Shown here piece by piece: positions 1 to 64,000 of a DNA stretch of 64,000 nt; position 1 is the first letter of the stretch; each line of letters starts with the position of its first letter. Made by a program: the position numbers and the translations under genes. Location of the stretch: NCBI RefSeq assembly GCF_004341165.1, contig NZ_SLZR01000013.1, forward strand, positions 1-64,000. The letters run 5' to 3'. The notes under the pieces were generated by a model. It was not told where the DNA came from and searched no databases. It was given only the letters and a program-made list of their open reading frames with translations. Origin of the DNA: Reinekea marinisedimentorum. Its GTDB lineage: Bacteria > Pseudomonadota > Gammaproteobacteria > Pseudomonadales > Natronospirillaceae.

Positions 1-2
1 GG

Positions 3-62
3 AAGGCAGCGCTCAACCGGTTCATGATTGAATTTGAAGAGCGCTTGGAAGATTATTTATAA
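3..62 (+). CDS. 3' end of an unidentified gene, cut by the window edge
   Basis: Reading frame 3 is open from the window edge and ends in TAA at 60-62. It encodes about 19 residues rich in Glu and Leu that finish in EERLEDYL. The other two frames carry early stops, so this is the only frame that could run in from outside. The amphipathic acidic helix could be the end of many proteins, including a TetR-type regulator, but nothing identifies it. The gene is co-directional with the phosphoribosyltransferase at 797 and convergent with the one at 161-730. Confidence 0.35.
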   Translation, partial: KAALNRFMIEFEERLEDYL

Positions 63-125
63 ACCTTGCAGTTACACAGAATTAATTACAGGGTCAGTAC
101 CGGTTGGCAGCGCGTAGCAAAAAGT

Positions 126-160
126 CTCGCATCTAGAATCTCGCATCTCGCATCTCGCAT
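126..160. repeat. Heptanucleotide tandem repeat (CTCGCAT)
   Basis: Five consecutive 7-base units occupy 126-160. Units 1, 3, 4 and 5 are CTCGCAT and unit 2 is the degenerate CTAGAAT. The array abuts the stop codon (161-163) of the minus-strand phosphoribosyltransferase and so lies at the very start of its 3' untranslated region. Such arrays change length by slippage; no function is evident. Confidence 0.7.
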
Positions 161-730
161 CTAACCCCCCTCCAACAACCCCGCCACATAGGGCTTATTC
201 AGCTCAATCTCTTCAATACTCAAACCCTTTAACTCGTACGGAAACACCAGCCAGTCTTTGGTTGTGTGCAAAACATAGTCGGGTTTAATGTCGGTTTTCT
301 GATAGCCTTCACGCGCGTACAGCGTGGCAACCTTGATGTTCTCGGGCATGTTTTTCTTCAGGTGTTTTTTCAGCCGCTTCAGGGTGGCATCAATAGAGTA
401 GCCAGAGCTGAATACATCATCGACAATCAACAGCGAATCATCCGAATTCAGGTTTTCAATCAGGTATTGGGTGCCATGCACACGGATAGATTCCGGGTCA
501 TTAACCATAGATTCATAACTGGGTAAACCCCGGTAAGAGGTGCGCACAGAAATGTGATCAGTTTTTACGCCCAGGGTCTGAAAACACTCCTGCACATAAA
601 TTCCTACCGCACTGCCGCCACGCCAAATACCCACAATAAAGGTAGGCCGGAAACCCGATTTATAAATGTTTGTTGCCAGTCGGAATGAATCACTTATTAA
701 TTGATCTTCATCTAAAAAAATTTTCTTCAT
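161..730 (-). CDS. Purine-type phosphoribosyltransferase (paralogue 1)
   Basis: A 189-residue cytosolic type I phosphoribosyltransferase, probably acting on hypoxanthine/guanine or xanthine with PRPP. The PRPP-binding loop is clear: two hydrophobic residues lead into LLIVDDVFSSGYS, followed by a flexible hood. The N-terminal IWRGGSAVG segment forms the pyrophosphate loop. It is a close paralogue of the divergent gene at 797-1357, with matching DSF and IWRGG blocks, which points to a local inverted duplication. It sits beside a purine degradation block, which fits a salvage role. The intergenic gap is only 66 bases and holds a TATAAT-like hexamer at 762-767 on the plus strand. The exact base specificity cannot be read from the sequence. 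Confidence 0.85.
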   Translation of the reverse strand: MKKIFLDEDQLISDSFRLATNIYKSGFRPTFIVGIWRGGSAVGIYVQECFQTLGVKTDHISVRTSYRGLPSYESMVNDPESIRVHGTQYLIENLNSDDSLLIVDDVFSSGYSIDATLKRLKKHLKKNMPENIKVATLYAREGYQKTDIKPDYVLHTTKDWLVFPYELKGLSIEEIELNKPYVAGLLEGG

Positions 731-796
731 ACTTCACTCTGAACAATCAATTGGTATTGGGTATAATGGCATTCTCTTTACAAGGTAGCCACGGTT

Positions 797-1357
797 ATGG
801 AAAAAACTTATTTAAGCGGCGAACAACTGTTAACAGATTCTTTTAAGCTTGCACAAAAAGTTTTACTCAGCGGTTTTAAACCCAGCTTTATTATCGCCAT
901 CTGGCGTGGCGGTGCGCCCATTGGTATTGCCGTTCAGGAATACCTGAGCTACCACGGCATTGAAACCGATAATATTGCCATTCGCACCTCTTCCTATGCT
1001 GCAGGAATAGATCAGCAATCGCGCGAGGTAAAGGTGCTCGACCTCAACTACCTGGTTAAAAACGTACAGGATAGCGACAGCCTGCTGATTGTTGATGATG
1101 TGTTCGATACCGGCCGCTCTATCGATGCAGTGCTTAAGCAGCTGAAAGAGAAAACCCGCAACAACATGCCAAAAGATATTCGCATTGCGGTGCCCTTTTA
1201 CAAACCCACACGCCGCGAAGTGGATTTTGAGCCGGACTACTACGTCCATGAAACCAGCGCCTGGCTGAAATACCCTCATTCTTTAGAGGGCTTAACCGCC
1301 GAAGAGATGAAGCAGAACCGGCCCGAGCTGTTTGAAATTATTAAAGACTATCTGTGA
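797..1357 (+). CDS. Purine-type phosphoribosyltransferase (paralogue 2)
   Basis: A 186-residue type I phosphoribosyltransferase. The PRPP motif LLIVDDVFDTGRSIDA is canonical (acidic DD followed by DTGRS), closer to textbook form than in its neighbour, which has SSGYS. IWRGGAPIG near residue 35 is the pyrophosphate loop. The gene is divergent from its paralogue at 161-730 and ends 17 bases before the convergent uraH. Likely role: salvage of a purine base next to genes that degrade purines. The different hood and PRPP-loop residues suggest that the two copies differ in base preference or activity; this is inference. Confidence 0.87.
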   Translation: MEKTYLSGEQLLTDSFKLAQKVLLSGFKPSFIIAIWRGGAPIGIAVQEYLSYHGIETDNIAIRTSSYAAGIDQQSREVKVLDLNYLVKNVQDSDSLLIVDDVFDTGRSIDAVLKQLKEKTRNNMPKDIRIAVPFYKPTRREVDFEPDYYVHETSAWLKYPHSLEGLTAEEMKQNRPELFEIIKDYL

Positions 1358-1373
1358 ATAACCTCTCAGCCGA

Positions 1374-1709
1374 TCAACTGCCCCGATAAGTTGAATAACC
1401 AAACGGCGACAGCAGCACCGGCACATGATGGTGTTTGCTGTCCTGCTTTTTAAACTGAATATCTATTTCCGGAAAAAACGCATCTTCACCCTGATACCCG
1501 GCGACATTAAAATTCAGCTTATAAACGCCGTCACTAAGCAACTCATCACTGACCGACCACTTGGCAACCCGCCCGTCTGAGTCGGTTTCCTGCTCATCGA
1601 GTAACGACCAGGATGCCTCATCTTTTTTATAGAGTTTAATTCGAACATTTTTCGCCGGAACACCGTTCGCGACATCTAAAACATGAGTGGTTATAACACT
1701 TTTACTCAT
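1374..1709 (-). CDS. uraH: 5-hydroxyisourate hydrolase (transthyretin-like)
   Basis: A 111-residue enzyme that hydrolyses 5-hydroxyisourate to OHCU, the step after urate oxidation. The family hallmark is the C-terminal YRGS tetrapeptide, which is present as the last four residues. The N-terminal TTHVLDVANGVPA block and the HHHVPVLLSPFGYSTYRGS tail supply the active-site histidines and the arginine. Length matches the family (about 110-120). It has no signal peptide, so it is cytosolic. It follows uraD by 10 bases and is almost certainly co-transcribed with it, so both uraH and uraD of the urate-to-allantoin conversion are present. Confidence 0.96.
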   Translation of the reverse strand: MSKSVITTHVLDVANGVPAKNVRIKLYKKDEASWSLLDEQETDSDGRVAKWSVSDELLSDGVYKLNFNVAGYQGEDAFFPEIDIQFKKQDSKHHHVPVLLSPFGYSTYRGS

Positions 1710-1719
1710 TTACCTGCCT

Positions 1720-2223
1720 TTACTCCAAAAGTTTTTTTAAGCGAATCTCGGTAATTTTCATTTGCTCGGCTGCAGCAATTGTAATTTCCTGTTCGTACTC
1801 GTTGTTAATTCGCTGCTCTATCAGCTCCAGCATTTCCCCGGCAGATTTACCTGTTGCACAAACAATAAATATAAATCCGAACTTCTCATTGTAGGCATCG
1901 TTTAACTCTTTCATTCGTTCAATGATGCAATCACTGGCCAGTGTCATTCCAGCCTGTTCTTTCCCGGCCGTTAACTGAGTTGATGCGTACTTTTTCTTCA
2001 GCGTTGTCACATCTCCGATGCGCGGGTGTGCCTCAAATGCTGAAAGATAGTCCAAGTCATTCAAAGCCTGCCAAATACGGTTTGCAGCACTAATCAGAAT
2101 CTCTTCGCTCTTAAACGGTGCAACGCTGACCATACCGTTCACCCAGTTTTTTGCCGCACAACAGTCTTTCAGCACATTCGCCAGTTCATCTGCCGTCAGC
2201 GCATTTAGTTGTTCTATTGTCAT
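1720..2223 (-). CDS. uraD: OHCU decarboxylase
   Basis: A 167-residue enzyme that converts 2-oxo-4-hydroxy-4-carboxy-5-ureidoimidazoline to S-allantoin. The diagnostic HPRIGD motif is at 66-71, with His66 the catalytic histidine. The conserved glutamate/arginine/asparagine helix near the C-terminus (EQRINNE) is also present. Length is typical. The 170-base gap between its start and the end of xdhC can hold a promoter, so uraD-uraH could form a separate two-gene unit, although all neighbours run in the same direction. Confidence 0.95.
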   Translation of the reverse strand: MTIEQLNALTADELANVLKDCCAAKNWVNGMVSVAPFKSEEILISAANRIWQALNDLDYLSAFEAHPRIGDVTTLKKKYASTQLTAGKEQAGMTLASDCIIERMKELNDAYNEKFGFIFIVCATGKSAGEMLELIEQRINNEYEQEITIAAAEQMKITEIRLKKLLE

Positions 2224-2393
2224 TTAAGCCCCTGCTTGAGTATTTGTTTCTTTTTGCGCGGTATCCATTGAGTTTTTACAACAAACCCCGGCACTACCAC
2301 TCATTCACCTTCAGGCTTACAAACGCAAAATCTAACTGTCTACTAGCAGTAATTGTGCCCTTAAGAGCTATAAAACTATGTTTCATTTGTTCA

Positions 2394-3290
2394 TCAATTT
2401 TCTGTTTCGGAAGGCGCATGCTCAGCAACGTCTGGTAAGGCGATTTCGTTTTGCAATTGCTTCCACGAAAGCCCTGCCCGCTTCTGCTTTGTTGCGCCCT
2501 GCTGATAGATAGAGATCACCTGCCCGGCGATAGAAACCGCCACTTCCATCGGCAACTTACCCCCCACCTCAGCAAGCCCCACTGGCGAGGTCATCTGGTC
2601 TACCTGGGCTTGGCTGTAGCCTTTATGCTCCAGGCGCATACGGAATCGTTTCGCTTTGGTGTCTGAGCCGATCACACCCAGGTACGCTGCGTCACCCCGG
2701 GCGATAATCTTTTCTGTCAGCGTAAAATCAAGCTGATGATTATGTGTCAGCACGATAAACAGGCTGTTTTCGGGTGCATCTTTGACCGCATCTTCCGGGT
2801 ACGGCTCGGCAATACAGTCAACATTAGAAGCAACCTGCTCTGGAAATAAATCGACGCGGCTGTCTACCCACTGAATTCTCAGCGGCAGCTGGCTGAGTAT
2901 CTGCACCAAAGCATGGCCAACATGCCCGGCACCGTGCACCTGAATAGTCGGCTGCTGCACCACCATCATTTCAAACAGAACAGCAACAGAGCCACCACAG
3001 CACTGCCCCAGCTTTGCCGCCAACGGGAAGTTTTCTACCTGCTGCACGGCTTTGCTTTCGGTTAACAGCTGGCGAGCCTTTTCAATCACCTTAAATTCCA
3101 GATGACCACCACCAATGGTGTCGTAAATATCGCTGGCGGTAATCACCATCTTGGTGCCATTAGCGCGCGGTGTAGAGCCGGCGGTGCCTAAAATAGTCAC
3201 CAGTACATAATTTTCTGATGCCTGAGTCAGCTGATGTACCGCTTCACTCCAGCTTTGCGGATGGAAGCCCGCCGTATCTTTATTCAGCAT
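2394..3290 (-). CDS. xdhC: Xanthine dehydrogenase accessory protein XdhC
   Basis: A 298-residue XdhC/CoxI-family chaperone that binds molybdenum cofactor and promotes its sulfuration before insertion into XdhB. The family signature is GSTPRANGTKMVIT near the N-terminus followed by the DTIGGGHLE block and the CCGGSV cysteine pair that holds Moco. A Rossmann-like C-terminal domain begins near VHGAGHVG. I place the start at the ATG at 3290 (MLNKDTAG), which overlaps the last codons of xdhB by 11 bases; a further 17 in-frame residues upstream lie within xdhB and look spurious. Overlap implies translational coupling with xdhB. Confidence 0.93.
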   Translation of the reverse strand: MLNKDTAGFHPQSWSEAVHQLTQASENYVLVTILGTAGSTPRANGTKMVITASDIYDTIGGGHLEFKVIEKARQLLTESKAVQQVENFPLAAKLGQCCGGSVAVLFEMMVVQQPTIQVHGAGHVGHALVQILSQLPLRIQWVDSRVDLFPEQVASNVDCIAEPYPEDAVKDAPENSLFIVLTHNHQLDFTLTEKIIARGDAAYLGVIGSDTKAKRFRMRLEHKGYSQAQVDQMTSPVGLAEVGGKLPMEVAVSIAGQVISIYQQGATKQKRAGLSWKQLQNEIALPDVAEHAPSETEN

Positions 3291-5649
3291 CGGTCGTCTC
3301 CATGGCTTGATCTGCTTTTGCCTTTTCATTGAGCCAGACACGCGTCGCGTTCACGGCATTAAGGATCGTTTCCGGGAGCGCAGGCGGGCTCATCGGTGGT
3401 GAGTAACGGTAATCACTGATACTGGCGACAGCATCGCGCAGGGCGCACCAAACGCTGTTGGCGAGCATAAAGGGTGGCTCACCCACGGCCTTGGAACGGA
3501 ACACGCTGTATTCCGGGTTTTCAGAATCGTACAGCTTCACATCGAAGTGTTTCGGGGTATCGCCAATGGCGGGTATCTTGTAAGTGGCCGGGCCAACGCT
3601 CATCAGCTCACCGTTGTCACGCCAGTGCAATTGTTCGGTTGTCAGCCAGCCCATGCCCTGCACAAACGCGCCTTCTATCTGGCCGATATCCAGCGCCGGG
3701 TTTAATGACTTACCGACATCGTGCAGCACATCCACCGCAGTTACGCAGTTTTCACCGGTCAGTGTATCGACCTCGACCTCGGTCAGTGCAACCCCATGCG
3801 AGAAGTAAAAGAACGGCCGCCCCTTGCCTTCGTTGCGGTCAAAATAAATTTTCGGTGTGGAATAAAAACCGGTTGACGATAAACCAATACGTGCGAAATA
3901 GGCCTTTTTCGCCAGCTCCGCAAAGCCCAGAGAGCCACCGGCATACACCACTTCATCGTTTTCAAAATGGATGGAATCTTTGGCAACGGCATATTCTTCG
4001 GCAATAAAATCGATCAGCCGGTCTTTAATGGTGGTAGCTGCATTCAGCGCCGCCATCCCGTTCAGATCGGCACCGGAAGAGGCCGCCGTGGCCGAGGTAT
4101 TCGGCACCTTGTCGGTACGGGTAGCCGAAACACCCACGCGATCGATATTCACACCAAACACCTGCGCGACAATCTGGCGCACCTTGGTATTCAGCCCCTG
4201 GCCCATTTCGGTACCACCGTGGTTCAGATGAATACTGCCATCGTAATAGACATGCACCAGCGCACCAGCCTGATTCAAATGCTGAGCGGTAAACGAAATA
4301 CCAAACTTCACTGGTGTAACGGCCAAGCCCTTTTTCACCACCGGCGAGGTTTTATTAAATTCAATGATGGCCTGACGGCGCTTGTGGTATTCGGCTTCAG
4401 CACACAGTTGATCGATCATCGGGCCGACAACAAACTGCTCAACCTTTTGGTGATAAGGTGTTAAATCGCGCCCCGGCTGATACAGGTTAGCCTTGCGCAC
4501 ATCGAGCGGGTCTTTGCCTAAATAACGCGCCACATCATCCATGATCGCTTCAGCGGTAATCATGCCCTGTGGGCCACCAAAGCCGCGGAAGGCAGTATGG
4601 CTGACGGTATCTACCTTCACCCGTTGGCCGGTCACGCGAACGTTTTCATAGAAGTAGCAGTTATCGGAGTGGAACATGGCGCGGTCGACGATAGAGTCGG
4701 ATAAATCCGGCGAGTAGCCGCAGTTACCGTTCACTTCAATATCGGCAGCCAGAATGCGGCCTTGATCATCAAAGCCTACCTCGTAGCGGTTAAAAAACGG
4801 GTGGCGCTTGCCGGTGAGTTTGAAATCTTCAGCCCGTGCCAGGCGCAGCTTAACCGCGCGCCCGGTTTTCCGGCAGGCCATTGCGGCCAGAATCGCCCAC
4901 GGTGCGGCCTGGGTTTCTTTACCACCAAAAGCACCACCCATGCGGCGCATCTCAATGGTGACGGCATTCATTGGCAAGCCCAGTACTTCGGCAATCAGGT
5001 GCTGAACTTCACTGGGGTGCTGGGTCGAACACTTAACAAAGATGCCGCCTTCTTCAGCCGGCATGGCCATGGCGATTTGCCCTTCCAGATAAAAGTGCTC
5101 CTGCCCGCCCACGGAAAGCTCTCCCTGTAAACGGTGTGGTGCAGCCGCAAAGCCGGTATCAATATCGCCACGCTCAAAGCTGTACGGCGGACGCACCCAA
5201 TCCTGATTTTTCAGGCCGGTCTTAACATCCACCTGCGCGGCGGTTTCTTCAACCTCGACCACCACAGCCCGAGCCGCAATGCGCGCCTGCTCGTAGCTTT
5301 CGGCTACCACCACCGCGACCGGCTGAGCGTGATAAGAAATTTCATTTTCAGCCAGTAACACATCTCCGGGGTGTACCGGGCCAATGTCTTTTTTACCGAC
5401 AATATCGGCAGCAGTGAGCATGCACACATAACCACTGATCGCATCTAAGGCACTGGCATCAATAGACAGCAGCTTGCCTTTGGCGACCGGTGATAACACC
5501 GGGTAAGCGTGCAGAGCGCCTTGCGGCAGAACGGCATCGTCAACATACGGGGCTTTGCCCTGCACCTGTGCAATGGCGCTTTCATGTTTTACCGGTTGCC
5601 CAACTACGTTTTTAGCCGCCGGGTTAAGCTTTATTTCAAAGTGCCGCAT
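3280..5649 (-). CDS. xdhB: Xanthine dehydrogenase, molybdopterin-binding subunit
   Basis: A 789-residue large subunit that carries the Moco and oxidises hypoxanthine/xanthine to urate. Visible landmarks are GGAFGGKETQ (Moco contact), the FRGFGGPQGM block, the GGTEMGQGL glutamine motif and the C-terminal VGEPPFMLANS segment holding the catalytic glutamate. There is no N-terminal iron-sulfur or FAD domain, because those are in XdhA, as in two-subunit bacterial enzymes. It overlaps xdhA by 14 bases and xdhC by 11, giving a tightly coupled xdhABC operon. No signal peptide is seen, so the enzyme is cytosolic and probably NAD-linked. Confidence 0.96.
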   Translation of the reverse strand: MRHFEIKLNPAAKNVVGQPVKHESAIAQVQGKAPYVDDAVLPQGALHAYPVLSPVAKGKLLSIDASALDAISGYVCMLTAADIVGKKDIGPVHPGDVLLAENEISYHAQPVAVVVAESYEQARIAARAVVVEVEETAAQVDVKTGLKNQDWVRPPYSFERGDIDTGFAAAPHRLQGELSVGGQEHFYLEGQIAMAMPAEEGGIFVKCSTQHPSEVQHLIAEVLGLPMNAVTIEMRRMGGAFGGKETQAAPWAILAAMACRKTGRAVKLRLARAEDFKLTGKRHPFFNRYEVGFDDQGRILAADIEVNGNCGYSPDLSDSIVDRAMFHSDNCYFYENVRVTGQRVKVDTVSHTAFRGFGGPQGMITAEAIMDDVARYLGKDPLDVRKANLYQPGRDLTPYHQKVEQFVVGPMIDQLCAEAEYHKRRQAIIEFNKTSPVVKKGLAVTPVKFGISFTAQHLNQAGALVHVYYDGSIHLNHGGTEMGQGLNTKVRQIVAQVFGVNIDRVGVSATRTDKVPNTSATAASSGADLNGMAALNAATTIKDRLIDFIAEEYAVAKDSIHFENDEVVYAGGSLGFAELAKKAYFARIGLSSTGFYSTPKIYFDRNEGKGRPFFYFSHGVALTEVEVDTLTGENCVTAVDVLHDVGKSLNPALDIGQIEGAFVQGMGWLTTEQLHWRDNGELMSVGPATYKIPAIGDTPKHFDVKLYDSENPEYSVFRSKAVGEPPFMLANSVWCALRDAVASISDYRYSPPMSPPALPETILNAVNATRVWLNEKAKADQAMETTDAE

Positions 5650-7084
5650 GGGAAACCCTCGTTGCTATACCGGATGATTGTTCAAGCCAGAAACGCTGCA
5701 TCAGGTTCTGACAAACCTGCAGGCGATAGTGCTGCGAAGCTCGGACATCGCTCATCGGTTTGAAATCGGCCGTTAAGGCAGCGGCAGCCTGCTGAATGTT
5801 GTGTTCGCTGAAGTCTTTGCCTTCCATCACCTGCGCCATAGATTCAGCAGCAACCGGTGTCGCAGCCATGCCGCCAAAACCGGATTTCACGTTGACCATA
5901 CGGTTTTCCACCAGCTGGAACGAAAGCACCAGCAGCACCGATGAAATATCGTCTTCCATACGTTTGGAAATTTTATAACAGGCCAGTTTTTGATCCGCCT
6001 GACGCGCCGGAATAAACACCGCCGAAATCACCTCATCTTCATGCAGCTGAGTGCGGCGATAGCCCAGGAAAAACTCATTGATGGGGATAACCCGTGAGCC
6101 GCGCTCGCAAATAACCTCGACCACAGCGTCCAATGCCAACAGCAACGGCGCCGGGTCACCAATCGGTGAGGCATTGGCCAGGCTGCCACCGAGCGTACCG
6201 GCATTGCGGATCTGGCTGGAGCCAAGGCGGTTAAACAGCTCGGAAGCTTCCGGGTAATGTTTAAGCAGCGCTGGCATAAATTGCTCGTAGGTGGCCATTG
6301 CCCCAATTTTCAGACCGTGCTCATCTTCGGTAATTGTCTTTAATTCCTGCACATCGACCAGCGAAATCACCTCTTCTGCCAGCTTCAGTTGTTGGGTAAA
6401 TTCCAGTGACAGGTCAGTACCACCGGCCACCAGCTTGGCTTGTGAGTAGCTGCTCTTCAGTTCAACCAGTTCCCTCAGGCTCTGTGGCAGGTAAAACACC
6501 CGGTCGCCATCGCTCAGGCCAGGGTTGCTACACAGCGTGCAGTTAAAGAATTTGTCGGCAGCCTGCATGAACGGCGCTGTCGTGCGCGGGTAACTGTACA
6601 TGCGCTCACAAGCTTCAATAATGGGTTTATAGCCGGTGCAGCGACACAGGTTGCCACCCAATGCGTGGATGACTTTGTCTTTACCGGGAAAGGCTGGCTC
6701 GTTCATATACAACGAGAACATGCTCATGATAAAACCGGGGGTACAGAAGCCACACTGCGAACCGTGGCATTCCACCATAGCCCGTTGTACCGGGTGCAGC
6801 TCTTCAAGCTTGGCATTGGCCGCAGCGGTTAAGCCTTCAACGGTGACCAGATGTTTGCCGTGCAGGCTGCCTACCAGCATCAGGCAGGCGTTGAGGTGTT
6901 TATAGTGAACCTTACCGTTTTCTTTTTGGCCCACCACGACGGTGCAGGCACCGCAATCGCCAGAAGCACAACCCTCTTTGGTGCCTGTAAGCCCTGTTTT
7001 GGTGCGCAGCCAATCCAGAACACTGAGTGTTGGTGCCACATCGTCCAGCTCGACCGGCTGTTCGTTTAGTAAAAATTCTATCAC
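5636..7084 (-). CDS. xdhA: Xanthine dehydrogenase, iron-sulfur/FAD subunit
   Basis: A 482-residue small subunit. The N-terminal plant-type ferredoxin domain has its [2Fe-2S] ligands at Cys39, Cys44, Cys47 and Cys67. The helical second [2Fe-2S] domain has Cys111, Cys114, Cys147 and Cys149 (CGFC and CRC). From about 190 a PCMH-type FAD domain follows, with AGGTDL and the NAGTLGGSLANASPIGD loop. It passes electrons from the XdhB Moco to NAD. It is the first gene of xdhABC and is preceded by a 157-base gap holding a perfect 14-base palindrome (7218-7231), a likely operator. Confidence 0.96.
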   Translation of the reverse strand: MIEFLLNEQPVELDDVAPTLSVLDWLRTKTGLTGTKEGCASGDCGACTVVVGQKENGKVHYKHLNACLMLVGSLHGKHLVTVEGLTAAANAKLEELHPVQRAMVECHGSQCGFCTPGFIMSMFSLYMNEPAFPGKDKVIHALGGNLCRCTGYKPIIEACERMYSYPRTTAPFMQAADKFFNCTLCSNPGLSDGDRVFYLPQSLRELVELKSSYSQAKLVAGGTDLSLEFTQQLKLAEEVISLVDVQELKTITEDEHGLKIGAMATYEQFMPALLKHYPEASELFNRLGSSQIRNAGTLGGSLANASPIGDPAPLLLALDAVVEVICERGSRVIPINEFFLGYRRTQLHEDEVISAVFIPARQADQKLACYKISKRMEDDISSVLLVLSFQLVENRMVNVKSGFGGMAATPVAAESMAQVMEGKDFSEHNIQQAAAALTADFKPMSDVRASQHYRLQVCQNLMQRFWLEQSSGIATRVSHAAL

Positions 7085-7217
7085 TGTCTGCCTCTTAGCT
7101 ACCGTGTTACCTGAGTTTGCGCCCCAGGCAGTTTAGCCCCGCGGGGCAAAACCGCACATCCACGGTTATTTGCTCTTATGTTTAGTGCAGGTATATTGCA
7201 GCGAGCATGCCAAAAGT

Positions 7218-7231
7218 TGACTGATCAGTCA
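7218..7231. promoter_or_regulatory. Perfect 14-bp palindrome TGACTGATCAGTCA, candidate xdhA operator
   Basis: TGACTGATCAGTCA is its own reverse complement. It lies 133 bases upstream of the xdhA start and ten bases beyond the allC stop codon, in the only sizeable gap within this part of the purine block. Palindromes of this length and composition are typical of TetR-family operators. No regulator gene is present in the intact part of the window, so the binding protein is unknown. Confidence 0.5.
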
Positions 7232-7241
7232 GAAAGAGGAG

Positions 7242-8501
7242 TCAGACGCCCTGATAGCGACGGCTGAAGTCCATCAGCGACTGATGCAATACCGAAAAGG
7301 CCGCCGCGACATCCGTTGAATAGACGCATTCTTCCGGATTATGGCTGATGCCATTAGGGCTACGTACAAACAACATGCCAATGGGCGTTATGGCTGCCAT
7401 CGCCATGGCATCGTGGCCCGCCCCGGAAGGTAAGTGCGGTGTTTGAATATCCAGCTGCTGAGCAGCGTCTTCGAAGATGCTCTGAAATTCACTGGAACAG
7501 GGCTCGGCGCTGGCCTTGTGATACCAGTCAAAACGGATGCTGACGCCACGGGCCTCGGCAATCTGCTGAGCGCTCTGTTCAATGGCACTGATCAGTTCAT
7601 CACGATTGGCATCGGCTCCGGCTCGCACGTCGAGCAACATGTCGCATTGCCCGGCAATAACATTAGCCGCACCTTGCGGCACCTGAATACTGCCCACCGT
7701 AGCCACCTCACCGGCCTGCGTTTTTTGCGCCAGCGACTCTATCGCCAACGTCAGCTCTGCTGCCGCAACCGCAGCATCGTTACGCAAATGCATTGGCGTG
7801 GTTCCGGCATGCCCGGCCTTACCCTGCACACTGATGCGCGCTCTGCGGGCACCGGCAATGCTGGTCACAATGCCCACCGAGCAGTTCTGGCTGGCCAGTA
7901 CCGGCCCCTGCTCAATGTGCACCTCCCAGTAACCAAGCAACGCATCCGGCTTTAACGCCGCCTTGCGGGCAAGGCCGGGGTTCAGCTCAAAATGCTGCAT
8001 CGCTTCCAGCAGGGTTGTGCCCTCGGCGTCGGTCAGGTTCAGCCAATCTCGGTTAAAGTGACCGGCCACTGCCTGCGAACCAATTAAGGTTGTGCCAAAG
8101 CGGGTACCTTCTTCATCGGCAAAGCCAACGATATCGAGATGGAACGGCAGCTTCACCCCCTGCTTGCGCAGGGCTTTGGCAGCTTCGATCGCCATCAGCA
8201 CACCGAGAATGCCATCGTACTTTCCGGCATTGGGTACGGTATCCAAATGCGAGCCCAGCACCAGATGCTCTGCATCCGGCTGCTCAGATATCAAGCGGCC
8301 CCAAATGTTGCCCACCTCATCGTGCCAGCACACCAGACCGGCTTCGCACATCCACTGCGCGACCAGCTTATTGGCGGCTTTGTGTTCCGGGGTTAAATAT
8401 TGCCGCAGTACAGAATCCGGCCATTCACTGATTTTGGCCAGCTCTTCGCACTGCATCAGCAGTTTCTGCGCTATTTTGTGAGCGTTCATGCGTTCATCCA
8501 T
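7242..8501 (-). CDS. allC: Allantoate amidohydrolase (M20 family)
   Basis: A 419-residue binuclear metal enzyme that hydrolyses allantoate, giving ureidoglycine (via ureidoglycolate-type intermediates), CO2 and ammonia. M20 hydantoinase/carbamoylase motifs are clear: GSHLDTVPNAGKYDG, DEEGTRF, the HIEQGPVL metal-ligand loop and AGHAGTTPM of the dimerisation domain. A longer in-frame reading upstream lies inside pucG and is rejected. The start is either ATG 8501, overlapping the pucG stop, or ATG 8489 just past it. Family members also act on N-carbamoyl amino acids, but its place between pucG and xdhA favours allantoate. Confidence 0.9.
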   Translation of the reverse strand: MDERMNAHKIAQKLLMQCEELAKISEWPDSVLRQYLTPEHKAANKLVAQWMCEAGLVCWHDEVGNIWGRLISEQPDAEHLVLGSHLDTVPNAGKYDGILGVLMAIEAAKALRKQGVKLPFHLDIVGFADEEGTRFGTTLIGSQAVAGHFNRDWLNLTDAEGTTLLEAMQHFELNPGLARKAALKPDALLGYWEVHIEQGPVLASQNCSVGIVTSIAGARRARISVQGKAGHAGTTPMHLRNDAAVAAAELTLAIESLAQKTQAGEVATVGSIQVPQGAANVIAGQCDMLLDVRAGADANRDELISAIEQSAQQIAEARGVSIRFDWYHKASAEPCSSEFQSIFEDAAQQLDIQTPHLPSGAGHDAMAMAAITPIGMLFVRSPNGISHNPEECVYSTDVAAAFSVLHQSLMDFSRRYQGV

Positions 8502-9738
8502 GGGCGTAAAACTCCAGTGCGGCCGCGGCGGCTTCACCTTTCGGGCCTTTGTAACCGTTAGCGGCCAAACAGGCATCCAAACAGGAAAGCGTTTGCAGCA
8601 CCGCCGATTTACGGGCGTTATAGCCCATGGTGCCAATGCGCCAGATTTTACCGTGCAAGGGCCCAAAGGAGGTGCCGATTTCAATGCCGAAATCTTCCAA
8701 CATCTGGCCGCGTACCTTATCGCCCTCCACCTCGTCGGGAATATAAACACCCAGCACGTTATTCATCTTGTATTCAAGATTACCGAACACCTTCAGACCA
8801 AGCGCTTGCACACCTTGCACCATCGCACTGCCGTGCAATGCATGACGGGCAATACTGGCATCGACACCTTCCTCAATAACGATGCGCGCACATTCGGATG
8901 CACCATAAAGCATGGTGGTGGCTTCGGTATGGTGGTTTAACCGCTCTTCACCCCAGTAATCGAGAATCATCGGAATATCAAAATAATTGGAGCGAATGAA
9001 CGGCTCGCTGCCATCTTTATGACCCTCAGTGCGAATGCCGGCTTCCACCTTTTTGCGTTTGCGCACCCAGTTCACGTAGCGCTCGCTTAAGGTCACCGGC
9101 GCAGAGCCGGATGGCCCACCCAAACACTTCTGCAAGCCAACGGAGACGGCATCCAGTTGCCATTCATCGGTTTTGAATTCATTACCGACAATAGAAGCCG
9201 TGGCATCGGAATAAAACAGCACATCGTGGCGACGACAGATGTCACCCAAATGCTCCAGCGGCTGGCACATGGTGGTGGACGTATCGCCCTGCACAATGGC
9301 GAGCATTTTCGGCTGAACCTTTTTAATGGCCTCTTCAATTTGCTCCGGCGTAAAAACCTCGCCCCAAGGTGCTTCAATGGTATGCACCTCGGCCCCGGCA
9401 CGCTGGGCAATTTCAGCCAACAAGTGGCCAAAGCGGCCAAAGATAGGCACCAGCACTGCATCACCCGGGCGAATGGCAGAAACCAGCACCGCCTCGATAC
9501 CGGCACGGGAGGTGCCATCGATAAGAAAAGTCCACTGGTTATCGGTTTTAAACACCTTGCGGTAACGCGCCATGGTTTCGTTCATGTAACCGGTCATGGC
9601 CGGATCGTACTGGCCGATCAATTGCGCAGACATAGCGCGCAGCACTCTCGGGTCGGCGTTGATCGGCCCCGGGCCCATCAACAAACGTGGCGGTGGGTTC
9701 AGTGCCTGAGCCTGTGTTTGATTGTTTAACTGAGTCAT
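8494..9738 (-). CDS. pucG: (S)-ureidoglycine-glyoxylate aminotransferase
   Basis: A 414-residue PLP enzyme of the class V (alanine-glyoxylate) type. PLP contacts are Asp178 in YSDAT and Lys204 in QKCLGG. The segment RLNHHTEATTMLY is the form found in PucG/UGXT-type enzymes acting on ureidoglycine rather than in ordinary AGXT. The predicted reaction is ureidoglycine plus glyoxylate to oxalurate plus glycine. It is directly followed by allC, which makes ureidoglycine, with overlapping stop and start, strong context for the assignment. An alanine-glyoxylate transaminase is the alternative. Confidence 0.9.
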   Translation of the reverse strand: MTQLNNQTQAQALNPPPRLLMGPGPINADPRVLRAMSAQLIGQYDPAMTGYMNETMARYRKVFKTDNQWTFLIDGTSRAGIEAVLVSAIRPGDAVLVPIFGRFGHLLAEIAQRAGAEVHTIEAPWGEVFTPEQIEEAIKKVQPKMLAIVQGDTSTTMCQPLEHLGDICRRHDVLFYSDATASIVGNEFKTDEWQLDAVSVGLQKCLGGPSGSAPVTLSERYVNWVRKRKKVEAGIRTEGHKDGSEPFIRSNYFDIPMILDYWGEERLNHHTEATTMLYGASECARIVIEEGVDASIARHALHGSAMVQGVQALGLKVFGNLEYKMNNVLGVYIPDEVEGDKVRGQMLEDFGIEIGTSFGPLHGKIWRIGTMGYNARKSAVLQTLSCLDACLAANGYKGPKGEAAAAALEFYAHG

Positions 9739-9744
9739 TTGTGA

Positions 9745-10569
9745 TTACCCCATGGCAACCTGAAGCAACATGCGCGAGCCGGTAATAAACAGCACGATGG
9801 CAAACACACGCTTCAGTTGTTTCTGTTCTAATTTACTGGCGATCTTGGCACCGAGCGGCGCGAACCAGACAGTTAACGGCACAATGCAGATGAAGGCCGG
9901 AATATTCACTAAGCGCCAGGTGCCGACCGGCGCATCAACCGGTGTCTGACCAACGGCCAGCAGCGTCAGCACGCCGGGTAAGGCAATCAGCAAGCCAAAG
10001 GCAGCGGCCGTACCCACGGCCTTATGAGCATTGAAATTAAAACTGAGCAGCAACGGCACACCGATGGTACCGCCGCCAATACCGACCATAACAGAAAGGC
10101 CACCCACGGAAGTCGCCATCAGTGTTTGCCCCGCCTTACCGGGCAATGCCGGAAACAGCGGCGGCGCTGATGAGCGGAACAAAATATTAAGGCTGACGAT
10201 CAGGGCAATAATGCCGAACATCCAGGTGAGTATGTTGCCGGAAATGTTAGTGGCAATGACACTGCCGACAACGGCGCTGAGCAGAATAATACCGCTCCAG
10301 AACTTCAGCAATTCAACATCGACATTGCCTTTTTTATAGTGCGAGCGCACCGATGAAATCGCCGTCGGCACAATTGTCGCCAGGCTTGTTGCCGTGGCAA
10401 TGGCCATGGCCGAGGCAGCACTGACACCAAAGCCCTGCAATAAAAAATACAGCACCGGCACAATCACAATACCGCCACCCACACCGAGCAAGCCCGCCAG
10501 CGTACCGGCAAACATTCCGGTAAAGATAAGTGCCAGGCCAATCGGCCATGCTTCAATCAGTTCAGACAT
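9745..10569 (-). CDS. TSUP (TauE/SafE) family membrane exporter
   Basis: A 274-residue integral membrane protein with about eight hydrophobic segments and the repeated glycine-rich family signature: GLLGVGGGIVIVPVL near residue 27 and VGIGGGTIGVPLLL in the second half. TSUP proteins move sulfite, sulfoacetate and other small organic anions. It sits 7 bases after pucG-side DNA within a purine degradation block, so a substrate such as oxamate, oxalurate, oxalate or glyoxylate is a reasonable guess, but the sequence does not show it. Transcribed ahead of pucG and behind the inverted-repeat element. Confidence 0.88.
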   Translation of the reverse strand: MSELIEAWPIGLALIFTGMFAGTLAGLLGVGGGIVIVPVLYFLLQGFGVSAASAMAIATATSLATIVPTAISSVRSHYKKGNVDVELLKFWSGIILLSAVVGSVIATNISGNILTWMFGIIALIVSLNILFRSSAPPLFPALPGKAGQTLMATSVGGLSVMVGIGGGTIGVPLLLSFNFNAHKAVGTAAAFGLLIALPGVLTLLAVGQTPVDAPVGTWRLVNIPAFICIVPLTVWFAPLGAKIASKLEQKQLKRVFAIVLFITGSRMLLQVAMG

Positions 10570-10625
10570 ACAGTTTCTCTTACTTCGTTTAAGGTTATAA
10601 ATCTAAGGTCGACCACGATACTCAA

Positions 10626-10729
10626 GAAGGTATGAGGCCCATTTTTAAGGACATCTGAGGCATGGATGCCGAAGCTGAGCGCCCAGGGAAGGGTTAACAG
10701 CGCTCCTTAAAAATGGGCCTCATACCTTC
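10626..10729. repeat. Long imperfect-loop palindromic element, 25-bp perfect arms
   Basis: Arms at 10626-10650 and 10705-10729 are perfect inverted complements over 25 bases. The 54-base loop contains its own small hairpin GGCATGGATGCC followed by GAGCGCCCAGGGA. An element of the same plan but with unrelated arms lies at 25639-25730. It is between hpxW and the TSUP gene, so as RNA it would form a very stable stem inside the transcript and could terminate, attenuate or protect. No T-tract follows either arm. Confidence 0.85.
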
Positions 10730-10759
10730 GGGTCAGCCGCTATACAGCTATACACTAAA

Positions 10760-12337
10760 TCACTCGACAGAAGAGGCCACAAACGCCCCACCATCCGACC
10801 TTGGGTCCGTTGCTGCGTCCAGCTCCCGCTGATCATCCCAAATGGCACCGGCATGGCCCATCATTTCGTTACACGCCGGCACAACCTGCCACTTGTGGCC
10901 GCGCCTTGTTAGCTCATCGCCAATCCGTTCGGCCAAATCCGCCTCTACTTTTAAATCGTTGCTGTTATCACCCCAGGTACGGCCTAACAACCAGCGCCCT
11001 TCGGCAACAGCCGCCTTCAGTGATTTGCGCTGCCAGACAAACCGGCTGAACACCGCCGCCTGGGTTTGCGGCTGGCCTTCGCCACCCATGGTGCCATAGC
11101 TGAGGCGATTGCCGTTATTAAACAGAGCCATCGCCGGGTTGAGCGTATGACGCGGCTTTTTACCCGGAGCCAGCGCGTTGATATCACCCTCTTCCAATGA
11201 GAAGCTGATGCCACGGTTATTCCAGGTAAAGCCTAAGCCATTCAGCACTTCCGCCGAACCAAACTCCCAGTAAACACTTTGAATAAAACTCACCAGCTGG
11301 CCGTTTTTATCACGCGCACCCATCCAAACGGTGTCGCCATGCTCACTGACAAACGGCCACGGCTTGGCCTGCTGTATATCAATTTGCTTAGCCTTTTCAC
11401 TCAGAGACGGCTCACTCAGTGCCGCATGGTAACCGGCAGGCACACTGCTTGGGCAAGCCAGAATATGGCTGCGCTCCGCGAAGGCCTGCTTGGTAGCTTC
11501 TACAATCAGGTGCGCCCAATCGGCCTCGGTTTCTGCGTGCTGCTTCAGCTGCTCTACCTGTGCCAGGATCTGCAACGAATGTACACCCTGCGTGGGTGCG
11601 GGCAAATTAAAACAGCGCAATCCGTTCAGTTTTACGCTCAGCGGCTCAACCACGTTTGCCTCTGTGGCGTTATGGTCAGCAGCCGTTATCGGGCTGTTAA
11701 CCTGGGTCAGCGCTGCGGCGATTTTTTCCCCGATAACGCCCTGATAGAAATCATCCAGCCCCTTTTCAGCCAACGTTTTCAGGGTATTGGCCAGTTGCGG
11801 GTTTTTAAAAACCTCACCGGCCACAATCGGCTTGCCTTGCGGTGCATAAAGCGCCTTAAAGCTTTCCGGTACAACGGGCTCTGCCAGCACCTTGGCAACG
11901 GCAGCCTGTAAGCTTGCGGTCACTTCAATGCCATCTTCTGCAAAGGCGATGGCCGCAGCCAGCAGCCGGGATAGCGGTAATTGAGCATGACTGTCGTTAG
12001 CCAGGGCTTTCGCCCAACCGGCCACGGTGGCCGCACCGGTCAGGCACGCCTTACCCCCACGAGTGGGAAACTCCGCCAGGCCAGCGTATGCCGAGGTATC
12101 GTTCGGCGCACTGCCACAGGCATCAATCGCCAGGGGTTGTTCATCGCCTACATTATGAATAAGCCAGAAGCCATCGCCACCGATGGAATTCATATGGGGG
12201 TACACGACCGAGATCACAGCCGCCGCCGTGACCATGGCTTCGGTGGCCGTGCCACCCTGCTTTAGGATATCCATACCGGCTTCAGCGGCAGCGGCATGGG
12301 GTGCAGTAAAGGCAATTTTATTGGTTATTGTTTGCAT
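10760..12337 (-). CDS. hpxW: Oxamate amidohydrolase-like gamma-glutamyltranspeptidase homologue
   Basis: A 525-residue Ntn-hydrolase of the gamma-glutamyltransferase fold. The nucleophile is the threonine in EHGDTVWMG (Thr336 from the chosen start), where the precursor is cut into two chains. The NSIGGDGFWL and MGGEGQPQTQ loops are also conserved. There is no signal peptide, unlike periplasmic GGTs, which fits HpxW, the oxamate amidohydrolase of Klebsiella purine catabolism (oxamate to oxalate plus ammonia). I chose ATG 12337 (MQTITNK), overlapping the amidase stop by 20 bases; the upstream extension lies inside the amidase gene. A generic GGT is the alternative. Confidence 0.8.
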   Translation of the reverse strand: MQTITNKIAFTAPHAAAAEAGMDILKQGGTATEAMVTAAAVISVVYPHMNSIGGDGFWLIHNVGDEQPLAIDACGSAPNDTSAYAGLAEFPTRGGKACLTGAATVAGWAKALANDSHAQLPLSRLLAAAIAFAEDGIEVTASLQAAVAKVLAEPVVPESFKALYAPQGKPIVAGEVFKNPQLANTLKTLAEKGLDDFYQGVIGEKIAAALTQVNSPITAADHNATEANVVEPLSVKLNGLRCFNLPAPTQGVHSLQILAQVEQLKQHAETEADWAHLIVEATKQAFAERSHILACPSSVPAGYHAALSEPSLSEKAKQIDIQQAKPWPFVSEHGDTVWMGARDKNGQLVSFIQSVYWEFGSAEVLNGLGFTWNNRGISFSLEEGDINALAPGKKPRHTLNPAMALFNNGNRLSYGTMGGEGQPQTQAAVFSRFVWQRKSLKAAVAEGRWLLGRTWGDNSNDLKVEADLAERIGDELTRRGHKWQVVPACNEMMGHAGAIWDDQRELDAATDPRSDGGAFVASSVE

Positions 12338-13544
12338 GAGCCTTGTTCCATTGTTCGGTGACAGATTCAACTAACTGTAACAAGCCTGAATCATTACCGG
12401 GTAGTTGCAGTAAAGAAAAGCCGTAAGGCCGGGAAATACGATCGTCTCCCATAAAGGGCGTGAGCGGTAAATGCACCTGCGCCGAACCACTGAGCCCGGC
12501 TATCGAGGTCAGCTTCAATAAATGCGGCCGCAGTGCGGTGGTATCTTCTTTCAGCTTGGGGGCTGTTGTCGGTGATGTTGGTAAAAACAGGGTTTTATTG
12601 CCCGCCAATTGCGCTCGCAAGTTGGCATTGAACCGTTCACGAACAGCCTCGGCCTGTGCAACTTCACTATCGGTGATGGCAAAGGCCATATCCATGCGCG
12701 CCTGCACCTGTGCAGAAAACTTTGGTTTAACCTGTTCTATCCAGTCGCGGTGATACTCAACAATCGCCCTGCCCTGCAGCACACGAAAAACATCATGCAG
12801 TTCGGCAAAATCGGTTTGCAGTTGCAGATCGACCTGCTCAATCTTTTTAAAGCTCTTACCCGCACTTTGCAGTGCCGCTTGCAGCAGACTCTGCAACTCC
12901 GGTTGTACCAGTGAAAACAGGAACGGGTCGTACACCAGCGTATCGGATTCCGCCCGGCCCGACTGTTTTAACAGGACTTCGCCCGTTTGCCTCAGCTGAT
13001 GCACGTTCGGTGTCAGCCAACCCACGGTATCAAAACGCGGCGCCAGGCCAATTAGGCCTTCGGTAGAAACAACCCCATGCGACGGGCGCAGGCCAAACAG
13101 CCCACAATAACAGCCCGGCACGCGAATGGAGCCACCGGTATCGGTGCCCAAACCAATGTCAGCAAGCCCTGCTGCTACAGCGGCTGCCGAGCCCATGCTG
13201 GAACCACCGCAACTGTGGCCGGGCAGCTTCGGGTTTTCGCAACTGCCGAAGTGCTCGTTATTACCTTCCAGTGAATAGGCCAGCTCATCGGTCAGCGTAA
13301 AACCGACAAACTCCGCGCCGGCATTTAACAGAGCTTCCAGGCTTTCGGCTGTAGCAACAGAAGGCTGATGGGTGCGCAGCCAATCGGGGTTTCCGGCGCT
13401 GTTGGTAAAGCCCTTGAGCGCAAATAAATCTTTTACCGCCAGCCGCATTCCAGCCAGCGAACCAGCAAGCGGCGCAGGCCACTTAATGCCACCGTGGGTA
13501 CAAAAGCCCGCAGCGCTGCGCATAGATTTGGTCACTGTATTCAT
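12318..13544 (-). CDS. Amidase-signature family hydrolase
   Basis: A 408-residue amidase with the Ser-cisSer-Lys triad: the lysine in VKDLFAL near residue 38, and the glycine/serine-rich signature GHSCGGSSMGSAAAVAAG followed by DTGGSIRVP. It is short for the AtzE/HpxY subgroup, and the small partner subunit that accompanies those is absent. Its overlap with hpxW and placement after hpxO tie it to purine breakdown. Candidate substrates are oxalurate, allophanate-like ureido acids or oxamate; none is proven. It could supply the step from oxalurate that is otherwise missing here. Confidence 0.85.
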   Translation of the reverse strand: MNTVTKSMRSAAGFCTHGGIKWPAPLAGSLAGMRLAVKDLFALKGFTNSAGNPDWLRTHQPSVATAESLEALLNAGAEFVGFTLTDELAYSLEGNNEHFGSCENPKLPGHSCGGSSMGSAAAVAAGLADIGLGTDTGGSIRVPGCYCGLFGLRPSHGVVSTEGLIGLAPRFDTVGWLTPNVHQLRQTGEVLLKQSGRAESDTLVYDPFLFSLVQPELQSLLQAALQSAGKSFKKIEQVDLQLQTDFAELHDVFRVLQGRAIVEYHRDWIEQVKPKFSAQVQARMDMAFAITDSEVAQAEAVRERFNANLRAQLAGNKTLFLPTSPTTAPKLKEDTTALRPHLLKLTSIAGLSGSAQVHLPLTPFMGDDRISRPYGFSLLQLPGNDSGLLQLVESVTEQWNKAHANNNQ

Positions 13545-13621
13545 TCATTACTGCCTGTGTGATTCAGGTCGAGCCTGCCAGTAGCGGCACGGCCTTTGAT
13601 GGCGCACCGCTCACCTACAAA

Positions 13622-14779
13622 TTAATCCAGCGGGTGGCCTTCAATATTGGAAAGTATGCCCTTCATGATTTTGCTGCCGTCTTCGTTGCGCAGTTCTTTG
13701 TACCAATCGAGCGTCACCTGTTCGTCTTTCATGTGGGTAACATCGCAGCGGCTGCGCGCGCGCAACACCAGCTCGTTCGCCCGTGGCGCACGTTTGTTCT
13801 GGTAACGCACCAGCGCATCTTCCACACCCAGCGTGTTGGTTTGCAAAGCAATCGCCAGATAGACCGCGTCTTCCATGGCCATGCAACCACCCTGACCGAT
13901 ATCCGGCGTGGTGCCATGACCGGCGTCACCCAACAGCGCGACCCGGCCGCGCGTCCAATTATAGAATGGCTCAACATCGCAGATTTCCACACGATTGGTG
14001 CGTTCCGGCTCGATCAGATCAATCAAATCCTGAACCGGTTGCGCCCAGCCAGAGAAATACTCTTTCAGGTTCGCTTTGTATTCATCACGGTTATTTGGCA
14101 GGCCCTGTGGCAGAGGCACATCGAAGAAAAAGTAAAAACGGTTATCGCCCACCGGCATCATTGAAACACGCTTGCCTTCGCCAACGAATGTGGTCCATTG
14201 CGTTGCCGGAGCGATGCTTTCATCCACCTCGACCAACCCATTCCAGTTCACATAACCGGCGTAGCGGCGCTCAACCTGATCACCCAGCACATAAGGCCGT
14301 ACAACAGAATGCGAACCATCAGCCGCGATCAGCAGATCACCGGTTTCAACGGAGCCATCAGCAAAGGTGGCCGTCACCACGCCCTCGGCTTCAGATACAG
14401 AGGCTAGTTCAGCACCGAGGGTTACATCCTCTTTGCCGAACTCTTCCATCAGCATGGCCTGTAATTCGGTACGCGAAACCGGGTAGGCACGCTGCCCGGC
14501 TTTCTCGTACAGCGGTGCCAGGCTGAATTGCGTCATCGAATCGCAGGTAAAGCCATCCAGGTAAGCCAGGCTATCCATCTGCCCGCCCAGCTTAGCCACC
14601 TGCTCGGTGAGGCCCAGATAGTTCAGACATTTCACCCCGTTGGACCAAATAGAAAGTGCCGCGCCAACCGGCTTTATTTCTCGCACCTTCTCAAACACCT
14701 TCACCTCGTAGCCAATACGCTTTAACGCGATACCGGCACAAAGGCCACCCATTCCTGCTCCAATAACGATAACTTTCAT
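13622..14779 (-). CDS. hpxO: FAD-dependent urate hydroxylase
   Basis: A 385-residue flavoprotein monooxygenase that converts urate to 5-hydroxyisourate with NADH and O2. The dinucleotide fold GAGMGG is at 7-12, the second FAD motif [15 protein letters not shown] is near 280, and the blocks [14 protein letters not shown] and [12 protein letters not shown] match the Klebsiella HpxO family closely. It replaces classical uricase. It is the most upstream gene of the purine block and probably its promoter-proximal gene. The requirement for O2 makes this route aerobic. Confidence 0.95.
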
Positions 14780-15166
14780 AGCAATCCTATTTAGCAGCTA
14801 TGCTGCTCAAATCTTTTTAATTCAGGTTACCAAAGCACACTGCATATAAGAGGCCAAATAACAGAGGCGGCCACGGCTTAAGGCCTTAGAAGGGATAAAC
14901 CCACATTACCTGACCAGCCGGACAACTAATAAAATCAAGGGTTTTACGGCCTGCTCCTAAATAAGTCGTAAAAGAACGCTATAGCGCCAATCGGTGGCAC
15001 GTCTGCGTCGTAATGGGGCCTGACTGCACCATAAAGTTATCCAACTTTGGTATCAGACTCACTAGATTGGGGCATTCCTTGCGCGCCTAGCAGCCAAACC
15101 GCATTGACGGATGACTCGTTGGTGATCACCATGGCAACTTTAACGGATGAGCGGTAAGGAATACTC
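14780..15166. other. Intergenic region, divergent between hpxO and a MazG-like gene
   Basis: About 390 bases without a credible gene. It must hold the hpxO promoter (minus) and the promoter of the gene at 15167 (plus). A 6-base inverted repeat AGCAGC-TAT-GCTGCT is visible at about 14795. No operator resembling the 7218-7231 palindrome was found. Confidence 0.6.
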
Positions 15167-15481
15167 TTGGCTGAACTAAACACCCTGCAAGAAAGAATCA
15201 ATCAAACTCGAAAGCAACGTGGCTTTGTGACCGATCCATTGAAAATTCAAATACTGCTCACCGAAGAGGTGGGTGAAATTTCTGCCGAGCTAAAGCGTCT
15301 CTGGTCAAAAAACTACGAGGCATTCTCCAAAGAAAGAATCGCCAATGAGATCGCCGATACCTTTGTACTGCTGACGGCCTTAGCCAACGAATTTGAAATA
15401 GACCTTGAAAGCGCTGTCGAGGCTAAATTCTTTCAGGCAGACAGTAAAAGAAAATGGGCAACGGCAAAAGCCGACAGCTAA
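15167..15481 (+). CDS. MazG-like nucleotide pyrophosphohydrolase
   Basis: A 104-residue all-alpha NTP pyrophosphatase of the MazG-like group. The metal-binding EEVGEISAEL helix is at about 29-38 and the second acidic helix NEIADTFVLLTAL follows, giving the ExxE...ExxD pattern. The start is TTG at 15167, supported by a GGTAAGGA ribosome-binding site a few bases upstream; a nearby upstream ATG reads into a stop after eight codons. Likely role: hydrolysis of a non-canonical nucleoside triphosphate. The gene at 45497 is a second, distant member. Confidence 0.85.
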   Translation: MAELNTLQERINQTRKQRGFVTDPLKIQILLTEEVGEISAELKRLWSKNYEAFSKERIANEIADTFVLLTALANEFEIDLESAVEAKFFQADSKRKWATAKADS

Positions 15482-15514
15482 GCTCTGGCCACCAAAAACA
15501 GTCATTGGATAAGC

Positions 15515-15697
15515 ATGTTTATAAACAATTCAACCGCCATTTCCCCCTGTATCAGCCAGTGCAAGCTGGATGAACAAAACATCTGCAAGGGCTGCTTCAG
15601 AACCCGGGATGAAATCTCTTCCTGGATGCAAAAAACGGAAGACGAAAAAATAGCCATTACCCTTCGCTGTAAAAAGAAGATGGCGCAGCAGAGCTAA
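15515..15697 (+). CDS. DUF1289 small cysteine protein
   Basis: A 60-residue protein with the complete DUF1289 pattern: SPCISQCKLDEQNICKGCFR, then RTRDEISSW, with four cysteines that suggest a metal or iron-sulfur site. Function of the family is unknown. It follows the MazG-like gene by 33 bases, probably in one transcript. Confidence 0.88.
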   Translation: MFINNSTAISPCISQCKLDEQNICKGCFRTRDEISSWMQKTEDEKIAITLRCKKKMAQQS

Positions 15698-15735
15698 ATA
15701 GAGCTGATTTATACATAACAACATCGCTAAAAACT

Positions 15736-15761
15736 AAAAAGCCCCGGTCTGAAACCGGGGC
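15736..15761 (-). terminator. Rho-independent terminator of the GH5 gene
   Basis: On the minus strand, a perfect 8-base stem GCCCCGGT/ACCGGGGC with a 5-base loop is followed directly by TTTTTAGTTTTTAG. It lies about 65 bases beyond the GH5 stop. The same stem could also serve the plus-strand DUF1289 gene. Confidence 0.9.
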
Positions 15762-15771
15762 GTTAAGTGCG

Positions 15772-15798
15772 CGGTTCTGGCTTCAACAACCAGAACCG
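15772..15798. repeat. Hairpin adjoining the terminator
   Basis: CGGTTCTGG and CCAGAACCG form a perfect 9-base stem around a 9-base loop, just inside the GH5 terminator. No T-tract follows. It may stabilise the 3' end of the GH5 mRNA or aid termination. Confidence 0.75.
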
Positions 15799-15825
15799 GC
15801 TTAGGTACTCAGCAACAAGGCTGAA

Positions 15826-17931
15826 TTAGTTCCAAAGTTGTTTCAACAGGTCGAGCTTGGTGTCGTTGAAATCTTCCCAGGTACCCCAGCCACCTTCGTT
15901 GGTGTCGCGTTCCCAGGCATGATTGTACAAACCACCGGTATCTGCTGATTCAGGGTTCAGCGACCAGTAACAACCTTCAATATCCTGATCAACCATGTAG
16001 TCAACCAGGGCGTTCTGCCACTGCTCGTCTACGTTGTCGTCAGTCAGGTGGCTCCACAGATCCTGATAGTAAGTTTCAGCGCTTGCTGGCCAATCCAGCA
16101 GACCACCAAACTCACCAATCAGAACTGCATAGCCCTGGTCACGCAGGTAACCGAAGTGCTCTTCCCATGCTGCTTCCAGAGTTTCGGAATCGATCACAAT
16201 GTTACAATCGGCTGCACCGGCGTCATCACCTTCCAGGCCTTCACAATCTGCATTAGCCTGATCCAGGAATATGTTTTTAACATATACAGATGGGCCGTAA
16301 GTGTGTGGTGAAAGGATCAGACGATCCTGTGGAATATCCAGCGGGTCGCTGGCAAAGCCGTACAGGTTTTCACCCCAGTTTGGCGCAGAGCTTTCTTCAC
16401 CGTGTTCTACCACTGTGCTGTCTTTCAGCGCAGAGCCAACACCTTCAACAATGATCAGCATGTCATCGTTAACCGCGCTGATGGTATCGTAGGCTTTCTC
16501 AGCCAGGTCTTTCCACTCAGTCCAGGTGTAGTTCCATGGCTCATTGAAGATGTCGATACCCATAATGTTATCAACGCCCAACTCTTCAGACAGACCCGCA
16601 ACTTCAGCCAGAGTTTCCAGCCACAGCTCTTCGTTGTACTCATGAACGGTTACACCATCGCCCGCATCAACGCCACAAGCGTAATCTTCACGGGTGTAAT
16701 CGTAATCTACACGATCAGCATCCACGTACGGAGGTGTTGCTTCCAGGTCACCTGCACGCCAGCCAATGTAGTTAGAACACGAGTGAATATCGATGATCAC
16801 TTTCAGGCCGTAAGCGTCTGCTGTAGTGATGAAATCTTCCAGCGCCTGACGGGCGTTATCCTGCACAACATTCGGGTGGTTTTTCAGCACAACTTCATCA
16901 GCGCTGTAGTCTGAAGAATAATCATCAGAGAATTCACTGAACGCCAGCTCACCAATAGAACCTGTACCTTGCGGATCGGTTGCATCCAGTGTTTGCGGCG
17001 CAATCGGCAGACGAATCAGGTTAACACCTTCAGCCATCGCCTCTTCAATGGTTTGCTCGATGGTACGGCCGGTACCATTGGCAGGCCATTCACTGCCTTC
17101 CTGTACCCACCACATGTTACCGACATACAGCTCCATCGGTGCACCGCTGGCGTTGTACTCAGCATCACTTGGTTCGTGCTGACCTTCCAGACCAAACCAG
17201 CTTACGCAGTTTGGTTCAAAGGTAGAGCCGTTTTCTGTGATGTAGCCGTTTTCGTCAATACGGTAAATACCAGTGACTGAATCGGTTGGGTCAGTTGGTT
17301 CGGTAGGATCGGTCGGTTCCGTTGTATCTTCAACTTCTTCGAAAGTCGCAGTTAATTCAGTATCTGCATCGAGGGTAATGGTGATCGTCGTTGACGTAGA
17401 AGTTGAGTCGCCGGACCAGCCAGTAAACTCATATCCTTCGTCGGCGATGGCTTCAATTTCTATCTCTTCACCTTCGTCGTACTCGTAAATACCAGCAGAA
17501 GGGGACGTTGTACCCGAACCTACAACAGAAATAGATAACTCATAGGTATCTACTTCAATAGGTACTTCAATGGTGGTATCGCTGTCTTCACCGTCAACTT
17601 CTACGTGCGACCAGTCATAACTACCCTTGTAGTAAATGTAATAGCCGCCATCCACAGTCGCTGGCATAGAGTTAGACCATATGTTGGTATAGTCTTCACT
17701 ATTCACAGTCACTGTATCTGTTACCCAAGAGTTAATGTACGAGATCGTACCGTTAACGAGGTAGCACGCTTCGGCAACACCATTTAACGAAAAAGGTAAG
17801 CTAACACTGGTTGCTGATGCGCAAGCCGTATCTTCATCAGCATGTACTGTCCCTGCACAGGCAAGCGCAAACGCTACACCCGTACCTAACAGCCATGGTT
17901 GGTATTTTAATTTCACTTTGTGAATCTCCAT
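15826..17931 (-). CDS. Secreted GH5-family glycoside hydrolase, multidomain
   Basis: A 701-residue exported enzyme starting at MEIHKVKLKY (17931); 12 further in-frame residues upstream are unlikely. A signal peptide ends near VHA-DE (about residue 31). An N-terminal module of about 80 residues resembles small carbohydrate-binding modules of marine degraders, followed by an InlB-type beta repeat (about 130-200) and a TEPTDPTEPTDPTD linker. The catalytic domain from about 225 has the acid/base glutamate in DIFNEPW (Glu464) and the nucleophile in IGEFGG (Glu607), the GH5 pattern. Substrate is probably a beta-glucan or mannan. Strongly acidic, as in marine secreted proteins. Confidence 0.88.
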   Translation of the reverse strand: MEIHKVKLKYQPWLLGTGVAFALACAGTVHADEDTACASATSVSLPFSLNGVAEACYLVNGTISYINSWVTDTVTVNSEDYTNIWSNSMPATVDGGYYIYYKGSYDWSHVEVDGEDSDTTIEVPIEVDTYELSISVVGSGTTSPSAGIYEYDEGEEIEIEAIADEGYEFTGWSGDSTSTSTTITITLDADTELTATFEEVEDTTEPTDPTEPTDPTDSVTGIYRIDENGYITENGSTFEPNCVSWFGLEGQHEPSDAEYNASGAPMELYVGNMWWVQEGSEWPANGTGRTIEQTIEEAMAEGVNLIRLPIAPQTLDATDPQGTGSIGELAFSEFSDDYSSDYSADEVVLKNHPNVVQDNARQALEDFITTADAYGLKVIIDIHSCSNYIGWRAGDLEATPPYVDADRVDYDYTREDYACGVDAGDGVTVHEYNEELWLETLAEVAGLSEELGVDNIMGIDIFNEPWNYTWTEWKDLAEKAYDTISAVNDDMLIIVEGVGSALKDSTVVEHGEESSAPNWGENLYGFASDPLDIPQDRLILSPHTYGPSVYVKNIFLDQANADCEGLEGDDAGAADCNIVIDSETLEAAWEEHFGYLRDQGYAVLIGEFGGLLDWPASAETYYQDLWSHLTDDNVDEQWQNALVDYMVDQDIEGCYWSLNPESADTGGLYNHAWERDTNEGGWGTWEDFNDTKLDLLKQLWN

Positions 17932-18469
17932 TACACTTTTTAATTTAAAAAATGAATAGCAGCACATAACAACTGACTGACAACATCATAAAGATTTCGC
18001 TACAACTCGGAGTCTCTATAACCTTTCAACAAGAATCCAAAGCTAATCATTGAACAGAGAATTGATAATATGAGCACCGTTCACAAACGATACTAGGCAC
18101 TTAATATTTCACAAAAAACAAATAAATACACGGATTGTGCTTCACGTCTAAACACGAGCTAAATTTCACTAAAAGCCTAGATTTAAGCCATAAAAACGAC
18201 ACTAACACCTTACTAAACACTCATTTTATATGCTACTTATCACCAGTAATATATTCCATGTTGAAATAATCAAACAAAACATGAACGCACAAGAAAACCA
18301 GAGTAGTTGGACAAGTTCACATTTACGAATCGGTTCAAACCAATGCATCACCGAAACAAAAAATTGAGCCTTAAACTCTAAAAAACAAACCTCCATCTAA
18401 ATAAACTGTAACTATTTTTTTGTTTTCATAAGCACATCACATTTCAATAGAAAACTCGGTAACCATAAA

Positions 18470-18489
18470 CAAAGTTTCATTTAACTTTG
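18470..18489. promoter_or_regulatory. Inverted repeat CAAAGTT-N6-AACTTTG
   Basis: Two perfect 7-base arms separated by TCATTT, giving a 20-base dyad of the size bound by dimeric regulators. It lies 23 bases upstream of the first TGTTAACCA box and could form one compound control site with it. Confidence 0.45.
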
Positions 18490-18512
18490 CGACAAAGGGG
18501 GTGGTGGAAATA

Positions 18513-18567
18513 TGTTAACCACACCTAGTCAAAGATGTTAACCAAGGCAAGCTCCGAGTGTTAACCA
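18513..18567. promoter_or_regulatory. Three TGTTAACCA boxes at exact 23-bp spacing
   Basis: TGTTAACCA occurs at 18513-18521, 18536-18544 and 18559-18567. The start-to-start distance is 23 bases both times, about two helical turns, while the sequence between the boxes is not conserved. This is the geometry of an iterated protein-binding site on one DNA face. It lies about 170 bases upstream of the hydrolase at 18739. Confidence 0.65.
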
Positions 18568-18738
18568 TGCAGTGCCCTCAATTTAGGCGGAGGCATTAAA
18601 AACAGATCACCAGTTAAAAAATGAACTTGATTCCGGCAGCGCCGGGTTGCAGAAGTAAAATTTTAACAACACCGGGCAGTCAATTAGCGACGTATTCACC
18701 GCCCGTTCGTATATCAATCTATTAGTAAAGGAAAACTT

Positions 18739-19830
18739 ATGAATTTAAAATTAACCGTTATTATCGCTAGCTGCCTGTTGACGGTATCCCAAACAGAGGC
18801 TGGCGATGTGTTTGATGAGTCCGTTTTCTCAGAGCTCGATTACGGTCTGTATTGGGCCGGCAAGGATAATGAGTTCGAAAAAGCAGGTGTCGACACACAA
18901 GACGGCTCAGAATTTTACGACCCAGCCAAGCCAACCTTAATTTATATTCATGGCTGGCAGTCGGATACCGTTGTCGATCAATATCGCGAAAGCTTTTACA
19001 GCGACGTGAATGGGCGGCCAAATATCGATTTCGCAGATCTATGGGTCGATAATGGCTACAACATCGGCATCATGTATTGGAACCAATTCGCCGATGAAAG
19101 CGAAGTTAAGGATGCGGAAGCAAAAATATGGTCAACCAAAGGTGACAAAGCCATGCGCTGGTTAGACAGTAATGGAAGTTATCACTACGGGGATGTTAGC
19201 GAACCGGTACCGGAGCTGTTATTGGAAGACTATATCTGGTCGATGACAGGCTACAGTGGTTCTGACATCCGCATCGCAGGCCACAGCCTGGGTAGCCAGG
19301 TTGCCATCCGGTTGACCAGATTACTGCAGGAAAGCGCAGCGGCGGAAGAGATCGCAGATAACCTGGTTCCTGAGCGCCTGACTCTACTGGATGCATTTTT
19401 CTCTAATTGGCCTAAAAGCTATTTAGGCTGGCAATGGACCGGTGAAGAATCACGCGAGCTCGTTCAGGAAATGATTGAGCAAGAAGATACAGCGATTGAT
19501 TCATACCGAACATCACTGGTGACTTCCAGTATTTTTGTGGGCGATGAAAATGAAGATCTACACAATCAGGTCGCATTTAGCGAGCAAACGACCGGGTATT
19601 TTGATATTACCGAGCAGACTGAAAAGCACATTGCCGCCGTCTGGCTTTACCTCTGGTCCATTGATTACGATTCACCGGACGTCACCAATAATGCGCTGAG
19701 CGGCATATCGGCTAAAGCAGATAACGAGCTGGTACGTCAGTGGATGAGCTCCGATTACCAGATATCGCAAAGCGCCGGTGGCAGCACCAAAGACCCTGTA
19801 GACGATGCTTACAGGGCCTATTACCGATAA
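18739..19830 (+). CDS. Secreted alpha/beta-hydrolase (lipase/esterase-like)
   Basis: A 363-residue protein with a signal peptide of about 21 residues (cut near TEAG). The lipase fold is shown by the oxyanion segment LIYIHGWQSD (His71) and the nucleophile elbow IAGHSLGSQ (Ser183). The catalytic acid and histidine are probably in the LTLLDAF strand and the later HNQVAF region. HGW with GHSLG is the pattern of the animal-type lipase/phospholipase class. It starts after a good AAGGAAAAC site and is divergent from GH5. The substrate is unknown; an acylated polysaccharide or lipid ester are both possible. Confidence 0.8.
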   Translation: MNLKLTVIIASCLLTVSQTEAGDVFDESVFSELDYGLYWAGKDNEFEKAGVDTQDGSEFYDPAKPTLIYIHGWQSDTVVDQYRESFYSDVNGRPNIDFADLWVDNGYNIGIMYWNQFADESEVKDAEAKIWSTKGDKAMRWLDSNGSYHYGDVSEPVPELLLEDYIWSMTGYSGSDIRIAGHSLGSQVAIRLTRLLQESAAAEEIADNLVPERLTLLDAFFSNWPKSYLGWQWTGEESRELVQEMIEQEDTAIDSYRTSLVTSSIFVGDENEDLHNQVAFSEQTTGYFDITEQTEKHIAAVWLYLWSIDYDSPDVTNNALSGISAKADNELVRQWMSSDYQISQSAGGSTKDPVDDAYRAYYR

Positions 19831-19846
19831 ATGTGCGATAAATGCG

Positions 19847-20740
19847 CTAGCCCTCTGGCCATAGCCCGGCCAAAAAGGCCTGCAATTCATCACTGACTTT
19901 TTTCACTCGTGGCAAGTACTGCAGGCGTTTGTGCACCAGCAGATACATTGCCACTTCTGTGCTCACATCCAACGCAACATTCACAGGCCGCAAACCGCTT
20001 AATAATTCAAATTGCTCAAAGCCTGATGGCAGCACCAGAGCACCCACACCGTTGCAACAAGCGCTTATCTGCACATTGAAATCATCCGAGGTAAATACGG
20101 GCTTAAAATTTTTGATGTGCTTTTTTAGCGACCTGTTCAATTGCATGTAATCGAAGCGGTCAGGCCAGCATATCCAATTAAGATCGGCGGCAGTCAGATG
20201 TTCAGGCAGAATCTTCGCCACATCTTCAGCGACATAGGCGCGGTAGTCACCAATAAGGGTTTTCAGAACCACCAGATTTTCATCTGAGGGCGGCTGAGCA
20301 CGCAGTGCCAGGTCGGCCTCTCCGCGTGCCAGGTTCAGCGTATCAACGGTGCTCAGCACCTCCAGCTGAATCTCCGGCAACTCAGTCTGCAAATGCCTTG
20401 CAAAGGAAGTGAGCACCACCAACGCCACGCCCGGAGGTGCGGTAATGCGCACCCGGCCACTGACCTCACTGCTCGGCAGCAACTGGCTCAGCGCATCGCT
20501 GGACCAAAGTGCCATCTGCTCGGCGGCTGGCAACAACCGCAAGCCCAACGGGGTTAGCTCGCAGCCCTGACTTTTGCGTGAAAATAGCGGCCCCCCTATA
20601 TCAGATTCAAATTCCGCAATTCGGCGACTCAGTGTTGGCTGCCCTAACGCCAGCTCACGCGCTGCTGCACTGAAGCTGCCGTGCTCAGCAACAGCCAGGA
20701 ACAGCCGTATGTTTTCCCAGTTCAACTGATCGCTATTCAT
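19847..20740 (-). CDS. LysR-family transcriptional regulator
   Basis: A 297-residue LysR protein starting at MNSDQLNWENIRLF (20740). The winged helix-turn-helix is in the first 60 residues (FSAAARELALGQPTLSRRI), followed by the periplasmic-binding-protein-like effector domain. The upstream in-frame extension runs into the divergent MBL gene and is rejected. It is divergent from the metallo-hydrolase at 20854 with a 113-base gap, the usual layout for a LysR protein and its target. Confidence 0.9.
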   Translation of the reverse strand: MNSDQLNWENIRLFLAVAEHGSFSAAARELALGQPTLSRRIAEFESDIGGPLFSRKSQGCELTPLGLRLLPAAEQMALWSSDALSQLLPSSEVSGRVRITAPPGVALVVLTSFARHLQTELPEIQLEVLSTVDTLNLARGEADLALRAQPPSDENLVVLKTLIGDYRAYVAEDVAKILPEHLTAADLNWICWPDRFDYMQLNRSLKKHIKNFKPVFTSDDFNVQISACCNGVGALVLPSGFEQFELLSGLRPVNVALDVSTEVAMYLLVHKRLQYLPRVKKVSDELQAFLAGLWPEG

Positions 20741-20853
20741 TATCAAATACCTCGATACAAATTTAACGGATTTACTTACATAAACGCATAGCCAAACTAT
20801 GCCACAGCGGCGGTATGGAAAAACACGACTAGTTCGGGCAATGAGAGGTAAGT

Positions 20854-21792
20854 ATGAAGAAAGCACTAATAATTTCGGCAACGGTTTTGATCCTGCTGAG
20901 TGCAGCAGCGGCGTCAGTGTTTATCTGGGCAAGCCTGGCAACACCGACAAAGCACGCTTACAACGCAGCTAAACAGGGGCGAGCAGGCACCTGGGAAGAA
21001 ATGACAAGCAGCATGAACACCGCCAACAGAATAGCCTTTACCACCATTGAGAGTGCAGATTGGTCAATTGACCTGAGCGGTCTTTTAAACCTGAAGCACC
21101 CGAAAGCGGTTGCCGCCGGGCTGGAAAATACACTCGAGCCGATAAAAGTTTATATGTACCACGTTGCTCACCCCAATTATGGCAACTTCCTTTTCGATAC
21201 CGGCGTAGCGGAGGCCTTCACAACGCTACCGGCAATTCAGTCATTACCGGGCTTTTTACAAAAAGCGATGGGCTTTGAGCGCTTGCAGATTACACAAAGC
21301 ACAGACGCTTTTCTGGCGCAGCTCAACCAACCGATCAACGGAGTTTTTCTGACGCACCTGCACATGGACCACATCAGTGGCCTGCCTGCCATTGAGCGCG
21401 GGGTGCCAATCTATATCGGCAAGGGAGAAGCAAACCAGAAATTTCCACTATTTGCTGTTACCCAGGGCATTATTGATGCCATTCTGCAGGGGCGACCACC
21501 CCTGGCCGAGTGGCAAGCAGCGGTGGTGGATGTATTCAGTGACGGCAGTGTTTGGGCCATTCATGCACCCGGCCATACTGCCGGCTCAACAGCCTATCTT
21601 ATTAACAGTACGGCTGGGACGGTGTTATTGACCGGTGATGTCAGTCACACCGCATGGGGTTGGCAGCATGGAGTTGAACCCGGGCAGTTCACCATTGATC
21701 GCGGGCAAAATAAGGCAAGCCTGAGCAAACTGATGCAATTGAGCAATGATTATCCGGAGATTGACGTTCGGGTGGGCCATCAGCCACTTTAA
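20854..21792 (+). CDS. Exported metallo-beta-lactamase-fold hydrolase
   Basis: A 312-residue MBL-fold protein with an N-terminal membrane or signal segment (about residues 4-28). The zinc motif THLHMDH is near 170, the next ligand histidine is in HAPGHTAGS and the aspartate in LLTGDVSH; a final histidine is in VGHQPL. The fold resembles N-acyl homoserine lactonases and related esterases, but its substrate cannot be told. Divergent from a LysR regulator that probably controls it. Confidence 0.85.
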   Translation: MKKALIISATVLILLSAAAASVFIWASLATPTKHAYNAAKQGRAGTWEEMTSSMNTANRIAFTTIESADWSIDLSGLLNLKHPKAVAAGLENTLEPIKVYMYHVAHPNYGNFLFDTGVAEAFTTLPAIQSLPGFLQKAMGFERLQITQSTDAFLAQLNQPINGVFLTHLHMDHISGLPAIERGVPIYIGKGEANQKFPLFAVTQGIIDAILQGRPPLAEWQAAVVDVFSDGSVWAIHAPGHTAGSTAYLINSTAGTVLLTGDVSHTAWGWQHGVEPGQFTIDRGQNKASLSKLMQLSNDYPEIDVRVGHQPL

Positions 21793-21809
21793 CGGCTAGT
21801 GGGCGCCCA

Positions 21810-23732
21810 CTAATCTCCGTTTCCATCGTGAAAGACCTCGATGCGATTTCTGCCAAGGTCTTTCGCACGGTATAGGGCTTTATCGGCCTTCTTCAGCACG
21901 GTGTGAGAATCTTCGTCGACCGAGGTGATCGCTGCTATACCAATACTTACCGACATGGTGATGGAATAACCTTCAACAATCAGTGGTGTCATCGCTAGCT
22001 TCTGGCGCATCCGCTCAAGATAGTTAATAGCGGTTACTTCATCGGTGCTGACCAATATCAGCGCAAATTCATCACCACCAAAGCGGGCAACCAAATCTAC
22101 CCGGCGGATTTCATCCTGAATCACATTGGTTAAATGTTTCAGGGCAATATCGCCCACTGCATGGCCGTAGGAATCATTAATTTCTTTAAAGTGATCGACA
22201 TCCATCATCACCGCAGTGGCCAGGTAGGTGTCGTTACGGCGGCAACGCTCCAGCTCTTCTGAAAGCCGCTCATCAAATACTCGCCGGGTCGGTAGCTGTG
22301 TCAGAAAGTCTGTATTGGCCAGCTTTTCAAGCTCCTGCTCCATTTGCTTACGCTCACTGATATCCCGGGAAGAGGCATACAACAGCCTTTCACCATCGAT
22401 AACAATCCACTTTTCAGTGACCTCGACATCTATCGGGCTACCATCTTTACGCTTGTGCCGGGTTTCATATTTGCTGGCACTGCCGGTAACAGCGGACATC
22501 TTTTCTTTCATCTGTTCCGGGCTCAGCTTCACCTGCCAGTCTCTTATATTCAGGGCCGAGAGCTCTTCTTCTTTATACCCCAGCATATGTGCAAACGAAT
22601 GGCTAAAGGCGACCAGGTCGCCATCTTTGTTCATTACGTGAATGCCATCGCTGGCCATTTCCATATAGGCCTTGTTTTTCTCCAACAGGCTGTTGATCTG
22701 ATGGTTCAGCTTCACCAATGAGTGAATGCTTTTTTCCCGTACGTCGTATTCGTTGAAAAACCGCCGGAACAACGCAACCAGAACAAGGCCAACCAGGGCA
22801 GTTATCACCAGCGTGGTAACACTGCTGTAAACCGAAGTTCTCAGGAATTGGGACTTCTGCAGGGCGAGGTAGTCATCGTTTAATGCCAGAACCAATATAA
22901 GATTGTTATTGGTGGGTAAATCCAGATGACGTGAGAAGAAGGTATTGCCGCGGTAGGTGTCGTTTTCCAGAACATGGCGGAACTCAGGGATTTCCACCTC
23001 CAACCCCGCGTCACCTTTGTAGTGACTCCAGCTGCGGTCTTCGTTGTGGTGTACCAGTATATTGCCCTGACCATCCGTCAGGATCATCTTATACAAGGGC
23101 GCGGCAAACAGCTCGTCTATCATGCGCTCCATGTGGTAATTAATGACCAGAACACCTTTAAACTCGCCAAGGTACAGAACCGGCCGGAGGACTCTTAAGG
23201 TTTCCTTAAAGGGGACCTCCACCTCCTGAAACTCCATATTCAGATCCAGATTAGAAAACCATACCGTTTCAATGGGTATATTCAGGGCGTGCTGAATGTA
23301 ATAGCGATGAAACTTATTCTGCAGGGAGGATTCCGGCGTAATCATGGGTTCGCTGGTCAAATCATCACGAAATACACGGACAACCTCACGACCGGAAGGC
23401 TCCAGGAAACGGATACCCATAATATCTCGATTGCCACTGGCAATATTTAATGCCAATTCGGCAAATGGTGCTTTATTAGCTGGGTCTTCAAGAAATGCCC
23501 TAAAAGATGCGCTGTTCCTTAATGCAGTGATGGACCGCTCTGCACTTTTTAAAAAGCTTTTTAGAAACGCCTCTCGCTCACTGGATTTTTCGACAGCGTT
23601 ATTCAATGCAACATCTTCAATTTTTGAAGAGAACACCGAAAGCTGCATAATGAAACTGGTAGTCACAGCGATGGATGCGACCAGCATTACAATGAAAATG
23701 AGTCGGTTGTGCTTTTGCAGATTCAACATCAA
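21810..23732 (-). CDS. Membrane diguanylate cyclase with extracellular sensor and PAS domain
   Basis: A 640-residue protein that makes cyclic di-GMP. A TM segment (about 10-30) and a second one (about 300-325) enclose an extracytoplasmic double-Cache-like sensor. A PAS domain follows (about 350-470), then the GGDEF domain with an intact GGDEF motif at 552-556. The inhibitory RxxD site (Arg543-Asp546) is also present, so feedback inhibition is likely. No EAL domain. It converges with the MBL gene. The ligand is unknown. Confidence 0.93.
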   Translation of the reverse strand: MMLNLQKHNRLIFIVMLVASIAVTTSFIMQLSVFSSKIEDVALNNAVEKSSEREAFLKSFLKSAERSITALRNSASFRAFLEDPANKAPFAELALNIASGNRDIMGIRFLEPSGREVVRVFRDDLTSEPMITPESSLQNKFHRYYIQHALNIPIETVWFSNLDLNMEFQEVEVPFKETLRVLRPVLYLGEFKGVLVINYHMERMIDELFAAPLYKMILTDGQGNILVHHNEDRSWSHYKGDAGLEVEIPEFRHVLENDTYRGNTFFSRHLDLPTNNNLILVLALNDDYLALQKSQFLRTSVYSSVTTLVITALVGLVLVALFRRFFNEYDVREKSIHSLVKLNHQINSLLEKNKAYMEMASDGIHVMNKDGDLVAFSHSFAHMLGYKEEELSALNIRDWQVKLSPEQMKEKMSAVTGSASKYETRHKRKDGSPIDVEVTEKWIVIDGERLLYASSRDISERKQMEQELEKLANTDFLTQLPTRRVFDERLSEELERCRRNDTYLATAVMMDVDHFKEINDSYGHAVGDIALKHLTNVIQDEIRRVDLVARFGGDEFALILVSTDEVTAINYLERMRQKLAMTPLIVEGYSITMSVSIGIAAITSVDEDSHTVLKKADKALYRAKDLGRNRIEVFHDGNGD

Positions 23733-24013
23733 GCCAGTCTATCCAATCAATCTGAATAGGTTAAGCATAGACAAATTACCAGCCGAATTCCGGCTAACAG
23801 CTCATTAAATCAGCGAACACAGTCTAAAAATTAATCAACACTAATGCTATAAAAAATTCAACAGCAACTAAGCACTGTTAGAAAATAACCTATCATGATT
23901 AATCACTGAAAATACACGCCTTAAAAATTACAAAGCTCCAGCATTCCCCTTTCATTGTTTTACGGGTTTTGCTATACCCGCCTGAAAACCTGCCTGTTGG
24001 CTAACGACAGTCG

Positions 24014-24148
24014 ATGGTTCAGGCTATCGATCTGGTTCTGGCGTTACTGGCTACCCTAACCGTGACGCTAACGATGATTGCCGAAAAAGATGTTTACTGG
24101 CTGGAGCGCAACCCGGAACGCCTGCTCGATGGCAACTTTAAAGGTTGA
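24014..24148 (+). CDS. Possible small membrane protein or gene remnant (44 residues)
   Basis: An open frame from ATG 24014 to TGA at 24146-24148. The first 22 residues are hydrophobic (VLALLATLTVTLTM) and the rest is charged (EKDVYWLERNPERLLDG). An in-frame stop lies three codons upstream. There is no strong ribosome-binding site. It could be a small single-span protein or the leftover of a transporter gene. I do not recognise it. Confidence 0.25.
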   Translation: MVQAIDLVLALLATLTVTLTMIAEKDVYWLERNPERLLDGNFKG

Positions 24149-24220
24149 AGATGAATTTGTTGAGATAGCAAGGGCGCACCAGGATGCCAGCCAACAGAAT
24201 CACTAGCTGACGGCCCGTTC

Positions 24221-24243
24221 GGAACGCGGGCGTCTCGCCCGCA
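24221..24243. repeat. Single REP copy of the 48.5-kb family
   Basis: The palindrome GCGGGCGTCTCGCCCGC with its GGAAC prefix and following A is identical to the forward half-unit of the array at 48496-49050. It lies 13 bases beyond the ssnA stop, so it could stabilise the ssnA mRNA 3' end. No inverted partner is present. Confidence 0.8.
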
Positions 24244-24256
24244 CTTATTCATTCAC

Positions 24257-25582
24257 TCACAAAGCATCCATCGCCTGCCAAAGTTTTTTCGAAACCTTTC
24301 GGGCTTCCGCATAAATTGGCGCAACATCAAAACCAAAGGCGCGATCTTCATAAACAAACCGCCCTTCCACCATCACACTGTTTACGGCACCAGAGTTCAG
24401 GCCAAAAGCAAAATGCCCGGCCAGGTTTTCGGCCTGCAGCGGCGTTGGGCTGGTGTAATCCAGAACCGTTAGATCGGCCTTATAACCGGCCTCCAGCTTG
24501 CCAAACTGCGCATCAAAGTTACGCGCCAGCAGCTGGTTACCATTACCAAGGAAGTTCAGGAAGCTATCCGGCCACATAGGACCACCGGCATCCTTATGCT
24601 TGAAGTAAGCAAACTTCAGCTCTTCAAACATATCGGCACCAATACCATCGGTACCCAGAGCCACATTATTGAACTGCGCCAGCTTACCGTTATAGCCGAC
24701 ACCGTTATTCATATTGGAGCGGGCGTTGTGCACCAGAAAGGCATCGTGCTTATTCAGAATGTCACGATCCAAATCTGACAGGTACAAACCGTGCGCTACC
24801 AGCGTTTTACTATCGATCAAACCGAAAGCATCAAGCCGTTCGATTAAATCCTGCCCGTAGTGATGGTGACTGTGTGACACATCGTACAAATCTTCCGCAA
24901 CATGAATGTGCAAACCACGGCCGGTTTGTTGCTTGGCCATTGCCAGCATTCTCAGGCCTTCATTCGATACCGTAAAGGGTGCATGCGCGCCAATGTGCGC
25001 CTCTACCAGATAAGGCTCTTCGCCCTTCTGCTTTGCTTCATCAATGGCTTTGGCGAAACGGATATTTTCATCCACACCACGCGCCAGCTCTTCGGTGCCG
25101 CCATTACGGTCGGTGGTTTCAAAACAGGTCATCGCGCGCAGGCCTGCCTTCATAAAGCCCTGTTTTAAGGTATCGAGTGAGCCTTCAATATAATTCGGTG
25201 AGGCATGGTGATCGATTACCGAGGTACAGCCACTCTTAATGGCCTCCAGTGAGCAGATTAAGCCACTGTAGTACAGGCTTTCTTCATCCAACGCCCTATC
25301 CAGCCGCCACCACAGGTTTTTCAGTACCGAGATAAAATCCGGCGTCGGTGCAATATCCGCCATAATGCCGCGCGCCAAACCGGAATAAAAATGGTTGTGC
25401 GAACACACAATACCCGGCATCACCAGCTTACCGTTCATATTTTTTGTTTCAGCCGAGGGGTACTTTTCAGCCAGGCCATTACCTACCTCGACAATCACAC
25501 CGTTTTCAACGGCGATGTCGATACCCTCTTTCACCAGCGCCGGTTGAAACTGAACCGCCATCGCATTAAGTAAAATTTTCAT
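24257..25582 (-). CDS. ssnA: SsnA-type amidohydrolase (guanine deaminase-like)
   Basis: A 441-residue metal-dependent amidohydrolase of the TrzN/AtzA-SsnA group. Metal ligands are visible in SHNHFYSG (HxH), HIHVAED, and GTDGIGADM. Length and segments such as SGLARGIMAD match SsnA of E. coli. Its pairing with ygfK, transcribed just upstream, repeats the E. coli ygfK-ssnA gene pair and supports the name. SsnA proteins are inferred to deaminate or hydrolyse purine-derived compounds; the exact substrate is unproven. A stem-loop element separates it from ygfK. Confidence 0.88.
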   Translation of the reverse strand: MKILLNAMAVQFQPALVKEGIDIAVENGVIVEVGNGLAEKYPSAETKNMNGKLVMPGIVCSHNHFYSGLARGIMADIAPTPDFISVLKNLWWRLDRALDEESLYYSGLICSLEAIKSGCTSVIDHHASPNYIEGSLDTLKQGFMKAGLRAMTCFETTDRNGGTEELARGVDENIRFAKAIDEAKQKGEEPYLVEAHIGAHAPFTVSNEGLRMLAMAKQQTGRGLHIHVAEDLYDVSHSHHHYGQDLIERLDAFGLIDSKTLVAHGLYLSDLDRDILNKHDAFLVHNARSNMNNGVGYNGKLAQFNNVALGTDGIGADMFEELKFAYFKHKDAGGPMWPDSFLNFLGNGNQLLARNFDAQFGKLEAGYKADLTVLDYTSPTPLQAENLAGHFAFGLNSGAVNSVMVEGRFVYEDRAFGFDVAPIYAEARKVSKKLWQAMDAL

Positions 25583-25638
25583 TCAATAATCCTATTTAAT
25601 AAAAGTAACCCGAAAGCTCAGCCGAGTAGCGATCGGTG

Positions 25639-25730
25639 ACGGTCAGCCCTGATAGAAACGTCGGCGACATGGACGTCGCCGTCGAGCATACATGGAAGTA
25701 TTCACTGTGCTTTCTATCAGGGCTGACCGT
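25639..25730. repeat. Long palindromic element, 20-bp perfect arms
   Basis: Arms at 25639-25658 and 25711-25730 are perfect inverted complements over 20 bases. The loop contains GGCGAC-ATGGAC-GTCGCC, followed by GAGC and a second CATGGA. The plan and loop core (CATGGA in a short hairpin, then CCG..GAGC..CA.GGAAG) match the element at 10626-10729, but the arms are unrelated. It lies between ygfK and ssnA in the direction of transcription. Confidence 0.82.
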
Positions 25731-25850
25731 TATCGGTTGCGTAGCGAACCATTGGGTTGTCGATAAACCCCGCCGACAAAAAAGTATCGAAGACTGCGGC
25801 AACTTTGTCATAAGTCTGGGCTCGCTATGCGAGCCACTCAGAGCAAACTG

Positions 25851-28800
25851 TTACAGCTCAACTTCACCCAGCAAATAGCCATGACTGCCGACAATCTCAT
25901 TGATCAACGCCGCCTCTTTCGCCAAGGCCACCGGCACATCTTTTAATTGACTGCCACTCAACTGCAGCTGTAACACATCACCCTGCGCGCGCAGCAGAAC
26001 ATCATCACCCTCAACAAAGAAACCATTGTTGGTGCTGTTATTAAAATCATCCCGCAAACTGAACAGGGTAAATTTATCTTTATAAGGCTTGCTATCCCAA
26101 GGGCAGAACTGCGCACAGTTACCGCACTCGTTACAGTAGGCATCCAGGTGAATCACCTGCACTTCATTGTTAAAGCCCGGCACCTTCAACGACACATTGG
26201 CCCGGTTCGGGCACACATCCACACACTTGCTGCAAATGTACGAACACTGCAAGCAACGCTGCGCCTCTTGCTCGGCAAACTTCGCCTGATTGGCCGCCGT
26301 CACCTGCGCAGGTTCAATCAACGTTGCCGCAATTAAACCCTTACGCTCAAACACCTCAGCCTGGGTAACCTTCTGCTTTTCAACCAGCGGCGCAAAGCTT
26401 TGCTGTTCGCGTTCCAGAATGGCATCGGTCGCCTTACGCGCACCGGCAATGGCCGAAACGATGCTCGCAGGGCCGGTGTTGGCATCACCCAACAAGAAGA
26501 CATTTTCCACTGCAGTTTCACAGCTGCCTTCTGCGACAACCGGCCAGCCATTTTCAGCCAAAGGCAAGCCCATGCGACTCAACGCAGAAACATTCGCCTG
26601 CTCACCTACCGCCGTAATTAAGGCATCGGCCGTAAGCTCAATCGTTGCTTTTGTGGCAACCGGGCGACGACGACCTTTTTCATCCGGCTCAGCCAATTCC
26701 ATGACCCGCGCCGTTACAATGCCGCTGGCAGAAAACTGTTCCGGGTTAGCCAGGAACATAAATTCAACGCCATCGGCCACGGCCAGTTTGTATTCATCTT
26801 TATGCGCTGGCATTTCCGCTTCGGTACGACGGTACAGCACCGTTACCTTTTCAACACCCGGCACCCGCAGGGCTGCGCGGGCGCTGTCCATCGCGGTATT
26901 GCCGCCACCAACAACCACCACTTCTTTACCGATGCGCAGGCTGCTGTCTTCATTAAAGGCACGCAGGAATTCCAGCGATTTAAAACGGTTCGGGTTATCG
27001 CCCTCAATGGTAATCGGGTTGCCTTTATCCGCACCGACTCCCAGGCAGATATACTTGTAGCCACTGGCTTTCAGCTCATCAATGCGGGTATTCGGGTTAG
27101 CGCCGTACTCAATCTGTACGCCGTGCTGTTGCACAAAATTGATATCGTGCTCAATGGTCTCCCGCGGAATACGGAACTGCGGAATAATGTTCTGCACCAC
27201 GCCACCGGCGCTGTGTTCTTTTTCGAAGATCGTCACCGGGTGACCGGCACGCGCCAGAAAGTAACCGGCAGAAAGCCCGGCAGGCCCGGCACCAATTACC
27301 GCCACCGGCTGTTTGCTTTCATCCAATGCCGGCTTATTCCACTTGGCCTTGTAGCCTTCCCAGCCCTGTTGCAGGGTGATCTTTTTCATTTCCCGAATAT
27401 TGACCGCACCTTCGTAATCGCGCCGGGTACAGTTGAACTGACACTCGTGATCGCAGATATGGCCGGTAATGGAAGGCAGTGCGTTTTTTGCGTAGATAAC
27501 ATCCAGCGCCTCAACGTATTTACCCTCGCCTGCCAGGCGAATGTACTCGGGAATGTCCTGGCTGATCGGGCACGCTACCTTGCATGGCGCTACCGAACAA
27601 TCGGTCAGCGGCACCGGCTTATTCACGCTGATATCCTCCGGCCCACGCCATTCTTTTTGCGTGTAGCTGGCGCTTAATGCCTTGGTGGCCAGCGCTTCCA
27701 GTTTGGCCAGATCAATCTTGCTCATCTGCCACTCGCTGCTGGCATCCAACTCTGCGGCGCAGTCTTTCAGGCGCAGGTAACCGCCCGGCTTAAGCAGCTC
27801 GGTGGCCATGGTGATCGGCCGAATACCGGTTTCAAAAATCTCGCGAATGTTCAGCTTGCTGGCACCGCCAGAATACGAAATAGGCAGCTCGCCGTTAAAT
27901 TCCTGAGAAAGTTCCAGCGCCAGGTTAATCGACAGCGGGAACAACGCCCGGCCCGACATATACATTTCTTTTTCCGGCAGGCGGCCTTTTTTGTTCAGCG
28001 TGCCCAGCGTGTTGGTCAGCTTCACACCAAAGCCAATACCCTTCTCTTTACCCAGTGCCACCAGGCGCTTGAGCATGGTCTTGGCATCGGTCATTTGCAG
28101 ATCGTGGCTGAAGGCTTCTTCGCTCAGGCAGACATGATCAAAACCGGCGCCATCCAGAATGGCGCGCACACGCGGGTAACCCAGTAGCGTTGGGTTTAGC
28201 TTCACAAAGGTATTAATGCCGCGCTCATCGATCATGTAACGGCAGATGGCTTCGATCTCCTGCGGTGGGCAACCGTGCAGTGTCGAAATGGTAATGCCCT
28301 GAGTCAGCACCGGGCTGATGGCATCAACACGCTCAATCAAATCGTCGCGGCTAAGCGCCTGACCCACCACTTCGGCCAGCGGTGTGCTTTCAATAAAGCT
28401 TTTCAGTTCGGTTTTGTACTGGCTGAACTTGGGGTGCTCGCTGGAATCGAGCATATTGGCGATGTATTCCTGCATGGGCGCGGTTTTAATGCCATCCAGG
28501 TCGTAACCGACACTCATGTTAAAGACAAAGCTGCGGCGGCCGGCCGGCACCTGCGGGTTAAAGATGCCTTCCAGCAGGTGCAGAATCATCCAACCTTTTA
28601 AATATTCGTCGTACGCCTTGGGCAGCGTGTACTCGGTTGACCATTCGCAGTTGTAGGCTTCATCTTCGGCATCGATGCACGGTTTAGCGATTTCCAGACG
28701 GTCGAGCTTTTGAACCGTCTTCAGCTCCATAAAACGGCCACCGGCCAGATAGGAAGAAACAATATTCTGAGCCAACTGAGTGTGTGGCCCCGCGGCCGGG

Positions 28801-28967
28801 CCCACCGGCGTCTGGCAGCTTTCACCCCATACCGAGAACGCCTCGTTTTTAGACGCGCGGTAAAACTGTGCAATGGGCAACCCAAAGATGGATGCGTTGG
28901 TTTTTAATTCACTAAAGACTCGGGTTAACAGCTCGGCAAACGGTACCGGGCGCATGATGTCGCTCAT
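25851..28967 (-). CDS. ygfK: YgfK-type iron-sulfur flavoprotein oxidoreductase
   Basis: A 1038-residue multidomain protein closely resembling E. coli YgfK (putative selenate reductase subunit); the MRPVPFAELLTR N-terminus and VGPAAGPHTQLAQN block are family-specific, which also fixes the start at 28967. An N-terminal dihydroorotate dehydrogenase-like barrel (to about 430) is followed by a cysteine-rich [4Fe-4S] region (CSVAPCKVACP), FAD and NADPH folds (GAGPAGLSAGY, GGGNTAMDSAR) and a C-terminal pair of ferredoxin clusters (CLQCSYICSKCVDVCP, CNECGNCAQFCP). It passes electrons among several centres. In anaerobes the family belongs to purine degradation clusters. The true substrate is unknown. 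Confidence 0.93.
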   Translation of the reverse strand: MSDIMRPVPFAELLTRVFSELKTNASIFGLPIAQFYRASKNEAFSVWGESCQTPVGPAAGPHTQLAQNIVSSYLAGGRFMELKTVQKLDRLEIAKPCIDAEDEAYNCEWSTEYTLPKAYDEYLKGWMILHLLEGIFNPQVPAGRRSFVFNMSVGYDLDGIKTAPMQEYIANMLDSSEHPKFSQYKTELKSFIESTPLAEVVGQALSRDDLIERVDAISPVLTQGITISTLHGCPPQEIEAICRYMIDERGINTFVKLNPTLLGYPRVRAILDGAGFDHVCLSEEAFSHDLQMTDAKTMLKRLVALGKEKGIGFGVKLTNTLGTLNKKGRLPEKEMYMSGRALFPLSINLALELSQEFNGELPISYSGGASKLNIREIFETGIRPITMATELLKPGGYLRLKDCAAELDASSEWQMSKIDLAKLEALATKALSASYTQKEWRGPEDISVNKPVPLTDCSVAPCKVACPISQDIPEYIRLAGEGKYVEALDVIYAKNALPSITGHICDHECQFNCTRRDYEGAVNIREMKKITLQQGWEGYKAKWNKPALDESKQPVAVIGAGPAGLSAGYFLARAGHPVTIFEKEHSAGGVVQNIIPQFRIPRETIEHDINFVQQHGVQIEYGANPNTRIDELKASGYKYICLGVGADKGNPITIEGDNPNRFKSLEFLRAFNEDSSLRIGKEVVVVGGGNTAMDSARAALRVPGVEKVTVLYRRTEAEMPAHKDEYKLAVADGVEFMFLANPEQFSASGIVTARVMELAEPDEKGRRRPVATKATIELTADALITAVGEQANVSALSRMGLPLAENGWPVVAEGSCETAVENVFLLGDANTGPASIVSAIAGARKATDAILEREQQSFAPLVEKQKVTQAEVFERKGLIAATLIEPAQVTAANQAKFAEQEAQRCLQCSYICSKCVDVCPNRANVSLKVPGFNNEVQVIHLDAYCNECGNCAQFCPWDSKPYKDKFTLFSLRDDFNNSTNNGFFVEGDDVLLRAQGDVLQLQLSGSQLKDVPVALAKEAALINEIVGSHGYLLGEVEL

Positions 28968-29133
28968 AATACTCTTCCTGATAATCAATTCTTTGCGCAA
29001 CGCGCTTATAGCAGGGTTAGAGCAATCGACAGGCCAATTACCGAAAACACACGCAAACTGTCGTCAACGCCAGTAACGGTGCGGTATTGCAGGCAGAAAG
29101 GAAATAACAGAAGAAAGCAGTGACAGCCGCTGA

Positions 29134-29169
29134 GCTATCAGACTAATAGCCACCTATTAGATTGATAGC
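29134..29169. repeat. Inverted repeat downstream of bfd
   Basis: Fifteen-base arms (GCTATCAGACTAATA against TATTAGATTGATAGC) pair at 13 of 15 positions around GCCACC. It is just beyond the bfd stop and before ygfK. No T-tract follows, so it may act in mRNA stability rather than termination. Confidence 0.55.
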
Positions 29170-29198
29170 CCGACAGCAGCAGAGGTGCAAAGTGATAG

Positions 29199-29405
29199 TC
29201 AGGCGGCGTTATAGGCCAGAGAAGAACGGGCAGATTGCATGGCATCCAGGTGCTGATTCACGATATCACGCGTGGTCAGGCCACACTTACCACACTGGCG
29301 GGCGGTACCCAGAAGATCATTCACTTCACGAACAGACTGAGCCCCTTCTTCAACGGCTTGCTTAATTTGCGAGTCGGTCACACCGCGGCATAAACATACG
29401 TACAT
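29199..29405 (-). CDS. bfd: Bacterioferritin-associated ferredoxin
   Basis: A 68-residue [2Fe-2S] protein. Ligands are Cys4, Cys6, Cys38 and Cys41 in the MYVCLCRGV...CGKCG pattern of Bfd. It reduces bacterioferritin to release iron under starvation. Length is typical. A Fur-like site lies 43-61 bases upstream of its ATG, and the fec operon starts its terminal gene just beyond, so the gene belongs to the iron-starvation group. No bacterioferritin gene is in the window. Confidence 0.95.
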   Translation of the reverse strand: MYVCLCRGVTDSQIKQAVEEGAQSVREVNDLLGTARQCGKCGLTTRDIVNQHLDAMQSARSSLAYNAA

Positions 29406-29447
29406 CGGTCATTCCTGATAAATGGTTGATTAACGCGACTCTATCTC

Positions 29448-29466
29448 AAACACAAATGATTCTCAA
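29448..29466 (-). promoter_or_regulatory. Fur-box-like site upstream of bfd
   Basis: Read on the minus strand the core is TTGAGAATCATTTGTG, with TGAGAATCATT matching 10 of 11 of the Fur consensus core TGATAATCATT. Position and downstream gene agree with Fur repression of bfd by iron. Confidence 0.7.
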
Positions 29467-29525
29467 CACCAAATAATACTCTGACTGTTGCAGATCAAAA
29501 AATAACCATTCGACGTTATTCTGCG

Positions 29526-30293
29526 TTAATCATCGACAACGCACATGGGCGTATTCGCCACCGGGTCCGGGAAGATTTGCGCATTCACCGCAAACACCTC
29601 TTTCAACAGTTTTTGGTTGATAACCTCGGCAGGAGTACCCTGCGCAACCAGCTCGCCGTTGTGCATAACCAGCAAGTAGTCGCAATAACGCGCCGCCTGG
29701 TTGATATCGTGCAGCACGGTGACAATGGTTTTACCTTCATGGTTAAGCCGGCGCAGATTGCCGAGCAGCTCAACCTGATGGTTCAGATCCATATAGGTGG
29801 TGGGTTCATCCAGCAAAATATAAGGGGTTTCCTGCGCTAGCGTCATGGCCAGCCAAACCCGTTGGCGTTGACCACCGGAAAGCTCACTGACCCGTTTATC
29901 GGCAAGCTCAGTCACACCCGATGCTGCCATGACCTGATCAATCACCGCCCGGTCCTTCTGGCTGAGCCGCCCCCAAAAGCCATTGTGCGGGCTGCGCCCG
30001 TAGGCGATCAGATCAAACGTGGTCAGCCCTTCAGGAATCGGCTGCACCTGAGGCAACATGGCCAGCAGACGGGCGTATTCTTTATGGGCGATGTTCTGCA
30101 CATCTTTCTGTTGCCAGTACACATGGCCACTGACGGGCTTGATCGTGCGTGACAGTGCCTTCAACAACGTCGATTTGCCGCACCCGTTTGGGCCCAGCAA
30201 TGCGGTAATTTTGCCGTGCGGCACGGTAAAGGAAACATCCTTAACAATAACCTGCCCGTGATAGCCAATGGAGAGGTTTTCTGTACTGAGCAT
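29526..30293 (-). CDS. fecE: Ferric citrate ABC transporter ATP-binding protein
   Basis: A 255-residue ABC ATPase of the siderophore type. Walker A is GPNGCGKST at 34-42, the signature is LSGGQRQR, and Walker B YILLDEPT. It powers uptake of ferric dicitrate or a similar chelate through FecCD. It ends the fecBCDE operon, 20 bases after fecD. The organisation and FecB similarity favour fec over other FepC-type systems. Confidence 0.93.
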   Translation of the reverse strand: MLSTENLSIGYHGQVIVKDVSFTVPHGKITALLGPNGCGKSTLLKALSRTIKPVSGHVYWQQKDVQNIAHKEYARLLAMLPQVQPIPEGLTTFDLIAYGRSPHNGFWGRLSQKDRAVIDQVMAASGVTELADKRVSELSGGQRQRVWLAMTLAQETPYILLDEPTTYMDLNHQVELLGNLRRLNHEGKTIVTVLHDINQAARYCDYLLVMHNGELVAQGTPAEVINQKLLKEVFAVNAQIFPDPVANTPMCVVDD

Positions 30294-30312
30294 TGATGCC
30301 TTTCACTCCTGA

Positions 30313-31272
30313 TTATTTAATTCTGAACAACAGCCATAAAAAATAAGGTGCGCCCAGAATAGCGGTTACGATGCCGGCCGGAATTTCAATGGGTGGGTCG
30401 ATCACCCGACCCACCAAATCAGCAAACAGCAACAGAATGGCTCCCACCAGAAAACTGCCCGGCAGCAACAGCTGATGTCGCGAGCCCAGCAACCGGCGGG
30501 TCACATGCGGTGCAATTAGGCCAAGAAAACCCACCGGGCCACAAACGGCAACACCGGCTCCGGATAAACACACCGCCAATGCCAGCGCAGCAAAGCGCAC
30601 CAGCGGCACATTCACCCCCATTGAGCGGGCGTTCTGCTCATCCAGCGCCAGCAGATTCAGCGGCTTTACCAGCAGCAAGGCCACCGGCACCAGCAGCAGC
30701 CAGGGCAACAACAACTGCACCTGCACCCAGTTACGGCCCCACAAACTGCCGGTCAGCCAGAGCAAGGCCGTGTTGATTTCCTGCGGGTTAAGCAGCATGA
30801 CAAAATCGATACAGGCGGCAAAAAACGCTGCCAGCGCAACACCGGTTAACGCCAGCCGGGTTTCAGACGGGTAACGCCCCACCAGCAGCCATAACAACAG
30901 CGCCGCCATGGCACTGCCCAGTAAAGCCACCAGCGGTATTGCACCGGCAGAACTCTGCGGAAACAGGGTAATAAAACAAACGGCCAGCAAGCCGGCACCG
31001 TTACTGATGCCCAGAACATCGGGCGATGCCAGCGGGTTGCGGATAACGCCCTGCACCAGCGCGCCGGCAAGGGCCATCATGCCGCCAACCAACACGGCAA
31101 GCACCGCCCGTGGTAAACGGTACTGATACAGCGTAAAGCTGTGTGCAAAATCGGCCTGGCCGATCTTTAGAATTTCCGCCAGGGGAATAGGCACAGCGCC
31201 GAGCATAAAGCTGGCAACGATCAGCAGCGCCACCAACAACAGCAGAACGGGTAAGCCCAGAGTAGCGCGCAT
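30313..31272 (-). CDS. fecD: Ferric citrate ABC transporter permease
   Basis: A 319-residue FecCD-family permease with about nine to ten membrane segments. The family motif GVIRNPLASPDVLGISNGA and the ATPase-contact loop GLIAPHVTRRLLG are present. It pairs with FecC to form the pore. The start ATG overlaps the fecC stop (ATGA type), so it is translationally coupled. Confidence 0.93.
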   Translation of the reverse strand: MRATLGLPVLLLLVALLIVASFMLGAVPIPLAEILKIGQADFAHSFTLYQYRLPRAVLAVLVGGMMALAGALVQGVIRNPLASPDVLGISNGAGLLAVCFITLFPQSSAGAIPLVALLGSAMAALLLWLLVGRYPSETRLALTGVALAAFFAACIDFVMLLNPQEINTALLWLTGSLWGRNWVQVQLLLPWLLLVPVALLLVKPLNLLALDEQNARSMGVNVPLVRFAALALAVCLSGAGVAVCGPVGFLGLIAPHVTRRLLGSRHQLLLPGSFLVGAILLLFADLVGRVIDPPIEIPAGIVTAILGAPYFLWLLFRIK

Positions 31273-32273
31273 CAGATTCGGCTCCGCACCAAGTAAATAA
31301 ACACCGGCGTGCCAAACAGAGCCAAAATGGCTCCGGCGGGCACTTCCGTTGGGAAGGCGATGGCACGGCTGACGATATCGGCCAGCAACACCAGGCAGGC
31401 GCCCATCAGCATGGCCACCGGCATATTGCGGCGATAGTCGTAGCCGGTGAGCTTGCGGGCAACATGTGGCACGATTAAACCCACAAAACCGATGGCTCCC
31501 ACCAAGCTGATTGTCCAGCCGACCAGCACCAGCACCAGAGCACTGCCAAGCAGACGCACCGCCCAGATCACCACCCCCAGATGCGAGGCGTTTTCATCCC
31601 CCAAACTGAGCAAATTAAGCGTGGGTGCAAAGGCCAGGGTAAACAGCAGTGCCGGCACAGCAACCGGCCAGAGCTTGCCAAACAGAGGCCAGCGCGCTTC
31701 AACAAACCCCCCGGCCAGCCAGCTGAGCACGGCCACGGCCTGATTTTCGTGCAGAATCACCAGCGCCTTGGTCAGCGCCATGCACAACGCAGAAACCGCA
31801 ATGCCCGCCAGCACCAAACGGCTGCTCTGACCACCCGCTTTCCAGCTACCTAAAGACATAACAATCAACCAGGCCAGTGCAGCGCCGATAACCGCCGCAA
31901 CCGACGTACTGAACGCCCCCTGCCAAAGGCCCAGCGTGGTGACCAGGGCCATGCCCAACGCAGCACCGGCATTAATGCCAAGCACGGAAGGTGACGCCAA
32001 CGGGTTCAGGGTAAGCCCCTGCATAACGGCACCGGCGGCGGCCATGGCGCACCCGACAACAATGGCGACCAGTGCGCGCGGCAGCCTTAATTCGCGCACA
32101 ATGGTCTGGGCGATATTGCCGGCTTCATGATTGAATACCGCGTCGAGAGCATCGCGCGCTGAGATATTCATGGCTGACCAGCTGAACAGGCTCCACCAGA
32201 ACAGCAAAGCCAATAACAGGGTCAGTCCGGCCAGCAGCGCCGGGTACGACGACAGCGACTTAGTGTTCTGCAA
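31272..32273 (-). CDS. fecC: Ferric citrate ABC transporter permease
   Basis: A 333-residue FecCD-family permease, paralogous to FecD. It has the motif LTLNPLASPSVLGINAGA and the cytoplasmic contact GLIVPHVARKLTG. It overlaps fecB by 14 bases and fecD by one, as in a tight operon. Inner membrane. Confidence 0.93.
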   Translation of the reverse strand: MQNTKSLSSYPALLAGLTLLLALLFWWSLFSWSAMNISARDALDAVFNHEAGNIAQTIVRELRLPRALVAIVVGCAMAAAGAVMQGLTLNPLASPSVLGINAGAALGMALVTTLGLWQGAFSTSVAAVIGAALAWLIVMSLGSWKAGGQSSRLVLAGIAVSALCMALTKALVILHENQAVAVLSWLAGGFVEARWPLFGKLWPVAVPALLFTLAFAPTLNLLSLGDENASHLGVVIWAVRLLGSALVLVLVGWTISLVGAIGFVGLIVPHVARKLTGYDYRRNMPVAMLMGACLVLLADIVSRAIAFPTEVPAGAILALFGTPVFIYLVRSRI

Positions 32274-33159
32274 AAATTCTGACCAGATCCTGCGCCATGG
32301 TTTCGGCGGCCATCATGCCGCGCGCACGCGACCAGGTGTTGGCGTTGACTTCATAAACATGGTCGTCCTGCACAGCTTTGAGCAGCGACCAAAGGGGTTC
32401 CGCGTGCCATTTATGAACAATGCTGGGGTTGCTGTAGTAGCCAAAAATCAGGTAATCGGCATTGATCGCCAACAGCTGCTCTAAACCGGTGCTGACATAG
32501 GCGGCACCCTCTTCGGAGACCTTCGGGTTCTCGAACCCCAGTGTTTTCAGCACGCCACCGGCGTAGGCGTTTTCTGAGTGCAATGACAGCAGATCATCGC
32601 GCGCAACACCAAACTGCACACGGGCATGCCCCGGCAGTTGCGCTGCGTACTCGTTCATCTTTTGCCGGTGCTGAGCCAAACGCGCCTCAAGTTCCTCTTG
32701 CTTACCGATGGCCGTACCGACCACGACTGCGGCCTGCAGGTTTTCTTCATAGGTTTCGCGGCGCGATGGCAAAATTAAGGTGGGTGCGATCTTCTGCAGA
32801 TCTTCATAGACCGCTTCGTGGCGGCTGATATCGGCAATAATCAAATCCGGATTCAGTGAAGCGATCACTTCAAGGCTGGGTTGCGAGCGTGTACCGACAG
32901 AGGTCCAATCACCGATGATGTCACGCACCTGCGGCAGGATGCGGTCTTTATCTTTATCATCGGCGATACCGACCGGACTGATCCCCACCGCTGCAAGCGC
33001 ATCGACAAACGAGAACTCCAGCACCACAATGCGTTGTGGCTCGTAGTCAATCGTGAATTCACCTTTGCTGTCTTGCACGGTCGCTGCCGCCGAATAGGAA
33101 GCTATGACGGCCAGTACAACAATCGTGAGGATTTTACGAAAATTTAGGAATAAAAACAT
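32260..33159 (-). CDS. fecB: Ferric citrate-binding periplasmic protein
   Basis: A 299-residue solute-binding protein with a signal peptide of about 25 residues (cut near SAAATVQ). The mature start, TVQDSKGEFTIDYEPQRIVV, and the segment LEFSFVDALAAVGISPVGIAD match E. coli FecB very closely. It delivers ferric citrate to FecCDE. It is first in the operon, and a Fur-like site lies 34 bases upstream. No FecA receptor or FecIR genes are in the window. Confidence 0.95.
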   Translation of the reverse strand: MFLFLNFRKILTIVVLAVIASYSAAATVQDSKGEFTIDYEPQRIVVLEFSFVDALAAVGISPVGIADDKDKDRILPQVRDIIGDWTSVGTRSQPSLEVIASLNPDLIIADISRHEAVYEDLQKIAPTLILPSRRETYEENLQAAVVVGTAIGKQEELEARLAQHRQKMNEYAAQLPGHARVQFGVARDDLLSLHSENAYAGGVLKTLGFENPKVSEEGAAYVSTGLEQLLAINADYLIFGYYSNPSIVHKWHAEPLWSLLKAVQDDHVYEVNANTWSRARGMMAAETMAQDLVRIFAEH

Positions 33160-33192
33160 GGAAGCGCCCTGAATGCCTTAAAGATGGCAAAC

Positions 33193-33211
33193 GATAACGC
33201 TTCTCATTTTC
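33193..33211 (-). promoter_or_regulatory. Fur-box-like site upstream of fecB
   Basis: GATAACGCTTCTCATTTTC matches the 19-base Fur consensus GATAATGATAATCATTATC at 14 positions. It is 34 bases upstream of the fecB ATG, overlapping where its promoter should be. Iron-dependent repression of fecBCDE is expected. Confidence 0.72.
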
Positions 33212-33287
33212 ACATTCAAGTATTGGCGAATAGAGCCGAATAAAAGGATCTGCCTGAACAGATCCGCTCAAAACTCAATACAAGTGC

Positions 33288-34307
33288 TTACTGGTTTAAC
33301 TCCAGCTTATAAAAACTTGCCTGAGCATAATCACCCGCTTCCAGTCCTCGGTTCTGGCACTCAGATGAGCCCTGATTACACTGGTTGTAAACGCCTGCTT
33401 TAAAGTACATCCAATCCTGAGCGTAGCCGAGATCCAGCTTTTCATGACCCGGATACGGCTTGCTCAAATCAACCGCAAAGGTAACGACCTTTTCGTCTTT
33501 TTCACCGATGTTGCGTTTGAAGGTAAGGTTCATCACGTTTTCAACAACATTCACGTCGTATTCAAACAACTCGCCCAGTTTCACTCCGTCTTTAGGGTCG
33601 GCATCGGCTTTGGTTAAATTATGCTGACCAAACACATTGTTCGGAATATCGGTGCGGTCCTTTTTATCTGCCGGGTTCGTTTCATACGTCCAGAAAACAC
33701 TGCCGAACTCATGGTTTGGCATCTTACGGTAGAAAATTTTCAGGGGCTCATTTTTAGAGCCATGAATCTGGCCGATCACAACAGCATGGGCGCCGCGCTT
33801 TTCATCATTCCCGCTGGTGCTGACCGCATCAACCGTTAACGCTGCGGATAACTGCCCGCCAACAGCCCCAAAATCGGCTGCATTGTCATTCGCTGCCACG
33901 GCAAAGTTGTTTATTGAACCGCTGTAATTGGAGGCATCGTTTACATCCAGCATGGCGCGCAATTCACTGCGCGTATTTTTACTATTGGGTGTCGTAGGCC
34001 CAGTGTTTGGTGCTGCAAATACCGCAGCACCCGTTTCAGCATTGGTATAGAACCATTCTGGGTGCACATAAGGGTAGTTAACGTAATTCAGCCGATCAGC
34101 AGTAATTTCCATCTCTTTGCCTTGGCGGGCTTCGGTTTTATCGCCAATAGGAAGGTTGATCTTCCATTTTTTCATATCAAAGTTTTCAGCCGGCGCATTG
34201 GCAGGGTCTAACTTACTGGCCAACTCCACCTGATAGACTGTCATTTCGGCAGCACTAACCTGTAATGCAACGGCTGAGGTTAATGCGAATAACGCTAATT
34301 TTTTCAT
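33288..34307 (-). CDS. PL7-family alginate lyase
   Basis: A 339-residue secreted lyase, signal peptide about 20 residues (VSA-AE). The three PL7 motifs are all present: TRSELR (113-117 core), QIH (180-182) and YFKAGVYNQ (301-309), which supply arginine, glutamine, histidine and tyrosine for beta-elimination of alginate. QIH is often linked to preference for poly-G or mixed substrate. There is no binding module. It starts the minus-strand part of the carbohydrate locus. Confidence 0.95.
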   Translation of the reverse strand: MKKLALFALTSAVALQVSAAEMTVYQVELASKLDPANAPAENFDMKKWKINLPIGDKTEARQGKEMEITADRLNYVNYPYVHPEWFYTNAETGAAVFAAPNTGPTTPNSKNTRSELRAMLDVNDASNYSGSINNFAVAANDNAADFGAVGGQLSAALTVDAVSTSGNDEKRGAHAVVIGQIHGSKNEPLKIFYRKMPNHEFGSVFWTYETNPADKKDRTDIPNNVFGQHNLTKADADPKDGVKLGELFEYDVNVVENVMNLTFKRNIGEKDEKVVTFAVDLSKPYPGHEKLDLGYAQDWMYFKAGVYNQCNQGSSECQNRGLEAGDYAQASFYKLELNQ

Positions 34308-34630
34308 TTAAACTCCACTTGTTTTTATGTATCTGATGCAAAAAGCGCGAAAACCCTAACGGCATTAGAAAGGTGATATCGTGACGCCGGTCATGCCGTG
34401 AATTCTTGATGGTTTATTGCGAAGGCTGGCACCTTAAAATTTAGAGCCAGTTATCAGTAACAAAATCAAAGAAGTTTTAGATGAGCGTAAAACTTAGCGG
34501 TTAAATGGACGATTGAAGATGCAAACACAGCAACAGCCAAACCAGCCGGATAATACGGATCATGATAAAGCCATGATCGATGTTATCCGGCGGCCGGGCC
34601 GACCTGGGCCTCTAACTTTGTTGGCTTAAT
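34308..34630. other. Intergenic region between PL7 and the unknown secreted gene
   Basis: About 320 bases with the inverted repeat just described and, closer to PL7, what should be its promoter. No other signal is recognised. Confidence 0.5.
34545..34591. repeat. Two-tier inverted repeat between two secreted genes
   Basis: GCCGGATAA at the left pairs with TTATCCGGC at the right, and inside them GATCATG pairs with CATGATC, with short internal mismatches. It follows the stop of the 804-residue protein gene on the minus strand but has no T-tract. It could be a terminator or mRNA-end structure. Confidence 0.65.
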
Positions 34631-37045
34631 CTAATTATTGTCGCCCGTCGAGAATACACGGACTGTCATCGCCTTTGATAAGGTGCCAGACGGCCGAATG
34701 ATATTGAACACATAATCCATGGTGCCATCGCCATTGTAATAACCCTGGTAGAGCGCGTTAGTATTGATGTTACTACTATTCTCTGCAGCCCACTGCCAGC
34801 TATCACTGTCTTCCATCTTATATTGAGCCCGTAACGCCAAGCCTGCGCTGGCATTCTGAATAACCACCGGGATATGGCCAACACCGCTATCGGCCGGAAT
34901 CGTAAACTTCGCTAACACAGTGGCATCAGCAGCATTAATCACCACGGGGTAACTTTGCTGTAGAGTCCCTTTACTGACACTAATACTCATATTGTTGTAG
35001 ATATGCTCATCCTGTATGGCATCCCAGCTGTTCTCGTATGCCGCCAAGCGATCAGCAAAGTCGTCATCGTCACCCCAGTATTCACTGCTCGATTCTGCCG
35101 GCATAATGAATTCCAGCTTACCCTCGATGACATCCCCGGCCTTATAGCTCTCGCTGGTAGACTCACCACTAAGATCAAACAAGGTTTTGTCGCTGCCCCA
35201 TGTTCTTCCATAGGTATGCAGATAAGGCACTTTAGTCGTGTCGTTAAGAGTTGACGCTAAAGAAATAATCCCTCGATTCGCACTGTCATCGCCACTGCTT
35301 GTCTCGGTATCGTCGATGGCCAGCCAGCGCTTATGAAAATAATAAGAATCGCCGGTGTAATCGTTACCACCGTGATCGGCCTGAACGCTGTTGTATAAAT
35401 AGCTGCCATTCCCCCGATAGAAATAGTCGAAATCCGGGCCGGTGTAATAGTCTGCAGCCATCTGATGATACACAAAACGGGTAGGCTCGATATCTTCCAG
35501 AATTTCATATTTATAGCTGTGGAACCGGCGGTGGTAATCGTTACTGCGAACCTGCTGGGTGGTATAGGTAAAGCGCAGTTTATCGTCATCTGAATAACCG
35601 CTGTAAAGCACTTCGGTCATGTTCGGCCCGGTCCAGCGGTAGGCCGTTTTAATCTTTTTACCCCAGCGATAATCGCCATTTTCATCGAAATATTTCAGGA
35701 AGTCGCCACCGCCATAGTTACCCGTCCAGCCATGATCGGTATAGCTGCTGCTTGTCGGAGTGGTCCAGGTGGGCCGCACATCGGCAATAAATGCCGCAGC
35801 TATTGCCTGATTAGGGTCGTAAGTCATGCTTTCACCCCAAGCACCGACTGCGGATTCATCCCACTTCCAATGAGTGTTGCCATAGCCAATTAAAGAAAGC
35901 TGTGCATGCGAAACGGCACCAACCTGATCCCAATAGCCATAAATCACCCTCAGCTTAAACTTTTTACTGCTGTTAGCTTCCAGGGTGACCATGCTGGAAC
36001 CGCGAAGCCAGGAGCCTTCGTGTTTATGCACATAGTCATCGGATTTATGCCAGTTTTTGGAAATCTGAACCGGTAAACCTGTAGGGCGGCCATCGTCATA
36101 ATCAGCCAGTAGCATAACGGTACCGGTGATGGTCGGAATCGTCGCTTGCGCGAATACAAGCGGAATATTGGCCTCAGTGTCTGTCGGATTCGTCACTTCA
36201 ATGACGTATTCATCATAACGATCAACAGCGGTATCGTCCGTGCTGTATGAAATTTTGTCCGGATCTAATTCAATGTAGAAGGCGTAGAGATCAGAATCGA
36301 ATGTTACATCCAGCTCATCTGAGGTATCCGCTTCGTACGCCTCGGTAATGTAACGACTGGCAGTCAGTGTGGAGAGTTTTTCGTCATCCTGAGGTTTAAT
36401 GGCCAGATTAATTTTATTCAGATAAGAGTCTTTCAGGTGAGCGGTACCCTCCGGTGATTTCACCTGAATGGTGGTACGCTCCACGTCTGCATCATCGGAA
36501 AAATCGAGCGTAAAAACGACTCTATCGGGCCAGGCAGTCACCTCGAAATAACCTGAAGAACCCAGCTCATTGCCATCACTGTCGGTAAACACCAAACCGG
36601 TGTGATCAAACCGCTGCAGGAATTGACCGTTTTCTATCAGGTGAACTTCCAAATCGGAGTCATCGTTTTCAACAACACCGGTACGAGCCGTGTAAGCAAC
36701 GCCGTCTTTATAGGCCTTTAGCAAAATAGAGCCATCGCTAAACTCAGTAACATCTTCAGTGAGTGCGCTCATGTAATCACTGCCTTCGGCCGCATCAAAA
36801 CCGGACAGATCAACATCGTCTGCATCAAAACGCAAATTGTAATAGCCGGTTTGAATAATTAGGTTCGGATCGGCCGCCATATCCGGATTCGCCCAGCTAT
36901 CGGGCCTGCGAGCCAGATCGGTTATAGGCAACCCATTTTCCCAGTATATATAGCCGTAAAGCTTTTCATTAAATACAACATCTGTAAAACCAGTAAGCGG
37001 CACAGTACTAAATGCAAGTAAACTGGCTATAAATTTCTTATTCAT
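34631..37045 (-). CDS. Large secreted protein of unknown family in a carbohydrate locus
   Basis: An 804-residue protein (start MNKKFIASL at 37045) with a signal peptide of about 21 residues (cut near TGFTD). I recognise no family. It is acidic and aromatic-rich, dense in Trp/Tyr/Asp (for example GNTHWKWDESAVGAWGES and FHSYKYEILEDIEPTRFVYH), with long beta-type stretches and no membrane span after the leader. A beta-sandwich-like end lies from about 690. It sits between a PL7 lyase and a GH30-like enzyme and is divergent from the latter. A glycan-binding or glycan-cleaving role is inference from context and composition only. Confidence 0.6.
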   Translation of the reverse strand: MNKKFIASLLAFSTVPLTGFTDVVFNEKLYGYIYWENGLPITDLARRPDSWANPDMAADPNLIIQTGYYNLRFDADDVDLSGFDAAEGSDYMSALTEDVTEFSDGSILLKAYKDGVAYTARTGVVENDDSDLEVHLIENGQFLQRFDHTGLVFTDSDGNELGSSGYFEVTAWPDRVVFTLDFSDDADVERTTIQVKSPEGTAHLKDSYLNKINLAIKPQDDEKLSTLTASRYITEAYEADTSDELDVTFDSDLYAFYIELDPDKISYSTDDTAVDRYDEYVIEVTNPTDTEANIPLVFAQATIPTITGTVMLLADYDDGRPTGLPVQISKNWHKSDDYVHKHEGSWLRGSSMVTLEANSSKKFKLRVIYGYWDQVGAVSHAQLSLIGYGNTHWKWDESAVGAWGESMTYDPNQAIAAAFIADVRPTWTTPTSSSYTDHGWTGNYGGGDFLKYFDENGDYRWGKKIKTAYRWTGPNMTEVLYSGYSDDDKLRFTYTTQQVRSNDYHRRFHSYKYEILEDIEPTRFVYHQMAADYYTGPDFDYFYRGNGSYLYNSVQADHGGNDYTGDSYYFHKRWLAIDDTETSSGDDSANRGIISLASTLNDTTKVPYLHTYGRTWGSDKTLFDLSGESTSESYKAGDVIEGKLEFIMPAESSSEYWGDDDDFADRLAAYENSWDAIQDEHIYNNMSISVSKGTLQQSYPVVINAADATVLAKFTIPADSGVGHIPVVIQNASAGLALRAQYKMEDSDSWQWAAENSSNINTNALYQGYYNGDGTMDYVFNIIRPSGTLSKAMTVRVFSTGDNN

Positions 37046-37305
37046 GAGTACGGTATCCAAAGAAATATTGTTATTAATGCAACTACTATTTTTTTATGCT
37101 GAAGTGGATTTAACTTCTTAATTCGAATACCGCATTCAGGCTTAAGCGTTTAGGGCTGATTCACACAACCCCACAAAAACCTAAAATTTCGAGCGTAAAC
37201 AGTACACAACCCTGCCCCCGGTCAGTGTCGACCGGTTCGAACTTTCAATGATTCAATGTGCAAGTATTTTGAATTGAGAGTTAGCTCAAACTTTTTGATG
37301 TGTGA

Positions 37306-37380
37306 TTTTTACTGAAATACAAAGAGATGCGTAGTTTTTACTGGAATACAAAGCATAGAAGCTATGCTAATTCTACGCAT
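37306..37380. promoter_or_regulatory. Direct repeat plus nested inverted repeats
   Basis: Two 19-base direct repeats (37306-37324 and 37335-37353, 18 of 19 identical, period 29) read TTTTTACTGRAATACAAAG. Overlapping them, ATGCGTAG (37327-37334) pairs with CTACGCAT (37373-37380), and inside that AGCATAG (37352-37358) pairs with CTATGCT (37362-37368). Such stacked symmetry is unlikely by chance and fits a multi-site operator or an RNA switch-like fold. Confidence 0.6.
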
Positions 37381-37740
37381 ACACCCCTGAAACCTGCTGA
37401 CAGGACTTAATGAATCAAAGCTACCGATCGGCAAAGGTTAGATTCTGACATCCAGCCAGTTTTTTTTATTCGTGCTGCTCAATTAACTTCATTACTTATA
37501 AAAAATCCGAAAGTAACAGCAGGCAAATGAAGAAGGTCACAAACTAAACAATTAGAAAAATGATTATTTGACGCTGTAAACATTACTGAGATTCCACTAA
37601 TGATTTTTCTATCGATAGAAAATAAGGTCTTTCGATACCAATGCAATGTTCTCAGATAAATGGGATGTCGTAGCTGCATTCAATTACACCCCATAAGCTA
37701 TCTTATTTAAATCGGATAACGACATGGAAGAATTCGAAAT

Positions 37741-37755
37741 TTAACCAAGGGTTAA
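37741..37755. promoter_or_regulatory. Palindrome TTAACCAAGGGTTAA upstream of the GH30-like gene
   Basis: A perfect 6-base inverted repeat (TTAACC/GGTTAA) around AAG, ending 51 bases before the ATG at 37807. The half site TTAACCA also occurs in the three boxes at 18513-18567, so one regulator could link the loci. Confidence 0.5.
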
Positions 37756-37806
37756 GGCTGCAAATGATTAATCGTCGGCTCAACCCTCAATAAGAGCAAT
37801 AGCAAT

Positions 37807-40023
37807 ATGATTATAAAATTCATGGAACAGAAAAGAGTAATTATCGCTACCCTGATATCTTTAAGTATAGGTTCTGCCGCTTATTCTGACGTTTCCATCC
37901 AGGTAGGCTCAACGCCCAATCAAACGATGCGATATGGAATGGACTACGAGCGCCTGTGGTATTGGACCAACACACTCAGTGCTGACGAAAAAGATTTAGT
38001 CGCTCAATGGTCGGTAGCAGATAATGATATTGACTTTATACGGGTTGCTATCAATAGTGGCTACGAGCTCACAGAAGGGGAATATAACCTTTCAGCCTAC
38101 ACAAACAAGATCATCCCCATGATGCAGGACATGCAGGATGCAAACCCTGACATTAAGTTTTTTGCATCACCCCGGCCATTGGACGAAGCTATGGACGACG
38201 TCGCTTGGCAACCTTATCCACAATGGATAACGGGAAGCACAGGGAGCGACAGCGATTTTTCTTTTGATTGGGAAAAATGTGCAGAATATTTGGTACGTTA
38301 TATTGAGCTTATGGATTCGTATGGTTTCGAAATAAGCTACCTGGACTTAACCAATGAATGGAACTACGTAACACCTACTCATGTCAGAGATATTGCCGAA
38401 TATCTTGAAGCCGATCTCGCCGCTAAATCTTTAACAATGCCTCAAATAATAGCACCGTCTACCTGGAGTTACGCCCAGGGTTCTTCCTGGTTAGATGACG
38501 TTAATACAACCCGCCGTAGAGATGCGATTGATATTGCCGCTTCACACAATACAAATTCCAGCGGAAGTGCACAGGGCTTTGTAGAGACTGCCCAGGAGAT
38601 TCTGGGCACCACAAAAGAAATCTGGAATACTGAACTCCACGATTGGAAAAGCACCTCAGGCTATGATGAAGTGCTTACGTTTTCATATGTCATGGAGGCG
38701 GTCAATGCTGGCATTTCCGGCATATCAGGATGGCTTGCGATTGGCACTACAAATCAGGGGCACAGCTACATTCTAAACCCCTCCGGCACCCCATCGAGAA
38801 ACGTAAAATATTTTATTTTTAATAAACTCACCAACACCTCACATCGTGGACAAGCACTTGATATTGATACACCTGATGAACTTTCACATACGATGGCTTT
38901 CATTAAAGACAATTTAATCACGGTTTGGGCGATCAATCCGAATGATGAACCTGTCGATGTCTTAATTAATCTGACGGACTATACAGCGACAAACCAACCC
39001 GTCACCATGACGTACTGGAATACCGAAAGCGATATTGAAGGTGTCGTTAGCGACTATGTGACAACAAGCGCTACAAGCATCAGTGGAACGGTTCCTGCCG
39101 GGTCACTCAGTCTTTTTGAAATTACCATTGACGATGAAGATGTTGTTAATGACGAGAGTGCTCAATCGTTCACTCCCGACCCAGAAAAAACCTACTATCT
39201 TGATGTCCCCGAGCATAATTTACGCTTGGCGGCTACCGGTGAAAGCGAAGATCCTTATACAACCTCTACGGATGTTACGGGAGACGACGTTGAATGGCAG
39301 TTTATTGATAAAGGTAATGGCTACTGGCATATCCAAAGAGCGGCGGGTGGCACAGCTCCCAGGTTAAGAACTGACGGCACCCTGTATGCTGATATGCAGC
39401 CAACCTCTAACTCAGGCACCTATACCTATTATGAATTCACGGAAGGGGCATCGGATGATACTCACTTTCTGACGCTACCGGATGGACCTGAAGATTATCA
39501 GCGCCTACAAATCACCAATGCAGGTGAAGTTCGCTTTTTAACCACGGCTGCGGTGGGCTCATGGGAGTCGTGGGAAATTAGTGAAGTAAATGAAGACACG
39601 GTTGTTCAATTGATTAAACGAAACGCAGACAGTTACGCAATCGACGGTAATTATGGTGGCGCTAATGAGCAGGACGTTTATTTATGGACTGAGAATGAAA
39701 ACAACGCTAATCAGCAATGGCTAGAGCTTGATCGTGGTGATAACTACTATTCTTATCAAAAAGCAGATACAGACTATTGCCTGGATGGCGGCAATGGCGG
39801 TAGCGATCGACAAAACGTATACCTATGGGAATGCGACGAAGATAACCAAAACCAGCATTGGCTAAAAGTAGATCAAGGTAACGGCTACTACAGTTTAGTT
39901 AAACGTAATGCGAGTGGTTATGCGATTGATGGCAACAACAGCGGTGAGGATGGCCAGAGTATTTATTTATGGTCTGTAGACGAAGATAATATGAATCAGC
40001 ACTGGTTGTTTAACGAACTTTAA
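37807..40023 (+). CDS. Secreted clan GH-A (GH30-like) hydrolase with CBM13
   Basis: A 738-residue exported enzyme (signal peptide about 26 residues, AYSDV). The catalytic part has an acid/base candidate in LDLTNEWN (Glu184) and a nucleophile candidate in EIWNTELHDW (Glu276), the NE...TE layout of clan A families such as GH30. A beta domain with a Lys/Arg-rich lectin-like region follows (about 450-590). The C-terminus (about 598-738) is a ricin-type CBM13 with three repeats, each ending in a QxW motif (NQQWLE, NQHWLK, NQHWLF). Family number and substrate (xylan, galactan or agar-type) are not certain. Confidence 0.78.
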   Translation: MIIKFMEQKRVIIATLISLSIGSAAYSDVSIQVGSTPNQTMRYGMDYERLWYWTNTLSADEKDLVAQWSVADNDIDFIRVAINSGYELTEGEYNLSAYTNKIIPMMQDMQDANPDIKFFASPRPLDEAMDDVAWQPYPQWITGSTGSDSDFSFDWEKCAEYLVRYIELMDSYGFEISYLDLTNEWNYVTPTHVRDIAEYLEADLAAKSLTMPQIIAPSTWSYAQGSSWLDDVNTTRRRDAIDIAASHNTNSSGSAQGFVETAQEILGTTKEIWNTELHDWKSTSGYDEVLTFSYVMEAVNAGISGISGWLAIGTTNQGHSYILNPSGTPSRNVKYFIFNKLTNTSHRGQALDIDTPDELSHTMAFIKDNLITVWAINPNDEPVDVLINLTDYTATNQPVTMTYWNTESDIEGVVSDYVTTSATSISGTVPAGSLSLFEITIDDEDVVNDESAQSFTPDPEKTYYLDVPEHNLRLAATGESEDPYTTSTDVTGDDVEWQFIDKGNGYWHIQRAAGGTAPRLRTDGTLYADMQPTSNSGTYTYYEFTEGASDDTHFLTLPDGPEDYQRLQITNAGEVRFLTTAAVGSWESWEISEVNEDTVVQLIKRNADSYAIDGNYGGANEQDVYLWTENENNANQQWLELDRGDNYYSYQKADTDYCLDGGNGGSDRQNVYLWECDEDNQNQHWLKVDQGNGYYSLVKRNASGYAIDGNNSGEDGQSIYLWSVDEDNMNQHWLFNEL

Positions 40024-40055
40024 ACACTCATTGATCTTTCGGATCTGACATGCTC

Positions 40056-40096
40056 GGCGGGCTACTATACACATAAGGATAGGTATTTAGCCCGCC
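40056..40096. repeat. Stem-loop downstream of the GH30-like gene
   Basis: GGCGGGCTA (40056-40064) pairs exactly with TAGCCCGCC (40088-40096) around a 23-base loop, 33 bases beyond the plus-strand stop. No T-tract follows. It may still stop transcription or protect the mRNA. Confidence 0.6.
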
Positions 40097-40242
40097 ACCT
40101 AAACTAATCGGATCGCGTGCATTTCAGCAGCCCATGCTCGGAGTGCAATCGTGCTAGCTAAAGCGAAGCGAACAAGATTGATGTCTACATCAGACGAACC
40201 ACAAGCAAAAATCAATCAACATGATGCTTAAAATGAGCCCTA

Positions 40243-41232
40243 TCAAGCCTTTGCAATCAACAAGTGGTTCAGCCCAAAACCGCCTACCATCAATAAAACA
40301 AATAACAACCCCGCCAACATCAACGGCTTAGCCCCGGCAGCGCGAATAGTCGACCAGCGGGTATTCAAACCCAGCGCTGCCATCGCCATCGCCAAACTCA
40401 GTTGGCTGCCGAAATGAAAAGTACTGCTCAGTAGCTCTGGTAAAGGCAGCCAGGTATTAATACCAGCTGACGCCACAAAACCTGCAACAAACCAAGGAAT
40501 CACCAACCGGTGACCATTATCCTTCGCGCTTTGTTTCTTACTGACCACATAGCTCAGCAGCACAATAAAGGGCGCCAACAGCATCACTCGCATCAGTTTA
40601 ACAATGACTGCATTCTGCAACGCCTGCTCGCCGATGGCCTGCCCTGCCGCCACCGCCTGCGCAACCTCATGTACGGTGCTGCCAATAAAGATGCCGTACG
40701 CCAGCTCACTCATGCCGCTGAAAGCGTAAAGCAGCGGGTAGCTGAACATGGCCAGTGTGCCGAACAACACCACTGTGGCGACAGCAACTGTAACATCGCG
40801 TTGCTTAGGTTTGAGCACCGCCTCGGTCGCCATAACCGCAGCGGCCCCACAGATGGCACTGCCGACAGAAGTCAGCATAGCGACATTCGGCTCCAGCTTA
40901 AAAAGCTTAATGCCCAGCCAGGTACCAAGCAAAAAGGTGGTGCTAATTACGATGCCATCCAGCAGCAATGCCTGCCAGCCAACAGCGGCAATCTGCTGAA
41001 AATTCAGACTAAAACCAAACAGAATAATGCCGGCACGCAGCAGCTTTTGCTGGCTAAACCGACTGAACCACTGCTCGCCGGTTGAATGGCAAACCGGCAC
41101 AAGGTGGCCGGCCACCATGCCCAGTAAAATAGCCAATGGCAGAGCACTTAAACCGATAGCAGACAATGCGGGCAAACTTGCCAGTGCCAGTGCAGCAATG
41201 GCGATAGCGGGTAAGAGAATATACAGGCTCAT
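40243..41232 (-). CDS. yeiH: YeiH-family inner membrane transporter
   Basis: A 329-residue membrane protein with about ten hydrophobic segments and the YeiH/PSE family blocks (GSAICGAAAVMATEAVLK, GSTVHEVAQAVAAG). The family is annotated as a putative sulfate exporter but its substrate is unproven. I set the start at 41232 because AAGGAGC lies upstream; an ATG 30 bases earlier lacks this. Divergent from a YeiE-like LysR regulator, the same pair as in E. coli. Confidence 0.85.
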   Translation of the reverse strand: MSLYILLPAIAIAALALASLPALSAIGLSALPLAILLGMVAGHLVPVCHSTGEQWFSRFSQQKLLRAGIILFGFSLNFQQIAAVGWQALLLDGIVISTTFLLGTWLGIKLFKLEPNVAMLTSVGSAICGAAAVMATEAVLKPKQRDVTVAVATVVLFGTLAMFSYPLLYAFSGMSELAYGIFIGSTVHEVAQAVAAGQAIGEQALQNAVIVKLMRVMLLAPFIVLLSYVVSKKQSAKDNGHRLVIPWFVAGFVASAGINTWLPLPELLSSTFHFGSQLSLAMAMAALGLNTRWSTIRAAGAKPLMLAGLLFVLLMVGGFGLNHLLIAKA

Positions 41233-41328
41233 AGCAACCGGGCTCCTTCTGTTCAGCAACATCTTCCCTAAGCCACTTAATTAAGTAAAATGGATAAAAC
41301 TTATTTAATAGATTAGAGATACCGAACG

Positions 41329-42204
41329 ATGAACCTTAGCCTGCGCCAACTCCGGTTGTTTGAAGCCATTGCCCGCTTAGGCCAGCTCACCCGCGCTGCC
41401 GATGAACAGGCGATCAGCCAATCGGCAGCCAGCCAGGCACTGCGCGAGCTGGAAAGCAATATCGGCTATGCCCTGTTTCACCGTGTTGGCCGCGAGCTGG
41501 TTATCACCGATAGCGGCCGCGATGCACTGCTAAAAATCCACCAGATACTTGCCCTGGCCGAAGCCTTGCGCCACCCCGATGGTGAAGACATGAGCGGGCC
41601 GCTGCGCATTGCCGCCAGCGTCACCATTGCCTGCTACCTGTTGCCGGCGCTGCTGGCTAAGTTCACCGCCCAACACCCAAAGGTTGAGCCGGATATTCGC
41701 ATTACCAATACCGCAGAAGTGATTCAGATGCTGGAGACAGGCCAGGTCCAGCTGGGCTTAATTGAGGGCCCCGCCACGCACAAACAGCTGAGCATCAGCC
41801 CCTGGCAGCAGGACGAGCTGGCAGTGTTCTGCAGCCCTGGGCATGCACTGGCGAGCACTAAAAAAGCCGGCCTGCGCAACCTGAAAAGCCAGCCGTGGGT
41901 ATTGCGGGAAAAGGGTTCCGGCACACGCAAGGTGTTCGATACCGCCGTACAACAGGCCGGTATACAGGTAAAAATTGCACTGGAACTGAACCGCCAGGAG
42001 GCCATTAAACAGGCCGTAAAAGCCGGTTTAGGTGTGGGTTGTTTATCGGCACTATCCGTTGCTAACGAGGTAGCGCGCGGTGAACTGCACCGCCTGGAAA
42101 CACCGTTGGCGCTGAAGCGCGAGCTGTCGGTGGTGAGTTGGCCGGAGCGGGAGCGCCACCCGCTGGCAGATGCCTTTCAGCAGTTTTTGCATTCAACAAC
42201 TTAA
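41329..42204 (+). CDS. yeiE: LysR-family regulator, YeiE-like
   Basis: A 291-residue LysR protein. The helix-turn-helix is at about 18-38 (TRAADEQAISQSAASQALREL) and the effector domain follows. It is divergent from yeiH with 96 bases between, so it probably regulates yeiH, as YeiE does elsewhere. The last 20 codons resemble a decayed fragment at about 44547-44574, listed below. No signs of damage in this copy. Confidence 0.86.
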   Translation: MNLSLRQLRLFEAIARLGQLTRAADEQAISQSAASQALRELESNIGYALFHRVGRELVITDSGRDALLKIHQILALAEALRHPDGEDMSGPLRIAASVTIACYLLPALLAKFTAQHPKVEPDIRITNTAEVIQMLETGQVQLGLIEGPATHKQLSISPWQQDELAVFCSPGHALASTKKAGLRNLKSQPWVLREKGSGTRKVFDTAVQQAGIQVKIALELNRQEAIKQAVKAGLGVGCLSALSVANEVARGELHRLETPLALKRELSVVSWPERERHPLADAFQQFLHSTT

Positions 42205-42209
42205 ACTCA

Positions 42210-44372
42210 TCACTCAACTAACAATTCGACTGAACGGCTGGTTGCGCCAGAGGCATCTGCAATTTCCAAGCTAAATTCATAAGCTGCCGCTTCGCTTTCA
42301 GTTGGCACACCACTTAACGTCCAAACGCCGGTATCGGTTTTTTCAACGCTTAGCCACGCCGGTGCGCTGTCTGTATCGACTATACGCAGCTGAATAATCT
42401 CATCGCCTTCCGGGTCCCAGAAGTCGTCGCCTTCCGTCAATTCATGACTGTAAGATTCGCCCAGGTAGGCGGTGGGTAACGGCGTTGAACCTCTGGCCCA
42501 GTTAGGTGCACCCGGTGATTCATAAGCCATCAGGTATTCATCGGTGCCTTCAAGTAAAACGTAAACCCAATCATAAACAGTGGTAATCGTTCGGTTATAT
42601 GAGCCATCCCAGGTCATAGAACCACCGGCCTGCATCGCCTCTAAAGACCACTGATTAAAGTCGTCCTGCTCCCAGGCCTGGTTTGGCCCATACTTCCAGG
42701 CTGTTGTAGAAAGCTTAGAATGGAAGTTACCGACAATAAGATCATCCCACGCCCAGTTACCATCTGCATGAACATAGCCGTTTGTATCTGTCATACGGGT
42801 GATATGTTGATAATTCAAATTAAACTGATTGCCATCGACCTTTTCAGCATGGTTATTGTTGCCGCCAAAGGCGTGGCCAAAGGTAAAATCATCAAACTGC
42901 ACAGCATGAGCAAATGGGTAAGAATTATAATTAACGGTACTTCTGCCATTATTAAAGGCTACGGGAATATCCGGGTTACCGGCCCTTGCTGCATCGGCAA
43001 ATGCCTGGTAAATACGCTGCTCTTCAATCAACCCACTGGTGGCGCTATCGCCCATGTCTTCCATGGTTGCACCATCATCAAATATCCAGGAATCAACATA
43101 AGGGCCATAGCGCAGCGAGTATTCTTTTAACATGTATTCCGCATAAGCAAACATGTATTTACGCAACGGGTAGGTATCCGTTGCATCCTCATAGTCACCG
43201 GTGGCGCTGTTCCAAATACCCGTGTGATACGGCTGACTGTTGATAAACGCCTGAACGTCCGGGTCGGTATCACAATAGGCCATCCAGCTTTCAACAAACT
43301 CGACAAACTGATCCTGATTCGTCCCCACAAAGTTTTCAGAGTTGGTGTACATTTTAACCTTAAAGCCAGCATCCTTAATGATATTGATGTAATCCATCAC
43401 ATCATCGGTTTCAGGGTCATCCAGGCTCAGATCGCCCCAGGTGGGCACCACCTCATCACCCCCATCAAGGCTTTCAATTAATTTGCTTGGCCCATAATGC
43501 TGGGCAGATAATGACGCGCCATCGGTCAGGCCCACACCAAAACCATCAAGCGTTTTAAGGCTCTTTAATCGATCGTCTATTAAGGTAGGGTGAATACCGG
43601 AATACCAGGTACCTCTCAGCCCTGCGGCACGTTCACCGGCAGCGGGCGCTTTTTCTAAACTAATCGATTGAATCGACTTGCCGCCACCGTGGTCATCCTG
43701 ACCATAAACAACAACATGGTAATTTTTAGATGAATCAAAGCCGTCCACCAACACACCGGAGGCTTCAAACTCGTCGTTAATGCGGTAGTTGTAAGACCCA
43801 CCAATGCCAATTTCTAGGGTCACCGTGGTCGGCTCACCTGTTGCAAACTGCACTCGGGTGCCTGATTCGTCTAACGATACAACCTCGGTAGCATTGGCAA
43901 AATTAAGACCCCGAAAATCAGTACCGTCTGCAGCAGTCAGGTTCACACCCAAGCTATAAACGGAGGTTTCAGCACTGAAAGGGTTAAAACCTGAATAGTT
44001 TGCCAGGTCTGTTTCATCGCTGACTAAACCAAATGAAAAGTTATGAGCGGCGCTATCTGCAATGGTACCTGTCGTATATTCAACGGTTAATCTAAAGCCA
44101 CTATCCGATTGAAACGATTCGGCAGAATAAAGGATGGCTCTTTTGGTATAGGTTGTGCCGTTATTATCGTAAACATAATCACCTGAATCATCCTGTACCC
44201 AGGTTGCACCACCACTCACGGATACAACTTCGTGGTCTGTTGAGCCTAAAAACTGCAGCGGTTCAGTTAACTCGGTCGTTGCAGTTACAGTACTCTTCTG
44301 ATCCCCGGTTAATGAATCACCGCTACATCCGATCATCGCTAAGGTTAAGGCCAGTGCAGAGTAACGCATCAT
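42210..44372 (-). CDS. Lipoprotein with GH29-like catalytic domain
   Basis: A 720-residue protein with a lipobox (AMIGCS, Cys16), so probably anchored to a membrane. An N-terminal lectin-like beta domain (about 40-245) is followed by a barrel-type domain (about 250-620) and a C-terminal Ig-like domain. The barrel has YGPYVDSWIFDDG with Asp432 where GH29 alpha-fucosidases carry their nucleophile (GPxDxxWFDG). The acid/base residue is not identified. It could be an alpha-fucosidase or an alpha-L-galactosidase-type enzyme. It is 6 bases from the yeiE stop, convergent with it. Confidence 0.62.
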   Translation of the reverse strand: MMRYSALALTLAMIGCSGDSLTGDQKSTVTATTELTEPLQFLGSTDHEVVSVSGGATWVQDDSGDYVYDNNGTTYTKRAILYSAESFQSDSGFRLTVEYTTGTIADSAAHNFSFGLVSDETDLANYSGFNPFSAETSVYSLGVNLTAADGTDFRGLNFANATEVVSLDESGTRVQFATGEPTTVTLEIGIGGSYNYRINDEFEASGVLVDGFDSSKNYHVVVYGQDDHGGGKSIQSISLEKAPAAGERAAGLRGTWYSGIHPTLIDDRLKSLKTLDGFGVGLTDGASLSAQHYGPSKLIESLDGGDEVVPTWGDLSLDDPETDDVMDYINIIKDAGFKVKMYTNSENFVGTNQDQFVEFVESWMAYCDTDPDVQAFINSQPYHTGIWNSATGDYEDATDTYPLRKYMFAYAEYMLKEYSLRYGPYVDSWIFDDGATMEDMGDSATSGLIEEQRIYQAFADAARAGNPDIPVAFNNGRSTVNYNSYPFAHAVQFDDFTFGHAFGGNNNHAEKVDGNQFNLNYQHITRMTDTNGYVHADGNWAWDDLIVGNFHSKLSTTAWKYGPNQAWEQDDFNQWSLEAMQAGGSMTWDGSYNRTITTVYDWVYVLLEGTDEYLMAYESPGAPNWARGSTPLPTAYLGESYSHELTEGDDFWDPEGDEIIQLRIVDTDSAPAWLSVEKTDTGVWTLSGVPTESEAAAYEFSLEIADASGATSRSVELLVE

Positions 44373-44684
44373 GATAGTTCCGTTTAAAGTCAGAAGGTAT
44401 TAAAGCGAATGGATAGTATCAATGGCGAGCCGGCTAAAGCAGCGCTGGAATTCACAGTTTCTTTACTTTAGGGAAAAGCAGCCTAAAAAGGTTTTGATTT
44501 TGCCAACTTGGACAAAAAAATAGTAAAACGGGCCGAGCGTTACCAGCTGGAAACACCGCTGGCAGATGCTTTCACTGCTCTATTTGGATTGACCTGGCAA
44601 GAATGCGAATACCAAACCCGTTGCCAGATATTCATGTATTATGACCAACATAATTCAAACTAAAAGTTAATCTAAGGAGCTTAA
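44373..44684. other. Intergenic region with a LysR-like relic
   Basis: About 310 bases between the lipoprotein gene and gph. It holds the two promoters and a short yeiE-like relic. The gph ribosome-binding site (AAGGAGC) is at its right end. Nothing else is seen. Confidence 0.5.
44532..44580 (+). pseudogene. Decayed fragment resembling the yeiE 3' end
   Basis: The frame reads RYQLETPLADAF, which matches the end of the yeiE product (HRLETPLA, then ADAFQQF after a 20-codon gap). The DNA is nearly identical to yeiE on both sides of the junction (CTGGAAACACCG and CTGGCAGATGC), and the junction lies at the repeated CCGYTGGC of the full gene. This is what a deletion between short direct repeats would leave. 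Confidence 0.4.
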
Positions 44685-45338
44685 ATGCGCTACAAAGCCC
44701 TCGTGTTTGATATGGACGGCACCCTGCTGAACACCCTTGAAGACCTTGCCGATTCAACCAATTTCGCCCTGATAAAACACGGCTTCGCAGCACAACCAAC
44801 CGAATCCTACCGTTACTTTGTTGGCAGTGGCGCACGCAAGTTAGTAGAACGGGCACTACCGGAACAAGCCCGCAACCCCGAGACCATCGACGCCTGCTTA
44901 GCGACCTACAAAGAGCATTACAATGAAAACTGGGCTAACAAAACCCGGCTGTACGATGGGCTGGCCGATGTGCTGAACCAGCTTTCCGCTAGCACACTGA
45001 AATTTGGCATTTTAACCAACAAGCCCAAAAGCTTTGCAGACGAGTGCGTGAAACACTTTTTATCAAACTGGCAGTGGCACGTTGTACAGGGGCAGGAAGA
45101 GGGCCTGGCATTAAAACCGAGTACAGATGTCTCTCGCTTAGTCACTAACGCTTTATCCGTAGAGCCAGGCGAGGTTCTGTATTTAGGCGACAGCGATGTT
45201 GATATGTTTACAGCAAAGAATGCGGGCTATACATCTGTTGGCGTTACCTGGGGCTTCCGCACAGAGCAAGAACTGGTAGGTGCTGGCGCTGAACATATTG
45301 TTCATAAACCAGCTGAGATTATTAAGTTACTCGGCTGA
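44685..45338 (+). CDS. gph: HAD-family phosphatase, phosphoglycolate phosphatase-like
   Basis: A 217-residue HAD hydrolase. Motif I is FDMDGTLLNTLEDL (nucleophile in DxDGT), motif II is in the GILTNKP strand, the lysine is in LKPSTD, and motif IV is GDSDVDMFTAKNAG. A helical cap lies between. The sequence fits phosphoglycolate phosphatase (2-phosphoglycolate to glycolate), though the substrate is not certain from motifs alone. ATG follows AAGGAGC. Confidence 0.85.
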   Translation: MRYKALVFDMDGTLLNTLEDLADSTNFALIKHGFAAQPTESYRYFVGSGARKLVERALPEQARNPETIDACLATYKEHYNENWANKTRLYDGLADVLNQLSASTLKFGILTNKPKSFADECVKHFLSNWQWHVVQGQEEGLALKPSTDVSRLVTNALSVEPGEVLYLGDSDVDMFTAKNAGYTSVGVTWGFRTEQELVGAGAEHIVHKPAEIIKLLG

Positions 45339-45496
45339 TAACGCACCTCTGTGGGTTTGAGTTCCAAACCGGCCGTGAGGCTAAAACACGGCTGTTTCAC
45401 CCGCAGCAAACGCCACCAATTATTCTGTCAATACTCACGCCCCCGTGTCTTTCAGACCCAATCGGTGTCAGCAGTGTCGGGTTCGTGCATCTTAAG

Positions 45497-45871
45497 CTAG
45501 CCGCCATCATGCAGACGCTGCTCATTCTCTAAAGCAATCTTTTGTTTTTCTTTCACGTCTTTCCAGAGCTTTCCGGATTCGATACCCGAGACACGCTCTT
45601 CATATTTGTTACAGGCCCGGTTAAGAACCGACTGAACGTTAACTCCGGCTTCCTTTTCCAGGGCACAGAGAATGTTCAGGTAATCCCACAAAATATCACC
45701 CAGTTCATCCTCAAGGTAACACAGTCGTTTTTTGGGTAACTCTTCTACAACCTCGTTTACCTCATTGACGATCTCGGCCAGATAAGTAGAAGATCCATCG
45801 GACCAACGACTGCCCTGGTCAAACTTCGACTTTCGTTTTGCGATACTCAATAGTTGTTCGAACTTTTCCAT
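45497..45871 (-). CDS. MazG-like NTP pyrophosphohydrolase
   Basis: A 124-residue MazG-like protein. The first acidic helix is EIVNEVNEVVEEL and the second EDELGDILWDYLNIL, giving the ExxE...ExxD metal pattern. Only a single MazG domain. It is different in sequence from the one at 15167. Role: likely house-cleaning of aberrant nucleotides. It is convergent with gph and has 160 bases of free sequence on each side. Confidence 0.83.
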   Translation of the reverse strand: MEKFEQLLSIAKRKSKFDQGSRWSDGSSTYLAEIVNEVNEVVEELPKKRLCYLEDELGDILWDYLNILCALEKEAGVNVQSVLNRACNKYEERVSGIESGKLWKDVKEKQKIALENEQRLHDGG

Positions 45872-46028
45872 TTATGTCTCTTGGAAGGTTAATTGCAGTT
45901 TAAACAGAGCTTAGGTTACCCTATTCACAACTTAATACATAAAAATGCATGTAAGGTTAAGAAGTTTAACCAAGCCTGCTGAATCCAGGTAGCTTTTGCT
46001 TCGGTGAACCCAGCTTTCAGGCAAAGCC

Positions 46029-46775
46029 TTATAACGTAAACACCAGCCGAGCGCCAAGCAGTAGAATCATCCCACCCAGAAATTTTTTAACCGTTGCCGG
46101 ATGCATTTTCTGGTGCATCACAATAGTACCCAAATAGCCGCCCAACCAGGCGGACACGCCTGCAAATATTAAAAGATTCCAGGGTACAGAGCCCATGAGC
46201 GCGTATGTAGCAAAGGCAGTAAGCGATGAAAACGGTACCGAAAAAGCGGTAATCGTTGCTACCTTTTTCGGGTTAAAGCCCTGCATCATCATTAAGGGAG
46301 AAATCACACCACCACCGCCAACACCTAATAGCCCTGAAATAAAACCAGCGATGACCCCGGTGAGCAGAGGGCCCATAAAGGGGCGGTCTTCCCGGTACTG
46401 ATTGGCATATTTGGCGCTTTTAAAAAACAACATCATCATCCCGGAGAAGAACAGGAAGGTTATAAATACCATGAGCAGATATCTGGTTGGAATCAGGTGC
46501 CCAAACCAAGCCCCCAGAGGAGCAAATACAATGGATGCAGCAATAATTGGCAGCCCTAACTTAAAATCCAGCCGTTTATTCTTTATGTTTGAATAGGTCG
46601 CTCCGATCATGCTGACGCCATTTACAAACAAACCCACGGACCTTGCCTGAGCAAAGGGTAAGCCAATCCACGTTAGGGCCGGCACAATAACTAATGCAGA
46701 GCCGACGCCTCCTAATGCAAAAATAAAACTAAGAATGAATGAAAGAATAACAACCAGGAGAACTGTCATACCCAT
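46029..46775 (-). CDS. TSUP (TauE/SafE) family membrane exporter
   Basis: A 248-residue membrane protein with about eight segments. The family glycine motifs appear as FALGGVGSALVIVPAL near the N-terminus and GLLGVGGGGVISPLMMM in the middle. Substrate unknown. It is divergent from a MerR-AKR operon. The second TSUP member here is at 9745, and the two are not close copies. Confidence 0.85.
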   Translation of the reverse strand: MGMTVLLVVILSFILSFIFALGGVGSALVIVPALTWIGLPFAQARSVGLFVNGVSMIGATYSNIKNKRLDFKLGLPIIAASIVFAPLGAWFGHLIPTRYLLMVFITFLFFSGMMMLFFKSAKYANQYREDRPFMGPLLTGVIAGFISGLLGVGGGGVISPLMMMQGFNPKKVATITAFSVPFSSLTAFATYALMGSVPWNLLIFAGVSAWLGGYLGTIVMHQKMHPATVKKFLGGMILLLGARLVFTL

Positions 46776-46949
46776 TTTGCTTACCTCTTTTGTACCACTA
46801 CACTTTTGACGCCCCGAATGACCGGCGATGACGCATCAGAATCCAGGCCTACCCTTCTAAGACGAACAACCAGGCAAAAAGATTCATACTATTTATCAGT
46901 ATTAAATTGGACACCTTCCTGAAAAGGTCATTTTAAACTACATTTCCCC

Positions 46950-46980
46950 TTGACCTGGAGTGCGCTCCAGCTATTAGAGT
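46950..46980 (+). promoter_or_regulatory. MerR-type promoter with 19-bp spacer
   Basis: TTGACC at 46950-46955 and TAGAGT at 46975-46980 are 19 bases apart, the long spacer that MerR proteins correct by untwisting. Between them lies the dyad CTGGAGTGCGCTCCAG, the NmlR/AdhR-like operator. It reads into the merR gene at 46987, so the regulator likely controls itself and the reductase downstream. Confidence 0.8.
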
Positions 46981-46986
46981 GTGCTC

Positions 46987-47373
46987 ATGACGATAAAAAC
47001 TAAAGCAAAAGAAACCTGGCTCACACCTGCTCAAATGTCTGAGCGATCCGGAGTATCGATAGATACCCTGCGCTACTACGAAAAGGAAGGCCTGCTGCAG
47101 AATGTTTCGCGCGCAGCCAGTGGCCACCGCCGCTACAGCAGTGAAGACATTCTATGGGTAGAGGTTTTACGCTGCCTGCGTAATACCGGTATGAGCATTG
47201 ACCAGCTGCGTCATTACTGCGCATTGGGGGCTCAGGGTACAGGTACCGAGCCAGAGCGGCTGGCACTGCTGAATGCACACCGGCAAAAGGTATTGCAAGA
47301 TATAGAAAAGATGCAAAAGGCTTTGGAACTTATCGATCATAAAATCAGTTTTTACGGCAGTAAGACTGAATAA
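46987..47373 (+). CDS. MerR-family transcriptional regulator
   Basis: A 128-residue MerR protein, N-terminal winged helix with SGVSIDTLRYYEKEGLL and a dimer helix near the C-terminus. It has no metal-binding cysteine set, so an organic or redox signal (NmlR/AdhR type, aldehyde stress) is more likely. Start chosen at ATG 46987; an in-frame GTG at 46981 overlaps the end of the -10 box. From the -10 at 46975-46980 transcription would begin at about the ATG, so the mRNA may be leaderless. Confidence 0.88.
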   Translation: MTIKTKAKETWLTPAQMSERSGVSIDTLRYYEKEGLLQNVSRAASGHRRYSSEDILWVEVLRCLRNTGMSIDQLRHYCALGAQGTGTEPERLALLNAHRQKVLQDIEKMQKALELIDHKISFYGSKTE

Positions 47374-47403
47374 TTTTGCTTGATAAATGAAGGAGAGATG
47401 GCG

Positions 47404-48456
47404 ATGAGTTTTGGTAAAAATTCAACAGAGCCTTATGTACAGGTCGGCAACAGCGGGTTATTTGTGTACAGGGTTGGGCTGGGCACCATGCAGTTCGGCT
47501 GGTCGGCAGACGAAGCGGCGGCCAATGCGGTAATGAATACCTACGTTGAGCACGGCGGTAACTTCATTGATACCGCAGATTGCTACAGCTCCTGGTCGAA
47601 CGCGCTGGGCGGCCCGGAAAACCCAGGCGGTGTTTCTGAAGAAATGATCGGCCGCTGGCTGGCAACTCAAAACCGCTACGACATCGTGTTGGCAACCAAG
47701 GTGCGCGCCGCCATGGGCATGCAATTCTGTGACAGCCGGGCTACTTTTAAGCAGCGCGAGGGGCTTTCCCGCCGATGGATTATAAAATCCTGCGAGGATA
47801 GCCTGCGTCGGTTAAACACCGACTACATCGATTTATATCAGGCGCACTTTATTGACCCGCTGATTCCGATTGAAGAAACACTTTCCGCATTCACAGACTT
47901 GGTTCGTCAGGGCAAGGTACGCTACATGGGCTGCTCAAATTTCAGCGCCTGGCGCCTGATGCAGGCACTTTGGACATCCGATAAAAACAACCTGGAATCC
48001 TTCATCAGCCTGCAACCGGAATACAACTTACTGTCGCCTACCCGTGGCGATTTTGAAACCGAGCTGGCTCAGGTTTGCGAGAACTATGGCCTGGGTGTTA
48101 TCCCCTACAGCCCACTGGCTGGCGGTGTGCTCACCGGCAAATACCGGCGCGGAAAAGAGCTGCCGCAAAGCGTCCGCGCAGAAGAAAACGCAGAGCGCCG
48201 CTTTAGTGAACAGAACTGGAACATCATAGAAACGTTAGTGAGCGTTGCAGAAAGAAACGCCATGACACCGGCGCAGGCGGCCATTAACTGGTTGCGCGCA
48301 AAACCGGTGGTCACCGCGCCAATCATTGGTGCTAACTCACCCGAACAGCTCATCAGCGTGCTGAATGGGTTGGATAAAAAATTAAGCGCCGCCGATGTGG
48401 ATGAGCTCGATCAAGCGAGTGATTTTCATAGGCCCAGAACCTCACTGGAAACCTGA
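47404..48456 (+). CDS. Aldo/keto reductase
   Basis: A 350-residue NADPH-dependent aldo/keto reductase. The tetrad is visible: Asp and Tyr in DTADCYSSW, Lys in LATKVRA, and His in YQAHFIDP. The C-terminal GCSNFSAW and IPYSPLAGG loops bind the cofactor. Start at ATG 47404 because AGGAG lies 8 bases upstream; nearer ATG/TTG codons are spaced badly. It is 31 bases after merR and likely in its operon, for carbonyl detoxification. Confidence 0.9.
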
Positions 48457-48495
48457 TTTCGGGGCTCACACCAAACCCTTACCTTGATGCTATCT

Positions 48496-49050
48496 GGAAC
48501 GCGGGCGTCTCGCCCGCATTATTTTTTTACTGCGGTTCACACGCTAAACATTAGAGGCTGGCTAGTGCGGGCGGGGACGCCCGCGATCCATCTGGGGCTA
48601 ACCGGAACGCGGGCGTCTCGCCCGCATTGTTTTTTGCTTTGGCTCACGTGCTAAAGATTGGTGGCTGGCTAGTGCGGGCGGGGACGCCCGCGGTCCATTT
48701 GGGGCTAACCGGAACGCGGGCGTCTCGCCCGCATTGTTTTTTCTGTGGCTTACGAGCTAAAGATTAGAGGCTGGTTGATGCGGGCGGGGACGCCCGCGGT
48801 CCATCTGAGGCTAACCGGAACGCGGGCGTCTCGCCCGCATTGTTTTTTCTGTGGCTTACGAGCTAAAGGTTAGAGGATGGTTGATGCGGGCGGGGACGCC
48901 CGCGGTCCATCTGGGGCTAACCGGAACGCGGGCGTCTCGCCCACATTGTTTTTTTCTGTGGCTTACGAGCTAAAGATTAGAGTCTGGTTGATGTGGGCGG
49001 GGACGCCCACGGTCCATCTGGGGCTAACTGGACCGCGGGCGTCTCGCCCG
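48496..49050. repeat. GC-rich REP/BIME array, five units plus a half unit
   Basis: Units start at 48496, 48604, 48711, 48817, 48923 and 49030 (period 106-108). Each holds a forward palindrome GCGGGCGTCTCGCCCGC and, about 65 bases on, its inverted copy GCGGGCGGGGACGCCCGC, a bacterial interspersed mosaic arrangement. The last is only the forward half. Between them lies a conserved non-palindromic spacer with a T-run and AGCTAAAG. It fills the gap between the aldo/keto reductase and hupE/ureJ, convergent genes. The forward half occurs once more at 24221. Confidence 0.93.
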
Positions 49051-49071
49051 CAAAACCGTTTGCCGGGAGTA

Positions 49072-49614
49072 TTACTGTGCTACTGCGGCAACACGCCGCT
49101 TAACACCAACAACGGCTTTCACTATCAACGCAACCGATGCCATCACCGCCACGCTGGAAAGCAACGTACCGCCAGCATACTGCACCAGCGCCCCGTAGGC
49201 TTCTGCACCCTGCACCACGCCGTGACAGGCGCTGAAAATACCCAGTGCCATCAGCGCCAGTGCCTTCAGTGCACCGGTTTTTAAATACAAAAGCAGGCAA
49301 ACCGGTAACGCAAACAGCGATGCCAGTACCAGCCCTTCAACGCTGTGTGCCTGCGACCAATACACCCCTGCGGTAAAACCAGCAACGAGCATAAAGCTAA
49401 CAAACGCTATTAAACCGAACGCAGCTTTTTTAGCGCTAACGGCAACGAAAACACCTACCAGCAACAAGGCTGCCAGATGGTCCCAGCCGGTCAGCGGGTG
49501 CAGTAAACCGGTCATAAAACTGCTGTGCTGTTCATGCCCGGCGTGTGCCAGTGCGCCAGTGCTCAGCCCTGCGCCTACCAACAAAACAATTGAAGAATGA
49601 ATCAGTTTTTTCAT
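49072..49614 (-). CDS. ureJ: HupE/UreJ nickel-transport membrane protein
   Basis: A 180-residue membrane protein with about six hydrophobic segments and a cleavable leader (ALAHAGHEQ). The HupE/UreJ signature [16 protein letters not shown] supplies histidine and aspartate for Ni binding. It supplies nickel for urease. It overlaps ureG by 4 bases and is the last gene of the operon. Confidence 0.92.
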
Positions 49615-50267
49615 ACAGAGGCCTCCATTGGCTCGGTAACAGAAACAGTGACATCGCGTTTTACAAGCATGCCCTGATTAACAATAAAGTTAATGATTTC
49701 GGCAACGCCATCGCCGCGTACCAAATTAGTAAACACAAAGGGCTTTTCACCGCGCATCTTTTTAGCATCGCGGTCCATCACTTCCAGCGAGGCATTCACC
49801 ATGGGTGCTAAGTCGGTTTTGTTGATGATGAGCAAGTCCGATTTGGTAATACCCGGCCCGCCCTTGCGCGGAATTTTATCGCCAGCGCAAACATCAATAA
49901 CGTACAGGGTTAAATCGGAAAGCTCGGGGCTGAAGGTGGCGCTTAAGTTATCGCCGCCGCTTTCAACCAGCACCAGTTCTAAATCCGGGTGGCGCTCCTG
50001 CAGCTCATCAATAGCCGCCAGGTTCATAGAGGCATCTTCACGAATGGCGGTGTGTGGGCAGCCGCCGGTTTCCACGCCCATAATGCGGTCGGCTTCCAGC
50101 GCTTCGTGGCGCAGCAGAAACTCGGCATCTTCACGGGTGTAAATATCGTTGGTCACCACGGCCAGATTATAGTGTTCGCGCATGGCTGAACACAGCTGGC
50201 GCAACAGTGCCGTTTTACCGGAGCCAACCGGCCCACCCACGCCTACGCGTAAACATTGTGTACTCAT
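49611..50267 (-). CDS. ureG: Urease accessory GTPase UreG
   Basis: A 218-residue SIMIBI GTPase. The P-loop GPVGSGKT is at 12-19 and the nickel site CPH ([13 protein letters not shown]) follows; [18 protein letters not shown] is family-specific. It drives nickel insertion into UreC with UreDFE. Confidence 0.97.
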
Positions 50268-50269
50268 AT

Positions 50270-50932
50270 TTAACTCCTGAATAATCGTGAATATTGGGTT
50301 TCATGCCAGGCGCTGGCCATGGCAAAGGCAGGCAATGTCATGCCGATGTTTTCGTCATGCACGGCCAGCCCGTGTTCAATGGCCTGCTCTATTTCCGGCA
50401 TCATGGCGAGCAAAACCTTTTGTGCCGAAGTTTGCCCCAGCGGCACGGTTTTGCAGGCGGCGGCGACCTGGTTTTCCAGCCATGCCCATAACCAGGCCGA
50501 GCAACAGCCGTGAATATCGATGCCGTAATGCACGCAAGCTTTTGCGAACAACACCAGGTAGCTGAACTCGCGCGCCTGCACCGGCAGGCCAATGCCAAGG
50601 CTGCCCAGTAAGCGATAGAAAGTAAGCCCTAACTTTTGCTCTTCCTGCAGCAGTTCACGGGTTTCGCGATTGGCCAGCAGCACCTGCTGCCAATACTGCA
50701 CCTGTGCTAAATCGTCTGCTTGCCAGGCCGTGTACAGGCGCTTTAACAGAGGGATATCCAAATTCGCCTGCGCGTGGCTGAGAATGGGCGAAAGCCATTC
50801 ATGCAGGCTTTCTTCGCTGTTCACCCAACCCATTTCCACCGCCGATTCCAAACCCTGACTGTAGGCAAACGCGCCTATCGGCAGGCTGGGGCTGGTTAAG
50901 TGCAGCAGCGACAACAATGCCTGGGTGTTCAT
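50270..50932 (-). CDS. ureF: Urease accessory protein UreF
   Basis: A 220-residue all-helical UreF. The diagnostic block [22 protein letters not shown] is near the N-terminus. It acts as a GTPase-regulating bridge between UreD and UreG. Two bases separate it from ureG; it overlaps ureE by one base. Confidence 0.96.
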
Positions 50933-51420
50933 CAGTGGGCGTGCTCCCCATGGCTGTGATTGTGTTCATCGTGACTGTGTCCGTGATGATGACCGCCGCC
51001 GTGATAAGCGCCGTTTTCCGGGTTAAACGGGGCGTTGTGGTGGGTAACCGTTAAGCCAAACATTTGCACCATGTCTTCCAGTACATGGTCCGGCTGAAAG
51101 CGCAGCCACAGCTCACCAATGGCCATCGGCACATGGCGGTTACCCAGGTGATAACAGGCTTTCGAGAAGGTCAGCCAATCGGTCGCCACAGCGGTGACCA
51201 CCGGTTCGGCTTCCGCCTCAACTGCGAATATCTGGCCGCATTCGCTGAACAGAAAGTCGCCTTCGCGCAGCACTTCACCGCGCACCAGAAAAATGCCAAC
51301 CTCCTGCCCGGCTTTGCTTTCGGCTTTAAAGCGGCCCTTCTGCCGCAGCTGGTAAGGCAGTACAACGGCATCGGTTACCGTGCCGTGATGATGGTCCGCC
51401 CGTCGGGTAATTTTCAGCAT
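50932..51420 (-). CDS. ureE: Urease nickel metallochaperone UreE
   Basis: A 162-residue UreE starting at MLKITRRADHHHG (51420); an upstream in-frame stretch of 37 residues lies inside ureC. The peptide-binding and metal-binding domains end in a histidine-rich tail (GGGHHHGHSHDEHNHSHGEHAH) that stores nickel. Function: delivers Ni(II) to UreG/UreC. Confidence 0.96.
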   Translation of the reverse strand: MLKITRRADHHHGTVTDAVVLPYQLRQKGRFKAESKAGQEVGIFLVRGEVLREGDFLFSECGQIFAVEAEAEPVVTAVATDWLTFSKACYHLGNRHVPMAIGELWLRFQPDHVLEDMVQMFGLTVTHHNAPFNPENGAYHGGGHHHGHSHDEHNHSHGEHAH

Positions 51421-51433
51421 AACAATCTCCTTA

Positions 51434-53140
51434 TCAGAACAGCGTATAGCGCTGTGCCAGTGGCAGTTCGGTGGCCGGCTCGCAAGTAAGCAACTGGCCA
51501 TCGGCACGTACCTCGTAGGTTTGCGGGTCAACGGTGATGTTGGGCATGTAGCTGTTGTGCACCATGTCGTTCTTGGTCACCGTGCGGCAGCCTTTGCACG
51601 GCACCAGCGCCCGTTGCAGGCCCAGACGTTCGGCCAGGCCGTTATCGATCGCGGCCTTGCTGGTGAACGTCACCGAAGTCGCCGCTGGCGCACTGCCGAA
51701 GCCGCCAAACATATAGCGGTAATGCACCGGTTGCGGTGTCGGGATCGAAGCATTGGCATCGCCCATTGGCGCGGCGGCAATAAAGCCACCCTTAATAATC
51801 AGTGACGGCTTAATGCCGAAAAAGGCAGGCTTCCAGACCACGATATCCGCCAGCTTGCCCACTTCCAGCGAGCCGACTAAATGATCGATGCCGTGCGCCA
51901 GCGCCGGGTTAATGGTGTATTTGGCAATGTAGCGTTTGGCACGGAAGTTATCGGCGCCAATGTCGGCATCTTCCGGCAGCAAGCCACGCTGCACCTTCAT
52001 CTTGTGCGCGGTTTGCCAGGTGCGGCAGATCACTTCGCCCACACGGCCCATGGCTTGCGAGTCGGAAGCGATCATCGAGAACGCGCCCAAATCGTGCAAA
52101 ATGTCTTCGGCGGCAATGGTTTCTTTGCGAATACGGGAATCGGCAAAGGCGACATCTTCCGGAATGTTTGGGTCCAGATGGTGACACACCATCAGCATGT
52201 CCAGATGCTCATCCACGGTGTTGACGGTATAGGGCCGCGTGGGGTTGGTTGAAGAAGGCAGCACGTTCGGCTCTTTACAGGCGACGATGATATCCGGTGC
52301 ATGCCCACCTCCGGCACCTTCGGTGTGGTAGGTGTGAATGGTGCGGCCCTTAAAGGCGGCCAGAGTATCTTCCACAAAACCGGATTCGTTCAGCGTGTCG
52401 GTATGAATAGCAATCTGCACGTCGTACTTTTCAGCCACGCTCAGGCAGTTGTCGATGCTGGCCGGTGTGGTGCCCCAGTCTTCGTGCAGCTTTAAACCAC
52501 AGGCACCGGCTTCCAGTTGTTCTTCCAGTGCTTCCGGCAAGCTGGCGTTGCCCTTACCTAAGAAGCCAAAGTTCATCGGCAGGGTATCGGTGCTTTCCAG
52601 CATTTTGGCCAGGTTCCACGCGCCCGGCGTACAGGTGGTGGCGTTGGTGCCAGTCGCCGGGCCGGTGCCGCCACCGAGCATGGTGGTGGTGCCAGACATC
52701 AGCGCTTCTTCTATCTGCTGCGGGCAAATAAAGTGAATATGCGCATCAACCGCACCGGCGGTGACGATATTGCCCTCGCCGGCAATCACCTCGGTACTGG
52801 CGCCAATGTTGATGGTGACATCGGGCTGAATATCCGGGTTGCCGGCCTTGCCAATGGCATGAATCAGGCCATCTTTAATGCCGATATCGGCCTTCACGAT
52901 GCCCCAGTGATCCAGAATCAGCGCATTAGTGATGACGCAATCGACCACCTCAGCGCGGCACTTCTGGCCCTGGCCCATGCCATCGCGAATCACCTTACCG
53001 CCGCCGAACTTCACTTCGTCGCCATAGGTGGTGAAGTCTTTTTCAACCTGAATAAACAGCTCGGTATCGGCCAGGCGAAGCTTATCGCCCACGGTGGGGC
53101 CGTACATTTCGGCATAGGCCTGACGGGAAATTTTAGCCAT
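51434..53140 (-). CDS. ureC: Urease alpha subunit
   Basis: A 568-residue nickel urease large subunit. Ligands are His134/His136 (HIH), carbamylated Lys217 (GLKLHEDWG), His246, His272 and Asp359 (IASDSQAMG). The flap cysteine and catalytic histidine are in MVCHHLDPN (Cys319, His320). Complete and typical length. Urea to ammonia and carbamate. UreABC are three separate chains. Confidence 0.98.
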
Positions 53141-53143
53141 ACG

Positions 53144-53464
53144 TTACTCCTTAGCCTCGCTCAGCTTGCCCATAATTTCGCCACGGAAGCCGTACACCTC
53201 TTCGCTGCCGGCCAGAGCCACCAGCTCTACCTTGCGGCTTTGGCCCGGCTCGAAGCGCACTGCCGTACCGGCCGCAATGTTCAGGCGCATGCCTCTGGCC
53301 TGGCTGCGCTCAAAATCCAGCGCCGGGTTGGTCTCAAAAAAATGGTAGTGGCTGCCCACCTGAATGGGCCGGTCGCCATGGTTAATCACCGAAAGCTCAA
53401 CCGTTTTGCGGCCCGCGTTCAGTTCAATCGGTTGCTCTGCGAGTACATATTCACCGGATGTCAT
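53144..53464 (-). CDS. ureB: Urease beta subunit
   Basis: A 106-residue UreB, the beta-sandwich subunit of the trimer (UreABC)3. Signature: [19 protein letters not shown]. It precedes ureC by 3 bases. Confidence 0.97.
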
Positions 53465-53473
53465 GAGCGGCTC

Positions 53474-53776
53474 CTATTGAATGGGGTTATGAACGGTCAC
53501 CAGCTTGGTACCATCCGGGAAGGTCGCTTCTACCTGTACTTCCGGCAGCAGCTCGGCAATGCCCTCCATCACCTGATTTCGGGTGAGCAGCGCCCTGCCC
53601 TCACTCATCAGTTGCGCCACGGTTTTGCCATCGCGCGCGCCTTCCATAATGGCGGCAGAAATATAGGCTGCCGCCTCCGGGTAATTCAGTTTCACACCCC
53701 GCGCCAGGCGACGCTCGGCCACCAGTGCCGCGGTGTACAGCAACAGCTTATCCTTATCTCTGGGTGATAATTCCAT
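53474..53776 (-). CDS. ureA: Urease gamma subunit
   Basis: A 100-residue UreA. Signature: [22 protein letters not shown] and the [12 protein letters not shown] block. Typical length. It begins the ureABC structural genes, 11 bases after ureD. Confidence 0.97.
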
Positions 53777-53787
53777 GGGTGACTCCT

Positions 53788-54651
53788 TTAGGTGTTCCAG
53801 ATACGCGGCACGCAGGCTGGCGTACCGTTCATCAGCGGGCGCAGCTGTTGCCAGCAGGCGCGAAGTTGGGTTTGTGCCTGCTCACTGCAGGCACCTAAGT
53901 AGCGCACCACCAGCACGTTTAAGCGGCAGGTGACGCTGAGCGTGGTCATGGCCTGTTGCTGTAACAGCGAGTGCAGCTGTTCCACGGCCTGTTCCGGATC
54001 TGCCAGGCCAAAGGCAACCAGCGTGCCGGACACCAGATTGCCGTTAAAGCCGCTGATGGCGCTGATTAATGGATCGTCCGCGGCCAGAAACTGGCGCTCC
54101 AGCAGCAGCGGAACATCGTCGTGATACAGCGCCAGCCGCTGCTCTACACTGCCCGATGCAAACGGCAGGTTGCTTTTGGGGCGGCCCAAACAGAACACAT
54201 CCAGGCCGAAGAACTGCGCCTGGCCATACAGGTTAATGTGCGTGCTCAGGCGGCCATGCGCGCCATCGAACACGATGGTTTCCATGGGCAGCCATTCGCA
54301 CTGACTGTCGGTCACCTCGATATCCACCCGCTGCTTCTGGGCGATGCCGTTGCTGTCGGCGCGGTAAATTTTGCCGGCCGAAGGCGTAGTGACCAGCACC
54401 TTACTGCCTGGCTCGCAGGTGAGCTGAATGTTCAGATCATCGCCACTGACCAAGCCGCCCGGTGGATGCAGCAGGTACACATGGCACACCTCGCCCTCCG
54501 GGTAGAACGGCCGCTGCACGCGCAACGGGCCAAGAAACTGCATTCGGTGCATGCGCGTTTTGGCCTCGCCCTTGTCAAAGCCGAGCGATAAAAACGCTGG
54601 CCAGTGACGCTGGCTTTCGGCCTTGTTGAGCTGATCGGTCAGTTCTGTCAT
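53788..54651 (-). CDS. ureD: Urease accessory protein UreD
   Basis: A 287-residue UreD (UreH). It has the [21 protein letters not shown] block and [10 protein letters not shown] segment typical of the family. It forms the scaffold for UreFG in nickel loading. It is four bases after urtE and so links the transport and hydrolysis genes into one transcript. Confidence 0.96.
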
Positions 54652-54655
54652 GCCA

Positions 54656-55351
54656 TTACACCGTTAAGTATTCTTTCACCAGCTGATCGTTCAGCTCGGT
54701 CATTTCGCCGAATGCGACCTGGCGGCCACGGTCGAGAATGCAAAAGTTATCGGCCACCTTGCGGGCGAACGGCAGCTTTTGCTCCACCAGTAACACGGTG
54801 AGGCCAATCTCTTCGTTCAACCGGCGAATGATGTCGCCAATTTCGGCAACCACGTTGGGCTGAATACCTTCGGTCGGCTCATCCAGAATTAAAAAGCCGG
54901 GGTCGGTGACCAGTGCGCGGCCAATGGCCAACTGCTGTTGCTGACCGCCGGATAAATCACCCCCGCGTCGATGCAGCATTTCCTTTAACACCGGAAACAG
55001 CTCGAAGATGTAATCGGGCACCTGACGCAGGCCATCGCGGCGCGCCGGCAGACCAATGCGCAGGTTTTCTTCCACGCTCAGCAGTGGGAATATCTGCCGC
55101 CCCTGCGGTACATAGCCAATGCCCATGGGCGCGCGTTTTTCTGCCGCCATGCCAGCAATATTCTGGCCTTTGTAGCTGATACTGCCGCTCTTCACCGGCA
55201 GCAGCCCCATAATGCTCTGCACCAGCGTGGTTTTACCCACGCCGTTGCGGCCCATTAAACAGGTGCATTTGCCTTCCGGCACGGTCATGGATAAATCCCA
55301 CAGGGTGTGGCTTTGGCCATAAAACTGGTTGAGAGAATCGATCTGAATCAT
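54656..55351 (-). CDS. urtE: Urea ABC transporter ATP-binding protein UrtE
   Basis: A 231-residue LivF-type ATPase. Walker A GRNGVGKTT, signature LSGGQQQQLA, Walker B FLILDEPTEGIQP. It overlaps urtD by 4 bases. Powers high-affinity urea uptake. Confidence 0.96.
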   Translation of the reverse strand: MIQIDSLNQFYGQSHTLWDLSMTVPEGKCTCLMGRNGVGKTTLVQSIMGLLPVKSGSISYKGQNIAGMAAEKRAPMGIGYVPQGRQIFPLLSVEENLRIGLPARRDGLRQVPDYIFELFPVLKEMLHRRGGDLSGGQQQQLAIGRALVTDPGFLILDEPTEGIQPNVVAEIGDIIRRLNEEIGLTVLLVEQKLPFARKVADNFCILDRGRQVAFGEMTELNDQLVKEYLTV

Positions 55352-56187
55352 GCTTCGGCCCCCAAATAAACTTCAACGACCTTCGGGTTGCTCTGCACCT
55401 GCTGCATGGTGCCCTCGGCCAGCACCGAACCCTGATGCAGCACCGTGACTTCGCTGGCAATGGAGCGCACAAAATCCATATCGTGCTCCACCAGAATAAT
55501 GGTGTGCTCGCCGGCCAGGTTGGTGAGCAGCTCGCCGGTGCGGTCCATTTCCTGATGTGTCATACCAGCGACCGGTTCATCCACCAGCAGCAGTTTTGGG
55601 CTTTGCATCAGCAGCATGCCAATCTCCAGCCACTGCTTTTGCCCGTGCGAAAGCGCACCGGCGGGCAGATTGCGTTGGCCTACAAGGCCAATCAGCTGCA
55701 GCACATGATCGATGCGGTCAACCTGACTCGGCGTTAAGCGCGCCAACAGCGTTGGCATCACGCCCTTATCGCCCGCCATGGCCAGCTCTAAATTGCAGAA
55801 CACGCTTTGCAGCTCAAATACAGTGGGCTTCTGGAATTTTCGGCCAATACCCGCCTGGGCGATTTCCGGCTCGTCCATTTCCAGCAGGTTAATCTTCTGG
55901 CCAAACCAGGCCTGGCCGGTATCGGGCCGGGTTTTGCCGGTGATGATGTCCATCATGGTGGTTTTACCGGCACCGTTGGGGCCGATAATGCAGCGCAGCT
56001 CACCCTCTTTGATATAGAGGTTTAAATCGTTAATGGCCTTGAAGCCATCGAAGCTGACACTGATGCCTTCCAAATAGAGCAGAAAGCCCTGGCCGACTTC
56101 GAGCATCGGGTTTTGCTGCGGCATCATGAAATCGTAGACATGGTCGCGGTCGACCGTCTGGCGAATAAAATCGACAACATTGGTCAT
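55348..56187 (-). CDS. urtD: Urea ABC transporter ATP-binding protein UrtD
   Basis: A 279-residue LivG-type ATPase. Walker A GPNGAGKTT near 72, signature LSHGQKQWLE, Walker B LLLVDEPVAGM. A longer N-terminus than LivG, as in UrtD. Overlaps urtC by 4 bases. Confidence 0.96.
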   Translation of the reverse strand: MTNVVDFIRQTVDRDHVYDFMMPQQNPMLEVGQGFLLYLEGISVSFDGFKAINDLNLYIKEGELRCIIGPNGAGKTTMMDIITGKTRPDTGQAWFGQKINLLEMDEPEIAQAGIGRKFQKPTVFELQSVFCNLELAMAGDKGVMPTLLARLTPSQVDRIDHVLQLIGLVGQRNLPAGALSHGQKQWLEIGMLLMQSPKLLLVDEPVAGMTHQEMDRTGELLTNLAGEHTIILVEHDMDFVRSIASEVTVLHQGSVLAEGTMQQVQSNPKVVEVYLGAEA

Positions 56188-57311
56188 GCGTTCACCTCTT
56201 TCGGCTTGCTGAAGCCAGTCAATTTCTTAAACAGACCCACCAGACCATTCGGCAGGAACAGCGTCACCAGTACAAACAGCGCACCGAGCGAGAACAACCA
56301 AACCTCGGGCAATGCTGCCGTTAAATAGGTTTTGGCGTAGTTCACCGCCAGCGCACCAATCACTGCACCGTACAGTGTGGCGCGACCACCCAGGGCGACC
56401 CACACCACCAGCTCGATGGAGATCAGCGGCGCAAATTCAGACGGGTTAATAATGCCCACCTGCGGCACATACAGCGCCCCGGCGATACCGGCGAGCACGG
56501 CAGAAAAACAGAAGATCCACAGCTTGAAGTTTTCCACCTTATAGCCGGTGAAGCGGGTGCGGGCTTCGGCATCGCGAATCGCCAGTGCGACGCGACCCAA
56601 ACGGCTGGTCACAATATAACGGCAGGCCAGGTAACCCAGCGCCAGCGCCAGCCCGGAGCAGAAAAACAGCGTTAAGCGGGTGGCGTCGGACTGTAAATCA
56701 AAACCCAGAATGTCTTTAAAATCGGTCAGACCGTTGTTGCCGCCAAAGCCCATTTCATTGCGGAAGAAGGCCAGCATCAGCGCATAGGTGAGCGCCTGCG
56801 TGATGATGGAAAGGTACACACCGGTCACCCGCGAACGGAACGCCAGCCAGCCGAACACAAAGGCTAACAGGCCCGGCACCAGCATGATCATCAGGGCAGC
56901 AAACCAGAAGTTATCGAAGCCATACCAAAACCAGGGCAGCTCCTGCCAGTTCAGGAACACCATGAAATCCGGCAGGATCGGGTCGCCATAAACGCCGCGA
57001 TCACCAATCTGGCGCATCAGGTACATGCCCATGGCATAGCCGCCCAGCGCAAAGAACGCGCCGTGACCCAGGCTTAAAATACCCAGATACCCCCAAACCA
57101 GATCAACCGCGACAGCCAGCAGAGCGTAGGTTAAATACTTGCCCATCAGGGTGACGGTGTAGGTTGAAACGTGCAGCGCCGAGCCCTGCGGGAACAGCGC
57201 ATTGGCGCCGATAACCACCGCCATCACAATGCCCAGTACCGCTAAAAAGCTAACCGTGGAGCGGTCGAATAGCCGCTGGTTTGAATCTAAGGATGCTTGC
57301 GGATTCATCAT
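56184..57311 (-). CDS. urtC: Urea ABC transporter permease UrtC
   Basis: A 375-residue LivM-type permease with about ten segments. Signatures: VDLVWGYLGILSLGHGAFFALGGYA and YVPQVGIINPSEFAPLISIE. Start at ATG 57311, overlapping the urtB stop as TAATG; a longer reading to 57422 is inside urtB. Confidence 0.96.
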   Translation of the reverse strand: MMNPQASLDSNQRLFDRSTVSFLAVLGIVMAVVIGANALFPQGSALHVSTYTVTLMGKYLTYALLAVAVDLVWGYLGILSLGHGAFFALGGYAMGMYLMRQIGDRGVYGDPILPDFMVFLNWQELPWFWYGFDNFWFAALMIMLVPGLLAFVFGWLAFRSRVTGVYLSIITQALTYALMLAFFRNEMGFGGNNGLTDFKDILGFDLQSDATRLTLFFCSGLALALGYLACRYIVTSRLGRVALAIRDAEARTRFTGYKVENFKLWIFCFSAVLAGIAGALYVPQVGIINPSEFAPLISIELVVWVALGGRATLYGAVIGALAVNYAKTYLTAALPEVWLFSLGALFVLVTLFLPNGLVGLFKKLTGFSKPKEVNA

Positions 57312-58972
57312 TAACCCTCCGCCGAACGGCCCTTTTGCGGGAATAGTCCGCGGGGCTTCTTCTGAATGAATAGGATGATGAACACCAGCACGAGGATTTT
57401 CGCCAGTACGGCGCCGGCCCACGGTTCCATCAGTTTATTGGCAATACCCAGCGACATACCCGCCACCAGCGTGCCCCACAGGTTGCCGACACCGCCGAAC
57501 ACTACCACCATGAACGAATCGATAATGTAGGCCTGGCCCAGGTTAGGACCCACGTTAGTCAGTTGGCTCAGCGCCACGCCAGCCATACCGGCAATGCCCG
57601 AGCCCAGGCCGAAGGTCATGGCATCGACCCATTCTGAGCGCACACCCATGGCGCGGGCCATGGCACGGTTTTGGGAAACAGCGCGCACCTCGATACCCAG
57701 GCGGGTGTAGCGCAAAATAAAGAACAACAGCGCGAACACGATTAAACAGAACACAATGATGTACAGCCGGTTGAGCGTGAAGCTGAGCAGCGGGTTCAGC
57801 TCGACAACCCCGGTCATGAATTCCGGTGTGGCCACCGAGCGGTTGAGCGGCGAAAACACCGAGCGCACCGCCTGTTGCAGAATCAGGCTGATACCGAAGG
57901 TGGCCAGCAGCGTTTCCAGCGGGCGACCATATAAAAAGCGGATCACGCCGCGTTCGATACCAATACCCACCAGGCCGGAAACCACAAAGGCAGCGGGGAT
58001 CGAGATAAAGATCGATGCCGCTAAATGGTCGGGCATCAGCGTTTGAATCACGTAAGTCGTATAGGCACCGAGCATCATCAACTCGCCGTGCGCCATATTG
58101 ATCACACCCATCACGCCAAAGGTAATGGCCAGACCAATCGCCGCCAGTACCAATACCGAGCCCAGGCTTAAACCAAAGAACAGGGTTTCGGCCAGCTCGG
58201 CCACCTTCACGCGGCCATCGAGTTTAGTGAGTGCGCTTTCGGCACTGCGGGCAAGCGCAGCTTCCGGCTCGGTTGCTAAAAACTGCGTTACCGCAATGCG
58301 CGCTGCCGGCTGGTAGCTGGCACCTAAGGTGCTCAGTGCCGCCAGTTGCTGATCGATTGCCGAGCCGGGCGCTTGCAGGCGATAAATGGCCAGCGCGACA
58401 TCAATCAGTTCGCGCACGGTTCGGTCTTGCTCGGTCGCCAGTTGCTCGCTCAGGCGGCTGAACAGGGCTTCGTCAATATCACCCAGGGTTTGTTTAACCG
58501 CAGCGGCACGGTTGGCCGCCAGCGGCGAAGATAAATTCAGCAGCGCCAGCTCGGTTTTCAGCTGACCGCGCAGTTGGTTATTAATGCCAACGCGCTTAAC
58601 CCGGCGTTTGCTGACGGTTTCGGTTTCGGCGTTTGCATCGGTAAATAACGGGCGAATGATGGGCTTGGAGCCGTTTTCACCAACGATGGTGACCAACTGA
58701 TTTTCAGACCGGTACACATACAGCTGGCCTTCCAGCAGCATGGTTAATACATCGAACGCACGCTCGTCACCGCTTTGGCTGATCAGGCGAATGCCCTGGC
58801 TGATGTCGTTAAAATCAGAAGATAGCAGTTGATCCAGGCCACTCTTAAAGGCCGTTTGTTCGGTGCTGTTGGCCGATAGCGGGGCGAGTAGCATTGCCAC
58901 CAGCAACAGGTGCCATATTGCCGCAAACTTGCGGTGGGTATGGCGGGTTAGACGGGTTATGGCATTAACCAT
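57311..58972 (-). CDS. urtB: Urea ABC transporter permease UrtB
   Basis: A 553-residue LivH-type permease. It has a signal-like N-terminus and an extracytoplasmic helical domain of about 240 residues, typical of UrtB but absent in LivH. The transport domain from about 255 has GVMGVINMAHGELMMLGAYTTY and the ATPase-contact loop. Begins after GAGGAATCGAT. A 640-base gap holding the 77-bp repeat array separates it from urtA. Confidence 0.95.
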   Translation of the reverse strand: MVNAITRLTRHTHRKFAAIWHLLLVAMLLAPLSANSTEQTAFKSGLDQLLSSDFNDISQGIRLISQSGDERAFDVLTMLLEGQLYVYRSENQLVTIVGENGSKPIIRPLFTDANAETETVSKRRVKRVGINNQLRGQLKTELALLNLSSPLAANRAAAVKQTLGDIDEALFSRLSEQLATEQDRTVRELIDVALAIYRLQAPGSAIDQQLAALSTLGASYQPAARIAVTQFLATEPEAALARSAESALTKLDGRVKVAELAETLFFGLSLGSVLVLAAIGLAITFGVMGVINMAHGELMMLGAYTTYVIQTLMPDHLAASIFISIPAAFVVSGLVGIGIERGVIRFLYGRPLETLLATFGISLILQQAVRSVFSPLNRSVATPEFMTGVVELNPLLSFTLNRLYIIVFCLIVFALLFFILRYTRLGIEVRAVSQNRAMARAMGVRSEWVDAMTFGLGSGIAGMAGVALSQLTNVGPNLGQAYIIDSFMVVVFGGVGNLWGTLVAGMSLGIANKLMEPWAGAVLAKILVLVFIILFIQKKPRGLFPQKGRSAEG

Positions 58973-59003
58973 ATCGATTCCTCGAAGGGTCTTTGGTGCA
59001 TCT

Positions 59004-59603
59004 TTTGTAGGTCGGGCTTCAACCCGACGGGCCCTGGCATTCTTGTTGGCCTAAAGACCAACCTACAGCGTTAACATCCTTTGTAGGTCGGGCTTCAGCC
59101 CGACAGTGCCTTGGCATTCTTGTTGGCCTAAAGACCAACCTACAGCGTTAGCATCCTTTGTAGGTCGGGCTTCAGCCCGACAGTGCCTTGGCATTCTTGT
59201 TGGCCTAATGACCAACCTACAGCGTTAGCATCCTTTGTAGGTCGGGCTTCAGCCCGACAGTGCCTTGGCATTCTTGTTGGCCTAAAGGCCAACCTACAGA
59301 GTTCGCATCTTTTGTAGGTCGGGCTTCAGCCCGACAGTGCTTTGGCATTCTTGTTGGCCTAAAGACCAACCTACAGGGTTAGCATCTTTTGTAGGTCGGG
59401 CTTCAGCCCGACAGTGCTTTGGCATTCTTGTTGGCCTAAAGACCAACCTACAGCGTTAACATCCTTTGCAGGTCGGGCTTCAGCCCGACGGTACCCTGGC
59501 ATTCCTGTTGGCCTAAAGACCAACCTACAGAGTTAGCAACTTTTGTAGGTCGGGCTTCAGCCCGACAGGACCTAGGCATCCCGCCGAGCTGAAGACCAAG
59601 CCA
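59004..59603. repeat. Eight-unit, 77-bp REP array between urtA and urtB
   Basis: The GTAGGTCGGG (or GCAGG) starts are at 59007, 59083, 59160, 59237, 59314, 59391, 59468 and 59545, period 76-77. Each unit holds a perfect stem GTCGGGC-TTCA-GCCCGAC and a second stem GTTGGCC..AGACCAAC that is a diverged inverted copy of the first; the outer TGTAGGT/ACCTACA also pair. The last unit is degraded. It is unrelated in sequence to the array at 48496. It is within the urt transcript. Confidence 0.94.
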
Positions 59604-59612
59604 CGTTAACAA

Positions 59613-60896
59613 CTAGTAATTCTGGCCAGAGCACTTACCCGTTTTCACGTTGTAGTTACCGCAGGCCAGCGGCTGACGCCAATCGGCAATCAGGTCTTTA
59701 GAACCCGGCAGGAAATCGGACCAGGCATCACCGGCCACCAGGCCCGAGGTACGCCATACGGTCTGGAACTGGCCGTCATCCTGAATTTCGCCAATCAGTA
59801 CCGGCTTGGTGATGTGATGGTTCGGCATCATGGTGGAATAGCCACCGGTCAGGTTCGGTACCGCAACACCGATCATCGCCTCGCCGACCGCCTCTGGGTC
59901 TGTGGTACCGGCTTTCTTCACCGCCTCGACCCACATGTTGAAGCCAATGTAGTGCGCTTCCATTGGGTCGTTGGTAACGCGGTCTTCATTGCCGATGAAG
60001 GCGTGCCATTTTTCGATGAACTCGTCATTCACTTCGCTTTCATCGCTCATGAAGTAGTTCCAGGCAGCCAGGTGGCCGACCAATGGGGTGGTATCCATAC
60101 CGGAAAGTTCTTCTTCACCAACCGAGAACGCCACCACCGGAATCTCATCAGCGGTGATGCCCTGGTTACCCAGCTCTTTATAGAACGGTACGTTGGCATC
60201 GCCATTCACGGTAGAAACTACTGCAGTCTTCTTACCGGCCGAGCCAAACTTGCTGATATCGGCAACAATCGACTGCCAATCGGAATGACCAAACGGCGTG
60301 TAGTTGATCATGATGTCGGCATCCGCCACGCCCTTATCTTTCAGGTAGGCTTCAAGAATTTTATTGGTGGTGCGCGGGTACACATAGTCGGTACCGGCCA
60401 GCACCCAGCGTTCAACGCCCTGATCCATTAAATAGTCCACCGCCGGAATGGCCTGCTGGTTAGGCGCAGCGCCGGTGTAAAACACGTTTTTGGAAGATTC
60501 TTCACCTTCGTACTGAACCGGGTAGAACAGCAGACTGTTGAGTTCTTCAAATACCGGCAAAACCGACTTACGGGAAACCGATGTCCAGGCGCCGAACACC
60601 GCATCCACCTCTTCTTTAGAGATCAGCTCACGCGCCTTTTCCGCAAACAACGGCCAGTTAGAGGCTGGGTCTACGACGACGGCTTCCAACTGCTTACCGA
60701 GCAACCCGCCCTTTTTGTTTTGCTCGTCCACCAGCATCAGCATGGTGTCTTTCAGCGTGGTTTCACTGATTGCCATGGTGCCGGAGAGTGAATGTAAAAC
60801 GCCTACTTTGATGGTGTCGTCTGCAGCCAGAGCCATTCCGCTCAGCAGCGATGCAGCCAGAACAGAACTTGCTAAGAGTGTCTTTTTCATGTGCAT
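59613..60896 (-). CDS. urtA: Urea ABC transporter substrate-binding protein UrtA
   Basis: A 427-residue periplasmic binding protein of the Leu/Ile/Val family. Signal peptide about 24 residues (ALAADDT). The mature protein has IKVGVLHSLSGTMAISETTLKD and the NWPLFAEKARELI, FYPVQYEGEESSKN blocks typical of UrtA. It captures urea and is first in the operon. Its stop lies 9 bases from the REP array. Confidence 0.97.
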   Translation of the reverse strand: MHMKKTLLASSVLAASLLSGMALAADDTIKVGVLHSLSGTMAISETTLKDTMLMLVDEQNKKGGLLGKQLEAVVVDPASNWPLFAEKARELISKEEVDAVFGAWTSVSRKSVLPVFEELNSLLFYPVQYEGEESSKNVFYTGAAPNQQAIPAVDYLMDQGVERWVLAGTDYVYPRTTNKILEAYLKDKGVADADIMINYTPFGHSDWQSIVADISKFGSAGKKTAVVSTVNGDANVPFYKELGNQGITADEIPVVAFSVGEEELSGMDTTPLVGHLAAWNYFMSDESEVNDEFIEKWHAFIGNEDRVTNDPMEAHYIGFNMWVEAVKKAGTTDPEAVGEAMIGVAVPNLTGGYSTMMPNHHITKPVLIGEIQDDGQFQTVWRTSGLVAGDAWSDFLPGSKDLIADWRQPLACGNYNVKTGKCSGQNY

Positions 60897-61150
60897 GGTC
60901 CCTACATGGTTTTTCAGTTATCGAATGAACAATTGAAACTGCCGGGGCTTTGGCTGGCCCGATTCACAGTGAGCTCAGTATTGAAAAAACGATGCAAGCG
61001 GGATATGCGCAAAACAGGTCAGCGGACTACGTTGAATGACGCATATTTTCAATGTAAAAGTGCATTTACTATCGCGCATGCTAATAATGATTCAGTTTTA
61101 AGGCAGGCAGCCCGCCAGCCCAACCGAGTTTTGGGAGCGTAATTACACTC
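60897..61150. promoter_or_regulatory. Divergent control region of urtA and the sensor kinase
   Basis: About 254 bases must carry both promoters. No convincing sigma-54 (GG-N10-GC) or NtrC dyad was found by eye. A weak GGGAG lies 13 bases before the kinase ATG. Confidence 0.55.
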
Positions 61151-64000
61151 ATGCAGCAGGTTCCGGTTAACCGCCGCAAGTACAACAAACTGGTCGCCAA
61201 CGAACTACTGGAAGACTTCGCCCTGCGCTTTACCGCCAAGCGCGCGCGTAAATGGTCATCGGGGTGGATCGCCAACACTGCGCTGGGCATTGTGTCGTTT
61301 CTGGTACTGGAGGCACTGGGCGGCTCCATCACGCTTTCGTACGGAACCATCAACGCCTTATGGGCCATTGCTGCCGTTTCTGGTGTGGTCATCTTCAGCG
61401 GCATCCCTATTTGCTATTACGCCGCCAAATATGGTGTGGATATCGATCTGCTCAGCCGCGGAGCGGGCTTTGGCTACATTGGCTCAACCATTGTTTCGCT
61501 CATTTATGCCTCGTTCACCTTTATCTTTTTTGCGCTGGAAGCTGCGATTATGTCGATGGCGATACAGCTGCTGTTCGGCATTCCGCTATTTTTGGGCTAC
61601 ATCATCAGCGCGGTGGTGGTGATACCGGTGGTGATAATGGGCATTACCAACATCAGCCGGTTTCAGATGGTTTCGCAGCCGTTATGGCTGGCGCTGCAAT
61701 TAATACCGCTCTACTTTGTGTTCAGCCACCCGGATGCTCAGCTCGATAGCTGGCTGAGCTACGCTGGTGTTACCGGTGATAAACAAGAATTCAACTGGCT
61801 GTTGTTTGGTGGCGCTTCAGCGGTGCTGCTTTCCATCGTGGCGCAGATTGGCGAGCAGGTAGACATACTGCGTTTTTTACCAGAGCAGAAAGAATGCGGC
61901 CGTACCAAGTGGTGGCTTTCTATGCTGTTCGGTGGCCCGGGCTGGATGCTATTTGGCGCGGCGAAGCTGGCGCTGGGCAGCTTTTTAGCCTGGCTGGTAA
62001 TCAGCCACGGCTTCAGCCCGGCCGAGGCCGGCGACCCGGCGCACATGTACCTGCAAGTGTTCCGCTACATGCTTTCCGATACCCAACTGGCGCTGATTGT
62101 GGCCAGTGTGTTCGTGATTATCTCGCAACTGAAAATCAATGTGGCCAACGCCTATGCCGGCTCGCTGGCGTGGTCTAACTTTTTCTCTCGGCTCACCCAC
62201 AGCCACCCCGGCCGCGTTGTGTGGATGGTGTTCAACGTTATTATCGCGCTGCTGCTGATGGAGCTGGGCGTTTACCAGCTGCTGGAAAAAACCCTGCAGG
62301 TTTATTCAGTGCTGGTGTTGGCGTGGATCGGCACGCTGGTGGCCGATTTGATCATCAACAAGCCGCTGGGTTTAAGCCCTAAAGGCATTGAGTTTAAGCG
62401 TTCGCAGCTGTTCGATGTAAACCCGGTAGGGCTGGGCTCTATGGTGATTGCCTCGGCCGTGGGGCTGGCGGCGCATCTGGATGTTTTCAACGAATTCGTC
62501 AAGGCGTTTGCCTCTTACATTGCCTTTGCCCTGCCCTTTATTACCGCGCCAATCATTGCGCTGCTCACGCGTAGCCGGTTTTATCTGGTTCAGCCCAATC
62601 ACGAAATACCGGTGCACCTGCATGGCGAAATACAGTGCGATATTTGCGAGCACAGCTTTGAGCATGAAGACATGGCCTTCTGCCCGGCCTACGGTGGCCA
62701 TATTTGCTCGCTGTGCTGTTCTTTGGATGTTCGCTGCCAGGACAAGTGCCGTAAAAAAGGCACGCTGGCGCAACAGATCCGTTCTCTGCTCAGGCCCATT
62801 GTGCCGAAGAGAATGCTCGGCTTGCTCGATTCGCCCATCAGCCATTTTTTGCTGGTACTGCTGTTAGTCAGCAGTTTTATGGGGGCCATCTTCCTGATTG
62901 CCTACAGCCAAATACCCGACCTTGCCCCGGAACATTTAAGCAGCATGACATCGGGCCTTGTACGCGCCTTTATCATGCTGTTGATTCCCGTTGGTATCAT
63001 CAGCGGCCTGTTTGTATTGGCACATAACAGCAGTAAAGCCGCGATCAAAGAATTACAGGCGCATGCGCAACTGCTCAGCCAGGAAATCACCGCGCACGAA
63101 ATCACCTCGCAAAAACTGGAAAAAGCCAAGCAACAGGCAGAAACCGCCAACAACGCCAAAAGCCGCTACCTGGCCGGGCTCAGTCACGAACTGCGTACAC
63201 CGCTGAACGTTCTGCTCGGTTATGCTCAGTTGCTGAGCCACGATGAAGAAATCCCACCGAAGAAACGTGAGTATGCGCAAATACTGCGCCGCAACGGAAA
63301 GCACCTATCCGACCTGCTGGAAGGCCTGCTGGAAATATCCAAAATTGAAGCCGGCCGTCTGGAATTACAACGCGAACAGATAGACCTGCACGGGCTGCTC
63401 AACGAACTGGCCGAAATGTTCCGCCTGCAGGCAAACCAGAAAGGACTCGGCTTTGAATTTACCTACAACCCTTCCCTGCCGGTACATATTGCAGCCGATA
63501 AGCAACGGCTGCGGCAAATTCTGATTAACCTGCTCAACAACGCCGTGAAATACACCGAAGCTGGCACCGTCAGCTTTAACGTCAGTTACCGCAACCAGGT
63601 GGCCAGCTTTGAAATTAGCGACACCGGCGATGGCTTAACGCAAAAAGACATTGAACAAATTTTTAAGCCTTTTGAGCGCATTGAAAATGACAACTCGAAA
63701 ATCATTTCCGGTACCGGCCTTGGGCTGACCATTTCCAACGCACTGGCCAGCCTGATGGGCGGCGAAATTTCCTGCAGCAGCACGCCCGGCAAAGGCAGCA
63801 CCTTCACCCTGAAGCTGATGCTTTCTGCCATTGATACGCCAAGCCTGAAACAGCCCCTACAAAGCAAAAACATTGTGGGTTACCACGGAGACCGACAAAC
63901 CATTCTGGTGGTGGATGACATTGAAGATCAGCGCATGCTGGTAAAAAACATCCTCAGCCCGCTGGGCTTTAATTTACTGCTGGCAGAAAGCGCAGAAGCG
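61151..64000 (+). CDS. NCS1 permease fused to hybrid histidine kinase (3' end outside window)
   Basis: An open frame of 950 codons from ATG 61151 to the window edge. Residues about 35-480 are an NCS1-type permease (purine/cytosine/allantoin family), with GVDIDLLSRGAGFGYIGS and VNPVGLGSMVIASAVGL blocks. A cysteine-rich patch at about 496-533 (CDIC...CPAY...CSLCC...CQDKC) resembles a zinc site. Two further membrane spans (about 565-635) and a coiled coil lead to HisKA (His679 in SHELRTP), a complete HATPase with GTGLGLTIS, and a receiver domain starting near 917 (Asp922-Asp923 visible; the phospho-Asp lies beyond). It is divergent from urtA. Transport-coupled sensing of a nitrogenous ligand is inferred, as in CbrA. 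Confidence 0.9.
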   Translation, partial: MQQVPVNRRKYNKLVANELLEDFALRFTAKRARKWSSGWIANTALGIVSFLVLEALGGSITLSYGTINALWAIAAVSGVVIFSGIPICYYAAKYGVDIDLLSRGAGFGYIGSTIVSLIYASFTFIFFALEAAIMSMAIQLLFGIPLFLGYIISAVVVIPVVIMGITNISRFQMVSQPLWLALQLIPLYFVFSHPDAQLDSWLSYAGVTGDKQEFNWLLFGGASAVLLSIVAQIGEQVDILRFLPEQKECGRTKWWLSMLFGGPGWMLFGAAKLALGSFLAWLVISHGFSPAEAGDPAHMYLQVFRYMLSDTQLALIVASVFVIISQLKINVANAYAGSLAWSNFFSRLTHSHPGRVVWMVFNVIIALLLMELGVYQLLEKTLQVYSVLVLAWIGTLVADLIINKPLGLSPKGIEFKRSQLFDVNPVGLGSMVIASAVGLAAHLDVFNEFVKAFASYIAFALPFITAPIIALLTRSRFYLVQPNHEIPVHLHGEIQCDICEHSFEHEDMAFCPAYGGHICSLCCSLDVRCQDKCRKKGTLAQQIRSLLRPIVPKRMLGLLDSPISHFLLVLLLVSSFMGAIFLIAYSQIPDLAPEHLSSMTSGLVRAFIMLLIPVGIISGLFVLAHNSSKAAIKELQAHAQLLSQEITAHEITSQKLEKAKQQAETANNAKSRYLAGLSHELRTPLNVLLGYAQLLSHDEEIPPKKREYAQILRRNGKHLSDLLEGLLEISKIEAGRLELQREQIDLHGLLNELAEMFRLQANQKGLGFEFTYNPSLPVHIAADKQRLRQILINLLNNAVKYTEAGTVSFNVSYRNQVASFEISDTGDGLTQKDIEQIFKPFERIENDNSKIISGTGLGLTISNALASLMGGEISCSSTPGKGSTFTLKLMLSAIDTPSLKQPLQSKNIVGYHGDRQTILVVDDIEDQRMLVKNILSPLGFNLLLAESAEA

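Follow-up and report, generated by a model that had tools for sequence, protein, structure and literature searches.

A gene that runs past the end of the window, the whole 64,000-nucleotide stretch of Reinekea marinisedimentorum DNA analyzed here, encodes an NCS1-type permease and a hybrid histidine kinase in a single protein. Urea and small amides are widespread sources of nitrogen. The kinase probably signals their presence to the cell, because it adjoins the genes for their uptake together with a conserved DNA switch. We consider it likely that the protein works as a "transceptor" of NCS1 type: it would sense urea and short-chain amides and, in response, turn on the genes for importing and degrading them. 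It is a candidate means by which many Proteobacteria may notice these compounds, complete with a putative regulator and DNA site.

The ATG start codon is at 61151, and the frame is unbroken up to 64000, where the window ends. In the genome contig the gene continues to a stop at C13:64513, and the full product has 1120 aa. The parts of the gene are as follows.

61151..64000, plus strand: hybrid histidine kinase of NCS1 type, residues 1 to 950 of 1120 (open reading frame, Pfam)
61235..62584, plus strand: NCS1-like permease core, about aa 29 to 478 (AlphaFold, Foldseek; hhalign to NCS1 over aa 29 to 444)
62636..62749, plus strand: Cys-rich patch, aa 496 to 533, with C496, C499, C511, C519, C522, C523, C529, and C533 (kinase alignment)
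62834..63121, plus strand: two additional predicted helices, aa 562 to 586 and 593 to 657 (AlphaFold)
63155..63355, plus strand: HisKA, aa 669 to 735, His679 codon at 63185-63187 (Pfam)
63497..63823, plus strand: HATPase_c, aa 783 to 891 (Pfam)
63902..64000, plus strand: receiver (Response_reg), beginning only; entire domain aa 918 to 1027 (Pfam)

The original prediction was that one frame joins a permease to HisKA (His679), HATPase, and the start of a receiver. The open reading frame and a Pfam scan confirmed this; HisKA, HATPase_c, and Response_reg were all matched, and the kinase is complete. The protein has every element of a hybrid kinase: the phospho-acceptor His679, the N and G boxes of the HATPase, and the receiver Asp, residue 966. 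The next gene after it encodes a REC-LuxR response regulator.

Judged by profile alignment and a predicted fold, the N-terminal half is NCS1 despite being missed by Pfam. Residues 1 to 620 had no Pfam match, and the expected Transp_cyt_pur family (PF02133) was absent even at E≤1, so the window protein does not reach the cut-off that defines NCS1 by sequence. None of the 25 NCBIfam families examined (of 149 listed) maps to these residues, and PDB sequences yielded nothing related when searched with a profile of either the kinase family or the stand-alone permease family. However, the AlphaFold model of the N-terminal part (pLDDT 83.6, pTM 0.85) has the NCS1 fold. Its top five Foldseek matches were CodB and Mhp1 chains, with target TM scores of 0.66 to 0.74. 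In an hhalign profile comparison, it matched eight canonical NCS1 proteins at 98.4% with a score of 119.6, versus 29% and 38.6 for a control of six SLC5 proteins. These two results bore out the predicted NCS1 identity, and the hhalign control led us to reject membership in the SLC5/CbrA family. No Pfam match of any kind lay above cut-off between the permease and HisKA, a result that bears on a STAC domain only if the library models one.

Mhp1 and CodB, both of PF02133, share their fold and core motifs with the kinase's permease half, but they have no fused kinase and are not, like that half, below PF02133 detection. In helix 8, the canonical S/T-T-N of NCS1 is K-I-N here. Sodium coupling of the permease half seems doubtful from the hhalign alignment, because the Na2-site Ser/Thr positions of NCS1, which we take from Mhp1, correspond to K328-I329. 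E130, K328, and N330 are invariant across 95 kinases and 12 stand-alone permeases, and 89 residues are near-invariant in both groups alike; E54 is specific to the kinases. The Cys-rich patch noted earlier proved real, with each of its eight Cys kept in 95 of 95 kinases compared, and the two extra spans claimed to follow it appear as helices in the AlphaFold model. The second is predicted to be continuous to the modeled end, immediately ahead of HisKA.

The kinase gene is divergent from urtA, which is followed by urtBCDE and then by urease genes.

59613..60896, minus strand: urtA, urea ABC transporter binding protein (TIGR03407, 558.8 bits versus a cut-off of 492.75)
57311..58972, minus strand: urtB (gene order and translation)
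56184..57422, minus strand: urtC (gene order; mechanical ORF start, real start probably further in)
55348..56187, minus strand: urtD (TIGR03411)
54656..55351, minus strand: urtE (gene order)
53788..54651, minus strand: ureD (gene order only)
53474..53776, minus strand: ureA (gene order only)
53144..53464, minus strand: ureB (gene order only)
51434..53140, minus strand: ureC (TIGR01792 and PRK13207)
49611..51531, minus strand: ureE, ureF, and ureG (gene order only)

Counting its own genome, the kinase had matches in 17 of 57 genomes in a sample of relatives and in 55 of 398 in a phylum sample (including 3 weak or partial ones), and one collection scan gave at least 548 confirmed relatives. The fusion is not due to chance, because matches recur across all three scans. 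We examined the best 80 of these at least 548 loci, which are no random sample. Urea genes were found at 26 and short-chain amide genes at 48, giving 74 with one or the other; contig ends cut four of the remaining six. Among 35 further loci, drawn from the samples of relatives and of the class, the query urea or amide genes were near 20 and absent near 15, a few of which were cut by contig ends. Therefore, the predicted linkage to urt and ure genes was upheld. However, amide-gene loci outnumber urea-gene loci among the best 80, so "urea" is too narrow a description. A LuxR-type regulator matched at 77 of the best 80 loci, at 76 of them no more than 1.5 kb behind the kinase, and a UrtA-type ABC transporter is encoded at 68. 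Across 369 genomes, UrtA was present in 14 of 18 with the permease family versus 73 of 351 without it (p 9e-7).

The link first proposed was to urea, allantoin, or purines. Its urea part stood, and we found nothing for purines or allantoin. The recurrent neighbor clusters of the kinase include no purine gene among those that could be named (several could not), and the xanthine dehydrogenase genes of the window, which had been thought to fit, lie about 54 kb from the kinase. A purine or allantoin regulon was therefore rejected as the first choice.

The palindrome TACGTCA-NN-TGACGTA is situated in the gaps between urtA and the kinase genes, where it scored 574 versus 36 in shuffled gaps. In the relatives sample, all 12 site-bearing kinase genomes have the site before urtA or fmdA, versus none of 7 kinase-less genomes (one site read per genome). 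In the phylum sample, it occurs in 28 of 52 kinase-bearing genomes versus 33 of 346 others (p 1e-12), and 25 of the 32 sites of kinase-bearing genomes are at most 20 kb from the kinase. At one mismatch or fewer, no site was found in 24 of those 52 genomes or in 5 of the 17 kinase-bearing relatives, R. marinisedimentorum included. Its own gap has a weaker form.

61028..61043, no strand assigned: weak palindrome copy in the urtA-kinase gap, mismatched at 3 of 14 positions (pattern scan)

The window has two such three-mismatch matches versus 1.24 expected, and by scaling about 0.005 would be expected in the gap. The nearest relative, L041, also has a three-mismatch form in its own gap. At two mismatches or fewer, the R. 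marinisedimentorum genome has four sites versus 13 for a reversed-pattern control, none of the four beside any query gene. Elsewhere, the palindrome precedes urtA on contigs other than the kinase's (G005, G020) or about 9 to 24 kb from the kinase (G001, G003, G008, G046, G050), and a second copy lies 86 to 160 bases ahead of the fmdA match in L048, L054, L056, L065, and L094. Because it accompanies distant urtA and fmdA genes, we rejected the idea that it merely marks the kinase's own promoter.

The permease also exists without the kinase. Eight of 12 aligned stand-alone permeases are near urease, formamidase, or amidase genes, as is one of A. ursingii; the other four have no such gene nearby, and one of the four adjoins a kinase. 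Permeases found in such loci without an adjacent kinase point to the permease's own substrate. NCBI labels these kin "allantoin" or "cytosine" permease. With PF02133 on four of them, the Klebsiella protein passed (38.4 versus a cut-off of 23.5 bits) and three had no match. The fusion arose once (SH-aLRT 98), in trees rooted with a long-branched outgroup, the 74-row tree being made by a quick method without bootstrap. The stand-alone permeases nearest the kinases are those of G317 and Methylovirgula, with a split support of 0.35 for their placement as sisters of the kinases or of the other stand-alone permeases.

The transceptor reading starts from the observed domain order, the gene linkage, and the palindrome with its genome-wide association, and from the modeled fold. 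For the ligand and the coupling, we infer that the NCS1-fold half would bind urea or a short-chain amide and that binding, or the transport cycle, would alter its shape. The change may pass through the Cys-rich patch to the last two helices and along the long helix into the kinase. His679 would then be phosphorylated, and the phosphate would go to the kinase receiver or straight to the adjacent LuxR-type regulator. As the putative palindrome binder, this regulator would act at the urtA (and fmdA) promoter, and the presumed direction of the response is that the uptake and breakdown genes are turned on.

It is possible, if tentative, that the kinase also transports, reports flux as proposed for CbrA, and aids uptake; this concerns the mode and is compatible with the transceptor reading. 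The near-invariant core common to the stand-alone permeases speaks for it, as does CbrA, for which a transceptor role and uptake of histidine are described (PMC13022988). However, Ks-Amt5 provides a precedent for a fused transporter that can bind without translocating (PMC5764959), and most of the best 80 loci already encode the UrtA-type transporter.

We think it unlikely that the urt and fmd genes are controlled while the permease half senses another cue, such as a gradient of sodium or of protons, allantoin or a purine, or the rate at which some unrelated nutrient is taken up, with the urea and amide genes as output only. Canonical NCS1 proteins carry nucleobases, hydantoins, and allantoin, which favors such a cue, as do the NCBI labels of the stand-alone kin, the xanthine dehydrogenase genes within the window, and the purines of the original prediction. 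However, the nameable neighbor clusters lack purine genes, and kinase-free permeases sit in urease, formamidase, or amidase loci. Very improbable is a nitrogen-starvation regulator that works with NtrC and has no specific permease ligand: a sigma-54-type -24/-12 element (at most one mismatch) is in 22 of 58 urtA-kinase gaps versus 6 of 290 shuffled ones, but an inert anchor would not require the 89 shared near-invariant residues, and a dedicated palindrome stands at urtA and fmdA even where they are distant from the kinase.

The proposed transceptor has relatives in design. Known transporter-kinase fusions use SLC5 (CbrA, CrbS; PMC13022988 and PMC5715377) or Amt (Ks-Amt5; PMC5764959). Searches of open-access papers turned up no NCS1-kinase fusion, and NCS1 would be the third such family. 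As here, the CbrA/CbrB and CrbS/CrbR systems join a transporter of LeuT type to a histidine kinase in one protein; CrbS is a hybrid kinase and the LuxR-family CrbR acts on an inverted repeat, resembling the kinase-regulator pair here. However, CbrA and CrbS combine SLC5 with STAC and deal with histidine or acetate, whereas here NCS1 is combined with a Cys-rich patch and faces urea or amide genes. Against the SLC5-type kinases of its own genome and of one congener, the kinase half shows 25.9% and 27.4% identity. Ks-Amt5 is likewise a nutrient transporter turned kinase sensor in nitrogen metabolism, but it has the Amt fold and responds to ammonium, and PMC5764959 does not identify its partner regulator.

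An amide transporter resembling Urt, next to formamidase and amidase, was described in Bradyrhizobium in 2010 (PMC3098086) and in Pseudomonas veronii (PMC13209695). Amide-type kinases face operons of this kind, and the two texts gave no hit for "histidine kinase" or "two-component." In Ectopseudomonas guguanensis, a hybrid kinase and a LuxR regulator adjoin a second urtABCDE (PMC13296017). This is probably the same gene set as here, and the passages on it describe neither a permease domain nor a ligand or binding site.

On a wider reading, whose chances we see as evenly balanced, an NCS1 subfamily carries urea and short-chain amides. Its free members would take them up, and one fusion with a hybrid kinase would have become a dedicated urea/amide receptor in many Proteobacteria, served by a regulator and an operator of its own. 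The operator in this same evenly balanced reading would be TACGTCA-NN-TGACGTA, or TACG-N8-CGTA in Bradyrhizobium. Members of the subfamily are currently labeled allantoin or cytosine permease, or are unnamed. The reading predicts the substrate of differently named permeases beside urease or amidase genes. The same permease occurs with and without the kinase, at times in adjacent genes, which makes a good setting for asking how transporter motion reaches a kinase. In a plasmid collection, 342 Klebsiella records carry the permease part, so such records are common there. The Klebsiella plasmid that we examined has a urea/formamidase cluster, for which the analysis names a likely switch.

The reading frame that starts at 61151 on the + strand stays open up to the end of the window. 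In the genome contig it reaches its stop at C13:64513, giving a protein of 1120 aa. As originally predicted, this one frame carries the signaling domains of a hybrid histidine kinase, and the kinase half is complete. The domains and the adjoining regulator gene are as follows.

HisKA (Pfam), aa 669 to 735, with His679 at the phospho-acceptor position
HATPase_c (Pfam), aa 783 to 891, with the N and G boxes
Receiver (Pfam), aa 918 to 1027, with Asp966
Regulator gene, C13:64500-65402, coding for a 300-aa response regulator (receiver plus LuxR-type DNA-binding domain)

The start of the regulator gene overlaps the last 14 bases of the kinase gene. The kinase does face a urea uptake operon: urtA and urtBCDE, followed by the urease cluster, lie upstream and divergent. 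UrtA, UrtD, and UreC exceed the cut-offs of the NCBIfam models TIGR03407, TIGR03411, and TIGR01792, respectively; the remaining urt and ure genes are named from gene order and similarity within the compared set. The same genome also encodes an SLC5-type transporter-kinase of 1148 aa (L223:2076-5522, contig C4).

The Pfam scan detected the three kinase-half domains but left residues 1 to 620 unmatched, and the 25 NCBIfam families shown all lie outside this stretch. Because both came back empty, we used three other tests. First, an AlphaFold model of the N-terminal half (pLDDT 83.6, pTM 0.85, alignment of 59 sequences) was compared with solved structures by Foldseek. Chains of CodB and Mhp1, both NCS1 proteins, took ranks 1 to 5 (E 1.6e-9 to 4.2e-8), and SLC5-type proteins followed from E 1.9e-6. 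Second, hhalign of 34 family members against 8 canonical NCS1 proteins gave 98.4% with 377 columns aligned, versus 29% in a control against 6 SLC5 proteins. Third, among four stand-alone relatives (permeases without a kinase) scanned with PF02133, the Klebsiella one passed, with 38.4 bits against a cut-off of 23.5, and the other three had no match. Judged by modeled fold and profile comparison, the N-terminal half is the full NCS1-like permease that had been predicted, though invisible to Pfam.

In helix 8, the S/T-T-N of canonical NCS1 proteins, which we take to form the Na2 site in Mhp1, aligns by hhalign with K328-I329-N330 of the kinase family. E130, K328, N330, and N333 are identical in all 95 kinases and in all 12 free-standing permeases aligned. 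Glu54 in the first helix (window 61310-61312) is present in 95 of 95 kinases; the corresponding residue is Phe in 10 and Gln in 2 of the 12 permeases. E54 is therefore a candidate, from the alignment, for a substitution involved in turning the transporter into a sensor. The predicted Cys-rich patch and two extra helices were also recovered. Eight cysteines follow the permease, each in 95 of 95 kinases, and AlphaFold places two helices after them, the second of which (593 to 657) is predicted to run unbroken to the end of the modeled stretch, just before HisKA. A C-x2-C ... C-x2-C pattern occurs in nine of the 12 stand-alone permeases, two of which carry all eight cysteines.

Counting the window's genome each time, we found the permease part in 17 of 57 genomes of relatives, in 18 of 369 of the class sample (including G332, with the stand-alone form alone, and G093, a partial match), and in 55 of 398 of the phylum sample (three weak or partial). 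A collection scan confirmed at least 548 relatives, and the best 80 of these, kept as loci, are nearly all from Alpha-, Beta-, and Gammaproteobacteria, plus two cyanobacteria. Among plasmids, 542 of 72,556 records matched, 342 of them from Klebsiella. The kinases form a single group in a 74-row tree built by a quick method (SH-aLRT 98) and in a 110-row FastTree (support 0.978); by these trees, the kinase fusion arose once. Two short kinases of the family (L209:8666-11347 and L210:8502-11156), with no receiver in their translations, lie beside fmdA-fmdB and fall inside the kinase group.

We searched the 80 loci by tblastn with 14 neighbor proteins, with the window's own locus outside the count. 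Being the best 80 of at least 548 matches, these loci are not a random sample. The regulator was matched in 77 of them (in 76 no more than 1.5 kb downstream of the kinase gene), UrtA in 68, FmdA (formamidase) in 42, aliphatic amidase in 18, and UreA, UreC, or UreD in 16. A locus was called urea type if its UrtA was nearer to that of the window or if it had urease, and amide type if it had the second UrtA type, FmdA, or aliphatic amidase. The original prediction tied the sensor to a urea operon. This holds for the 26 urea-type loci among these best 80, but 48 are amide type; six are neither, and in four of the six the contig ends near the kinase. Operon type switches at least three times on a tree of 54 labeled kinases plus that of the window, and therefore one sensor family serves both urea and amide operons. 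A second Urt-like transporter was suggested as an amide carrier for Bradyrhizobium in 2010, in the part of that paper available (PMC3098086). The relatives and class samples contributed 35 loci, of which two overlap and one contains the stand-alone form alone, so that there are fewer distinct kinases than loci; 20 of the 35 have at least one query gene and 15 have none. Across the 369 genomes of the class sample, a UrtA match (E<=1e-60) is present in 14 of the 18 that have the permease family versus 73 of the 351 that lack it (p 9e-7). A distantly related NCS1-like permease (PF02133, 36.4 bits) is encoded at L206:8949-13370; behind it come a double-domain protein, presumably nitrilase-like, and an Urt-like binding protein.

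The strongest hint to the sensor ligand, read from gene order, comes from the enzyme genes around the stand-alone permeases. For eight of the 12, genes for urease, formamidase, or amidase are close by.

Acinetobacter lwoffii: permease, then urease genes
Klebsiella: urease genes, then permease
G332 (class-sample genome): urease genes, then permease
Moraxella osloensis: permease and fmdA divergent; FmdB-type gene behind the permease
Tsukamurella: permease one gene from a zinc-ribbon gene and fmdA
Arthrobacter U41: permease, then aliphatic amidase
Methylovirgula: permease behind a kinase pair that is divergent from fmdA-fmdB; amidase next, on the opposite strand
G317 (sampled genome): permease divergent from a kinase, then fmdA, fmdB, and amidase

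A. ursingii has a copy 99.8% identical to the A. lwoffii permease in the same urease arrangement. The other four permeases have no such gene nearby: in A. baumannii, permease and kinase stand back to back in a stretch with none of the queried enzyme genes, and no such enzyme gene is near the permease in Streptomyces angustmyceticus, S. chartreusis, or Arthrobacter NicSoilB11. Neither the G317 nor the G332 genome contains a UrtA match, so the permease may substitute for the ABC transporter there. NCBI labels the stand-alone permeases allantoin permease, cytosine permease, or hypothetical protein.

We compared 58 urtA-kinase gaps, including that of the window; 42 of these (loci also in the tree, and the window's) entered the motif search. 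Forced to be palindromic, the search returned ATACGTCAatTGACGTAT, with a score of 574 versus 36 for shuffled sequence. Its core, TACGTCA-NN-TGACGTA, is present with zero or one mismatch in 24 of the 58 gaps and with at most three in 38. Outside the gaps, the same loci (1.15 Mb) hold five sites with zero or one mismatch, all of them 86 to 160 bases before an fmdA match (L048, L054, L056, L065, and L094). Of the 20 core-less gaps, 17 are from Bradyrhizobium or Afipia, and 15 have TACG-N8-CGTA at a constant place, 64 to 69 bases from the urtA match. L057, L059, L060, and other Bradyrhizobium gaps carry a variant palindrome, TACGCAAGAT(T/C)GCGTA, in place of the common one, and the DNA-reading helix of the regulator may differ there too.

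The 57 relatives were not used in building the motif. Among them, 12 of the 17 genomes with the kinase have a site with zero or one mismatch, versus 7 of the 40 without it (p 2e-4); some species in these relatives and in the phylum sample may also be represented among the training loci, so the two samples are not fully independent. Each of these 12 genomes has a site before urtA or fmdA; in G005 and G020 it precedes a urtA that sits on another contig. None of the seven site-bearing genomes without the kinase does, with one site inspected in each. Five further sites in this sample, one in kinase-bearing G001 and four in kinase-less genomes, fall outside this reading. In the phylum sample, 28 of 52 kinase-bearing genomes have a site, compared with 33 of the 346 others (p 1e-12). 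Of the 32 sites in the kinase-bearing genomes, 25 are no more than 20 kb away from the kinase. The urtA-kinase gap of the window has a candidate operator.

Window 61028-61043: palindromic site, three mismatches against the core

By the shuffle control, a gap this long should contain about 0.005 three-mismatch sites by chance, and the gap of the nearest relative likewise has a three-mismatch form. The window's genome has no site with zero or one mismatch, and its own site, taken alone, is a weak candidate. A sigma-54-like element with at most one mismatch is present in 22 of the 58 gaps versus 6 of 290 shuffled ones.

We observed the predicted fold, the gene order, the linkage, and the palindromic site; the ligand, the coupling, the palindrome-binding protein, and the sign of the response we infer as follows. 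Urea or an amide would bind in the NCS1 pocket, and a conformational change would travel via the Cys patch and the last helix to the kinase. The regulator would become phosphorylated, bind the palindrome, and switch on urt together with the ure or fmd genes, in some species perhaps from a sigma-54-type promoter. Two systems serve as models for such a transporter-driven kinase, as far as the available parts of the papers go: Ks-Amt5, an Amt-kinase fusion driven by its ammonium transporter without translocation (PMC5764959), and the SLC5-type CbrA, whose trigger is described as still open (PMC13022988). CrbS/CrbR, in the available text, likewise combines a transporter-hybrid kinase, a LuxR-family regulator, and an inverted repeat (PMC5715377). 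We found no paper on an NCS1-kinase fusion in the open-access library searched, most subscription journals being outside this scope. In the part available, one genome paper shows a second urtABCDE with a hybrid kinase and a LuxR regulator next to it and does not comment on them further (PMC13296017). A Klebsiella ST307 paper, in the available sections, describes a plasmid UrtABC/AmiF cluster, and the paper gives no match for "two-component" or "sensor" (PMC5506382). On a Klebsiella pneumoniae plasmid (CP024516; L163, 5897-16252), amiF-urtEDCBA and the kinase-regulator genes are arranged divergently, and a copy of the palindrome with one mismatch lies at 11867.

Further features were seen in and beyond the window.

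Window 3280-7081, - strand: both subunits, large and small, of xanthine dehydrogenase (TIGR02965, TIGR02963), some 54 kb away from the kinase gene
Window 24257-25579, - strand: SsnA-type aminohydrolase (TIGR03314, 676.6 bits), of a family named for selenium metabolism
Window 52705-52990, + strand: match to the Rfam 5' ureB small RNA family (94.6 bits), antisense to ureC

The xanthine dehydrogenase genes are probably the purine genes meant in the original prediction. The 5' ureB match may merely reflect conserved ureC coding sequence. Behind the regulator, beyond the window (L002:7978-16001, C13 from about 65977), there is a putative CRISPR array, suggested by repeat-like reading frames, together with genes whose translations resemble those of type I-E cas genes.
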